Positions 1 to 64,000 of a stretch of 64,000 bases of DNA are shown here, piece after piece. Below the pieces are notes generated by a model. That model worked only from the letters and a program-made list of their open reading frames with translations, did no database searches and was not told the DNA's origin. Source of the stretch: Antedon bifida (Eukaryota > Echinodermata > Crinoidea > Comatulida > Antedonidae); assembly GCA_963402885.1 (NCBI GenBank), contig OY727101.1:13730917-13794916 (forward strand). Direction: 5' to 3'. Both the position numbers and the translations under genes were made by a program. How positions within the stretch are numbered: the first letter of the stretch is position 1; each line of letters opens with the position of its first letter.

Positions 1-60
1 AACCTATCCTGATTAGCGAAACAGGATCAAGGAAGATGGAGCTATTCAAATTGGGCATTA

Positions 61-262
61 CCATGCAGACTGCTATCAATTAAGCTAACGGTTACTGTAG
101 CTCCCAATCTGCATTACATTACAATCCACTAATCAGCGTAACGCAGAGGCTTGAGAGGCTCTTGGTTTAGATGCCTTTTCCTTTCTCTGGAGCCTCCATA
201 AGCTCTGGGCCTTGAGTTTAGCCAGTGAGCGCTCTAGTACTCTAGTTGCTCTACCACTGCCA
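61..262. repeat. Dispersed repeat fragment, copy 1
   Basis: The stretch shares an interrupted block with 40740-40930. Both contain 'agctctggg', 'ttagccagtgagc', a 'ctc' run and a 'accactg' end in the same order. It is a decayed interspersed repeat of unknown class. No ORF or terminal repeat is visible. Confidence 0.4.
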
Positions 263-3200
263 CAATTAGTGCGAACAAGGCCTTAGACTCTCAACATTTT
301 AAAAGATTTCTATAGTGTAATAATACTACAGTATGAATGTTGCTTAGTGATAACAATGTGACATAAACCGCAAGTAAACAATCCTACAGTAACTCAAGGA
401 GGTGACAAATCTCCATGCATCATATCATGTAAATTGTATTATGTTCATAATCTGTTTAAATCAGGCTTATCATAATGTGAATAGTAATCTGTATGTAAAT
501 AGAGATAGCAGGATATTGAATTGAATGACGTGCTTACTAAATGCAAGTTAGTTCTTACTTAAAATCAAGACTTGTGTTTGGTACTCTACTAGTGTACTAT
601 TTCTGTAGTACAGTACTACTACAGTAGTACTTACTACTACACTACTAGCGTCGGGGAGATTTGCAGTCATAAAGGTACAGTATGTCCGTCTAAATATTGT
701 GGAACGCGTCCAAAAATTGGACGCAATCAGGACGAATTATTGACGTGTCCGAGGCATCAGAATTGGGCGACATTTATGGTCGGTACTGTCTACTTATACA
801 GTAAAAGGATTCAATAACTTTATTAAAAAAAATTAAAGTACATTTTTTCTTGTTTCCTAAAGTGAACTCTTCTGTTCACCCCTACACTGACAATAGTCTA
901 TGCCATTGTATAACATTACTATCAATTCTGGAATCTGTGAACAATTGGATTTTAGTATTTTGTAAATTTTAGTAACACATCTTAACTTTTAAAAATAGCA
1001 AAAATAGAACACCAAAATACAGTATATATTACATAATAATATATGTAGAAAGAAATTGAAATTTTAAAATACCATGGTTTTATTGTAATTGTATAAAAAA
1101 TGAAATGAAAAGAAATTCACAATCCTATAGTAGGAGGTTAAGAAAAGAATTTCAGAAAAAGAATGTTCTGTGTAACCTTGCAAAATAATTGCAATGGAAT
1201 TTTATTCACACACTCAGAAAATCCGTAAATTCTTCAACAAATTAGTCAAATACGTGGGTAGGCCCAGTACTTCAACTCCTAATGAAGAATGTCCTACCAA
1301 GTATCATACTGTGAGTGCAAACATAACATCACAAAGATTTGGTAGACGTTGGCCTGATGCCCTCGTTTACTGTATTGTGACTTTGTGGAGTAAACAGATT
1401 CATTGTCACTCAACCAATGATTAAACAAACATTACATATGACTAAGAAATTCCTAAAATTATGGAATATAAAAAGATGGACCAACAAAAAGAAACAAATA
1501 GTACAGAATAGGAAAATAAATATTCTTTGGTGGCTAAAGGTTACATCAATTATAGCAATGACTTTAAAAATGACTGTTTCGTTAATTTTAAATTCTTTAT
1601 TTTTCTTCAGGGTCTATCTTGATCAAAACAAAAAAACACTAAATAAATGCATGTAAATTCACTTACAGTATTACAGTTAGCTTATCTGGGAAAAACCACA
1701 GAATCTAATCATCTTGAAAGTTTGTTTTTTTAAATAATAATGTAGATCAAAACTCAATAAATATTGCAATTTGTTATAAAAAATAATTACCTGAGAAAGT
1801 ATATGCTATTTATTCCATAAAAATTATACAAGTAGATTCATTCAGATACAAAGATCCTAAAATGAGTTAAGAACACATTGTACTATACTGAATAAGATAA
1901 TTTGCATGCAAACAAACAGGTTCAGATCGTTTCAAATCATGCTTGAAATAAAAAGTAATTGGTATTAACAAATTTGAAGTCAACACTACAACTATTGAGA
2001 ACAAAATGTGTAACAAATAAAGAAGGTAAAATGGTAGATAAGTTATGCAGGTTTTTGCATACTTTAATACAGTGAATGTAGTCAGTGTTAATAACGTGTT
2101 ATTTGATACTTTTTATGCATTATGAATAAATTAAGATTGTAATCTTGGGAAAACTTGGTCAAGTATAGTACAGTACTGTCAATTTGGTGGTTATGATGCA
2201 TGACGTCTGCAAATTCCAGAGTTATGGGTTCAAATCCTCATTGATTACAGTACATGATTTCTTAACAAGATTAATAAATAACTCTTGATATACTGTAGTA
2301 GCAAGTTTAAGACTTGTGTGCAGTTAAGTCGACACGACTGTCTTGGGAGAAGTTTTTGTTTCTTTTTTCCTAGAATGCAAAAGACCTGTCACAGTTTATC
2401 GAGGTAAGCGAGGCACGAAATAGACTTGGTATCTTCCAACACAAACCAACAGTGATGGTGGATTTGTCCGTTGATACACTTGAAACACTTTTCATGTCAT
2501 ATGTTCTCCCCGGAGAAAGCAAGGGCTATTGTCAGTTTATCCAGGTTAGCTAGGCACGAAATTGCATACTCTACTCAAATACTGTAGCACTCAGCCGAGT
2601 ACAAATCTACACATCTTTTTCCCATTTAAACAAAATAAATGCATACAAATTATAAAAAGTGTCAAAAGAAGGTATCATTTTGAGACGGCAACCTGTAAGC
2701 AACGTGGGAAAGTCACCAGGTCAAAGACATATCAAGGGAAACACATTAGGAACCAATGACTGCACCAATTAAGAAATCCTTCAAAAGATTTACACAACCA
2801 TAAAAAACGAAAACAAAGTAAAGTCTTTGTGATAGCAGCCTTAGCTTGCAATGCATTCATTCACGTGGATGGAGTATTGTTGTATAAATAGCTAAATTAT
2901 TTTGCCAGGGTTCAACCAAGTGACATTTTAAGCAACAAAAATAACTTCTGATCAAGGGTGTTTACCCCAAATTTGAAACATCAATGTCGGTATACAGTAT
3001 ACCCACAATAGAGATTACTGACGGACTGGATACTCATTACTGTCAGTGTCAAGCTTTAAGATCTACACTGGTACGTTAATTGGACCGAAATGTGAAATTT
3101 CTATCCCAACAACCAAAAACGTCATTGTGATGTTACAATAGAGTTTATTCATTAATTATTCTCAATTTAAAATTCATTCTTTAACCCTACCCAAACAATG

Positions 3201-6200
3201 TTTCATTTTTCTTGGTATTTCAATGCTTTTGATGTTTGCCGTATTTTTATCTGATCTCAATTCCTCCATCACTTCTTCTCATCTATTGTACTGCACAGAG
3301 TACAGTAGTCTGTATGCTCAGCGATACTGACAATCTAAAGGTACAGTTATATAGTATCAGTAAGTTTATTCCCTGTGGGTGTACAGACTAATATTGTTCT
3401 CACCTTTTCCTAAATGTAGGAAGGAAGGACATTCTTCTTTCTATTAGGTTACAGTAGATCTAGGCACTTTAAGTCAACTTAGAGCTTGCATGTTAATACA
3501 TAATATAACAATGTGTGTAGTATATACTACTGTATAATGTTAGTGTATTTTAACTTTAATAAGTTTAACTGACTACACTATGACAGCTCGTTGATATTTA
3601 ACAATTGAATGATGTACTGTACAGTAGTAACAAAATTTGTTGTCGGAAAAAACCATTACATACAGGCAGGATTAACTTGAGATTTTGTATTATTGAATTG
3701 AAAAGTCATACTGTACAGTAGTATAAAATCGCATTAAAAATGTAATGTTAACTTTAAAATAACATTTTGATACCAATAGAATTCACGGCATGCTTTGTAC
3801 AGTATAAAGTCAATGTACTGTATAAACTGCAAACTATACCAATATACAGTTACAAGTAAATATCATGTCTGAATAATTGAATTTGAAAACACCGTTATTG
3901 CTTAAAGCAATTAAGAAATTTGGTATAGGACCACGCAAGTAGATTTCTTTACTTACTTGTTCTATCTACGGCGCTCTGGTAAATTAAAATGTCGTCGCCA
4001 AAATTACAAAAGACATCTACATTGAAGGTCAAGGGTTATTGTTTGGTAGAGCCCAAGTGCATGTGTCCCAGGCTATTGTTTAAAAGATCTAATCTACAAC
4101 AGCAATCAATAAGCCATACAGGGCTTATAACACAAGCTTGTGCAACCACAGAGTTACAGTAAAGTTAATTATAATGACTTCCTATTAATTATGTTATTCA
4201 AGATACTGTAATGTATAGAACATATAGAACACAGTTTTTTTTGCTACTGAAAATGTGCAATCATTTTACATGTGTTTGAGCACATTGCTTAAAATGACAA
4301 AATAGAATAGGAAATACTATTACTACTGTAGCAATACAGCAAATGAAATAACATTTAAGAGCACATTAAATTCCATGCTGTAGACTGTATAATTACATAA
4401 AATCTAATGGTCTCCTTTCACAGAATTGTACTATTCCTTAACGATAATATTTATTTTTTTTATCATTCATATGAATCAATTTATCAAAATAAACATTTTG
4501 ATTTACTGTACTGGCCAATATAATCCCTTGTTGTTGAAAAATACCTCCAAGAGAGAAATTGTAAACATCCTGTACAACTGTAAATACTACTTACAAAATT
4601 GTAAATGTTTAATGTTCCCATATCCACTATTTATTGCAATTAAACACCCCTACAGTACCTTGTAACTATACAGTAGTACTGTACAGTATGACTAAAACAA
4701 AGTACATTATACGTAGTACAATTAATATTAAAAATAGTTTTAAAAACCTATGATTTCATATTTTATTAATTACAGTAACTATATTAATTATAGTAATCAT
4801 CATTTCAGAATGTTGACAACGTATTTTCTACAGGTATGTCAAATGTTCCCCATCACTTTATCTGGGTCATTCCACCTCAATTCCATCAATGACTTACATC
4901 TTCGCATCATGGATTTTGCTTAAATTTGGTACGCAAAGGGAAAGCCCCTATACAAGCTAAAATGTTGTCAATCAGTTTGCGAGATATGAACTACTGATTT
5001 TTTCCGAGTTTTTGTACAAAAGGACGCAACCTCAGTATTTCAAGTTAACTTTTAAATAGCAATAAGGTATCGCTGGATAAGAAATTAGAAAAAGGCCATA
5101 AAAATAAATTGTCTTTGTTGATGTATGAACATGATGTATGTACTGTATCATGTGACGATGTAAAATTTAATAATTTTTTTTGGGGTTGAAAATGAAATGG
5201 CCTTCTTCATATCTTTAAATAAGTTTAACAAAAAACCCAGATCTACAAATACTTTCATCCTTGCTCATAAATAACCTTTAGTCATCAGCAAATTTATCCT
5301 AATAAAATTCACAATATAGTACTTTTTAAGTGCATAAACTTGATCAAGTCTAGGCTTGTTAGCAATTAAAAGAGGTCAAGAGAGGAGCATGCCATAGGCA
5401 AGTTCAATGCTTGTCTCTTGCTGGGAACGAGGAATGTGACTGGTGTCCTTTTCATCATGCTAATTCCACGAGTGTACGGTAACAAAAAGGTGAAATTTGT
5501 ACTTTACGTTCATGGAGATACAGTAAATCACGAAATTAAAAAACATATTTTTTTAAATATCAAATATTTAGATTTGTAGAAATTTTTTGTGTTTTCTTTG
5601 TATTTGTACCAAATCTATCAATAAAGCTAAAAAAATTAGTAAAACTAAAAATAAAGCTAAAAAAACGAGTCTTATTTCATTCTGGTTTTATGTACCAGTT
5701 TGAGTTACTGTACATTACAATGCAGGTAAATCAAAATAGGATCAGTTGATTGTATGTACAGTACCAAAATAAAATTTTACCAGAATTAATTGAAACTACT
5801 ACGGCAATGCTAATCAATGTTTGAAACCGCATCTAACCATTAAGGACAGTCTTACAAATAAATTCAATGTCCTGGTCCATGGCCAGCCTTAGATACAGAC
5901 TTTTCAAATTATTAAATGTTATGTCACATTCATTAAAATGTACAGCCAAACTAATAATTTGGTATCTACTAGCCTATTGATCATTACGATGTGGAGGGAT
6001 GAAAATCATTTGAAATTTTTCTTACTTGAAAACTATAGGCCTATGGCTGGGCCTATCTTTAATTTTTACAAAGGCAAACGTTTAAATTTTATCCATTTAT
6101 AAAATTCCCACGGCACCAGCAGGTTGACTGCTACAGAATACAATACATGCCCTTTCCTTTCTCCAGGCAGGCAGCCTACAACCAAAAAGAAGTTGGGCCT

Positions 6201-6270
6201 AAACACCACCACCAGACCACTTCACTAAAGGCTTCAAAATATAAATTGTTTAAATGTTTTCAATTATAAA
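263..6270. other. Gene-free stretch, no coding region supported
   Basis: AT-rich DNA with only short open frames that lack family resemblance, codon bias or splice context. Small palindromes such as TACTGTACAGTA recur (for example 4672-4690). Positions 2388-2425 and 2530-2565 are diverged direct copies of a block of about 35 bases ('cagtttatc.aggt'). Positions 4850-5500 resemble decayed interspersed repeat. I see no RNA gene here. Confidence 0.5.
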
Positions 6271-6276
6271 TAACTT

Positions 6277-6450
6277 ACCTTATCTATGATAAATAATGAT
6301 TTCCGTTATGTTAATAATTTTATTGAAAATCCACAGTATTTACGATCAAACTAAAACATCTGATTACGTCGACCAAAACCCAAAAGGTGTTTTTAGGTAG
6401 TGAATGGCACTTCCGGTTGAAAACATTGTTATCACGTGACACAAATAAGG
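6277..6450 (-). promoter_or_regulatory. Candidate minus-strand promoter and 5' noncoding exon
   Basis: Read on the minus strand, a CACGTG box (about 6434) and an ETS-type site, AACCGGAAGTG (about 6410), are followed about 130 bases downstream by a strong donor, AAG|gtaagt, with the exon end at 6279. This resembles a housekeeping promoter feeding a short untranslated first exon. No downstream coding exon is recognisable between 6277 and 1, so the gene body would lie beyond the left edge or is not real. Confidence 0.3.
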
Positions 6451-7129
6451 TTTTAAACTAGTACGTGTTTAGCCAATGGAAAAGCGTAATACAAAGATAT
6501 ACACATTGTGATTGGTAAATATAATCTTTTCTAACAACTCCTAACATTGCAGATCTAACACAATATGCAGTTTCTGCAATCTCACGTTGGTGGCGATATG
6601 TATAAAAACCAAGAAAAGAGAAAGAACTGTATCGATTTATCTGGCGTTTTCATTAATATTTATTTAGGGTAAAATAAATAATTATTAGACACATTCTACT
6701 GTATTTTATTCATAATATTAATTTTCAATTATAGTACTGTATAACATTCAGTTTATTTGTTAAAAATATTTAGATATTCTTATATCTAAAAACGTTTTAA
6801 GTTTCAAAGTGCAAATTGAAATATGGAAAGTACATTTATAAATATAAGTCTTTAATTGCTCATGTACACCCGTAATTATTATTTAGAATTATACTATATA
6901 AATTAAATTAATAACATTGTTCAATCAATATTTGTAATTGTAAATTTTAATTAAAGCTTGAAATTAAAAACAAATTACAGTATTTTGTAAAATTTAATTC
7001 AATTCAAATTGTAAATTACTTAAAAATATATTTGATGTAATCACATACAAATATGTAAAAAACACATAAATATTAGAAATAATCATCATCATAATAATAA
7101 ATCATTTTTAAATTTGATTAAAGAAATAT

Positions 7130-7135
7130 TTTATT
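7130..7135 (-). terminator. Possible poly(A) signal of the CHAC2-like gene
   Basis: AATAAA on the minus strand, about 220 bases past the stop codon at 7355. It is the nearest canonical hexamer I found, but the region is very AT-rich, so chance occurrence is possible. Confidence 0.35.
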
Positions 7136-7354
7136 GAAACAGTAAATTGATTACACGAGATTGTGTTAATGAACAAATGCTAGTCAATAAACATATTAAT
7201 ATACTACTAATAATTATAACAAGATGAGGTAAATACTGTATATAAGTACGAATAAATATATAAAAATATAGTTAATACTATATATTATATTAAAAATATG
7301 ATATATATTAAAACAATTTTAATATAAATCAGTTGGAATTTGACCCCAAAGCCC

Positions 7355-8859
7355 TCAACCTTGTTGTAGCATATCTTTAACAAGAGATTCCAACTTATAC
7401 AAATGTTCGTCTTTGTGTTCCGGGACAATCGCCCTCATTGCAGTGGCAAGCTGTAGCAAATATTCTGAATTCGGTCCGCTCGGTCCGTGAGATTCTATAA
7501 CTTGTTTTGCGATGTCTTCTTCCGGTGCTGGACCTAAATAATGCGGGTTTTGTTCATTGGCTATGTAAAGGTTGATTGTAAATGGCTTAGTGGCATTATC
7601 TTGCGGATGAAACAATACTTCTATACTCGAATATCCCGCTTTTTCTCGGTGATCTAAATTAGTTATAGTTTCTTCACGTGATTCTTCAGAAAGTTTATAG
7701 GCTATACCCCACACAAGTTCCTTTCAAATAAAAAATCAATGCTATTAAATATCAAACAGAAATGAAACATTTTAAATGGAAAATTTATTGTCAATAGTAC
7801 TGTTTTATTGGGCATGTTTAGGCCTAGTTATTTAATATGTAAGTTGGTGACATACCCACCAAAGTTAGTGATAATTATAACAATAATAAGGCCATGGGAA
7901 ATCAATAACATGGCTAGCTCATCATGCACTATTTATTTTATGCGAAATCACACATCATTGTTCATCTTTGTTTTTTAAGAAATAAATATTGAGCATGATG
8001 ATAAAAAAATGGAATTCTGGCAATATTTTTATTTCTTTTCTGAAATTGTTGTTGAGATATGTTGTTTACAATGAACCATAACAATTTATGATTTATTTAT
8101 CCATGTACTGTACTGGTCATGATTGTAGTACATTGTGGTTTGTTTAAGACACTGCTTAAAGAGTCTGTATTTTTTGTAATTGTTATAAATTATAGCAAAT
8201 TATCCACCGTTGAAAGATATTAAAATGTACAGAATATAATTTGTTTTGCATTACCTCTGGATTTTTCACTAGCGTTACGACTCTACCAGGCTAAAAAAAA
8301 AGAAACATTACCTATATGTTATGAACCTGAATCAATATGTTACAGTCATTTTTATCATTACTAATAATAATAATATTCATTATAAAAATTTGACTCAGGG
8401 ACAGGTTACCAATAATATCATACAATATTAATTGCACTGATTGCTACAGTCAGTATATAAAAATTCCTCATTTTTTTGCAGAAATATCATGATGACTGTT
8501 CAATATTTAGTTAGATAACAATAAAAATTAACATGTTAAATAATATTCTGCCAAAAAGCAATAACAACTAGCCTAGGCCTAACATAACATGCAAAAAGAC
8601 TCATTCATGTCTCTTTAATAATGGGGTCCGGCCTAGCCTAAAAATAAATTCCTACTCGTCATACGAAATATTCTAGGCCTATTACACCACCACACCTAGC
8701 TAGAGGATCCCTGGCTGGGCCTACCTGTCTCGGCGTTCCACGGTGATCTGGGCTACCTTGCCAAAATCTACGTGAAAACCCTTCAATGTATCCAATCATC
8801 TTTTCCTCATAACTGAAATCAACTTTCCAAGTCAAAGATCCATATCCAAATACCCACAT
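7355..8859 (-). CDS. CHAC2: Glutathione-specific gamma-glutamylcyclotransferase, CHAC2-like (3 exons)
   Basis: Coding exons on the minus strand are 8859-8725, 8290-8255 and 7720-7355. All junctions are phase 0 with GT-AG introns. The spliced protein has 178 residues, close to the roughly 180 of the ChaC2 family. Residues 1-9 contain the family's substrate-binding YGSL loop (MWVFGYGSL). [13 protein letters not shown] follows, then PGRVVTLV from the 12-codon middle exon. The conserved DHREKAGY block (about residue 80) carries the Glu expected to act as general acid/base. [20 protein letters not shown] and a C-terminal [10 protein letters not shown] helix complete the fold. ChaC2 enzymes are cytosolic and cleave glutathione to 5-oxoproline and Cys-Gly at a slow basal rate. 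The start is the only Met before the YGSL motif. No disruption is seen, so the gene looks functional. Confidence 0.93.
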
Positions 8860-8953
8860 CTTTATTATATTATTTTTAAAATTAATTTTGGGTTCGTCAT
8901 CTAGCTAGGCCTATAGATAACCTCTAAACTCTGTTGTTTTGATTTCGTATATT

Positions 8954-9004
8954 ACGTGACGTGTGTTATGATGAAATTTCATCATCACACACGCACACGT
9001 CACG
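8954..9004 (-). promoter_or_regulatory. ATF4/CRE-like palindromic element upstream of CHAC2
   Basis: About 110 bases upstream of the CHAC2-like start codon lies a perfect 16-base palindrome, TGATGAAATTTCATCA (8969-8984). Each half matches the TGATGxAAx amino-acid/ER-stress response core bound by ATF4-C/EBP dimers. It is flanked by inverted CRE-type half sites, TGACGTG at 8957-8963 and CACGTCAC at 8996-9003, so the whole block is an imperfect inverted repeat. Vertebrate CHAC1 is a known ATF4 target. A stress-responsive function here is inferred. Confidence 0.5.
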
Positions 9005-12000
9005 ATCGAGCATTCCTATACATAGAGGGCGGTATTAATATTGTTTAATACAAATTGCAAATTGTAGATACACAATTTTCATGGCACTCAACACTTGGAT
9101 ACCCTGAAAGATGCGGTCAAAACAACAGAATATTAATAATAAATAAACAATCAAACAAAATACAATAAATAAACAATACCAAACACTCCCATTTCATTCC
9201 TTGTCAGAATATCTTACCACCTCCGAAAGCATGCTAATGCATGAGAGACAATCGTAAATAATTAACAGCACTGAGTAGTTAAAGTTAATGTTTAATATAA
9301 TATTTTCCATAGATATAAATGTCTTATTGTATTATTTGCAATATGAATTTTTTTTTTTGTGTAGACTCAATTCAAGTGAAAATGTTTTAGTCTCAACGAT
9401 AATAGACAACGTCTTATATAAGTAGGTCATAATTCAAAGAGATGCTCTCCAGGTGGAATGCCGTCCTGCTGAGAGATTAGAGTAGTAGTAATAAATACAG
9501 TTTGGGGTTTTTTTTAAATTAATTTATATGTAATTTTACTTTCTATGGACAAAAAAATGCAGTTTGTTAAAGTGGCCTGCATGTTGCTGTCAGAGTAGCA
9601 TCATAGAAACCTAAACATATTAATTTTATATATAAATAAACAAATTGTAATTTTATATGCTACTGAAAGTTTTGAACAAAACAACAGGGTCACTCCCACG
9701 AAAGAGAGAAATGGGGATGGGGGTTTAAAACAGGAGGGGGCGGGTGATGTTTGGACTTTGTTTTGGTCCAAAGAAGGTCCAATTGGCGAATCTCACTCAA
9801 AAGCCAGCAGCAACCTCAAACTTGACAAGCTATGAGATGAGTTTTTGTTTTAGCTAGCTCTAGCTACTTAGCTAGGCTTCCATATAACATTTCTTGGAGA
9901 ACTTATATTAACTACTGAAATTGTAGTCTAGGCCTAGTGTAGTGTAAGTACGCTCCGTCCCACTAGGTAACCGGTCTTCTAGTCTGGGTTCCAGACGGAG
10001 TTTTGTCTTAATATTAGTAAAAAGCTAAATATTTTGGCACATATGGCGTTTCATATGTATACTAGTTGATTCAGACAAAAATCGAAATAAAAACAAATAA
10101 ATAAACAAGAAATATTTCTTACAAAAAACGCTGCTCGCTTATTGACGTAACAGTTTTAAAGATATATTGTCCCTCTGAAAAATATTTTTTATTTCAAATT
10201 TATTTTTGAATGTGTCATTTTATTGTCACATAATAGTTATTTTACCTGAAAAAATGTAATTTAAAGCAAAAAATACTTAAATTGTCTGTCAGGCAATGGT
10301 TTTTGAGTTATAATTAAACGTTTCTTTTCTCTTTTTATATGTGAATTTTGTTACAGAATTGAATAACTTTGATATGAAACACAGACTCAATTTAGTAATT
10401 TAGTAATTTATTGCTAAGGTCAAGTCACTTCATCACGCCTAGATACTTCAAGTGTGAAGTATCCTATTACAAACAAAAACTTTCATGGACTGTTTTGATA
10501 ATAATTCAATGATTAATCTGACAGCGAATTACAGTATTATATAATATCATAGGACTCATAAATACCAGAAATGCTTTGGGATTTGTCTTTCAACCGTTAG
10601 ACTCTTTTCCCAGAAGTTTTTTGGGTCTAGCAGCTGGTACCTAATAGTCAAGAATCCTTTTTCGCAAAAATGTCAGTGTCTAGTACTAAGACTGCTGCTT
10701 GCTTTCATCTAATAAATGATTTATCTCTTGTGACGTAGCGGGCTAGAGCAGCAGCGTGAAAAAAAGACAATGAATACCGGTCTTCGTGCGGTGGTTGGCC
10801 GAACTAAACTCCACATGTGCGCGCCGACTACACACCCAGGGCCGGCTTAGAGTAAATGCTTCTCTTTCTACTTCTAATACTAAATAGGCCTAGACAGATC
10901 AGAGATCGTAGGCCAAAGTTTGATATCAGACTATTTCGCAGCCATAATATTAACAACTATATTTGCTCCTTTACCTTGCATAAATATAAATATCAGGTGA
11001 TTATGTTTTTTATTAGGACCGGCGAATCATGGAGGTATACCTCCATGGGCGCGAATACACATTCGCAACGACCATCCAAATTCCAAAATATTACTGGTTT
11101 CTTTCAAACTAAAGAGGTCTTACTGCAGATTTTATAGTGTCTCATGATTGATCTTATTCCTTTTCAAGTTCACTATAATATGATATCTCTATGTTTAAAA
11201 TTCCGTTTAATAATACACGACTATTATGAATAGACTTTTTTACACCATGTTGAAATTAATCTAGAAACAAACAAAACATACAATCAATTATTTATTTGTT
11301 TCATAATAGTTCGTTGTCCTACAACATGTTGTCTGGTCAAACTCTCCACATACACTGTTTATGATAAATCAACATAGTTTTTACTTGTGATGGGTCTCGG
11401 ACATTATTAGGTACCAAGATCAGGCGGACGCAGCGGTGTTGTTGCCCCAGTTACTCGGTAATTTCATACTACATTTTGTTTCTGTCACTAAATTAAAATT
11501 TAGATCCATTTAATCATAATAATAATCATTAACGTCAGCATATATATATATTTTGTAGATATGTTTCTGAACATTCTCAGAACAAAATTTCTGACTGTTT
11601 GGATTGCTTGTGTGCGTCATGAGAAGGTATGAAAGGCCACACACTGTCCATAATTATTGCATTTTGCCGGGATTCCACATCATTTAAGTATGCACGTAGT
11701 ACCCTGTTTATCTTCATTTCCTTACGTCCGTATATTGGGCCGAATTTCCGTAGTAATTAGGCGTTCCGAACTTTGAAATAATTCAGTGTTCAATTTCTTC
11801 TTTCTGCAAATTTCGATCATATTTTCTTCTTCTTCTCTGGGTGTGGTATTAAGCAACACTGTGTTGTATAGTTTATGTTTTTGTTGTTTGCTACCTACTG
11901 TAGCCCAATATTTCCGGCGAACTAGAGTTGCCATCATTTATCGTGAATTGTACGTGCGAGCATTTCCGGTCATATAGGGGTGTCATTTAACAAAATTCGC

Positions 12001-12950
12001 TTCCCTACATGCCCCACAAAAAAGGGGGGACCTTTGGCGCAAATACTCGATATCTACCGCCTTGGACTCTCTTGGGCAACCCCCTTAAAACAGTCCTGCG
12101 ATCCGCCACTGATTATATGAAAGCCAGCTTTACTAATACATCTAATGTTCCGTTTCTGTTTTAAAACAACAGGCATGATATTCGATTTATGGTATTTTAG
12201 AACCTGCTTGGACTTTCCTTGCCTTTTGTATTTCGTTTTGTGATTTTCTTTGTATTGTAGGGCCTATATGGCAGAAATTGAATAAAAAAAATAAATTTCC
12301 TCATATTTCAAACAATAATTTAAATAGGGCAAAATAATTAAAAGAACAATACGTATGAAGCGTGTTAGAACTTAGCAATACACTAGGCCTAGCTTTATAA
12401 ATGATTGTAATACATAAGGTAAGACCCACACATTCACAGATTCACGGACAATGTTTCTCTATTCATTTTCGTTGTATTTATGGTGTATTAATTCAAAGTT
12501 TCATATTTAGGCAAAAACAATTTTTTATTGATTAAAACTAGGCTAGGTCCAGGCCTAGACTAGGCCTACTTACTTTTAATAAAGAAAGCGGGACCGAGTA
12601 CGATTTTTATTTTGAATCGGAAGAAGATTCACCGAGAAAAGGGGTCAACCTTCATGAAATTGAGATCCGGCCGTTTCATTTCTCCTGGTGCAATGCTGCC
12701 ATATTATGTATTCCACTGTTATTTAGCAGGTAACATGTTTGGAAATTCTGGTAGCCCTTCCGTAAGCATTTTTTTGACAATTTAAACATGAAACAGTGCT
12801 TTGGTTATATTTTTTTGCAATAGGCCTACTGAAAATGGAATTCGATGGAATTTCGAATACTGTATCCTGGCAACCATAGAACATTTCGACCGTTAGAACC
12901 GCGCGTAGAACAAAAAGATGCATTTCGAACATGTGAACGCACACGCGCTC
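9005..12950. other. Intergenic, no gene supported
   Basis: Open frames in this stretch are short, overlap on both strands and lack recognisable domains. A G-rich run at 9713-9744 (GGGG, GGGGG, GGGGG, GGG) could form a quadruplex. Scattered TAGGCCTAG blocks occur near 9928 and 12540. Nothing else is recognised. Confidence 0.5.
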
Positions 12951-12959
12951 AAAATTATC

Positions 12960-12966
12960 TATATAA
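12960..12966 (+). promoter_or_regulatory. TATA box of the kinase-like gene
   Basis: TATATAA followed by a GC-richer GCAGCGCACC stretch, placed about 155 bases before the ATG at 13115. Transcription would be expected to start near 12990. The sharp context suggests a focused promoter. Confidence 0.5.
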
Positions 12967-13114
12967 GCAGCGCACCGACCAGCTAAAAATCGACAACAAC
13001 CTGAGATTTCTCTCTACCAGTTGTTTTTAACGTGCTACTGTATAGTCTACACATAACGTGTTGCTAAGCAAAATTCGAATTCGAAAATTCTAAGATTCTG
13101 TTTAACAACCAAGC

Positions 13115-15847
13115 ATGGCCAACAAATCGATTGAGCTTCAACAAGAAGGAATCATGATGGACCAGTCACAAGAAGAAGAAGGGTAAGTCTTTTTAGGCCT
13201 CGGCTTTTCTAATGTAGGGTAATACTTAATAGGACTTTCTCAAAAAAACTTTAAAGAGTTTGTTTTACCAATATTATTATTAGGGTCTAGGCCTAGGGCC
13301 TAGCTAGGTTAGGCCCAGGGGCCAGATAGTCCTATATCCTAGACCTATAGGCCTAGGCCTACCTAGTAGGCATAGGCTAGGCCTAGATAGTAGTAGGTAG
13401 CTAGGTTAGCTAGCTAGGCCTAGCCTCTAGCCTAGTTAGTAAGCCTAGCCTATACGCTATCTAGGGCCTAGCCTAGCCTAGGCGCGCCTTAACTTAGGCC
13501 TACCTATAGGATATGCCCATATATATGCCTACCTAGGCCTAGATAGGCATAGCCTGGGCCTAACTAATTACTAGGCTAGTACTAGACTCCTAGTTTTAGT
13601 TAGAGATAGGCTAGCCTAGCCTAGGCTAGGAGGAGTATATAATAGGAGCTAGCTAGGACCTAGATAGGCATATAGTAGGACCTAGCCTGATAGTAGGCTA
13701 GGGCCTAGGCCTCCCTGAAAGTAAAATATAGACAGGCTAGCCTAGACTACTAGCTAGGGCCTAGCCTACTGACTAAAGCATAGCATAGCATATAGGTAGA
13801 GGTGAGCCTACTACCTAGACTACTACTAGGCCTAGGCCTACTTAGTAACTAGGCCTAGCTAGGTTAGACCGGGCCTATATATATTCAAGCCGAGGAGGTT
13901 AGCTAGCTAGCTAGGGACTTACTACTAGCATAACCATAGAATAGGCCTACTTATTATTAATATATTACTAATTAGGCCTAGCTAGTAGTAGTACACTAGG
14001 TCTAGTCTACAAATAGCATAACTAACTAGCCTAGCTAGTAATAATAGACCCTTGCATATAGGCCTTAAACTAACCTAACCATTTAGTTAGGTATGATTTA
14101 CAGTAGATAGACAAGATATGACCGTAAGGGCCTAGTAACCTAGCTATTGGGCCTCTCTGTAGTCTAGTAGTACTACTATAGGAAAGTTACGTAAGTTCTA
14201 AGTACCACACACAAGACTAGCTCTAGTAGTAGTAATATAATACTGTAGGTTACTTATACCAAGCTAGCTGGCGGAGCATATTCTTAATCTTATTATACAG
14301 ATCTTATTAAATTATTATTATTGAATAAATACATTGTGAATTTTTTTCTCCAATTAAGTAGATCTCAACCAGATGCACCCCAGCAAGCAAGAAGAAAGTC
14401 AGTATTTGGAAGGATTTGGGCAGTAGTGCTCCATCTTTTGTGTATCAGAAGTGACGAATCATCGGATAGCAACTTAAGTTCGTCATCGTCGTCATCATTA
14501 TCATCATCTCTATCAGCGGGCACAGTGTCGGCATCACTGTCAGGGGTACACGTATCAGTACGACAGTCATCATCAAAGTCTCTATCAAAGTCATCAAGAT
14601 CACATTCGTCTCTGTGGCCAATGTCATCCACATCGTCATCTTCAAAATTCGCGCTTTTTTCTGGCCAGATACTTACCACACCAGGTCTATCACCAGGGGA
14701 GGTGATTCTCACAAAGCAACGTGTTTATAGCTCGTCGTCGTCATCATCTTCATCGTCTACCGCTCCGGTCCAGCGCATTTTCAGACAACCAACATCAGAG
14801 TTATCACCCGGTGAGATACCAGAAAGGAAACGTCTTTGTAGTGTGCCATCATCGTTGTCATCGCAATGGCCTTTGTCACCTACCAGTAGCTTCAATGGTT
14901 CGTCCCGTTCTTCGAAAAGTAACTCCACCACTTCAACACCTAAACCCGTCCTTAACGATATAGATGCTACAATAAAACTTGCTGAAATTCTGCCGCCTGC
15001 TCGGTTATTAGTTAGTTCAAGCGTTTCCCACCTTAGTAATCCTGTACGTCTTGGACAGGGAAGTTTTGGCCGCGTTGACCTGATGACATCCGATCTTTTT
15101 CCAGGCCACTATCACCTCGTCGCAGTCAAGACGGCTTTTTTGAACAGTTTCAGCAATCCTGACTATGCATGGGGCAAGATGCTGGTAGAAGCGCGTGTGA
15201 TGAAGTTTCTAGACGATCTGCCTTCTGTTCCTCGCGTCTTTGGCGTCTTCCGCCAAGGTGACGTATGCTGTATGGTGCAGGAGTTTATCGGAAATACCTT
15301 CACCCTTTCCAGTACCACATTCCTGCATGTATTGCGAACCGGACAGCCGTCATTGAGCGCGCTTGAATGGATCTCTATGACATCAGAGGTTGTCATTGCG
15401 CTCAACGAAATGCACAAACGCGGGATTCTCCACAACGATGTAGCTGCGAGAAACATCCTGATCCACCACGATGGAACCAGCTACAGAGCGAAGCTGACAG
15501 ACTTCGGGATGGCATGCAGAGTACAATATCCTAGAGGACACAGAGAGTTAACCTTTTCATCGGTGGACGAAGTAATGCAATACATGGATAATCATCCAGA
15601 AGTAGCACCAGAAAAATACATTGACGGTGCTTGTGATTCTGTTAGCGGAGACGTGTATTCCATCGGTTATGGTATACGTATTTTAGGAGAGGCAATTAGA
15701 CACAGCGAGATGTTTGAACTTGGAAAGGCTTGCGCATGTTTCGACGCAGAAGATCGACCATCTTTAGATTGGGTAATCAACATCTTGGACATCTATAAAG
15801 AAAGGGAGAAGAGCAATCCAACATGCCGGGGTATCAACGGGCCTTAG
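13115..15847 (+). CDS. Ser-rich protein with divergent protein-kinase domain (2 exons)
   Basis: Exon 1 is 13115-13182 (ATG in 'aagcATGG', donor GG|gtaagt). Exon 2 starts at 14361 or, three bases earlier, at 14358, and ends at the TAG at 15845-15847. Phase is consistent (2+1), giving about 517 residues. Residues 40-240 are low-complexity Ser with two long Ser runs and two LSPGE motifs. A kinase domain spans about 251-504: glycine loop GQGSFG (254-259), VAVK lysine (279), an alpha-C Glu in MLVEARV (299), HND replacing HRD with catalytic Asp (382), AARN (Asn 387), DFG (403-405), VAPE (438-440), and SGDVYSIG with DRPS further on. All catalytic residues are present, so the enzyme is probably active. 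Specificity is unclear: AARN is tyrosine-kinase-like, but the whole is divergent. I do not recognise the subfamily. Confidence 0.85.
13200..14270. repeat. CTAG/TAGGCCTA-saturated low-complexity intron
   Basis: Most of the single intron of the kinase-like gene consists of CTAG, CCTAGG, TAGGCC and GCTAGC permutations, commonly four to seven CTAG per 60 bases between about 13270 and 14060. There is no fixed period, so this is a cryptically simple, self-complementary tract and not a clean tandem repeat. Shorter patches of the same words occur elsewhere in the window. Confidence 0.75.
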
Positions 15848-15926
15848 TTCTTTTAATGTAGTTTTTTTAATTATTAACATATAAACAATATAAAAAAGCA
15901 AAGCTTAGATATAATTATAATGTATG

Positions 15927-15932
15927 AATAAA
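15927..15932 (+). terminator. Poly(A) signal of the kinase-like gene
   Basis: AATAAA about 80 bases after the stop codon. It is the first canonical hexamer downstream. Confidence 0.45.
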
Positions 15933-16439
15933 TTAATATTAATTATTTATAATGTTTCAATAATAATAATAAAATAATATAGTAATAATGAAAAAAATTG
16001 ATAGTAAATCAACCACAAGAACATTAATAATAAAATCCTTTTTATCCATTTATTTCTCCCGCCAATTTATGTGTGTTTCTTTTTTAAGTTCATTCTTAAT
16101 TAAAAATTTTAAATAAAATTACAAAAGAGATGAAGCTCACAAAACATTATTTTAAAAACGAACATTTTAAGTTGCTATCGGTAAGTATTGTAAAAAAGTA
16201 AGTATTTAAATTTTTCTTTGTAATGTATTTAAATATAAGACTTATAGTTTCTATTTTTAACATATTATAATATATATAAAAAACATAATAAAAAAACTCT
16301 TTTATTTGTTTAAACAAGGTTAGATGTCCTATAATTTTTAATTATAATTCTTTATTATAATTTTTATATTTCAATATATTGTAATGAAAAACATACAAAA
16401 AGCTCTCGCGTTTATAAAACATCATTTTTCTTGTATTAA

Positions 16440-18140
16440 TTATATTTTTTCTCTACAGTCTTGCTAAGAAGTACATGACGTTTATTCACGACAATCATCC
16501 TTTAACCCAATATAGGTAAATTATTACTCTATTGTATTAAAGATTGTAATACATCTATATATTTTATTATATTTTAAACGTTTTTTCCTACTATTTTATT
16601 ATTGTTTAACTTAACTTTTTTTTTCTTTTCATGCAAACCTGCCACGACTACAAAATGATGATCAAGAGATATATCATTTCAGGTAAAAAAAAATTATTTT
16701 GAATACCGCTAATTAAATATTATTTATTTCTTTAAATAGTTTTGTGGAAAATCTGTGTATCTTTTATAAGCTTACCTTAAATATATAGCTAACTAACTGT
16801 TTTCTTTATGTTTTTCGTTGATACTTGTCGGGTAAACTACAATCAACACGACCTCGATACCAGGCTAATGTTGTCAACATAATATTAGGTGAAGGTAAGA
16901 GCAGTCATAATTGTTATCTAAAATTCTATCCACCAAAATATTAAAAATCGTTAAATTGATTTGTTTATAACTGTGTAATACAGTAATTATTATTTGTGTG
17001 GTGCCCTGTATAAGTACACGTAGCTAAAATCAATTTTTTTGTAAATTTTGTTTTTCATTGAAACTTGTCGGGGGAACTACATCAACAATCGACACCAAGC
17101 TGATGTTATCAACATTTTAGGTAAGAAGAGTCACAATTGTTAACTACAACTCTATCCACCAAACTGTCATATACAATATTTGTATAATGTAATAATTATT
17201 GTTTTTTGTTTATAAATACTTTCTGATGGCGACACGACATAATCAAGTCAATATCAACATTTTAGGTATGAACATTTAATCACGTTATACTACTCTAGTC
17301 TAGCCAAGGTAATTGAAATTGTTAGAGCCTTGAATTAACCTAGTTGAATTAGCCTAAGCGTTTTACATACAAATATCATTTTTTAAATAACTTTGTAATT
17401 CTATTTTTTCCTCTCATTTTCGGGAAGTACCACAACTCGTCACCAAGAAGTTACTATTACGATTTTAGGTAAAAACAACCACTGACAGTTTAGCTTTTAA
17501 AATTAAATTAAACGTTTTCCAAATATGCTTGTTTTGTTTATACTTTGAAATTCTTTTTTCATGAATACGAAAACCAACTCATCACCAAGAATTTCAAGAT
17601 GATGTTTTAATATTTCAGGTAACCAGTAACAGTTAAATTCGAGTCTAGATTGTGAAATTTTAACCATACAAATATGCATTTTGTTTATACTTTATAATTT
17701 TTTTTCTTTTCATAAACGGGAAGCAACCCATCACCAAGAATTTTAAGATGCTGTTTTAATTTCAGGTACAACAACCAGTCACAGTTAAAATCGAGTCAAT
17801 TTGTGAATTTTTAACCATACAAATATGTGTTTTGTTTATACTTTATAATTTTTTTTCTTTTCATGAACGGGAAGCAACCCATCACCAAGAATTTTAAGAT
17901 GCTGTTTTAATTTCAGGTACAACAACCAGTCACAGTTAAATTCGAGTCTACTTGTGAAGTTTTAACCATACAAATATATGTTTTTTTCTTTTCATGTGCT
18001 GGAACCTACCCAAGAAGTTAATACCAAGTGACCACAGTACCTTGCTTACAGATATGGCATTTATTTATCTTGTCTTTTCATGAATACGTTTTGATGGAAC
18101 TATCACAACTCATCAAGTTACTGTATATATTATGAGAGAG
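16440..18140 (+). repeat. Tandem array of about 11 diverged units carrying AG|GT splice-like junctions
   Basis: Units share a pyrimidine tract ('ttttcttttcatgaa'), a 'cgggaa.cta..ca' block, 'atcaccaagaa', a 'gatgttttaa' segment, then (T)TTAG or TTTCAG directly followed by GTAAG or GTACA. The AG|GT boundaries fall after 16515, 16682, 16888, 17120, 17265, 17468, 17618, 17765 and 17916. The last four are spaced 147-151 bases and are nearly identical. Earlier ones are more diverged, at 145-232. Two degenerate units follow to about 18140, without GT. The first unit also has a clean acceptor (ctctacag, exon 16459-16515). The array could be remnants of duplicated mini-exons, ratchet-type splice points or a neutral repeat. 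No long coding frame joins the units. Confidence 0.6.
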
Positions 18141-19022
18141 GGTGTTCTTATTTTGTACATGACAAACTTTTTTATTCTTTTTTTAAATGACAATCGGACG
18201 AAACAAAATCTATTATGGATGCACTAGAACATGTACAATCAAACATAATCAAGAGGACATTTAGTTATCTATAACATTTGAATGTGTTTATTTAGGTGGT
18301 CTATGTAACAGAATAAAAGATGATAATTCAGAATCGTGGTATTTTAGCTAGAGTTCCATGATTGAATCCCCTGGACATTTTGATCTTTCAACTCTCATCC
18401 CTTTTAAACAACTTAAAATTAGGATCGTGGCGGGGTGAACATCTCTCGACATGCGGCCTGGGTAACGACTGGTATAAATGATATTCATGAATGCAATAAT
18501 AACGTCATTTAACACTGTATGTTATTGACAGTCTAATAGAACTCAGATAACTATAAAAATGAAATAGAATTTTAATTAATATTAGTACAATGTGTTGCTA
18601 TGAATAAGGATCTTACTTATGTTATTAAACCTAGGCCTAACTTGATAATTTAAACAAGAATATAAATATAACACTATCATTACTACTAAGATCTGCCGTT
18701 TATAGTAGTTTAATATTTTAAATAATAATTGTTCGGCAGTTAATGTACTGCAACCTGGGGAAAGTAATAGCCATGCTTGTTTAAAAAATTCTCTTACTTT
18801 AGTATTAATTATTTTGCTGCTATTACAAATAAATCAATTTTATAAATAAATATTACAACACTTAATTCTTTAAAAAAAATTAAATGAAACGCACGTTTAT
18901 AGTAATTTGTAAATCACTTTAAATTGCATTAAAAATATATTGAACACCTACTATCGTGTGTTTTATTATTCATTTGCAGAACTTGTAAGTCGTCTGTAGT
19001 GTTAGTAGAGCGATTCCCAGTA
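18141..19022. other. Intergenic, nothing recognised
   Basis: AT-rich DNA without open frames of note. A pyrimidine-rich acceptor-like 'cattcatttgcag' style site sits near 18979, but no exon follows on the plus strand. Confidence 0.4.
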
Positions 19023-19480
19023 TCATGAACACAGAATCTTCCACGACCAATGTTTGTCGAAAAAAATGTTTTTCACCCGAACAATTCCGAAAATCTTTCT
19101 CGGAAATCCGGCAACCTTCGCCAATATAACCGGATTTACTGCGGAGTTAAGCCATCATTGCAACGTCAATGTAGGAAACCAAACTTGACACTATACAACG
19201 ATCCTCTTCCTCAAAGCCATAGTACAACATAATTCGAAGAGATTCATTTGCCCACGGCAACCAGCAAATAGCGTAAACCACCACTATTACAACATACGCC
19301 ATTAACACTTTTAAATTTTGTAAATGTATAGTTACATTCTCGGTTCATTTTAGCGGCCATTCGTTTATCATAAATATAAATATTGAAAAGAAAAGTAATT
19401 AAAATCCCAATCATTATTACAGCAACAGTTGGTATAATTAAAACAAGGCCATATAGATGGCTGCAGTGTCGCGTGCTCAA
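19023..19480 (-). pseudogene. Rhodopsin-class GPCR fragment (TM5 to helix 8) with two frameshifts
   Basis: Read on the minus strand, three frames join into the C-terminal half of a class A receptor. Frame A (from 19480) gives TM5 with its Pro (LVLIIPTVAVIMIGILI) and a basic loop, DKRMAAKMN. Near 19310 the frame shifts by +1 into TM6, AYVVIVVVYAICWLPWAN, with the CWxP toggle motif. An extracellular loop and TM7 start follow (LVSYIDVAMMA). A stop then appears at about 19147-19149, and a second +1 shift gives NSAVNPVILAKV (NPxx(Y) motif with Leu for Tyr) and a helix-8-like FPRKIFGIV, ending at 19023. TM1-4 were not found upstream, where a CCGA simple repeat abuts. It is probably a decayed gene or retained last exon. 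Assembly indels are the alternative. Confidence 0.75.
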
Positions 19481-21215
19481 GTTAGTGTTTACCGACCAGC
19501 CGACCGACCAACCGACCGAATTTGCTGAACATGTTTAAAAATTTTAAAATGTTGAAAAAGCATTTTTATTTTTTTAATTTACACGTGCGTAGCCTGTCAC
19601 TTTTGACGTGCTCGTATAACGTAATTTCGAGTTGAAAAGTGAATCAAATATGATGATATTATTAAAGAAAGGTTGTAAAACAGAAATCGGGCAAAAAGAG
19701 TTATTATACCCCCTGTTGTTGTAATAATTTAACTTCTAAACATACTATAGACTTATAGACCTTGGTTAAACACACAGCGACTACCAAAGGGTATTTACTA
19801 CTTGGACTCTCTTAACAATTGATGAAAGTGCAGTGTATATGGTGACCACCTAAGAAAATGTCCCTTGATGCTTCACGTTATACTACAATGTTTTGTGAGT
19901 AGTAAAGTAAGAATAAAATAAAAACTAGTTAGCTTCAATTTTATTCGTTAGCCGTAAGTTACAATTGTAGGCCTACTTTGACTTTATCTGAAGTAGGCCT
20001 ATAAACAATTACTTTTCAGTGTTATTCTGCAGAAATAATGTGTTGCCGTTTATTAATATTTGCCTATATTTTTGCTTAAGCAGATAACTTCATTTTGTTA
20101 TCATATGGCATACAAAGGATTTTTAGCAATGCCTTAGCTTGCTTGAAAACTGTATGTTAAAGTTGTATTTGATTCTATATCTTTTAATTTATCGTGTGAA
20201 ATATTTAATACAAATATTTAAACTATAGAGGGCGACAACCCGATATTTTAAACTCTCACAAAATGAGAGAATTGGACTGATCCATTATTCAGCATGTGTG
20301 TAGAGTAAATTTCATAATTCTTAGCATGAGTTAAGAATAAATATCCATTTATTGTTTTACAACATTAATAACAAAAATCACTCATTTAAATTAATATAGA
20401 ATATATTCAGGAATAGGTAGAATAACAACTATTAACACAAATTGTTTGATAATAATGGACCAATCCAAGATATTCCTAATTGACCAATCACCAGTTACTT
20501 TGAGTTACTGTAGCAACTTTTAGATTTCCAAAAATTGAATTAGTTTTTGGTTTGTTGTATTTTTCAACAACAAATTAGTATAAAAAAGTAATTTAAAAAT
20601 CATAAATTATTCCAGACGCATCTTAACTAAGACGTGAATATAATGGTTTAATACCGGGCCTACTGTAATACCATTTTACCCCAAGATATAACAAAAGTTT
20701 TCATATCTTTATTATAAAAGAGTTAGTATCATGTATTATATACTATATTGTTTGAAGGTACGTGGTGTACCGCAAACTTTATATCAATATTTTATACTAA
20801 TTATAAATCACAGACAGTTAATAAGACATATTCATAAATCTCTAATTTAAAACCTCAAGTTGGACCAAAGTTTTAGTGGTCTACCAAAATGATATAAGAA
20901 CTCATAGCGAATACACGCATTGTTTTAGAAAAGACACGCCGCCAACATGCAAACAAAAAGAACGTATGTATAAAGACAAAAGAATTTAAATACAAGTGGT
21001 GAAGTCTTGTTTCTTTGTACTACGTTGCTTTTGTGTCAATTTTCTATTCATATTTAAATGACATCTTTTAAAAGACTGTAGATATGATACGTATAAATAA
21101 TATTATTAAATCATCATTATTATTATTAGATGTAAAATAAACTAAATTTATGAGGCAATAAGCTTATGGGAAATTGCATAACGATTCAGGTAATGTGTTT
21201 TTTACCTAGGAAACG

Positions 21216-21298
21216 CGCGTTCACCCGAATTCACATTTACATATTTGAAAATAAAATTTGTTAACGGGTATATAGAAGTCAGTATTTCTGGTATAAAT
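21216..21298 (+). promoter_or_regulatory. Pol III type 3 promoter of U6 copy 1 (PSE and TATA)
   Basis: TATATA at 21269-21274 is 30 bases before the U6 start, the distance that defines RNA polymerase III snRNA promoters. A PSE-like block, TTCACCCGAATTCAC, lies near 21220, about 75 bases upstream. The same arrangement precedes the other two U6 copies at 24108-24190 and 27000-27082. Confidence 0.7.
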
Positions 21299-21323
21299 GT
21301 ACTCGCTTAGGCAGTACATATAT

Positions 21324-21355
<32 letters not shown>

Positions 21356-21405
21356 GGCCCCTGCGCAAGGATGACACGCAAAATCGTGAAGCGTTCCATA
21401 TTTTT
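21299..21405 (+). ncRNA. U6: U6 spliceosomal snRNA, copy 1
   Basis: The sequence matches metazoan U6 along its full length: 5' stem-loop GTACTCGCTTAGGCAGTAC, the ATACAGAGAAGATTAGC block with the ACAGAGA box and catalytic AGC, CATGGCCCCTGCGCAAGG, and the 3' GCGTTCCATATTTTT with an oligo-T terminator. The 5' stem carries a paired G-C to A-U change relative to the vertebrate sequence. U6 pairs with U4, then with U2 and the 5' splice site, in the spliceosome core. Confidence 0.97.
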
Positions 21406-21879
21406 TAATTTGTTTAAATTAATTTAATGTTTTTCCCCCCAAAAATAACAAAAAATGAAGTTAAAAAACTATATAATAGGAAACTACCAAATCCTAATTA
21501 AAACGGTTAATACTATGCGTTTTATACTAATATATTCATTAAATATTTATAATCGTCCATATATTATCGATTTGTTCTTATTTTAATAAAGAAAAGTGAT
21601 CAGGGAGGTGGTGGTATAATTCGCAAATTTCGTTCATCGTTTTCGAAACAAAATTATAGAGTTGAAATGACTTATATGTGTTTAAACCAACCTTTAATTA
21701 AAGACTAGCATATTTCGATTAATAAAAAGTAATTTCAATTAGAAATAATTCGTTATATATCTTAAATAAGACGTGAACTTAATAGTTCTTTCAAAATATA
21801 TAAAACGTTTTCTCACGGAAGAGAGGGCGGACTATATTTTTCAGTCATAGTACGACGGGAACTATTGAACTATGATTAT

Positions 21880-22707
21880 CAATAGAGGGGGTAGTTGTCT
21901 TTTTTTATGCAGAGCCATATAGAGAGAGTTACGACTTCGAATGGATTAGAAGCCATGTTTGTGTCCAACTATTCCTATGTAGCGTATGGAGTTGAGTCTT
22001 TTGTTTTGAAAATGTATAAAGTTCAAAAGGCTTTAATTATCGAATTTAATATCAAAACAATCAATTTGATTAAAGGTTTTTGTTAAAATAATAGAAAAAT
22101 TATAAAGTTACTGCGAACATGATTTAAAACAACAAAAATAGCAATTTCGGAACGGCTCTTGTTGTGCGCTCCATGCACGCTCTACGCGTGCGCTTTTAGT
22201 TTGTACAGCGGTTCTCTATAGTAATGCATTGTTTTTACATTTTGTTGTTTAAAATCATGTTCGCAGTAACTTTATTATTTCGTTATTATCTTAACAAAAA
22301 CCTTTAAACAAATTGATTGTTTTGATATTAAATTCGATATTTAAAGCCTTGTGAATGTTATACATTTTTTAAGCAAATGACTCGACTCCATACGCTACAT
22401 AGGCATAGTTGGACACAAACATGGCCGGCGTGCACACCACGTGACTTTCTAAAATCCGTGAACGCGAAGTCGTAACTCTCTCTATATATGGCTCTGTTTT
22501 TATGCTATCATAATAATTTTAGAAATTATTATTGGACTATTGTACAAAATTAATTTGTTTAAAAGCAAGTAGCGACGTTTTCTATGATATGAGGATATTG
22601 TATAGCACTATCTTTAAAGTATTTTATGAATAATAAAGGTGAATATAAATAAATAAAAAACACGATCGTCCAAGTTTTTTAAAAAAACACAACTACCCCC
22701 TCTATTG
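21880..22707. mobile_element. Older TIR element, unit 1, interrupted by a MITE
   Basis: Perfect 19-base inverted ends, CAATAGAGGGGGTAGTTGT, at 21880-21898 and 22689-22707. In unit 3 the same element is only 232 bases (27664-27895) because the nested MITE is absent. Coding capacity and a clear target duplication were not found. Unit 2 carries the same copy at 24772-25599. Confidence 0.55.
21910..22496. mobile_element. hAT-like foldback MITE, copy in unit 1
   Basis: A 587-base element beginning CAGAGCCATATA and ending in TATATGGCTCTG, with subterminal arms of over 200 bases forming a long imperfect hairpin. It is flanked by an exact 8-base duplication, TTTTTATG (21902-21909 and 22497-22504). 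The CAGRG-type terminus and 8-base target duplication are hAT superfamily hallmarks. No transposase is present, so it is non-autonomous. Confidence 0.8.
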
Positions 22708-23580
22708 GCAGTGCAATCGTTTCCGTACTGACAGCGCAGTGATAAAGTGTGATGACCTGCTTGATTCGGAAACGCGTAGCACACAGGTGACGCGCTTGAC
22801 ATTACTTCCGTTTTATGCATCACATTACATAATGAAAAACATTTTCTCAGGATGACACAGATTATTAATATTTGCCTATATTTTTGCTTAAACAAATAAC
22901 TTCATTTTGTTATCATATGGCATACAAAGCATTTTAGCAATGTCTTAGCTTGCTTGAAAACTGTATAGTATGTTAAAGTTGTATTAGATTCTATATGAAA
23001 TATTGAATACAAATATTTAACCTATAGAGGGCGACAACCCGATATTTTAACTATCGTCACAGATGAGAGAATTAGACTGATCCATTATTCAGCAGGTGTA
23101 TAGAGTAAATTTCATAATTCTTAGCATGAATTAAGAATAAATATTCATTTATTAATTTACAACATCAATAACAAAAATCACTCATTTAAATTAATATAGA
23201 ATATATTCAGGAATAGGTAGAATAACAACTATTAACACAAATTGTTTAATAATAATGGACCAATCCAAGATATTCCTAATTGACCAATCACCAGTTACTT
23301 TGAGTTACTGTAGCAACTTCTAGATTTCCAAAAATTGAATTAGTTTTTGGTTTGTTGTATTTTTCAACAACAAATTAGTATAAAAAAGTAATTTAAAAAT
23401 CATAAATTATTCCAGACGCATCTTAACTAGGACGTGAATATAATGGTTTAATACCGGGCCTACTGTAATACCATTTTACCCCAAGATATAACAAGAGTTT
23501 TCATATCTTTATTATAAAAGAGTTGTATCATGTATTATATACTATATTGTTTGAAGGTTTGCATGGCGAAATCAAATGTT

Positions 23581-23678
23581 GATATAAAGTTTGCGGTACA
23601 CCACATATATTAGTTCTGAAAAAATCAACAGTTCTTTTCAGAACTAATATACGTGGTGTACCGCAAACTTTATATATC
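23581..23678. repeat. Perfect-type hairpin insertion, unit 2
   Basis: Two arms of about 40 bases (from 'gatataaagtttgcggtaca' and its complement ending at 23678) separated by about 12 bases. Unit 1 has only the right arm (from about 20757), so about 80 bases were gained by an inverted duplication or lost from unit 1. Confidence 0.75.
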
Positions 23679-24190
23679 AATATTTTATACTAATTATAAA
23701 TCACAGACAGTTAATAAGACATAGTCATAAATCTCTAATTTAAAACCTCAAGTTGGACCAAAGTTTTAGTGGTCTACCAAAATGATATAAGAACTCATAG
23801 CGAATACACGCATTGTTTAGAAAAGACACGCCGCCAACATGCAAACAAAAAGAATTGATGAATAAAGACAAAAGAATTTAAATACAAGTGGTGAAGTCTT
23901 GTTTCTTTGTACTACGTTGCTTTTGTGTCAATTTTCTATTCATATTTAAATGACATCTTTTAAAAGACTGTATATATGAGTATAAATAATATATATTATT
24001 AAATCATCATTATTATTATTAGATGTAAAATAACCTAATTTATGAGGCAATAAGCTTATGGGAAATTGCATAACGATTCAGGTAATGTGTTTTTTACCTA
24101 GGAAAATCGCGTTCACCCGAATTCACATTTACATATTTGAAAATAAAATTTGTTAACGGGTATATAGAAGTCAGTATTTCTGGTATAAAT

Positions 24191-24215
24191 GTACTCGCTT
24201 AGGCAGTACATATAT

Positions 24216-24247
<32 letters not shown>

Positions 24248-24297
24248 GGCCCCTGCGCAAGGATGACACGCAAAATCGTGAAGCGTTCCATATTTTT
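24191..24297 (+). ncRNA. U6: U6 spliceosomal snRNA, copy 2
   Basis: Identical in sequence to copy 1 and exactly 2892 bases downstream of it. TATA box, start and oligo-T terminator are retained, so it is probably an active gene. Confidence 0.97.
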
Positions 24298-24801
24298 TAA
24301 TTTGTTTAAATTAATTTAATGTTTTTCCCCCCAAAAATAACAAAAAATGAAGTTAAAAAACTATATAATAGGAAACTACCAAATCCTAATTAAAACGGTT
24401 AATACTATGCGTTTTATACTAATATATTCATTAAATATTTATAATCGTCCATATATTATCGATTTGTTCTTATTTTAATAAAGAAAAGTGATCAGGGAGG
24501 TGGTGGTATAATTCGCAAATTTCGTTCATCGTTTTCGAAACAAAATTATAGAGTTGAAATGACTTATATGTGTTTAAACCAACCTTTAATTAAAGACTAG
24601 CATATTTCGATTAATAAAAAGTAATTTCAATTAGAAATAATTCGTTATATATCTTAAATAAGACGTGAACTTAATAGTTCTTTCAAAATATATAAAACGT
24701 TTTCTCACGGAAGAGAGGGCGGACTATATTTTTCAGTCATAGTACGACGGGAACTATTGAACTATGATTATCAATAGAGGGGGTAGTTGTCTTTTTTTAT
24801 G

Positions 24802-25388
24802 CAGAGCCATATAGAGAGAGTTACGACTTCGAATGGATTAGAAGCCATGTTTGTGTCCAACTATTCCTATGTAGCGTATGGAGTTGAGTCTTTTGTTTTG
24901 AAAATGTATAAAGTTCAAAAGGCTTTAATTATCGAATTTAATATCAAAACAATCAATTTGATTAAAGGTTTTTGTTAAAATAATAGAAAAATTATAAAGT
25001 TACTGCGAACATGATTTAAAACAACAAAAATAGCAATTTCGGAACGGCTCTTGTTGTGCGCTCCATGCACGCTCTACGCGTGCGCTTTTAGTTTGTACAG
25101 CGGTTCTCTATAGTAATGCATTGTTTTTACATTTTGTTGTTTAAAATCATGTTCGCAGTAACTTTATTATTTCGTTATTATCTTAACAAAAACCTTTAAA
25201 CAAATTGATTGTTTTGATATTAAATTCGATATTTAAAGCCTTGTGAATGTTATACATTTTTTAAGCAAATGACTCGACTCCATACGCTACATAGGCATAG
25301 TTGGACACAAACATGGCCGGCGTGCACACCACGTGACTTTCTAAAATCCGTGAACGCGAAGTCGTAACTCTCTCTATATATGGCTCTG
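24802..25388. mobile_element. hAT-like foldback MITE, copy in unit 2
   Basis: Same element, ends and TTTTTATG duplication as the unit 1 copy, displaced by 2892 bases. It arose by duplication of the host unit and not by a second insertion. Confidence 0.8.
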
Positions 25389-26472
25389 TTTTTATGCTAT
25401 CATAATAATTTTAGAAATTATTATTGGACTATTGTACAAAATTAATTTGTTTAAAAGCAAGTAGCGACGTTTTCTATGATATGAGGATATTGTATAGCAC
25501 TATCTTTAAAGTATTTTATGAATAATAAAGGTGAATATAAATAAATAAAAAACACGATCGTCCAAGTTTTTTAAAAAAACACAACTACCCCCTCTATTGG
25601 CAGTGCAATCGTTTCCGTACTGACAGCGCAGTGATAAAGTGTGATGACCTGCTTGATTCGGAAACGCGTAGCACACAGGTGACGCGCTTGACATTACTTC
25701 CGTTTTATGCATCACATTACATAATGAAAAACATTTTCTCAGGATGACACAGATTATTAATATTTGCCTATATTTTTGCTTAAACAAATAACTTCATTTT
25801 GTTATCATATGGCATACAAAGCATTTTAGCAATGTCTTAGCTTGCTTGAAAACTGTATAGTATGTTAAAGTTGTATTAGATTCTATATGAAATATTGAAT
25901 ACAAATATTTAACCTATAGAGGGCGACAACCCGATATTTTAACTATCGTCACAGATGAGAGAATTAGACTGATCCATTATTCAGCAGGTGTATAGAGTAA
26001 ATTTCATAATTCTTAGCATGAATTAAGAATAAATATTCATTTATTAATTTACAACATCAATAACAAAAATCACTCATTTAAATTAATATAGAATATATTC
26101 AGGAATAGGTAGAATAACAACTATTAACACAAATTGTTTAATAATAATGGACCAATCCAAGATATTCCTAATTGACCAATCACCAGTTACTTTGAGTTAC
26201 TGTAGCAACTTCTAGATTTCCAAAAATTGAATTAGTTTTTGGTTTGTTGTATTTTTCAACAACAAATTAGTATAAAAAAGTAATTTAAAAATCATAAATT
26301 ATTCCAGACGCATCTTAACTAGGACGTGAATATAATGGTTTAATACCGGGCCTACTGTAATACCATTTTACCCCAAGATATAACAAGAGTTTTCATATCT
26401 TTATTATAAAAGAGTTGTATCATGTATTATATACTATATTGTTTGAAGGTTTGCATGGCGAAATCAAATGTT

Positions 26473-26570
26473 GATATAAAGTTTGCGGTACACCACATAT
26501 ATTAGTTCTGAAAAAATCAACAGTTCTTTTCAGAACTAATATACGTGGTGTACCGCAAACTTTATATATC
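26473..26570. repeat. Hairpin insertion, unit 3
   Basis: Same inverted duplication as in unit 2, 2892 bases downstream, with identical arms and loop. Confidence 0.75.
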
Positions 26571-27082
26571 AATATTTTATACTAATTATAAATCACAGAC
26601 AGTTAATAAGACATAGTCATAAATCTCTAATTTAAAACCTCAAGTTGGACCAAAGTTTTAGTGGTCTACCAAAATGATATAAGAACTCATAGCGAATACA
26701 CGCATTGTTTAGAAAAGACACGCCGCCAACATGCAAACAAAAAGAATTGATGAATAAAGACAAAAGAATTTAAATACAAGTGGTGAAGTCTTGTTTCTTT
26801 GTACTACGTTGCTTTTGTGTCAATTTTCTATTCATATTTAAATGACATCTTTTAAAAGACTGTATATATGAGTATAAATAATATATATTATTAAATCATC
26901 ATTATTATTATTAGATGTAAAATAACCTAATTTATGAGGCAATAAGCTTATGGGAAATTGCATAACGATTCAGGTAATGTGTTTTTTACCTAGGAAAATC
27001 GCGTTCACCCGAATTCACATTTACATATTTGAAAATAAAATTTGTTAACGGGTATATAGAAGTCAGTATTTCTGGTATAAGT

Positions 27083-27107
27083 GTACTCGCTTAGGCAGTA
27101 CATATAT

Positions 27108-27139
<32 letters not shown>

Positions 27140-27189
27140 GGCCCCTGCGCAAGGATGACACGCAAAATCGTGAAGCGTTCCATATTTTT
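27083..27189 (+). ncRNA. U6: U6 spliceosomal snRNA, copy 3
   Basis: Transcribed region identical to copies 1 and 2. The flank differs (an A to G change two bases upstream of the start), and differences increase 3' of the gene. TATA and oligo-T signals are intact. Confidence 0.97.
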
Positions 27190-27663
27190 TAATTTGTTTA
27201 AATTAATTTAATGTTTTTCCCTCCAAAAATAACAAAAAATGAAGTTAAAAAACTATATAATAGGAAACTACCAAATCCTAATTAAAACGGTTAATACTAT
27301 GCATTTTATACTAATATAATCATTAAATATTTATAATCGTCCATATATTATCGATTTGTTCTTATTTTAATAAAGAAAAGTGATCAGGGAGGTGGTGGTA
27401 TAATTCGCAAATTTCGTTCATCGTTTTCGAAACAAAATTATAGAGTTGAAATGACTTATATGTGTTTAAACCAACCTTTAATTAAAGACTAGCATATTTC
27501 GATTAATAAAAAGTAATTTCAATTAGAAATAATTCGTTATATATCTTAAATAAGACGTGAACTTAATAGTTCTTTCAAAATATATAAAACGTTTTCTCAC
27601 GGAAGAGAGGGCGGACTATATTTTTCAGTCATAGTACGACGGGAACTATTGAACTATGATTAT

Positions 27664-27895
27664 CAATAGAGGGGGTAGTTGTCTTTTTTTATACTATCAT
27701 AATAATTTTAGAAATTATTATTGGACTATTGCACAAAATTAATTTGTTTAAAAGCAAGTAGCGACGTTTCCATGATATGAGGATATGGTATAGCACTATC
27801 TTTAAAGTATTTTATGAATAATAAAGGTATATATAAATAAATAAAAAACACGATCGTCCAAGTTTAAAAAAAAAACACAACTACCCCCTCTATTG
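27664..27895. mobile_element. Unoccupied TIR element, unit 3
   Basis: The uninterrupted 232-base form of the element flanked by the 19-base CAATAGAGG repeats. At 27686-27693 it shows TTTTTATA where units 1 and 2 have the duplicated TTTTTATG and the hAT-like MITE, so this is the empty target site. Confidence 0.6.
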
Positions 27896-28052
27896 GCAGT
27901 GCAATAGTTTTCGTATAATAGTAGTACTGATAAAGTGTGATGACCTACTTGATTCGGAAGCGCGTAGCACACACGTGACGCGCGCGACATTACTTCCGTT
28001 TTATGCACCACATAATTACATAATGATAAACATTTTCTCAGGATGACACAGA

Positions 28053-31000
28053 TGATTTACAAAAATCTAACAATGTTGTTTACAAATATTTGATATAATA
28101 AAAAATAATTTCTGAGAGTTGTTTTGTAAGAAAATAATATTACTGTACTTTAATTTATTGAATGCATACTGTAAAGAAAGAAGAACATCGCGATTTTTAG
28201 TTTCTCAAAACAAATAGCTAATACTGTACTAGCATAAAAAAAGAATTAAACTTGAACTTGTACAGATATACAGGAAGATTACCTTTATTTCATCCTTCAC
28301 AGGAAATGTATTAATGATGGTTTTGACAAACTTAATTCAATTCAATTCAATTTCTTTATTGCTGCAAATGCCATCAAGGGCTAATATCCGATTATATATG
28401 ATTACATCATACAAACATATAAATATATCAAACAGATTATCTCTAAAAATGTTCATACAACATCTTAAATTAATTTACTTGTATTCCAATCCAGTTTGTA
28501 AATTCACAGAAACTAAAATTTGATTGAAGTTAAACGGATTGGGTTATTATTTCATAATTGATATTTATATTGACTCAATATATGTCATAATTTGTATATG
28601 GTGTGACTCTCGTATCCTGGTTGAGCGGTGTCCTTTGATAAAAAGCTTTTCCACATTCCTAAAATAACTCCTCCTTTCAACCCACTTTTTGTGTCAATGT
28701 CAATGCGGATTGATATTCTTGTTTACAATAAAGCAATAAGTTGTGAAACAAAAACAAATTACATTTAATGGTCACGATTAAAATATTAAACTTTAAATAA
28801 ATCATGGTTATGTTTTGTAGGAATTTATTTATTAATCTATTACATTTAAAATAAAATGATCTTATATTGAAAAAGAAGTAGATCCTTTGAGGCAGAATAT
28901 GAGTACACAGTCTGAGCACAGGATAGAGGATTCCCCAGTGGTGGTGTGTGGTGGTTTAAGTCGAGTCTGCTAAGCTAGCCTACTGAATCCTGTGTCATAT
29001 GTTTGTTTACATTGTTTGTTTAATAAATTAAAATATTTATATGAATATCCGAAATATAGGACTATTTATTTGAAAGCGGTGGAAGGTAAGGGTGTTGTGC
29101 TAATCACGTATTCTTCTTTTAGTTGATGTCTTGTCTAAAATAAGCTACGCTAAGCTAGGCCCGTGTAGGAGGCCTTGATTGATGTGTTATGTTAGCCGAG
29201 CTGGCTTGCGCCCCGTCCTTAGTCTGACATATAGACTTAGTTAGTCTAGGCTAGTACAAGTCCTCGCTGGTAGGATAGAAATAGGAATACTGCATGCATA
29301 AACACATTTACTCTAAGTATATATCATTTTAATTATTGGTTTGCTTTCAAAATAACATTATTATATACTAATCTATTATTAGTAAGTATTTAAATAGGTT
29401 ATTTTTAGGCTTACGCTTAGCATCTGTCCTATTGTATATAATGCCTAGTAGTAATAGAGTATATATGTATGGTATAGTGACTTAGAAGTCATGTATGTAA
29501 GGTATTGTTTTTTAGATGAATGTTTTGAATGATTGTTTTTTGTTTACAAGCTTTGTTTATAATATTAATTGTTTCGGATTTCTATCAGAAAATGGTCTGT
29601 ATATAGCTACAGATGCATATACCCTGAATTGAAATTAAAGTCCATCCTGGCCAGCAGCCAGGTACTTGCCTGCCTCACAGACATGGTATACAGACATTAT
29701 AACTCTACCTGCAAGTCTGTTTATTATTCAACGTTATGACATTTATTATCTACCGTATTATTCAAATCAGGACTGTCAAAAACAATGGTTTTTTTTATTT
29801 CATGATGTGTAGTGTCTAATAATACTGGTATATTGGTGGAATAAGAAGGGTAAACAACCCTACCAGCAGTTTGTTGGGTTTACCCAAAGAATATATCACC
29901 AGAGAATGGGTAATCTGCGATTTTTGCATTATAAATAGATAGTGACGTCCAAGACTCGATTTAGTAGATACATTATACATGTCAAATTAAATAGAATTAT
30001 ATGATAATAAAAAACAAACTAGTGTACATTCACTTCTAGAAGAAAATTATTTACCACCATGCTAAATTAATTCACAAATAAGGGCCAAACAGCAACAACA
30101 AAAATCAACCAGCATGGCCTATTCTTTGCCATTGTCGTGTACTATTACTAATCTACGCCTGGTAAATTAAGTAATGTTTTTATGATATAAATTAGTATAA
30201 AATACATGTTATTAATAAGATTCAATGTTAAATTTAATTAATATTTATTTTTTTTAACCAGAAACAAGTTAAATATAGAAATATTATTAAACTACAATAT
30301 CTTTTGTGAAAACGTGCAAACAACACACCCGGTAGCGCCCGGTTGATGAATCGAACTGCAGTTTTTACCCAATAAATAGCATGAAACGAACAATTAAATA
30401 TCGAAACAGCATTTAACATGCTGTTGGCATGTACAGTAGTTGATAAAGTTTTTTATCTTGAAAACACTACAGGTGGTCCAGGCTTAGATTAATGTGACTG
30501 TTACAAAAAGGTGTATACATCCTGACTTATAGCGGCGCCCTACCGCAGCGAAAAAGGCGGAATACTTATTCTTGTGATATATATTACTGTATTTGGTTTA
30601 CCACAATATTTCTGGTATGCAGCTGTGAGCTCTGTGAAAGTGGGGTTAATGCCATACAGTATAGTACCTAAAAAATTCCTATATTTCTCAATTAACTGTC
30701 ATAATCAGTACTGTTTTCTGATTGGTCAATTATTTTGGCATGTCCAAACCTGTCCTACCTTTCGCTTTACTGTGGTTGGTTTATACCCCGTTTATACCAA
30801 TCATACAGTATACAGTAAATTTTGTATCCTTGACTTATAAAAAAAGATTTTATTTTGTAAATCTTGAGAGTTTATCTTACCACTTTTCTATAGGAACTGC
30901 GTTACTGCATCTAAAACTGAATTGTTAGTATCTGGTAATGTACAATATGTCCATATTAACCTGTTCTAGTGACTAGTACAGTAAACTTTAAAAAAAAAAG

Positions 31001-31141
31001 TATATAAACTTTCACATAAAATTCTCAGTTCTGTTGTGGTTTACAGAACAGTTTACAATTAACCATCAACATGTATAAACTTACTGAAGATCATGTACAG
31101 TATTTGATTTTCAACAGATGTTTAATTTCTTTTTTTTCCAG
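28053..31141. other. Intergenic region and presumed 5' region of the FERM-PTP gene
   Basis: No coding sequence is recognised. A good plus-strand donor, GGAAG|gtaagg (exon end 29085), could close an untranslated first exon for the phosphatase gene, but the start of such an exon cannot be fixed. Otherwise the stretch is AT-rich with a few TAGGCC patches near 29150. Confidence 0.35.
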
Positions 31142-31196
31142 GTAAATATGAATTGCAATTACAAAGGATTTAGAAGGAAATAATTAACAATTCAAA

Positions 31197-34100
31197 ATGC
31201 CATTTGGACTGAAGTTTAAGAAAACCCGGAGATATTATGTCTCCGGCAAGAATTCATTTGTTGCGAGAATACAATTATTGGACAACACATTTATGGAGTG
31301 TACGTTATCAACTGAGGGCACTGGTCAAGACTGCCTTGAAGTTATCGGTCAGAAACTAGAGCTGGACGAGGTAGGATACTACAGTATTTTAGCCAAGTAA
31401 CTATGTAAAGGAAAATCTATTTAATATACAGTAGTACACGTAGAACCCCTATTTAGGGGACACCTTTTTATGACCCAAAACAATTATCCCCTATCCCCTG
31501 AATAGAGGTTTTTGTGGGTAAAAAAAAAATAAATATACAGTACGTAACCACAATGAACACTAATAATTGATCCTGGACTTCGAAAGTAACATGTGATTGC
31601 ATAGAATTATCGTAAAATCCTTTATTTATATCTGTACACCATTTCAATGTTTATCCAGCAATTCTGCACCTGTATAGTACAGTACATAAGCCCTGCTAAA
31701 TCCAGATGAAAAGCCATTAAATCTTGATGGTCAATGGCCGAGTTATCCAAGATGTCCCCGGAACTTCCAAGTTTTATAAAAACAGCCAACATTACAAAGA
31801 AATACAAATAGAATTTTGCTACAGTATACAGGATTTTCATTACCTTCCTTTTCTTATAGCTAATGTATTTTGGGTTGTTGTATATTAACAAGAACTACAA
31901 GTTAAGATGGGTTGAATTGGAAAAACCATTAAAGAAGCAACTTGATAAGAACGCTCATGATACGTTGTTGAGATTCGGTGTGATGCTGTATACGTCCAAT
32001 GTACAACACTTAAACCAGGAGATTACAAGGTAAGGAATTGGAGATTATCAACTTGCCCAAAACCGGACATGGTTAAAGGAGGTACTGTACGTTTATCGCC
32101 ACCCCCTTCCACTTTTTATGATGTTAATTATTACATATGATTATATGTAATAATCATATCATTTAACACTCCCCACCTCCTTTCACAATAGGTGCGTTAA
32201 CAAATCTTTAAAAAAAAAAAACCTTTTCAAAACTCAATTTTGCAGGAGATACACGGGGTGTAAAGCGTCGGAAAATTTAATTTATAGTTTGTCTTTTCGT
32301 AGAATATTTTATTTTAAACGTCAATTGATTACAATACAAGGAATTATCAAACAGCAAAGCAGATGTTTTCATAGACTTTCAGACATGATTTGGGATGTGC
32401 GCATACCCAGTCCGAGTTTACAAATTCCCATTTTTAAAGTACAGTAATAGCTTCCACTTTTATACTGTTTTGTATCGATTCCGTCCCCTAGACTATAACT
32501 GCCTAAAGGCTTGGCGCGAAAAACTATTGTGATAGTCTGCAAGTTGTAAGAAGCTAAGGGTACTGTACAGTAGTTGTGTTGTTATGTTAATAAAGTATGT
32601 GCCCTTTGGTTTGAGATGTTGAATCACCTTGCCTTATAACCTTAACCTAATAAATCAACTCTGTTCTGTTAGTTGAGGTCAAGGTGTGTCAGGCACATTC
32701 TGCAAATATCTATTGAAAATATTTCTTATAATGAAAGTTATCGGGACACAGATAGAGAAATTTTCAATGCCCAGACATGATTTTTTAATTGCCCCGGGAC
32801 GTCGAGCAGGGGATTCTGCAACCACTGAATGTTATTGCTAACCCTGAGGAATCAACAGAAAAGGGCAAACGATTAATAATGAAAGTGCAAATTAAAAAAG
32901 TTGGGATTTGAATATCATTATGAAGATCCCAAAAAATTGTAGTCATTTCTCGATTTATTCCACCCAGTCCTTCAGAAACAAATATATCTTCCGATTTTGA
33001 AATTTTGCTTTAGAGAAAGGTTGGGAGGTCTGAAAGTACTAAAAAAGAAACAGGTGGAAGACAACCATGTTGCCAATGTACAGGTGATAACTGAATACCC
33101 TCTGATCATTTAGCTATTTACTGTAAGATGGTTGAATGAGTTAGTCATTGTACCGTGAATGAACACATTACTCTACCTGTAAAAGTCACAGATCAAATTC
33201 CTTTGAATGGATCACTCAATTCAGTTCTAGGTAAAAATTCCACATTCGAAGAACTGAAATACAGTATAAGGCTAGTTTTACAATACTGTAAAGATCATTC
33301 TGTGTTAATATTTATTATTTCTGAAGAAATATTTCTTGTTTTATACTGTGTACTGTATAATAAATATGTGAGAAGACAAAAAATTTCTCCCTAAAATCAA
33401 ATTTTATTATAGATATATTACTATAGTTTGTGTGTGTGTATTTAATTTGTACTGTATTTGATAGGAATACTGTCAATGTTCTCCCAATTATAGAAATCAA
33501 TTCAGGCAAAGTACCAAATTATTGATACTTAATGTAGCTAATTTTACTGATACAAAAAAGTAAATTGTACTGTACATTTGTCTATCCAATTGAGTCATTG
33601 ATTGCTCTTGGTGCGTTTTTCTAATGGCTAGGCCTAACCTACTATACAGTTACCGCTACTATAGATAAGTGTTTTATGTATAATTTTCTTAAACTGTACA
33701 TCATTTTTAATACCAGAATTTAGTCTGGCAAATCTTGCTGGCAAAACCTACTTTGGAAGTCTAGAACAGTCTGTATTTTGATTATTCTGTTTAAAATGTT
33801 CTGTTCTGACTTATTAACAAGCATACAGTACTGTATTAAGTGAATAGATCTGATTATTGAAAATCTCTGAACAATACTCTTAACAAATGTATGTCCATCA
33901 TCAGCTAATTTGTTCAGTTGAGCAAATAGGAAGGAATTTAGTTTATTTAAAAAACACATATGACAAATATTGAATGTCAGTGTATTCTGGATAGCGATCT
34001 GCTATATTGCAACACTTTTAATAGAAATTACAAACAAATAAAGTTTTGCCTTCTCTTCATCCTATAGTAGAAGTATTCAGTATAAATATAACTTTTCTGC

Positions 34101-37100
34101 TGACAGCAAATACTGTAAATTCTACATGTTCTGTAATTGTGTGTGAATAAAATTACCTCCATTTTATTAGTAATAACAGACAAATTTCAAATAAGTGGTT
34201 AAATGGCATTTTCAAATATAATTCTGAAATACATTCTGAAATTAGTGATAAATAAAACATTTTTTCAAGACGTAGTTTTACTTTTAAGAATTGTTCATTG
34301 TTAATACGTATTATAAAGTGAGCTCAGAATGTGTTTGAGCTACATACAGTATTTACGGTTTTCGCAAACCTTTTCTATTCTCCACTTTTTTTATATCTCT
34401 GGTGTATATTGGTTTTCATGTACAGTAAAAGTTATCATTATTATTATTTCTAAGTCGAAATTCGTCTAAGTCGACGTCTTTTTGCGGTCCGAATACACAC
34501 ATTCTTTAGTGATTTATATCGTATAAGTCGAAGTCACATATCACGCGGCAACAACGCGTTAAAAAAGCCGATGAAACGTACGTAATTCGATAAACAAACG
34601 ACAGAGGAGATAATGTGGGACCATATAGGTTCTCTCAAGCACGTTGTATAGTATAGGCGGCGTCCTACAACTTGCGCTAGTGTATAATGTATGAGTTGTT
34701 TCAGAGTTGAGAACTTGAGCGGCGTTTTGTGGGTACCCATTTTGTGCTAGACAGATGGCAATAAACAATGGATACCGATTTCGAATAAGAACCGAAATGT
34801 ATTTATTATACGTTTTCGTATTGTTTCGAGCTTAAACCATAAAAGAAAATACAGTTATCATTGCCGATAAAGAGGCTTAGCATTTATTAGGCCTAGCTAG
34901 CTAGCTAAGTAAACTCAATTCAAGAAGGCTCATCGCGTGGGCCGCGATCGCGACAGGGCAGGGTCTACTAGGCCTAGCCATAACGCGGCTAGTGAGTGAA
35001 CCTAGGCTTAGGCCTGGCATTTTTTTTTCAAATCTGTAAGTCGAAGTTCGCGTAACTCAAATTTTTATACCGGTCCCATTAGATTCCACTTAGGCGGAGT
35101 CGACTGTATCATTATTAAAAACCAATTATTATTATTAAGATGTACAGTATTATTAGTGTCAGATTTTTAAAGATCAATACTTTATGAGGACATTCTTTAA
35201 CAACGTGATATTTCCAGAAGCGTGGCCTTATTACACAAGTCACACCACAAATTGTTGTGTTTACGTAAATCTGACATAGAATAGACATGCCTCCTACAGC
35301 CTTTTTTACTTTTCAAAAGAAATTCCAAAGAATCAACACACAATAGTGAAGCCAAATATATCAGGTCATGAGAATAAAATCAATAAACCTTTACAAAAAC
35401 TTCAGATCCTTTGTAAATTCAGTTTATTTCTTAACCGTTATTTTTTTTTAAGCAGTGTCTGGATGTACTGTAAACATTTCTTTTTTGATATCTGATATTT
35501 TATCTTTTAATTTTGTAGATATTTAATATTTTACACCTTACTGGAAAAAAATCATACTGTACTGTATCATTTTTTCATATCATCGTATTAATGCAAATTA
35601 AAATATGGGAAATTTATTTTTAATTCTGAAAATTCAAGTAACAAGGCTTTTCATAAAAAAAAAAGTATATACGGTATAGTATTTCAAGCAATTAAGAATA
35701 AAGTGCCTGGATTCATATATTCAGGTCATTTATGCTCACTGTTGATTGGCCAAAAGAAAAAAATTGTACAATTTCAGCAAACGAATGGCTTCTTGATCAA
35801 TTGCACCGAATTCGGAGTCCGAATCAGGTACGAATTCAAATCTTACGAATGCTTTACCACCAGTGAACCCATTTTCCATGATATTTTTCTCAGAGCACCG
35901 GACCGAATTCGGGCGCGATGTGAAAACAGCTTTATATACAAAAACACAGTGTCTCCTTAATTCTGTAAGACTTTAGGAGCCTGGAATTTTACTGTATTGT
36001 ACTACTGTTAAATCATTGATGCTTAAATATTATTTTTTGTAGGTATCTATATTTTCTACAGTTGAAGAGTGATATCATTGAAGGAATACTTCCTTGTAGT
36101 CTAGAGCAAGCAGTTCTACTAGCAAGCTATGCTGTCCAAGGTATGTTTGTTCCTTTATCTACAGTACTAACTATCTTTCACTTATTTTTAGAAAGTACAA
36201 GTATACTCTTTTGGCATTCCTTTACCACAATCAATATCTTGACAAATTCTATTATAGCTTTGACAACAGATATTTAAGCATGGCATAAAGAGAAAAGATC
36301 TGTTTTAAAGAACTCAATGGTAGCTTTTCTTGTTGCTTATAAATGTTAAAATTTAAATTTTTAATAGTTTTACAGGGTCTGTGTAGAAATGTTTGAGAAC
36401 ATTTGGGGGTATGGGATTATACTAAGATGGCATACCAAAGTCTTAAGTCCTAATTTAGCCTACTGTGCTATAAATTAGAGAGGGATTATACTCAAGCTTA
36501 GGATTAATACTCAAGCTTAGGATTAATAGTCATTATGAAGGGGAGATTTTGTTGTGTCCCAAAGGTATCTCTTTAATAAGGGTTAGTGTTGCTGACGGTC
36601 TAGTGTTGCCCGAAAGCTCTGCTAACTTTTCTGGCTGTTTTACTTTATCGTTTTGATTTAGCTTTTCGCTTTTTTTTTTGTATCCATTGAGATCCAGCCA
36701 CTGACCCACAGCATTGTCATTTTTTCAGTATTTTGCCTTTGGACTTAATAAGTGTTAGTGAAATATTAAGTTCACATTAGAAAATTTGTGGTTTGTAATT
36801 ATTTATTATTGCTAGGAGAATTTGGTTTCACACTATATTATCTAATTAAAAGAGAAAAAATGCAATAGGGATTAATGATCATTCAATGTTGGTATTAAGG
36901 GCTTTCAGAACAATTATATTATTATCCACGACCTTGCATTCTTTGCTAAGTTTTAAAGCACACACAACAAAAAATGTTTCTATAATCGCAATTCATGCGT
37001 ATTTGTCAAAAATTCCAGTCATGTGACTTAATTAATGACTCATACTCGTAGCGGCATATTTACCTTTTGTTTTTATAATTTCACGATCCAACGAACCGTA

Positions 37101-40100
37101 ATGCCCTCCACGTTCACGCTAAAAGAACTTTTCAACCAAGTTTACAATCATCGATGTTTGTTTTAGTTAACAAGTCTTTTCTGACTTTGAACACTTTAAG
37201 AATTTTAATTGGTTTCTAATTCCTAAAGTTTGTAAAGGTTCATTTAATCTGGGTATTCAATATTGTTAGTTGACTGTTTGGTTCATTAAGTCTTAATTTT
37301 AATTGATAAGGCCCTAATTAACATTAAGTGTATAGGTATTCCAATCCATACTTGGGACATATCTTAGCAGGCTGGCATGGTGTCTCTATGCTAAAGCGAC
37401 AGGTAAAGTTCCATAATATTCTGATTTCAGCATGTTAGTAGAATTCCTATTAACAGCATAACTTTAGGACCAAATATATTTCCCATTAACAGGGATGTTC
37501 TTAGAATACTATGTGTGTTTACCATAGTGTTAAAACAAAGCATTCACACTAAAGATTTTCCTGAATGGATGGGCGTTCCCAAAGAAGGTGTTGTACTGTA
37601 CTACTAGTACTGTATTTATTTTGTGTGTTTCATGCCTAGCTTACCTGGATATTTCAGTTTGTGATCTTTTGTTATTTCTGTTACATTATTTAAATTCTGT
37701 AATTGTACATTGTATTATTGGAAATGTTTTATTTATTTGTTACTTAAAAATTCTTTTTTTTCTTCAGCTGAATTTGGAGATTACGATCCAGATCGTCACA
37801 CCTTGGAATTTTTAAAAGACTATATTCTTTTGCCAAAGGTATGTACATTTAACTAATTTTTATATCTCTGAATTTAGTGTGGTTTAACATGCCATTGTTT
37901 CTATCACAGTGATCCAATTGTTACCAGCATTTTCCTTGTGTTAAAAAAATAGCATGTAAATATTCTGCATAATGAGAGTAATGTTTTGTGTATTTGAATT
38001 TATTAATACCAAAATATAATTTATCAGTGCTTTCGATTACATACTAATATGATCTTATCCATTTTCTGTATCCTAAATTTTGAAAATAAAAATATAATTT
38101 ATCAGTACATTCGATTACTTAGTAGTATGATCTTCCATTTTCTGTATCCTAAATTTTGAAAATAAAAATATAATTTATCAGTACATTCGATTACTTAGTA
38201 GTATGATCTTCCATTTTCTGTACCCTAAATTTTGAAGTGAGTCAACATATGTACAGTAATTGTACATGTTATATGGTGCTTTAATGAATAACCAAACTTG
38301 TCATGGTGATGAGTTCAAATCTAATGACATTGTCATTGTTTCAATACAGTTGGAACAGTGTGTAAAATTTGAGACTGTTTCTTCTGTGAGCAAGTAATAA
38401 CTGTGTGAATAAATATACCCTATAGGCATAATGATCCTAGGGGATTTTGGAAATTATAATGCAAAAGATAGGATATCAGGTTCAGCACTTCATTTCACCA
38501 AGGCAGTGGGTCCCTATTTCAAAATCCTGAATTCATCACTTCCCTCAATTGCTTGACAGCATAAACAGGAAATGTCAAGTAAACGGTTAACGTTTAACAA
38601 CAAAACAACACCCAATTATAAACTAGATAATCTCTTCATATTGTATATTCTTTACTTCCTTTATTTGTTAATTTGTAGAACATAAAGATTGATACTGTGG
38701 TACAATCGGAACTACTCCAGGAAGTGATCAACACATACAAGCATCATATAGGTCTGTCACCCGACATGGCAGAGATCGCCTATATATCAGAGGCATCTCA
38801 ACTGGATGGATATGGTCAAGAATCATACCCTGCTAAGGTACAGTGTTTCATTTAAGTATCATCCTCAAGTATAAGCCTATTCTTGAGTGTAAGCCCAACC
38901 TTGGGTATAAACCAAGCTTTGGGATAAGCCCATGAGCCTTGAGCATATACTGTACAGTATATATATAAAATTTTGCGTAATATTTATTATAAATAAAAAT
39001 GTATTATATCCAGTATGATTAGAATTGCAAGTTAAACCCACCTCCTACCGTAAACCTATGAGTTGTTGGACGTGAGGAAAGGTGAGAAAGGAGGGTTGGC
39101 TTAGACCCAAGTAAGGGTGCCTTCTTTATTATTACGAATCTGAGAGATACTCCAAACTGAAGCTTTGTCTACAATAGTTTGACAAAAAAAGTGTGATGTG
39201 CCTAAATATGGTAGTGATATGACATCATCATGTCCATATAATGGGCACATCACATTTTTTGTCACATAAAGTTTGATAGTGTAGACCGCGTTTAATGACC
39301 ATTTTGGTATCAGTGGGTCAATCTTATTGGTTCCAATTGTTTGCAAGGAGGAGGAAAAACTTTATACCAATAGACTTTACTTTCCACAACTGTTATTGTG
39401 TGGAAGAATATCATATGCTACATTGTACTCACTGCGGGTGCTTAAAGTTTATTTAGTCACTTTCTCCGACCTATATGCCTTATGTCATTGTTCCTACAGT
39501 TATTTTAATGCTTATTACTTGTTTGTGACGATACGCTTCAATGAGCACATATTTAGAGCATTTTGTGGCAAAAGTCCAAGACCAAAATTAAACCACCCAT
39601 CAGATGGATTGATTATTAAATGTCAATTAGAGTAGTGACCTCTCCAAAACTTGATACACTTGTTCTTGCCCAAAATGTATGGTTGTCCAAAATTCTGGTT
39701 TCATGAATATATTTTAATTTTGTTAATGAATTTTGACCAGCATTTCTTTCTCACTTTTATTTACCCACAAATATAAATGATAAACATTGTAACATAAATA
39801 AAACATAATATATCAAGGAAAGGGAAGGGAATAAACATTGGAAAAAAGAAGTTATAAAAATAAATGATTAAATTAAATTTAAACCGGCAATACAGTTTAT
39901 TCAGGGGTTAGGTTGATTGTTTAGGGGTTAGGTATTTCATTTTGGCTTTTTAAATCGTGCGGCTGAATTTGTTGGAATCGATGTAATCTGTTGACTGTAT
40001 TGTGCATGCGGCACGATATACTGTACAATAATGTAAAGTGAGTTAATACTAAACACCATTCATATGTCCTTATGTGTCAAAAATGAATACAGTAAACAAT

Positions 40101-43100
40101 AATAAGAATAAGATACAGTAATACTAATACAAGTATAGATTTTAATAAGTTTATTCAACAGTCAATGACCTAAAAATGACCTACAATAGGTTACATTAAA
40201 TATTCCTTGAATTCTCTATTACTGTATATGTTTTATTACACATTTAAGTTAATAAAGAGAGAATTTGAAGTGTTGATTGGTATTTATGATTTTGGTATTT
40301 TGACAAGAACTCCGCCCACTACTACTGGACATATTTTATGGCCTAGTAATGCTATGAAGTGATCCTACCAACCACTAAACATATTTCATTGGCCAGTAAT
40401 GCTATGTAATTTCTTTGGTACAGTAGGCTGTTCAGGGCCATTCAATCCACCATTGTTCGCGAAAGCAGATATTTTTTTTCAACAAATATGTGTTCATTTT
40501 TTATCTTTGGATTCATAAGGTAACAACGGCGTTATGATTAAAAATATTTCTTACATTTACTTTGTTACTGGTCCTCATGTATTTGTATGATGCCTAAAAC
40601 AATTTATTTTTTAAAACGTTTTTTTATTTATTTTATTAGGATGAACACGGCCATGATTTACTTTTAGGAGCCTCTTTCATTGGAATTTTTGTCAAGCATT
40701 TGAACGGACAGCCAACAGTATATTTTAAGTAAGTAATAACTTATTGTTTTTTGTGCGAATGAAGGGACATTGGCAGTTAGCGTAATACATGGGCAAAGCA
40801 TTAAGGGGCCCTTCAAAGCTGGGTAGTTGCATTGGGGTTCCTCAAGCTCTGAGCCCCTAAAGCTCTGGGGCCCCTGGATTAGCCAGTGAGCACTCAGAGC
40901 CATTACACCACTGGACATTGGGACCTAGACACAGTATTGCCAAATTCTAGGACCAGATGGCAACACAATGTGCACAGGTCCTAGGTCATTTGCAAAGCGA
41001 AACTCGCTCATGTGTGAATTTAAAAACTAGTGTAAAAATCCAGAGAAGAAAGGCATTTCATTGCCACTCTACAGTAGCCATAATGCTGAGAATTAAGGGA
41101 CCATGTCAAAATCATTCTACTGCAGATACTGCAGTAATTATATTTTGTTTATTATTAAACCTGTTTATGCAATTATTTAGCCATATTTGGAGGATAATCA
41201 TACACACTCACTGTTAGTGTTATTTCCTTCCTTATATAAGCTTCAACAAAACTAACCAAAATCATACTTTATTGCATTAAAACATGTAATTACAATTACT
41301 GCAGTAAATGCAGTAAAGTAATTTTGACATGATCCCTAAATATCAGTAATTCTGTATTTTGCTTTATTATTAGTTTATTATTGTTTGTTTTGATAATATA
41401 TGATGATATGAATTGATAAAGATAAAAAAATTTAGGAAAGTGAAAATATTAACTCTAGGGTAGCCTCACTTAAACCAGGGAAGCTCAAAATTGTATTTTT
41501 GGTTGCTTGGCAACTAAAATGTTATTTTGGCAAGAGGGAAATTTTGAAGCTTTTTATATAAATTCTTTGGTATGGAAAGTTTTACTGTAAATATAATGTT
41601 ATAAAATACCTGTGGTTTAAACTAAGAATACAATAATCCATGCTTTTTTCAAAAGGATTTTTGTAATTCTATAGATGTTGATATCGCAATAAAGTACATT
41701 AGAGGTTGGCAGTTCAAAAGTATACAAATGAAATATGTCACATGCCATTTGAATTAATCTAATGATTTTGTGAACTTGTGGTTTTCCCTGATCTATCTGA
41801 GTTAAATTACGGTCTATCAGATTTGAACTGCTTTCACATCGGCCAGATTTGGTCCAATGCCCAGAGTAAATATTGCGTGTGTTGAGCGTGGTTTCATATC
41901 GAGCACTAATTTGGTTATCCAGTGCCACACAATAATAATAATTCAACATTTATTAGTTTCTATCAATGGTAAAGCAATACAAAAAAAAAAAGTGGTAATT
42001 TATAATAAGATAATACAAAAATACCATTAATAGAGGATCTTGCAAGAAGAGATTTCTTGTCACGCAAGACCCATAAAGGAAAAGAAAAAAATACATTTGT
42101 ACATAGATCATTCACATGCTCACTGTTGATTGGTCAAAAGAAAAAAATCATATTAAATTTCAGGAAACAAATGTTCTGTGCACGCTTAAAGTCTAGTGCA
42201 TGTGGACACAATATATTGTGTAACAATTCTATTAGCTTATAAGAAAACAAAGCATTTTTGTGGTTTAAAAAAATGGAATTTTGTTTCACATTTAAATGAT
42301 TTAATAACAATTTATCAAATTGTAAGTTATTTAATTAAATTTGTATGAATGAACTTTCAATGTCAAAGGTACTGTACCATAGCTCTCAATAAAATTTACT
42401 GTATAAATACATTTTTCTGAACATATTTGTGACTGTGCCAATAACAGTATTTACTTAATATCTATTTTGGTGATTTCAAGAATCAAATTGTTGATTTGTT
42501 AATTTGAATACAATGTCACTAGTCAGATGTAGAATTGACTAATAATTTGATGACAAGGCAAATACAATTGTAATACAATTGTTTTCTGTATCAATATTAT
42601 TTATTTACCAAATTTGTACAAGGGTATTTTTTTCATTTCCCCATACCATCACATATATGACTGGTGTGCATCATTATCATGTGATTTTGTAATGCAGGAA
42701 AAATGTATGTTTAAAAAGTTGAATGACTTGAATCCTAGGAAAACTACTGAAAAAAATGACAATGCTGTGAGTATCATTTACCCATACCATCAGATATGAC
42801 AGATGTACATCATTATCATGTGATTCTGTAGTGCAGGGAAAATGTATGTTATTGAATAAATCCTAGCAAAATTACAGAAAAAATTACAATGCTGTTGGTA
42901 TATCAGTGGCTAAATCTTAATTGAGCAATTTAAATCAAAGCAAAAAGCTAAATAAAAATGATGAAGTAAAACAGCCAAACAAATTTGCAGAGCTTTCGGG
43001 CAACACTACAGTAGCCCTGGGCCTTCATCAGTACTAGTGACAGTACTTTAAGAAATTGAATGGCATTACCTTCTGATCAAGAACACTTTTCACATCTGCA

Positions 43101-46100
43101 TAAATTTATATAACTTGTAACATCTTGTAACCAGGTTTGATCTCCCGATTTATTACACGTTTTCATACATGCATACACGAACCCTGAGAAATCTCGGAAG
43201 GAAAGCGTGGTTGCGCGCTATTTGATTACTATCATTGGTCAGTTTAATACCAGGGCAATACATGCGCATGCAGTAAGAACTCGGAACTAAAACAGGCATC
43301 TCATCAGCACTAGATTCTCGGAAGATTTTCCACACTATGCAAACCTGGTTACAACTTAGTTACAAGTTGTTACATTTTGCAGATGTGAAAAGGCTATTAG
43401 TGTTGGTTTAGTCATTCAACTTTTGTAAATTATAATATTACACATAAATTAAGAATCTCCTTCCACGGACAAAGACACTTAAATAAAACTGTTCTCCAGG
43501 TGATCGTTAAAAGAAGCATTTGAATGCGAGAAATAAATTACATACAATAATAATAATTTTTTCTATCGAAAGATTACCAAATGTGCAGTAAAGATACAGT
43601 AATGTATTTTGATTCCCCTTATTGCCGACTTCTTTCGTGAACGACAATGTCAATTAGTCTTACATTCATCTGCATGATGGATGAAACTAAGCCAGGACTG
43701 TTTAAAGCACCTTTAACTGGTCCCATCATTGATCAAGGGCTTCTCTCGTCAAGTGCTCACCTTAACCAGAGGAGAGGCATAAGCCAAATATCTCTGAAGC
43801 AGATACTAGATGCAGGGGCTGTCATAAGAGTCAGCAGCAGCTTCATATACAGCAGCCGATATTCCCAGATGGTCTCCCATCCAAGATCTAACCAGGCCCA
43901 ACGTTGCTTAACTTCGGTGACCAACCGGTGTTTCAAGGTTAAAAAAGAGGAAATAAAAAATAGAATTAGCTTTAGTTTTAATATAATTATTCACTTCAAC
44001 AGAAAAAAAAAATTGAACATAAATCATCTTACTTGATTCGCACAAGCAGAGTAATATAGAGATACCATAAACAGTGAAACATTTAATATCTGAATTATTC
44101 TTTTAATTTTTTGCTTATTTAAAATATATATTCCTTATTGATTCTAATTTATTAAATCGTGAAAATGTTGCAGACAACTTTTTTGAACAAACTATTTATT
44201 TATTAAGCTATTCCAAACATCCAAGAGTATTCACCCTAAAAAATCTTTGCAAAATAAAAAGCATTGTTCAACATAGGAATATAATATAGCATGGTTGGGC
44301 TTCAATGCGTCTGTAGACTGGTAGACGGTGGGTTCAATTGAGCCTGTCATCCATGATAAGCTAAGGCATTTCACCTAGGCTAGGCATAAACAAGATAGTA
44401 ATTGTTGTAAAGGATTGTAAAAATTATGTAGGCTGGGCCATGTGAGTTTTTTGGTTCATGCACTTTTTAGTAGTATAGGTAAGCTACAGAAGTGATTTCT
44501 TGATCTGGAACAAGTGTCAACAATTTAATGCTAATGGAAAAGGAGTAAGGGCGTGTGGCGCAGTGTGTTGGACGTTGGACTACCGATCGTCAGACCTAGG
44601 TTCGAATCCAACTCTCGCCGCATTGCTTGTATCCGTAGGCAAGATACTTTACTTACGTTGCCTCTCTCCACCCAGGTGTATAAATGGGTACCCAGTTAGA
44701 TCTACACACAACTTTGCGCTGGTTACCGGCTGCATTATGGGAGTATGTTTCCATACGTGTTTGATCCCAAAAAAAATACTGGGGTAATAATGCTTGTAAA
44801 GCGCCTTTGAGCATGATTACTCATGAAAAGGGCGCTATATAAATGTGGTATTATTATTATTATCACATAGTCTTCTCGAATAATGCAAAGTTCTTTTTCA
44901 TATGCCTTGGGACCAATACAGTAAGTAAATGTCCATCCAGGTACAAAATCTTGCCCAGGGCCAAATAAGGAAGTACAGTACTTTCTCACCCTATTCTTTG
45001 ACATGCAATTTTGGCGGTTTCTAGGTCTACATAGGCAACTGTCGATTACAGTTACACATCAATTCGTAGATCGGAATGTATCTATTATTTCAGAGGAGCT
45101 GAACCCAACCATCTATTTAAGCCTCTCCTTAACCATGGTTCTGTTGGTAGAACAAGTTCTCGTAGACTTAAAACTACTGTAGAGGTTCATTCATCTGGCT
45201 CTTGTATGCACTTGTAAGAACACAGTGAATCTATCAGTAGCGTAGGGGATCACCCCGGTGTACTGGTCCATCTCAGCCCCTATTGTTATCATTGGAGAGA
45301 TGAATGAGCGCCAGTTGGTGGCAGCTGTACAACAAGAAGGGATTCTTAGTAGTAGGCTGCAAGCCGCAGGTTATACCCCACATTTAAAGGACATGTACTG
45401 ATGGAATGCAACCTGTTGTTGCAATGTGCATGATGAATCAGTGCTGTCTGAAAGGACACTTAAGTCATGATTGATCCTCAACCATAATACCATCTGAATA
45501 GGGTAAAAACATTGGTGAAAACATAGCATTGTCAGAAACTTCAAAATATCATTCTCATCATCATTGCAAGTCAAAGTGCATAATGACTAATCCAACATTT
45601 AAAATTTCTTTCCTACCATAATAGATACATTTATTATTAGGTGATCATTTAGAATAAAATGATCACCTATTGTTATTGTATAAAATCTTTATTATTATTT
45701 TTTTTTTTATTATTTTTTTTCTTTTTATTGTTTCTGTACACTATTTTGTGTAACAATTATCTCAAAAAGTTTAATGTCAATGATTACAAAAATTTCAGAA
45801 TATCTTTCAAATAATACAACTTAATCCTAATAAGCTTTCCAGCGTGATCACTCATCCGTGACGATATTTATACGCCATTTTGCGAAATCACATTATCAAT
45901 CATATCTCCATAATTCATTATCACATATTAATGAAATTCACTACACGTAAACTTCAGATCAAGGGTAAAAATATTAGCAAATAAAAACGCACGCGCACGT
46001 AGGTTCATGCGCGTGATATCGCGCGTTAAAAATTTAAAAAGCTCAAAATTAAGTTTTGATCAATTTAGAGCATGAATTAGGCCATTTGCGTGTTTCAAAA

Positions 46101-48600
46101 AATTACTGCGCAAAAATGCGTTTTTGCGCGCGCGATACTTAAAAAGCGTAAAAAATATGAATTTTTTTTACAAATCTCATTCTACTCACCATCCTTAGTA
46201 CATTCACCAAATTTGAGTCAGTTCCGACTTAAAATAACGCTATACGAGCACGTTAAAAATGACAAAATGCGCACATTTATTTTACAAAAGTTCTGAAAAT
46301 GGTGAAAAATAGGTCTTTTTTAAAATGAAAATAATTCTTCAGAATGCAAGATGACCCCCGATTTTTTTAACTTATTCTGGAAGCCATTGAGTTGTAGATA
46401 TGAATTCATGTACACATTTTACGTACAAAATGTTTTGACGTCATCAAATGGCCACTTGAATTTAAAAATTAGGATTTGTTATCTTTTTGTGTAGATTATC
46501 ACATTCAACAGAGCGCATCTTGGTTATGTGTGCTCGAATTTCGCACAACTTTCAGTATGTGCTTGCTTAATTAATTATCTTTATCATGAGTTGACACTAT
46601 CTTCATTTTAATGACGTCATCACGCGTAAAAACTTGAATAACGTAGGCCGTGTAATTTCACCTTCGCAGTAAATTTGAATATCTTACAGCTCTTCAGAAT
46701 TGAAGGTTACCTTGATGATTATAATTTATTATGAAAGCTGATGAAATGTAGATATTTATTCATATAAAAATTAAGCCTATCGGATGTTGTGACGTTAACA
46801 TATGGCCAGTTGAAGTGAAAAAGTAGTTTTTTCATATTTTTCGTCAAAGTTATACACAATTCAAAGAGCGCGCACAGCGCTTCTACGTGCCAAATTGTTT
46901 TCCAAATCTTATATTTTTTTGCTCAATTAATTATCTTTCGAAATTGTCATCTTAAAGTTTAGTTTGATAACGTCATCATGCCAAAAAATTAGAACATGTG
47001 TCCCGCAATTTCACCTATGCTACACTGTATATAGATATACAGTATATACTGTACATATTGTATATGGCATATAGGCACAACTCAGCACTATAAGTATATA
47101 ATAGGATGGCATACATCAACATTTTCCGATCGTATGTTAACGTACGTGCATGTTTAAAAAAAAATTAATTTCAGTAAAATGATAAAAATGATCACCTATA
47201 ATTCGTCAAAGTGACGAATTAAATTCTAGTTTATAGGTTAGTTTAGTTTCAGGATCTTGTCAGATAATTTATATACCAGACATTTGGACTGCCACTGTAT
47301 AATGTTTACATTATGTTTAGGAAAACATTTCTCTCAACAGTGTCATAGACATTTCATGATTGATTAAAAATCTGCAGAAAGCATTTCATAAGACTGTAAA
47401 AAAGTGTAGCGTATTAACAGTGCATGGCTTATGAACTCATTTTGAAGTATAAACCTATGTCTACACGCTCTTTTCTCTTTGGGAGTTAAAATGGATATGA
47501 AACAATGTCAAAATATCAACAAATGTTGATGAATCATTTTGACGTAAAATATAGAGTTATAGAGGTGGCGCTGCGTGGTTGCTAGCCAACCAAAAAATGC
47601 GTTCAACCTGCCTGAGTGACTCCAAGGTCACCAATGGTTTGGAATAGGCTTATTGAAGTAGTCATTTTAAAACTTAATCATTTTCAATAAAAATAAACTA
47701 AAATTTTAAAAGATCACTAAATATTTGTTTTTAATAATCTATTTATTCTTCAACTACAGTTTAAGTTTAAAAAAATTAAGCTAAGATACATAATTTGATA
47801 GAAATACAGAGATACAGTTTATCAACATAGTAGCGTTGAACGCATTTTTTGGTTGGCTAGCAACCATGCAGCGCCATCTATCGTTGTGACGTCACACCGC
47901 AGAACTCTATAGGTTGAATATCTTGATATCTTTGATAAATAAAATAAGTGAAATTTCAGGGAAAATGGCTGACCAACGACTGTAGCATCTAATCTTTGTT
48001 TCCTTAACATTCTAAACAAACGTATGCATAATCGTTAATTTAAAAGACCACTTTTGTAGCTGTTTCGTAATTTGTTAACAATGCCCAACTACAGCCAATG
48101 AGCTTCATCAAAGCGGACATGGAACGGATGTAAATAACACACATGTCTGTACTTCCGGCCGGGAGTGTTGTTAAAACAGCAATTCTAAACTAGAGTGTTT
48201 TATTTTTCTCCAAACTAAGTTTATGTGAATGAAGAAAAACACAAAACTTACGCTCTGTCTACACTATCAAACTTTATGTGACAACAAAATGTGATGTCAT
48301 ATAACTACCATATTTGGGGATATCACGAACATATTTGGGCACAACTAGTTTGATAGTGTAGACAAAGCTGTAGGTATATTTTGTGGTATATTAGAGTTAC
48401 ATTGCATCCTTTTTCTGCTGTATTTTCAGATGGAACGATATTGTAAATGTGACTCATTCTAAGAGGTTATTTGGTATAGAAAAGGCTCACAGTGAACAGA
48501 CCATCTACTTCCACATGGAGGATGCAGAGAACGCCAAGTACGTCTGGAGGATGTGCAATACGCAACATCAGTTTTATAGAATCAACCTGGAGAATATGAG
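31197..48600 (+). CDS. FERM-domain exons of the Pez-like gene (7 exons)
   Basis: The first seven coding exons encode the F1 lobe ([15 protein letters not shown] and [12 protein letters not shown]), F2 ([53 protein letters not shown]) and F3 ([54 protein letters not shown]). The conserved [11 protein letters not shown] segment is split by the exon end at 38837. FERM domains bind membrane lipids and protein tails. No disruption is present. Introns are up to 7.7 kb and hold most of the interspersed repeats. Confidence 0.92.
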
Positions 48601-51600
48601 GTAAGGGAAATTATCTTCCGCAGTCTTAACTACAATAATTTATTTGATTTGACAGGTAAGTCTTACATTACAGCCTATTTGGTGGAATTACACACAGATA
48701 CTGGCGGTATTTACTGCAGTAATTAGCCTGAATTTTACAGTAACTGCAGTAACTTACGTGCTAGTCTACTTGGCTGATTTCCACATGATGGAAATTTACA
48801 TTTTTAACAGTAGGCCTACAGTACAATTATAGTCAGTGGTGTGAAACTTAATCCACTACTGCCATATGCTACCTTAGAAGCTGTCCACACTATCAAACTA
48901 GTTTGACAAAAAATGTGTGATGTGCCCAAATATGACGGTGATATGCCCAAATATGGTAGCGATGACATCACCATCCCATGGCCCATTTGTTGCAGTTTCC
49001 CCTACCTTTAACCATTTGTCTTTGACCCATCTTTGCTCAGTACATTTTAAAATATTTTGAATTGTAGCCATACGTATACAGTAGGCCAATTATTATGATT
49101 CTATCCTAATTAGCCTCTTCTCCTTGAGACAAGTGAACAACTGAAGTATCAATATATTAGCAATGAGATAAGTGTTGGACAAAGGTTAAATGGGTCTATA
49201 CAGTATAATACATAGTTGAGCAGCTACTGTAATTAAAGGTGGGAGCATATCCTTTAAGATGATGTCAATCAAATTAGCTCCTACTTAGTATTACCATCAA
49301 CACCTAAGAGGTTAGTGGAAATTGCAATAGTTTCCATGGATTGTCTACCTATCTTTCATTACAGCAGAGGTTTTGCTAATAGCATAGTCGATACTCGGTA
49401 CTGTATCAGTATAATTTGTAGAGGATCATCATAGGAAAATTCTGCGATACATGGGAAATCTGTGTCAGAGGTCATAAACCTAACCTTAACAAAGGCCCAA
49501 CATGAAATTTCCTATGATACTGGAGATATACCTGTAATGCTATATGTGAAGATAAAGTACAGACAATCTTGTGAATAGCAGGTAAAATCAATTAACTACT
49601 GTAATTATTTGCAGTGGTGGTGCCAGGATTTTCCCAACTGTGGTCCCCGACAGGATGAGGGGGATTTGACGATATTAGACATTTAAATGTATAAAGTAGT
49701 TAGTGAATGAATAAAATTCCTTGATCCACCCCGACAGTGGGCTAGCTCTCCCCGGGTAGATGGGGGCCTCGTCCTGGGCCCTTTTTCTTGAATAAGGACT
49801 TAAAACTAGAGGTCTGGTGTACACATTTGTGTTGCTGTTACTTACCATACAAAGATAACCAAAGCATTATTGTGGTACATCTAGCCCACTGTGCTTTGAG
49901 ATGTTACTGTATAAAGCACATTATAATTAAAATGACGTATTGTGATTGATAGTTTTATGAAGTACATAATATTAAGACTCTTGTATCAACAGGCTACAAG
50001 TACAAAGTCTGCTTCTCCATAGAGATGTAGGTATCATAATTAAGATGAATTAAATGATTAATTTGAATGAACAAGTCTAACACATTCTATACATTCCTAC
50101 CGCCCTATGTTTCACAATCAATTTACTGCAACATGCCTCACAAATTAAATAAATTTATACTTTCTCTTTTCTGCGGTTTGACCTAGATTTTTCAAACTAC
50201 TGTAATGTTTCAGTGAAAATGAAACTTTTAAATACTCATTTCATTTTTAGAAAATGCTGCTCAAAATATTTTGCCTTTACTATGACATGGATGAGTTCAA
50301 TAAAAAATGATGTTATTAAAATGTTATGTATCAGGTCAAAAATTAAACTTAACAAATACTTAAACTCGCCTCATTCAGCCATTTCACAAGAATGTATTCT
50401 TTATTCCACGTCTTGATACTTTAATCCAATAAGTCCATAACAATTTTTATTTTTGTAATTTTGTCCCCAGACTCAAAATTGTTTATGTGTTCATTTATTT
50501 TGATTTGTAGTTATTGTTCGCAAAAAAAAAAACGGTTTCTATAATACAATAGCTAATCTGTAGCTATTTTTAGTGACAAGGTTTCATTTTATTTATCAAA
50601 TATTTAAAATTAGTTTTTTTGTATTGTATAATATATTCCTGTGTTTTTTTTTTATTATTGTTATCTTTGTATTGTGTGTTCTATTTGATACTGTATGACA
50701 ATACATTTTTATAGATTTATAATAATAATAATATCCTGGATTTATATAGCACCTAATGTTGTGAAACCTCTAAGCGCTGTACATTAACTAATACGAAAAA
50801 AGGGATTCCAACCATGCCAAAAAAAAAACCCCAAACCACAGTAAGGGGATACACCTTCGTCGCTAACCAGGGATCGGTCTAATTGAACCCCGGTCAGTAC
50901 CAGTTGTGTCTCGGTCATCCCAGACTCGGGCGCCTCCTGCCCTACTAAATTAGATCTAAAATAATTTAGGTGGCATGGTAAAGGAGAAAAAAGGGGATTA
51001 ATTTATTATTTTCAAATTAATCACACTTGCCTGTACTATGTACAGTATATTAAATATTTGTATATTTTTGTTCCCTTAATGCTTTCACTTCAGACCAGGC
51101 TATGATAGCCAACATTGGTAAGATGGTTTTATTTATCAATATTCATGTTCCAGCACTTTTCTTTGGATTTTAAACACATTGCTTCCTTTCTCCTTCTCTT
51201 CCCCTCTATTCTTGTTTTTATATAAACATTCTGAAATGATTTTAGCACACATCAAAAGCTTTCTGTTTATTCCTGCTTTCCTGTTGTTCAAAATAGCAAG
51301 TAGTAATGCATCTTGCATACATATTAAATGTTTTGTTAAAGTAGGCCACTTTAGGATACTTACTAAAACCAGTACAATACAGAAATCTGAATGACCAAGC
51401 CCTCTAGCCAAAGAGGTACAAAGCGTTTGGATGAACTTCCTCTTTGAAGTGCTCTTTTATTGTTTAAACCAGTAGCAGAAGTGATCACTATAACTATCCC
51501 AGCACATGACGATATTTTGTCAATCCTTTGCACCTTTTGAAAAATAAATGAAGATGAACTAGTTAGTGCTGGGTACAGACTTAATCAACATCGATACTAC

Positions 51601-54600
51601 AATTACAAAATCAGTAATGCAAGTGAGAACCACATATCCTACTTCCCCTACTAAAAAATTTGATTTCTTTTATATGTTTTTAAAACTCTACAGTATATAC
51701 AAATATGGGTTTTAGATGCGAGATGGTGAATTACAGATTGCTGTTGCAAGTGTAAATTCACAGATTCAATTTCAGGCTTGGTTTGTTTATGAATCCCCAA
51801 CACCTTGTGAACTCTGTTGACCCTAGTTGACCCTAGTTGAATGAGGATCAGGAATTTAAAGCATTTTCAGTCAAACATAGGCATTTTATAGGTCATTAGT
51901 ATATTTAAATGGGATAAAGGCCAATTTACACGACAAGCGGTAACATAAGTGGAAAATAACTATATTTTTTTGTTTATTTGTGTAAATTGGCCTTAATAAT
52001 ACATAAAAAGCTGTTACTATTGATTTGTTATTGAATGTCCATATTGTATGTATTCAGTGTTTTTTATACACTTTGGTTTAGTTTGTTACACTGTTTCATA
52101 TTCTTCAATATTTATTTATTATTTACTATTTTAATATTTTTCTATTAAAATGTGTGTACTTTTTTGTACTGCTACATAATCGTTTTGTTAGCTATATTCA
52201 ACAGACAATGTGACAAGCAAGTGCCAAACATTTTAAAATGTTGTTCAACAGACAAAAGACTTGGCTTGGGATGAACATTGTTTTTGCCATTGTTGTTCTA
52301 TTTGTAGTCATTTGGCATTCTTCCAGAACTAGTACTACTGATAATTGATTTGGCCTCTAATTGCAGGCTGTATTTACATATTTTATATATGATTTTATTA
52401 TTTATTTTTGTAGGCACAATAGAAATGAAGTATCACTTGATGGACCAATGCAAGGCCTTACTAAATCTCCGGTCACCTCGTCCATTGAGAGACGACCCAC
52501 ACTAATAAACAGACGCAATGCTGACACGCAAAATCATGTGATAACAAAGCGCTCCCAAAGACTGTCCTCATCAGGTAATACTAAATATATTTATGTTATC
52601 TTTTGTATTTCAATAATAATTTGTTTACACTTATTTATTTATTTATTTCGGTATAAAAAAACATACAAAAAGCAGCAGAAGCTGAAAGTATGGCATTTAC
52701 ATAATTACTGTATAAAAAGTACACAAAAACATCAAAACATTAACATAGGAAAAATATCAATACATTAAGTAATAAAAATTTATACAAAAAACATTCAAAC
52801 ATGAAATAGTCATACAAAAACAAAGGGAAATCAACCACAGCAAAAAAGTGATTAAAATTCATTAGATTGAGTAATACACATAATAATAGAAAATGTTAAA
52901 GTCTGAATATTTCCAAAAATTGTTTACAGTAAAGGTAATTTGGTTACAGTATGTTGTTGATTCTCAAAAATGTCAACTATGATTGTTCAGTTATATCTCA
53001 AGATATCATTCTCAAACAATAAAAAAAAAATATAAGGTTATATTGCATATAACCTAATAATGATTTACCTGTTAATAATCTCTGTTTTTCCTTTGTCATT
53101 ACAGATATTGGAGATATGGATTCTAGGACAACGGTTGAACTTACAACTAATCCAGAAATAATTGCTTTTAATGAGAGATCAAATGGAGATCTTATCAGCA
53201 GCCATGAAAACATGAGGGTAGTTGAAAATGGAATGACGAGCCATGCGCTTAGTATGAACTCATTGAATCAAGGAATTCAGATGCCCGTGTCTCCAATGTC
53301 TTCAAATTTAAGCGTGGCAAGTAATGAGCCACGGAACTCTTTGTATACCCATCTCCCAGCCTATCGAGCGAGTCCTGATTATGACACCGTTTTACGAGCT
53401 AAGCAAAAATTAGCAGAAGTTGGAGAACACAGTCAAAGCCTTGGTAATCTTGGCGTAGGACATGGTGTATATCACAATGTATTGTATTACGAGCCAAACG
53501 GTCGATACGGTGCCGCTATGCACCCAGCCAATAGGCAACAAATGTCACTAAGCTATAGCAACCCGAACACAAATATATCAAGTAGCGTGATTGACACGTC
53601 ATCAGAATCGTTACAATATCCATCCGTGAATCAAAACCTTTATAACCAAATGATGGTGGCGTATAGTACGCCAGAATTGAGTAAACAATATCATTCCGCA
53701 GAGGAATATGTCACAGAAAAACTGTTGAAAAATAAGTTTAAACCTCCACCACCGTATCCACGTGGAAGCACGAGCACTCCAGATCTTGCACGACATTCCA
53801 ATTTCTCCGTCAGTCACAGCAGTCCAGATTTAGTGAGCAGACGATTGCGCTCCTCCATTCAACCGGTGCAGGAAGTTACAGATTTACCAATGAACAGTTC
53901 GTCAAGTAGTAACGTTGTGAATATTAGTAATGTGGATCTATCGCAATCATTGCCTGTAGAAGCATTCGGTAACTTGCACCTGAACGGCAACATGAACCAT
54001 GTTATGCACCCGTTAAGGCGACACGACCAACAAAGTTTGAACTACTTTAATGGTTTGTCGCATATGAGGCCTGGTTATTTAGATTTATCAAATCCAGATC
54101 CCCGTTTAGTCTCGCTTCATGAGTACCAATCAGACCCGGCATTACGTATTACACACACTCCTCATCATGTTGTTCGACCGCCAAGTGATTTCGCAGATAC
54201 TAGTGATATGGACTCACCTAATATGCTCTACAGCCCACCACCAGCATATAAACATACCCCTTCTGCTAACGATGTGTTCTTTAGCCAGAATGGGTATAGC
54301 GAAATGGAAACTAGGTCACCCACGAGTCCTGGGTCACCCTCTAGAAAATTCACTCCAAAGCAATTAGAAAGATCTGCTGAAATGCAAGAACTTAATGGAT
54401 CGCAATTTGCACTGCAAAATCATCATGAAACAAATATCGTGCAATCACGTTTACGCACAGTCTCTGCCCCGGATGCGTTACAGGAGACTCACTTTGGTGC
54501 TTCTATGCCGTCTTACGATGCAACGTCCGATTCGTCATCAACTATGTCGCCGGTTAATAAACAAGCACCATTAAGTCCGAGCCACATGAGTGTTAGTTCC

Positions 54601-57600
54601 GTCACTACCACTGGGAGTGGAATGACGACTGATTCGGACTCGGAAGACCAAAACAAAGACAAAGAAGATGATGAAAATATTATAGGACCTCTTAAAATGG
54701 CCGCCATGAATGGTTTAACTCTTGTGCGACCTGGAAAGACCGATTCTGAAGGCACAACACCTGTCAAGCACCCAAGAGATGCAAGGGTATGTTCTGATAA
54801 ATATTAACCAAGTATATGTTTTTTGTATAGTACTATGTATTTTCCCGAAATTCTCATATTCCAAATGTGTTTTTAATGGTAACAAAGAATTTGGAACCTG
54901 TTAGACCAAGTATTTGGTAGAGTTTTCCGGGTCTCTAGAGAGGCTGGTATTAAGACAGTTGGCTTAAAAAATATGTACATTCAGCTCTCCAAAAAGTGGT
55001 TCTTAGATTGTATTATGTCATGTGAGGTGTTTTTATTTAATTTTGATTTTAGTTTACATTTTTGTTTTCAGCGGAAAATCCTTGAAAACCAAATCACGGA
55101 AGGACAAGTTTTTACAGAGTATGAGAAAATAGCCAGAAAGAAGCCAAATGCGTCATTCTACACAGCACAACTACCCGACAATGAAGCACGAAACCGCTTC
55201 AAAGATGTACTCCCATATGAGGTTAGAGGTCGTTTCTCAATCATATTTACTTTTACTGTTACATGGCTCTTCTTGCCTTCTTTTGTGATTAATAAGTTAG
55301 GGTACAATAATGACACCAGTTCCAACTAAGATCTGCGTAGAGTGGCATTCAAGTTTAGCTACTGTAAATGGCACATGTATAGACTAGTCTAGCATAATTC
55401 TCATGTGGTTTGCAGATGTCAGATTCTTAGCTCTGGTTGAATTTTTTTTCCGGAATAGTTACTACAGTAAAACCACTAGTAAGTGGACAATATCAGCACC
55501 AAACGAATTTACCCATCAATTGGGTTTTTCCTATTGGTGTTGGTAGTAGTACCTTTGGAACCCAACTAAATTTCCTCGAAATAGGTTTATCATAGTTCTA
55601 GGACATGTATTTATCCTTGTTTGTTTCACAAAAAGATGTGGTAAAACTTTTGAGATCCATTATATTTGTTGTACCATTTATTATAAGATTGTTTTGCAAA
55701 GTATATTTAATTTTTTTTTAGGATACACGCGTGAAGCTGGCTACAATGGTGGACAACAGCACAGGTTACATCAATGCTTCTCATGTCAAAGTACCAATAG
55801 CTGGAGAGATCATGCACTACATTGCATCTCAAGCACCAATGGAGAACACAGTGAAAGACTGGTGGAGGATGGTTTGGGAACAAGAGGTGCTTGTGATTGT
55901 GATGTTGACAGCTCTTGAGGTAAGTAGATTATAATGTTAGTGGTGATGGTTGTGGTAGGGAGATGGTTGTGGTAGAGAGGTGGTTGTGGTATGGTGATTA
56001 TGGTGGTAAGATGATGGTGGTATGCTATGGTGAGGATGGTATAGGTACATGTGATGTGATTTTGACAGCTCTTGAGGTAAGTAGATAATAATCTTAGTTG
56101 TGATGGTTGTGGTAGAGAGATGGTTGTGGTAGAGAGGTGGTTGTGGTATGGTGATTATGGTGGTAAGATGACTATGGTGGTAAGATGATGGTGGTACGCT
56201 ATGGCGAGGATGGTATAGGTACATGTGATGTGATTTTGACAGCTCTTGAGGTAAGTAGATAATAATCTTAGTGGTGATGGTTATGGTAGGGAGATGGTTG
56301 TGGTAGAGAGGTGGTTGTGGTAAGTTGATGGAGGTACACTATGGTGGTGATGATATACTATAGGTACATGTGGTGTGATTTTGAAATAGTGATGGTTGTG
56401 GTGTTGGTGGTTGTGATGACTTGTGTCTGGTTTTAAAGCATTTAGTACAGAATAACTGGGCGTTATATTATGTTTTATTATTCGATTTGAATTATAGGAA
56501 GATGGCAAGCAGAAGTGTTACCCATATTGGCCAAATTTCAAGGCATCAAATAACATGGTTGAGTTTGGACCAGTAAGTATTATCTTCCCCAGGCATATGA
56601 AAATGATCTGGCTAATTCTGTTTTGTTCCAACAATTCCACATCTTGTACAGATGTTCCCATTAATTAATCAAAATCATGCAAACGATCTAAAACTAATTT
56701 AAGTTTTTTTGGTCTAAATTAGTACATATCGCTCTCCAAAAATGTTAGTTCCACCAATATTGAGTGCAATTTTGAATGTTATTCTTTAAAAATAGGCGGC
56801 GCTGTTGGAATTTAAGTGAGGTTGTCCACAGTAATGGTCTTGAGTTTATTTATCTACCAAGTTAATTCCTGGTTAGACAAATGTTCTACCTTAATGATAT
56901 CGACTTTAAACTCTTTGAATGTAAATTAAATAAAATAGATAAAGTTGTGACACATAAAACACGTTTCTTAAGTGCTGTAATTGCTCTGAGTAGAAGTGTC
57001 AAGAGAAGATCAAAGCCTATTTTATACTGACACACAGTCAAGATGTACAGTTATACTCTAAGCTATTTTTGTTAAGTTTAACAAAACACAAAAATAATAT
57101 ATTAAATGATTAATTAATCTTGCATCAGTCATAATGCATCAAGTGAAGAGCAAAGCATTTTTTTACGGCAACACAAAGATAATATTATTATGTTATTATA
57201 CCTAAAGCTATTTTTGTTAACCTAGGATCTATTCATTTACAGTGTGATTTAGTTTGATCATAATGGTTATCATTGACCCCTTATAGAATAATTTTCCCAA
57301 CATAATAACATTTTTGACAATGAAACACTGTTAGATATTTTTATTAATATCCGCTACATTTTATCTTTAAATAAAATGTGGGGGGAATAACCTGTGTCTT
57401 TCAACCTACCTGGTTGGTTCACACAACTTTTATCTCTCTTAAACTGTCTACACTATCAAGTTTACACTAACTAGTTTGACAAAAAAATGTTATGGGCCCA
57501 AATATGTTAGTGATATGATATCATCATGTCCATATATGGACACATTTTTTTTCACATAATGTTTGATAGGGTAGACAGAGCTTTAAAGGTCCCTTCGTAT

Positions 57601-59286
57601 CAAATAACTGGTACCATTTGCCTGTCAACGGTGGGGGCTGTAACCCCCACCATTTGCCTGTCAATAGTGGGGGCTGTAACCCCCACCATTTGCCTGTCAA
57701 TAGTGGGGGCTGTAACCCCCACCATTTGCCTGTCAACGGTGGGGGCTGTAACCCCCACCATTTGCCTGTCAATGGTGGGGGCTGTAACCCCCACCATTTG
57801 CCTGTCAACGGTGGGGACTGTAACCCCCACCATTTGACTGTCAACGGTGGGGGCTGTAAGCCCCACCATTTGCCTGTCAATGGTGGGGGCTGTAACCCCC
57901 TGCTTGAATTCAAACAATGCACTGGGTTCACACAAGCCAAATGTGTACTGCTTTCAAATTTTTGATAAATCAACATTTGTTTGAGATTCATCAATAGTTA
58001 TCAGCTTTCTTTCTAACAACAATCTTATTTTTGATTTAAATATCTTCTTATTATTTACAGTTTAAAATAATTGGACAATTCACTAATGATTCCGGTTGTT
58101 ATATAACCAGTGGTCTTACGATCCGTCACATTCCATCCGGAGAGCAGCGTACAATATGGCATCTACAATACACGGATTGGCCTAAACAAGGCTGTCCAAC
58201 AGATGTTTATGGCTTTCTCAGTAAGTGGTAGTTTGTTTAAATATATATTTAATTGGACAAAACTAAGTAAAATAAATTGTGAGCTGAACTTTATGTGAAT
58301 CTAAGCCTACTCTAAGGTATGATCCCACTATAGGGTATAAGCCCATTGTAGTATATGTTGGCATTTAAGCAAATAGATTTTGAGCCATTTATTCTATTAC
58401 CAATACTGTACATCAAAAAATATTCAATATTGGTTGATACTAAGAAATCATACTAATTTATAAGAATTCCATTGGAGAAAAAATTGTATTAAATTCACAT
58501 TATTTTAATTGTATATGTAAACAGGTTTTATTGAAGAATTTCAGTCTGTTTGTCGTCATGCCAACAGTCTTCATGAGAAGGCAATTTCATCACCTGTATT
58601 AGTACACTGCGTCGCAGGTGTTGGCAGGACAGGTGTTCTTATACTTACAGATGCAATGATTAACAGTCTAGAACATAATGAGGTTGGTACTTATTTGCAT
58701 ATATTATTCTCATTGGCTGATTGGGAGTTTATTTGTTTTGCATTATAATATCCCTATCTCAATGTTTTATGTATCTGTGATGTTTTGATTATTTTAGTGT
58801 CATTTTGTACCATGTAACTTTTATTGCAGAGTATCATGAATTTCCCTGTTTTATTTATACGGACAATAAGGTTTTCTGAAATCCTGAGGTTGATGCTCAT
58901 TTGCATATATTGTTCTCATTGGCTGAATTTAATCATTATAAATAGTAATGTACCTATTTCAATTAGATTGGTACTCATTTGATAATATATAATTTGCTGA
59001 GGCTGATTAAGAGTTGTTGTTTAAAGTATAATTATGTACACATTAAATATATGTAGCAATTTAAAAAAATATTTTTGACGCTCACCATTCAAAATGTGTA
59101 TTCGCATTCACATGTTGGCCATTCAGTGTTTATAATTTTGTTTTTTTTTACATATAGGAAATCAACATTGCCAAGATGCTGAATCTGATTCGTCAACAAA
59201 GAATGTATACAATACAAACAGTCGGCCAGTACCAGTTTGTTTACAGAACACTTATACAGTCACTCAAGAACACAAGACTTATATAG
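31197..59286 (+). CDS. PTPN14/21-like: FERM and tyrosine-phosphatase domain protein, PTPN14/PTPN21 (Pez) orthologue
   Basis: Fifteen coding exons in consistent phase: 31197-31370, 31860-32029, 36043-36140, 37768-37838, 38679-38837, 40640-40728, 48430-48600, 52414-52574, 53105-54786, 55072-55221, 55722-55919, 56498-56572, 58061-58220, 58525-58682, 59158-59286. Total 3645 nt, 1214 residues (family about 1175-1190). The order is FERM domain (about 1-311), linker (312-925) and PTP domain (about 950-1210). The start [13 protein letters not shown] and end SLKNTRLI match family ends. The first coding exon begins at 31142 after 'tttttttccag', so 31142-31196 is 5' UTR. Pez proteins sit at junctions and cytoskeleton, bind YAP/Yorkie and Kibra through PPxY motifs and restrain growth. 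The active site is altered (see the PTP block). Vertebrates have two paralogues; this looks like the single invertebrate form. Confidence 0.94.
34440..35108. mobile_element. Pogo/Tigger-like element remnant
   Basis: The right end, read inward, is TA|CAGTCGACTCCGCCTAAG followed by a GGGACCGG block. This resembles Tigger/pogo terminal repeats (CAGT-start, TA target, GACC motif). The left side carries related 'aagtcgaaattcg' and 'taagtcgacg' words, but its terminus is eroded. There is no open reading frame. Confidence 0.4.
35725..35760 (+). repeat. Dispersed repeat block shared with 42117-42151
   Basis: 'atgctcactgttgattgg' followed by 'ccaaaagaaaaaaat' occurs here and at 42117, with one change. 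Flanks diverge within 30-50 bases. The family is unknown. Confidence 0.5.
38011..38236 (+). repeat. Three-copy tandem repeat, about 75-base unit, in intron
   Basis: Three head-to-tail copies of 'aatataatttatcagt...cattttctgtatcctaaa'. The second and third are nearly identical; the first is diverged. It lies between coding exons 4 and 5 of the Pez-like gene. Confidence 0.8.
39160..39293. mobile_element. Palindromic MITE family copy 1
   Basis: Inverted ends 'agctttgtctac' and 'gtgtagac', with internal 'tagtttgacaaaa', 'gtgtgatgtgcc' and mirrored 'gggcacatcacattttttgtc'. The whole element folds on itself. Further copies lie at 48252, 48879, 57441 and 63681. Confidence 0.75.
40740..40930. repeat. 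Dispersed repeat fragment, copy 2
   Basis: Contains 'aagctctggggcccctgg', 'attagccagtgagc' and 'accactggacat', matching in order the block at 61-262. The class is unknown. Confidence 0.45.
42632..42900 (+). repeat. Two-copy tandem repeat, about 140-base unit
   Basis: 'cccataccatca', 'catcattatcatgtgatt', 'tgtatgtt', 'aatcctag.aaaa' and 'acaatgctgt' appear twice in the same order, with several differences. Confidence 0.65.
43086..43392. mobile_element. TIR element (MITE), about 307 bases
   Basis: Left end 'cttttcacatctgca' with 'aacttgtaa' and 'gtaaccaggttt'. The right end is the inverted counterpart, 'aaacctggttac', 'acaagttgt' and 'tgcagatgtgaaaag', giving imperfect arms of about 52 bases. 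It has no coding capacity. Confidence 0.7.
43650..43938 (-). mobile_element. 5S rRNA-derived SINE (SINE3-type)
   Basis: On the minus strand 43861-43920 reads as the 3' half of 5S rRNA: 'gaagttaagcaacgttgggc' then 'cctggtta' and 'cttggatgggagacc'. This includes the internal promoter box C region. It continues into an unrelated body ('gctgctgctgact' to 'gtcattagtc'-like sequence near 43650). The body makes a SINE more likely than a bare 5S pseudogene. The 5' third of the 5S sequence is not recognisable. Confidence 0.65.
44549..44862 (+). mobile_element. tRNA-derived SINE
   Basis: The head resembles a tRNA with an A box (TGGCGCAGTG, 44556-44565) and a perfect B box (GGTTCGAATCC, 44599-44609). 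A body with 'acccaggtgtataaatgggt' follows. The tail 'aaagcgcctttgagc ... gggcgctatataaatg' ends in a (TTA)n run at 44849-44862. This tail structure is typical of invertebrate and deuterostome SINEs. A functional tRNA is excluded because the cloverleaf 3' half and acceptor pairing are poor. Confidence 0.85.
45638..47220. mobile_element. Unclassified 1.6-kb element with internal duplication
   Basis: The left edge is a palindrome of TAGGTGATCATTT and its complement (45638-45669). The right edge repeats AAAATGATCACCTA and ends in a second palindrome, AATTCGTCA/TGACGAATT (47200-47220). Inside, two diverged copies of about 300 bases (46365-46675 and 46725-47025) share 'gatgaaatgtaga..t..tatt', 'tgacgt.a.ca.atggcca', 'ttaattatctt' and 'gtaatttcacc'-like ends. 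There is no protein-coding frame, so it is probably a non-autonomous transposon. Confidence 0.55.
47551..47910. mobile_element. Foldback element with long inverted arms
   Basis: 47567-47607 and 47835-47875 are near-perfect inverted copies ('gttgctagccaaccaaaaaa', 'tgcgttcaac'). Weaker complementarity extends to 'atagagtt' and 'aactctat' at the edges. A 227-base unrelated centre separates the arms. Confidence 0.75.
48252..48369. mobile_element. Palindromic MITE family copy 2
   Basis: Bounded by 'gctctgtctacactatcaaa' and 'gtttgatagtgtagacaaag', an almost perfect pair of inverted ends. It lies 60 bases upstream of coding exon 7. Confidence 0.8.
48879..48990. mobile_element. Palindromic MITE family copy 3, truncated
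   Basis: Starts 'agctgtccacactatcaaac' and proceeds through 'tagtttgacaaaaaatgtg'. The segment 'tgatatgcccaaatatgg' is partly duplicated, and the right inverted end is missing. Confidence 0.7.
50705..50945 (-). mobile_element. SINE, minus orientation
   Basis: On the minus strand a promoter-like head with a GGGGTTCAATT B-box-like block (near 50885) runs into a body and then 'gtacagcgcttagagg ... ggtgctatataaatcc' and a (TTA)n tail. This is the same tail design as the element at 44549, but with a different head. Confidence 0.6.
51094..51117 (+). other. Candidate 24-base microexon of the Pez-like gene
   Basis: 'gctttcacttcag' then 24 bases (ACCAGGCTATGATAGCCAAC and ATTG) then 'gtaagatgg'. It is phase-compatible: inserted between the exons ending at 48600 and starting at 52414, it adds eight residues (PGYDSQH and a junction Trp) without a stop. 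Both splice sites are strong. Nothing in the family demands it, so it may be alternative or fortuitous. Confidence 0.4.
52414..54786 (+). CDS. Linker exons with PPxY motifs (2 exons)
   Basis: Exon 52414-52574 encodes an Arg/Ser-rich segment ([17 protein letters not shown]). Exon 53105-54786 encodes 560 mostly disordered residues. Family landmarks in order are [19 protein letters not shown], a [11 protein letters not shown] block, FKPPPPYP (PPPY at residues 579-582) with STPDLARH and SSPDLVSRR, a second PPAY (743-746), an acidic stretch [15 protein letters not shown], and [17 protein letters not shown], matching the conserved motif just before the phosphatase domain. PPxY motifs bind WW domains of YAP/Yorkie and Kibra in Pez homologues. 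14-3-3-type RxxS sites are plausible but not specific. Confidence 0.92.
55072..59286 (+). CDS. Tyrosine-phosphatase domain exons, altered active site (6 exons)
   Basis: The exons encode [33 protein letters not shown] (substrate-recognition loop, here lacking the canonical KNRY), [58 protein letters not shown] and the Q loop [18 protein letters not shown]. The nucleophile Cys (residue 1148) and P-loop Arg (1154) are kept. The WPD-loop acid is Lys (residue 1108; Asp in PTPN14, Glu in PTPN21) and the P-loop Ser after Cys is Val (1149). By classical PTP chemistry this predicts weak or no turnover, perhaps with substrate trapping. Junctions are all in phase, so these are not decay artefacts. Confidence 0.93.
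55920..56400 (+). repeat. GGTGGT-rich tandem repeat including duplicated exon ends
   Basis: Units of 157 and 174 bases each contain 'gtgattttgacagctcttgag' followed by 'gtaagtaga', a copy of the last bases and splice donor of the exon ending at 55919, then degenerate 'gatggttgtggtagagaggt' runs. Extra donors lie after 56076 and 56250. A partial fourth copy sits near 56367-56393. Confidence 0.85.
56573..57440 (+). other. Intron, nothing recognised
   Basis: AT-rich sequence after the exon ending at 56572. I see no exon, RNA gene or repeat in it. Confidence 0.4.
57441..57586. mobile_element. Palindromic MITE family copy 4
   Basis: Ends 'actgtctacactatcaa' and 'tttgatagggtagacag', internal 'ctagtttgacaaaaaaatg' and mirrored 'tccatatatggaca'. 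It is possibly flanked by TTAA-like sequence on both sides. Confidence 0.8.
57612..57902 (+). repeat. 36-base minisatellite, about 8 copies, each a hairpin
   Basis: The unit reads CATTTGCCTGTCAAYGG then TGGGGGCTGTAACCCCCAC. Each contains the perfect inverted repeat GGTGGGGG / CCCCCACC around a 6-base loop. Copies differ at one or two sites (C/T in 'caaYggt'). Because 36 is divisible by three, all frames look open, but the array sits inside an intron, and the reading frames over it are not genes. Confidence 0.92.
58683..59157 (+). other. Last intron, with a partial duplication of the exon edge
   Basis: 'gaggttggtacttatttgca' plus 'tatattattctcattggctg' at 58680-58725 recurs, diverged, at 58885-58930 ('gaggttgatgctcatttgca'). 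A further trace is at 58965. No exon is recognised. Confidence 0.5.
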
Positions 59287-60200
59287 TTTTGCTACAAAAA
59301 AGTTACTACTGTACTAAAAAGTTATATAAGTATCGCTACAGCACATTATTTATGTAAGTTACCATTTCTAAGAACACATGACTTATAGAGTATTCTACAC
59401 AATTTATATAAGTTACTACTATATAAGTTATGACTTATATAGTATCGATGCACTATACAATTTATATAAGTTTGTATTAAGAGCATATGATTTTATAAGT
59501 ATTACTACAACACATTATTTATGTAATGTACCATTCCTAAAAACACATGACTTATAGAGTATTCTACACAATTTATATTGTTAGTTACTACTATATAAGT
59601 TATGACTTATATAGTATCGCTGCACTATACAATTTATATAAGTTTGTATTAAAAGCATATTATTATTATAAGTTTTGCTACAACACATTATTTATGTAAG
59701 TTAGCATTGTTATAAGAACAGAAAACTTACAGAGTGTTCTACACAATTTATATAAGTTACTATAAGTTATGACTTATATAGTATCGCTGCACTATACAAT
59801 TTATATAAGTTTATATTATAAGAGCATATGACTTCATATAAGTATTGCTACAGCACATTATTTATGTAAGGTAGCATTGCGTGACTTGTATAGTATTGCT
59901 ACACTATATAATTTATATAAGTTTGTACTAAGATCATATAACTTTATATAAGTATCGATACAGTACACTATTTATGTAAGTTACCATTCCTAAAAACACA
60001 CAACTTTTATTTAGTATTCATGCAGTACATAATTCATATGAATTAGTACTAAGTACTTTGGCTTATATTTAGGATCATTAAAGTACATAATTTATATAAG
60101 TTAGTACTAAAACTTATGACTTAAAAATATAGCTACAGCACAACTTAGTGTTGCTTAAAAAGAGATTATATAATATCACTGAAGTACATAATATTTATAT
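59287..60200 (+). repeat. Degenerate tandem repeats in the 3' UTR
   Basis: About five units of 170-190 bases are built from 'acatgacttatagagtattc', 'tacacaatttatataagtta', 'atgacttatatagtatcgct' and 'cacattatttatgtaag'. Unit starts near 59364, 59529, 59715 and 59990 resemble the last coding bases, 'aagaacacaagacttatata' (59266-59285), as if the array grew from the end of the reading frame. Confidence 0.7.
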
Positions 60201-60315
60201 ACAAATCATGGGTTGTTGAAAATTTCAATTGTAAGCTTATAATAATAATATTGTTAATTATCAATGTAGTTAAAAATGTATATTTGTATATTTTCTATAT
60301 TGTTTTTCTTTATTG

Positions 60316-60321
60316 AATAAA
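60316..60321 (+). terminator. Poly(A) signal candidate of the Pez-like gene
   Basis: AATAAA about 1 kb after the stop codon, the first canonical hexamer I noted beyond the repeat array. Usage cannot be judged from sequence alone. Confidence 0.35.
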
Positions 60322-61192
60322 ATTAAGTATTATATTTAAATTTATTAGATACTTATTATATATCCAATTGTTACACTTCGATTTTATATGTATATAATAT
60401 TTTAACCTAGCTTTGTGTTTTTTAGTTAAATTTATTAAGTATTATAATTAAATTAAAAATAGATTAATGTATTAAAAATGAATATAATCATAGTTATTCC
60501 ACCACCAAATTGATATTATTTTAGTTTAACCATTATATTTGCATATAGTAATGTTACTGATTATACATTTTGTGAAATTGGAGATTGCTGAATAGTTATT
60601 TTTAATAGACCATTTTTAATTATTCATTTGAACAAATTTTCAAATATAAATAATTTTAATCTCGAACATAACATTGTCCATAAAAACTTAGATATTTAGT
60701 CATATTTTCACCTTTGTAGATATAGTTTATGTAATGTTTTTATATCAAACTAAACTAATGTTAAACACCTTTTACATAGCCTGACTGGTTAGATCGAAAA
60801 TTCATAATTTTACAAATTTGTTAGAATTTTAATAGTTGATAAAGCATATTTAAACACAAATTTTATGGTAAATCTTCATCCTTCACAGACCATAAAAGTT
60901 TGTTAATGTTTAACAATGCCCATTAGTACTAGACAAGTAAAATTCAATTTGAGTCCCATGGGCTAATAAATGATTATCACAACAGTTCTCTCTATTCAGG
61001 CTTGTAACAGAATGTAAACCACATAAGATATGCCTTGATATTATTTTATAAGTATGTGGGTTTACAATATTTGTTTACAATAATTGGTGTATTCCATTGT
61101 GAACTTTTACATTGGTTATTGTTTTTCCATTCAGTATGTAATTAACAGAGTATTTTGAAAGTCATGTAAACACTCAATGAACAAGCTTGCCG
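60322..61192. other. Intergenic or distal 3' UTR, nothing recognised
   Basis: AT-rich, with no open frame, RNA gene or clear repeat. Confidence 0.4.
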
Positions 61193-61380
61193 TAAGCGTG
61201 GTTCCCACTAGCAACGCAGTCTACACAAAACGAAAGAAAATGCCCTTCTGATAATTGTGTTTGCCCCCGCCTGCGTGAAATCAAACCTGCAATGTTTGCG
61301 TCGTCGGTTCCCATACAGCACTTGGCGTCCATACGTTGTAGCGTTGCGTTACATTGCGTCTCTAGTGGGAACCACGCTTT
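61193..61380. mobile_element. Short TIR element (MITE)
   Basis: AAGCGTGGTTCCCACTAG (61194-61211) and its exact complement, CTAGTGGGAACCACGCTT (61362-61379), enclose 150 bases. TAA or TA at both sides could be the target duplication. The open frame on the minus strand here is transposon sequence, not a gene. Confidence 0.8.
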
Positions 61381-61686
61381 AATTTTCTTTTGAGCACTAA
61401 GTTGTCCCAATTGAATATACCAAATTAGATCAAATTAAAAGTAAGTTTAGCCCTGCTAGAATATTTACATTTTCCAATGTGTTAAGTTAGAAATTATATA
61501 AATGGTGCATTTTTTTTCCTGTACCTATATTGAATATGTATGATGCATGACGTAAGCATGGACCTAACTAAAAATGAGCTAATGACAATGGTTTCCAAGT
61601 CGATAAGGGTTATAATGCTATGTTATGATGTGGCATGCGCCTAGTTCAATGCCCTTAAATGACATTTTGTTTTTTTAGCTGTGTCA

Positions 61687-61923
61687 AAGCTATGTTTACA
61701 CGCACTTGAGTTAACACAGTTCTATTCATGGTTAAGCTGATCTGAATCATATCCGAGTTACATCCGCGGTAAATGGTCATGTGAACAATTACCTGTGTTA
61801 TAAAGTAACTTCATGTCGTTAACAACAATATAACTCCAATGTAACTCTGATTTCAGTAAATCCGCAGAACAAAGCTAAACCAAACTGTAGTTCTGATAGA
61901 CCGCAATTTAAACATAGCTTATG
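61687..61923. mobile_element. Short TIR element
   Basis: 'aagctatgttta' at the left and 'taaacatagctt' at the right are exact inverted ends. 'gttaacacag' and 'acctgtgttataa' add weak internal complementarity. The class is unknown. Confidence 0.55.
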
Positions 61924-63173
61924 AGGGGTTAGGTTCATGCCAGTTTTACTCAATCAACTTGTTATGGTCATGCATATTCACGTTTCTGCCTTAACATGTT
62001 GGGGAAAAATAATACACCTTGTTTAGTCAAGTATGTAAAACTAAAGTAATCGTTTTGCGTATGTTTATTATGAATATTACAGTAACAATATTTTTATACA
62101 TTTTTAATAAGGTTTTAAGGCGCTATTCTATTCCAATTTCATATATATTTATAAATCAATTTTTTACCTTGTTCTTGTGAACGCCACATTTCCAGATGTA
62201 CAAACATTCATAATTCTAAATGATATTTTTATATAAGACTTGATAATACAGAGTACAGTAGTTAGTGGTATTTTAAAACCTTGCATATGAGAATGATTTC
62301 ATCCATCTGAAACCTTGTTTATTTATTTCGTATTTTAATGGTTTAAAAAAAAGATTTTGAAGAATTTTAAAATGTATGTATATAAAGTAAATATTCATTT
62401 ACATTATAAAGAAAGCATATTATTTTAACAATATAATACTATTGAAGATGTTAAAATAAATGTGTCGAGAGTCATGCATTCTCTATTGAAAAACTCTAAC
62501 ACATTACAATGATGACACCATAATTGTTTACAATCTGTTGGTTTAAGTGATTGTCTTATACCCCTTTTACATTGCCTACCAAAACTTTGGAGTTAACACA
62601 CACCAGAGTGTCCACACAGGAGTTTTGCTAGATGTGAAAGGTATTGTAGGTGTTATAATTCTAAGCGAAAATGTGAGTGTATAAACGAGTTAAATTACAA
62701 ATTATGTCAGATTAGGGCAAAACATCTGACCAGAGTTATATGGTTAACAGAAATAGAAAAGATTTGAAAAGAGGTATCATTCATTTTATTGTATTACTGT
62801 TCTTTTTTTTAATAGCATTATTGCATATATTTTTAGATTTACATATTTAAGAGATTGCCACTATTAAGACAAGTGCAATATTATCGGCTTATGTTTTATA
62901 TACTAACAATGGTTGCTATTTGTACAGTGTCAAAAATGCTTGATTATTATATAATTAATAATCAAGGATTTTGAGGATTTCCAAATTGATAAGAGCCTGT
63001 TAATATAACTGTGTACTGTGTTGTTTTTATCACAGAAATTGATATAAAAGTATTTTATAGCTGTGTGGGATATAGGGACCAGGTTTTAGAATATCAAACA
63101 AAACTAATGTATTAAATAAATATGAATCATGAATGTGGTTTTTTTTTCATTCACTTATAATGTTATAAGTGAT
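61924..63173. other. Intergenic, with one small inverted repeat
   Basis: 62561-62646 has 'taccccttttacattgcc..ccaaaact' facing 'gagttttgctagatgtgaaaggta', a possible miniature element. No gene is seen. Confidence 0.4.
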
Positions 63174-63174
63174 A

Positions 63175-63534
63175 CATACATGCCAACACTCCCGGTTTGG
63201 TTGGGAGATTCCCATATTCTAGACTCATCTTCTGGCCTAACATTGTGCTCCCAGTTTTCCATATTTTCTCCAGAATTACAACAATAACTGAATTTTTATG
63301 TATATGTGTTCGTTGTCTGCATTAAAATATAACAGCTTACACACAAGCAAATTTACAATATTTAAGCCAATGTACAACCATCTGCGGTCATCATTTTAAA
63401 AATGTTTTCTCAAAAGAAAGAGGATTCTCCTCAAGTAGCCATCATGCGATACTGCTTGTGACATAGAGGACACTGTTGACTTAAAAAAACACTATCTCCT
63501 GTTTTTTTAACTTCAGATGTTGGCATGTATGGTG
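63175..63534. mobile_element. TIR element, about 360 bases
   Basis: CATACATGCCAACA at the left and its complement TGTTGGCATGTATG at the right. Internal 'actcccggtttggttgggag' is a second small palindrome. There is no ORF. Confidence 0.6.
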
Positions 63535-63680
63535 ATATTATGTTTATTCACATCATTCCAAATAATATAAACAATATTACTGTAAGTATGCATTGTAAAA
63601 TATTAATGTCCTATTTTAAACACATAAACAAATGTAACATATGGTAACAAATTAATACGTTGATAGAAATTTGTTAGAAA

Positions 63681-63816
63681 GTTCTGTCTGCACTATCAAA
63701 CTAGTTTAACAAAAAAGTGTGATGTACCCAAATGTGGTAGTGATATGAGATCATCGTGTCCATATTTGGGAACATCGCATTTTTTTGTCGCATAAAGTTT
63801 GATCAGACCTTTAAAG
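63681..63816. mobile_element. Palindromic MITE family copy 5
   Basis: 'gttctgtctgcactatcaaa' start, 'tagtttaacaaaaaagtgtg', 'tggtagtgatatga', and the inverted 'cataaagtttgatcagacc' end. It is the most diverged complete copy. Confidence 0.75.
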
Positions 63817-64000
63817 CTAGTTCAATCTTGGGAAAAAGTTGGTGACCTTATCAGGCCTCATCAAGACCTCTGAGAAGCCGATGAAACACAGTGGTCATGT
63901 CTACACATATGTTTGTATCTTTCTGATGAACTTTGATACAGAATTTACATACATTGCATTACACTGTAACTTGGTATGGTTATCCCGGCAGATAATAGAT

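Follow-up and report, generated by a model that had tools for sequence, protein, structure and literature searches.

Does a tyrosine phosphatase with a lysine at its general-acid position still act as an enzyme, or is it maintained for a non-catalytic job? This question is raised by a locus of the crinoid Antedon bifida, found in a stretch of 64,000 nucleotides of contig OY727101.1 (assembly GCA_963402885.1; hereafter, the window). The locus belongs to the Pez (PTPN14/PTPN21) family, in which the need for catalysis is disputed, since both human members have been reported to be inert on peptides yet are credited with substrates. An acid-less Pez lineage with an intact gene, if truly so, would be natural evidence for a conserved non-catalytic job of Pez, and also a ready-made protein for separating binding from turnover.

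Structure and identity of the gene

The window contains a single complete gene of the PTPN14/PTPN21 type on the + strand, consisting of 15 coding exons between 31197 and 59286. All of the internal exon junctions are AG/GT, and one open reading frame of 1214 codons runs through the exons, in agreement with the first-pass annotation, which had called the gene intact and in phase. A processed pseudogene is ruled out by the 15 exons with introns and the clean frame. FERM sequences occupy the first seven coding exons: 31197-31370 (F1), 31860-32029, 36043-36140, 37768-37838, 38679-38837, 40640-40728 (start of F3, located with a human-type probe), and 48430-48600 (FERM_C). The best PDB matches of these exons are the FERM domain of PTPN21 (E 6.3e-77, with a slightly inexact join in the query), and Pfam FERM_N, FERM_M or FERM_C was detected in five of the six FERM stretches queried; exon 4 aligns to the PTPN21 FERM domain and alone has no Pfam match. 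A linker follows in exon 8 (52414-52574) and in the long exon 9 (53105-54786), the latter with two PPxY motifs, PPPY at 53746-53757 and PPAY at 54238-54249, as well as LPAY at 53353-53364. At least two PPxY motifs arose by chance in a fraction of 0.0096 of 5000 shuffles of the 561 residues.

The PTP domain starts in exon 10 (55072-55221) and continues through exons 11 (55722-55919), 12 (56498-56572), 13 (58061-58220) and 14 (58525-58682) to exon 15 (59158-59286), which includes the stop codon. Matches of this domain to PTPN14 and PTPN21 in the PDB have E values of the order of 1e-108 (4.2e-108 to 8.4e-108; next best, 1e-88), and that to Pfam Y_phosphatase has 3.9e-72, so that the match is not due to chance. 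The PTPN21-type FERM domain, the PPxY linker and a C-terminal PTP domain nearest to PTPN14 and PTPN21 bear out the family assignment made earlier: the gene is a Pez orthologue. Two of the residues that pair the FERM and PTP domains in PTPN21 are non-conservatively changed (R59>D and R1031>Q), a point that counts against the explanation favored below.

With both catalytic exons and PTPN14 as tblastn queries, the window yielded neither exon a second time and no WPD or WPE exon, which rules out mutually exclusive splicing to an alternative WPD exon within it. No further Pez gene or haplotype copy turned up in the assembly, whose 31 matches beyond the Pez locus are at most 51% identical. Scans of prokaryotic and viral contig collections gave no Pez orthologues, as expected for an animal gene.

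Catalytic motifs of the PTP domain

The WP loop and the P-loop are encoded by exons 13 and 14, respectively, which read in phase. The WP loop is WPK with the Lys codon AAA at 58184-58186; the acidic residue required of a competent classical PTP is absent from this loop. The P-loop is HCVAGVGR (58605-58628), in which the nucleophilic Cys (TGC, 58608-58610) and the Arg of the HCx5R motif are present, Val (GTC, 58611-58613) follows the Cys, and the Thr next to the Arg is retained. The first-pass annotation had thus read WPK and HCVAG, the loss of the general-acid carboxylate, and the persistence of Cys and Arg correctly. The interval 58609-58611 that it gave for the P-loop substitution spans Cys and Val. 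The Asp of PTPN14 and the Glu of PTPN21 that it had named for the acid position are found in the crystal structures (PDB 6iwd, 2bzl, 8gxe, and 8gvv). The PTPN21 structures carry an engineered Cys-to-Ser change, the Ser following that position is present, and PTPN14 has HCSAG.

Outside these two loops, both Gln residues of the Q-loop (Q1152 and Q1156 in PTPN21) are kept in QTVGQY of exon 15 (QTVGQ, 59215-59229). The pTyr loop in exon 10 is RNRF, whose Phe (55198-55200) is aromatic but not the Tyr of KNRY; the same columns read RNRF in PTPN21, RSRI in PTPN14, and KNRY in PTPRS D1. In exon 11, TQGPL is replaced by SQAPM (55827-55841) and DFW by DWW (55857-55865). Among 66 columns invariant across PTPN14, PTPN21, and both D1 and D2 of PTPRS, the Antedon protein departs at nine. 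The residues of PTPN21 touching bound phosphotyrosine (F927, A1110, V1112, and R1114) are all kept. This conservation, which a dead domain would not require, counts against an inactive domain, and so does the retention of Cys, Arg and Thr together with the two glutamines of the Q-loop.

WP loops in the same genome

As a control, 52 WP-loop exons from 35 loci of the same genome were surveyed. Asp occupies the acid position in 30 of them, 26 of which adjoin P-loops scored as canonical and four degenerate ones. Lys is found in seven of the 52, and all seven lie beside P-loops scored as degenerate or incomplete. Non-acidic loops also occur next to P-loops scored as canonical, WPA at locus L024 (P-loop HCSAGVGR) and WPP at locus L021, and these, together with the four Asp exons beside degenerate P-loops, count against an inactive Pez domain.

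Function of the protein

Judged from these motifs, the phosphatase part is probably inactive. Without a WPx carboxylate to protonate the leaving tyrosine, very low phosphotyrosine turnover is expected. On balance, it is more likely than not that the PTP domain has become a pseudophosphatase or near-pseudophosphatase and that the protein acts as a scaffold at the membrane and cortex. Such a scaffold would use its FERM domain for contacts with the membrane, Src-family proteins or Merlin, and the PPxY motifs of its linker to bind YAP/Yorkie, Kibra or other WW proteins. Its PTP domain, still folded, would serve as a binding and autoregulatory surface.

Earlier work on the family makes the scaffold role proposed in the first-pass annotation likely (PMC2638020; PMC10901363; PMC3628344; PMC7902905). 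YAP repression persists with PTP-deleted PTPN14, whereas the dispensability of its PPxY motifs for repressing endogenous YAP counts against the reading above (PMC3628344). In the fly, macrophage recruitment is rescued by phosphatase-dead and PTP-deleted Pez, while FERM-deleted Pez fails (PMC7902905). The annotation had further predicted that normal catalysis was lost. The acid is indeed absent, but the baseline lies below the one implied: in the work of Barr et al., PTPD1 and PTPD2 were inert on all peptides tested (PMC2638020), and therefore little normal catalysis may have existed to lose. Also in favor of an inactive domain, PTPN21 is weakly active and its E1067D mutant is much more active (PMC10901363). 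On the other side, both PTPN14 and PTPN21 turn over DiFMUP (PMC2638020), and activity-dependent ERK signaling has been attributed to PTPN21 (PMC10901363). HCVAG, which the annotation had also pointed out, is a real substitution but is not disabling on its own, because PRL-1 carries HCVAGLGR; this precedent rules out HCVAG as proof of a dead enzyme, and PRL-1, being a slow but real phosphatase, counts against the inactive state.

It is unlikely, but worth weighing, that the domain still works as a slow phosphatase, in which water or a neighboring side chain replaces the acid or a good leaving group makes it unnecessary, and Val is tolerated. The retained Cys, Arg, Thr, Gln residues and pTyr contacts would suit this, as would the Val shared with PRL-1 and the WPA loop of L024, a candidate precedent by sequence. 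PTPN21, with its WPE loop, likewise hydrolyzes DiFMUP (PMC10901363). In the Antedon protein, however, a basic group stands in place of even a weak Glu, two more core motifs (SQAPM and DWW) are altered, and every other WPK exon found in the genome accompanies a P-loop scored as degenerate or incomplete. Phosphotyrosine binding by the domain, which the first-pass annotation had predicted to be kept, is plausible, given the conserved contact residues. In a C1108S background, PTPN21 binds a Src peptide similarly with or without E1067D (PMC10901363), indicating that binding does not depend on the acid, and PTPRU has been proposed to be a scaffold that competes with active PTPs (PMC7320164). That Pez is specialized for reading phosphotyrosine or is a natural substrate trap, where Lys over the bound phosphate slows release and Pez shields or holds phosphotyrosine partners, is nonetheless quite unlikely: the kept contacts and the aromatic residue at the KNRY Tyr position fit it, but Lys could equally hold the loop open, and SQAPM and DWW point to a core that has loosened generally, not to a pocket that has been tuned. 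Decidedly unlikely is the more specific proposal that Pez of this lineage became a pTyr-binding module, in which Lys over an intact Cys-Arg cradle and an aromatic wall holds cortical partners; if true, it would be a natural, evolutionarily fixed counterpart of the laboratory substrate-trapping mutant.

Alternatively, the Lys could belong to an allele that is private or heterozygous, result from an error in the assembly, or be recoded by A-to-I editing from AAA to GAA (Glu), giving a WPE-like working protein. Although a single base separates the two codons, this is very improbable: the frame is clean across 15 exons, the assembly yielded a single Pez locus, and divergence at several other core positions shows that the Lys is not an isolated oddity. 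With a z of -0.79, the RNA surrounding the site is no more stably folded than its shuffled versions, 45 of 200 of which are at least equally stable. Among the 15 inverted-repeat pairs listed for 56573-59286, no arm covers 58184; hence an editing hairpin is not supported.

Comparison with known tyrosine phosphatases

Among the papers searched, none combined WPD and WPK with tyrosine phosphatase. Human PTPN21 (PTPD1; PDB 8gxe, 8gvv, and 8gvl) shares the layout of FERM domain, linker and C-terminal PTP domain, the last being 54.5% identical to that of Antedon. Both proteins have RNRF in the pTyr loop and an atypical acid position, whereas PTPN21 has WPE instead of WPK and Ser instead of Val after the Cys, and lacks SQAPM and DWW. 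PTPN14 (PTPD2, Pez; PDB 2bzl and 6iwd) has the same layout, a PTP domain of 54.9% identity and likewise two PPxY motifs, but keeps WPD and HCSAG, and has Ile (RSRI) in place of Phe. The C-terminus is SRLI in both human proteins and NTRLI in Antedon. PRL-1 (PTP4A1) has HCVAG-GR in common with the Antedon protein, but belongs to another phosphatase class and has Ala, not Thr, after the P-loop Arg.

Closer at hand, degenerate PTP domains in receptor-PTP arrays of the same genome share WPK (the seven exons above), but their P-loops are degenerate (e.g., DGVCRS and NGIRRS) or incompletely aligned, whereas Pez retains HCx5R. Non-acidic residues at the WPD position are also known from invertebrate R3 receptor PTPs, WPQ and WSV in Ciona and WPI in an acorn worm; these belong to a receptor family rather than to Pez, and the available text mentions no Lys (PMC5336234). 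Drosophila Pez, another invertebrate member, is comparable through its published descriptions rather than by sequence; in macrophage recruitment its PTP activity is dispensable, whereas its FERM domain is needed (PMC7902905). The Antedon gene prolongs a known trend in the protein family and is not a new kind of system.

Structure of the Pez gene

Exon joining in the window gave a complete Pez gene of 15 coding exons (31197-59286), with AG/GT at all internal junctions and a single frame of 1214 codons that starts with MPFGLKFKK and ends with NTRLI and a stop, confirming the intact, in-phase gene proposed in the first-pass annotation; the phosphatase stretches noted there are exons 13 and 14. 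The best structural matches of the FERM exons are to the FERM domain of human PTPN21 (E 6.3e-77), and Pfam FERM_N, FERM_M or FERM_C was matched in five of the six FERM stretches submitted. Exon 9 carries the motifs PPPY (53746) and PPAY (54238); when its 561 residues were shuffled 5000 times, a fraction of 0.0096 of the shuffles had at least two PPxY motifs. The PTP domain is closest to PTPN14 and PTPN21 (E 4.2e-108 to 8.4e-108; next family 1e-88), with identities of 54.9 and 54.5%, respectively. The intron before exon 13 includes a GC-rich minisatellite-like stretch with inverted symmetry (57627-57900).

Elsewhere in the window, a tandem repeat (about 20951-27692) has a unit of 2892 bases, with 49 mismatches in the 3850 positions compared at that offset, and one U6 snRNA gene per copy (21299, 24191, and 27083; sequences identical). 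An open frame of 519 codons (14288-15844, forward strand) encodes a protein kinase domain (Pfam Pkinase, E 2.5e-19) and an N-terminal part rich in serine. On the reverse strand, an exon at 8662-8904 is ChaC-like (gamma-glutamylcyclotransferase; E 6.6e-19), and the open frame at 7358-7723 may be the remainder of that gene.

Changed and retained residues of the PTP domain

The Lys at the general-acid position and the Val after the catalytic Cys, both reported from the first reading, stand at the codon level: the WP loop is WPKQG with Lys encoded by AAA (58184-58186), where PTPN14 has WPDHG and PTPN21 has WPEHG, and in the P-loop Cys TGC (58608-58610) is followed by Val GTC (58611-58613). A single base separates AAA from the Glu codon GAA, and either Asp codon is two changes away, so that descent through a PTPN21-like Glu would be the shorter path to WPK. 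RNA editing could convert AAA to GAA, but no structural support for it was found around the site.

The domain is changed beyond these two substitutions. In the alignment, 9 of the 66 columns invariant across PTPN14, PTPN21, and both PTPRS domains differ, namely the three of TQGPL>SQAPM (55827-55841), DFW>DWW (55857-55865), the P-loop Ser>Val, and four others, some of them conservative; the WPD position lies outside the 66 because PTPN21 and PTPRS D2 carry Glu there. In this genome, LAR/PTPRS-type domains share 71-79% (D1) and 84-93% (D2) identity with the human sequences over their main matched pieces, so that the Pez domain appears comparatively diverged, by a control that is rough because different genes are compared.

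The Cys and Arg remain, as first described, together with the next Thr and both Q-loop Gln. Equivalents of PTPN21 F927, A1110, V1112, and R1114, reported to touch bound phosphotyrosine (PMC10901363), are also kept. At the KNRY loop the sequence is RNRF, which PTPN21 shares; PTPN14 has RSRI and PTPRS D1 KNRY. The Tyr is lost and an aromatic ring preserved, and in PTPN21 this Phe holds the phosphotyrosine ring. From these contacts, phosphotyrosine binding is plausible.

WP loops in the host genome

In the host assembly (315.6 Mb, 27 contigs), exons of PTP domains were matched at least 159 times. The search for a second Pez gave 37 matches and no further copy: six on contig C14 (73-98% identity) are the gene itself, and the other 31 are at 27-51%. 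A small profile run on 35 of the 55 regions drawn up around listed matches gave 52 exons in which the WP loop could be read; these are arrayed copies rather than independent events. The acid position is D in 30, K in 7, E in 5, I, S, and T in 2 each, and V, P, A, and N in 1 each. The adjoining P-loop was scored canonical for 26 D exons and degenerate for 4; it was scored degenerate for all seven K exons, though only partly aligned in two. Two E exons have a canonical P-loop, and three have none in the stretch. Four of the seven K exons have a WPD exon upstream of them in their stretch, an order expected of second domains in tandem receptor PTPs. Arrays of receptor-type exons occupy 6.40-6.82 and 11.0-11.1 Mb of contig C10 and 23.41-23.53 Mb of C11, and what appear to be their second domains are frequently degenerate, carrying WPK, WPI, WPS, WPT, or WPE loops.

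Lys at the acid position thus recurs in apparently dead domains of this genome; in Pez it stands together with an intact HCx5R. Two non-acidic loops beside P-loops scored canonical, L024 (WPA, SAGVGRT) and L021 (WPP, SGGAGRT), speak against a simple rule, and the combination of a non-acidic loop and an intact P-loop in Pez may be shared by at least one other locus, L024. Val after Cys was not seen among the surveyed exons, in many of which that residue is unreliable owing to P-loops split by introns.

Possible roles as scaffold, slow enzyme, or phosphotyrosine reader

PTPD1 and PTPD2 were inactive with all phosphopeptides and active with DiFMUP (Barr et al., 2009; PMC2638020); on DiFMUP the kcat of PTPN21 is weak, about 1.2/s, and that of E1067D 38.3/s (Chen et al., 2024; PMC10901363). 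YAP is still repressed by PTPN14 lacking the PTP domain, but also by PTPN14 lacking the PPxY motifs (PMC3628344); in the fly, macrophage recruitment is rescued by Pez that is phosphatase-dead or lacks the PTP domain, and not by FERM-less Pez (PMC7902905); and fly Pez promotes cortical Merlin via PI4P (PMC11956869). By analogy with this literature, a mainly non-catalytic job would suit a Pez that lacks the acid, and Antedon Pez is probably a scaffold with a catalytically crippled PTP domain. Against this, a review lists PTPN14 substrates and catalysis-dependent effects (PMC4929422), and ERK activation by PTPN21 is reported to require the catalytic Cys (PMC10901363). That the domain is still a slow enzyme we consider unlikely.

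The retained contacts would also suit a phosphotyrosine reader or trap, a conjecture to which we give little credence; that Pez of this lineage has become a phosphotyrosine-binding module, a natural, fixed substrate trap, would be more doubtful still. The PTPN21 FERM domain is reported to inhibit its activity (PMC10901363). Of 11 FERM-PTP interface residues named for PTPN21 (FERM numbering assigned here from the QRLELR stretch), seven are identical in the scaffold candidate, two conservatively changed (E47D, R55K), and two non-conservatively (R59D, R1031Q), so autoregulatory docking is plausible, not assured.

Comparison with known phosphatases

In the collection of papers searched, none combines the whole words WPD, WPK, and "tyrosine phosphatase". 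Invertebrate PTPs whose WPx loop has no acidic residue have been published before, with WPQ and WSV in Ciona and WPI in acorn worm (PMC5336234). HCVAG is no mark of inactivity, because PRL-1 carries HCVAGLGR in its PDB sequence, with the same Val after Cys as Antedon Pez, and PRLs are described as slow yet real enzymes (PMC10040874).
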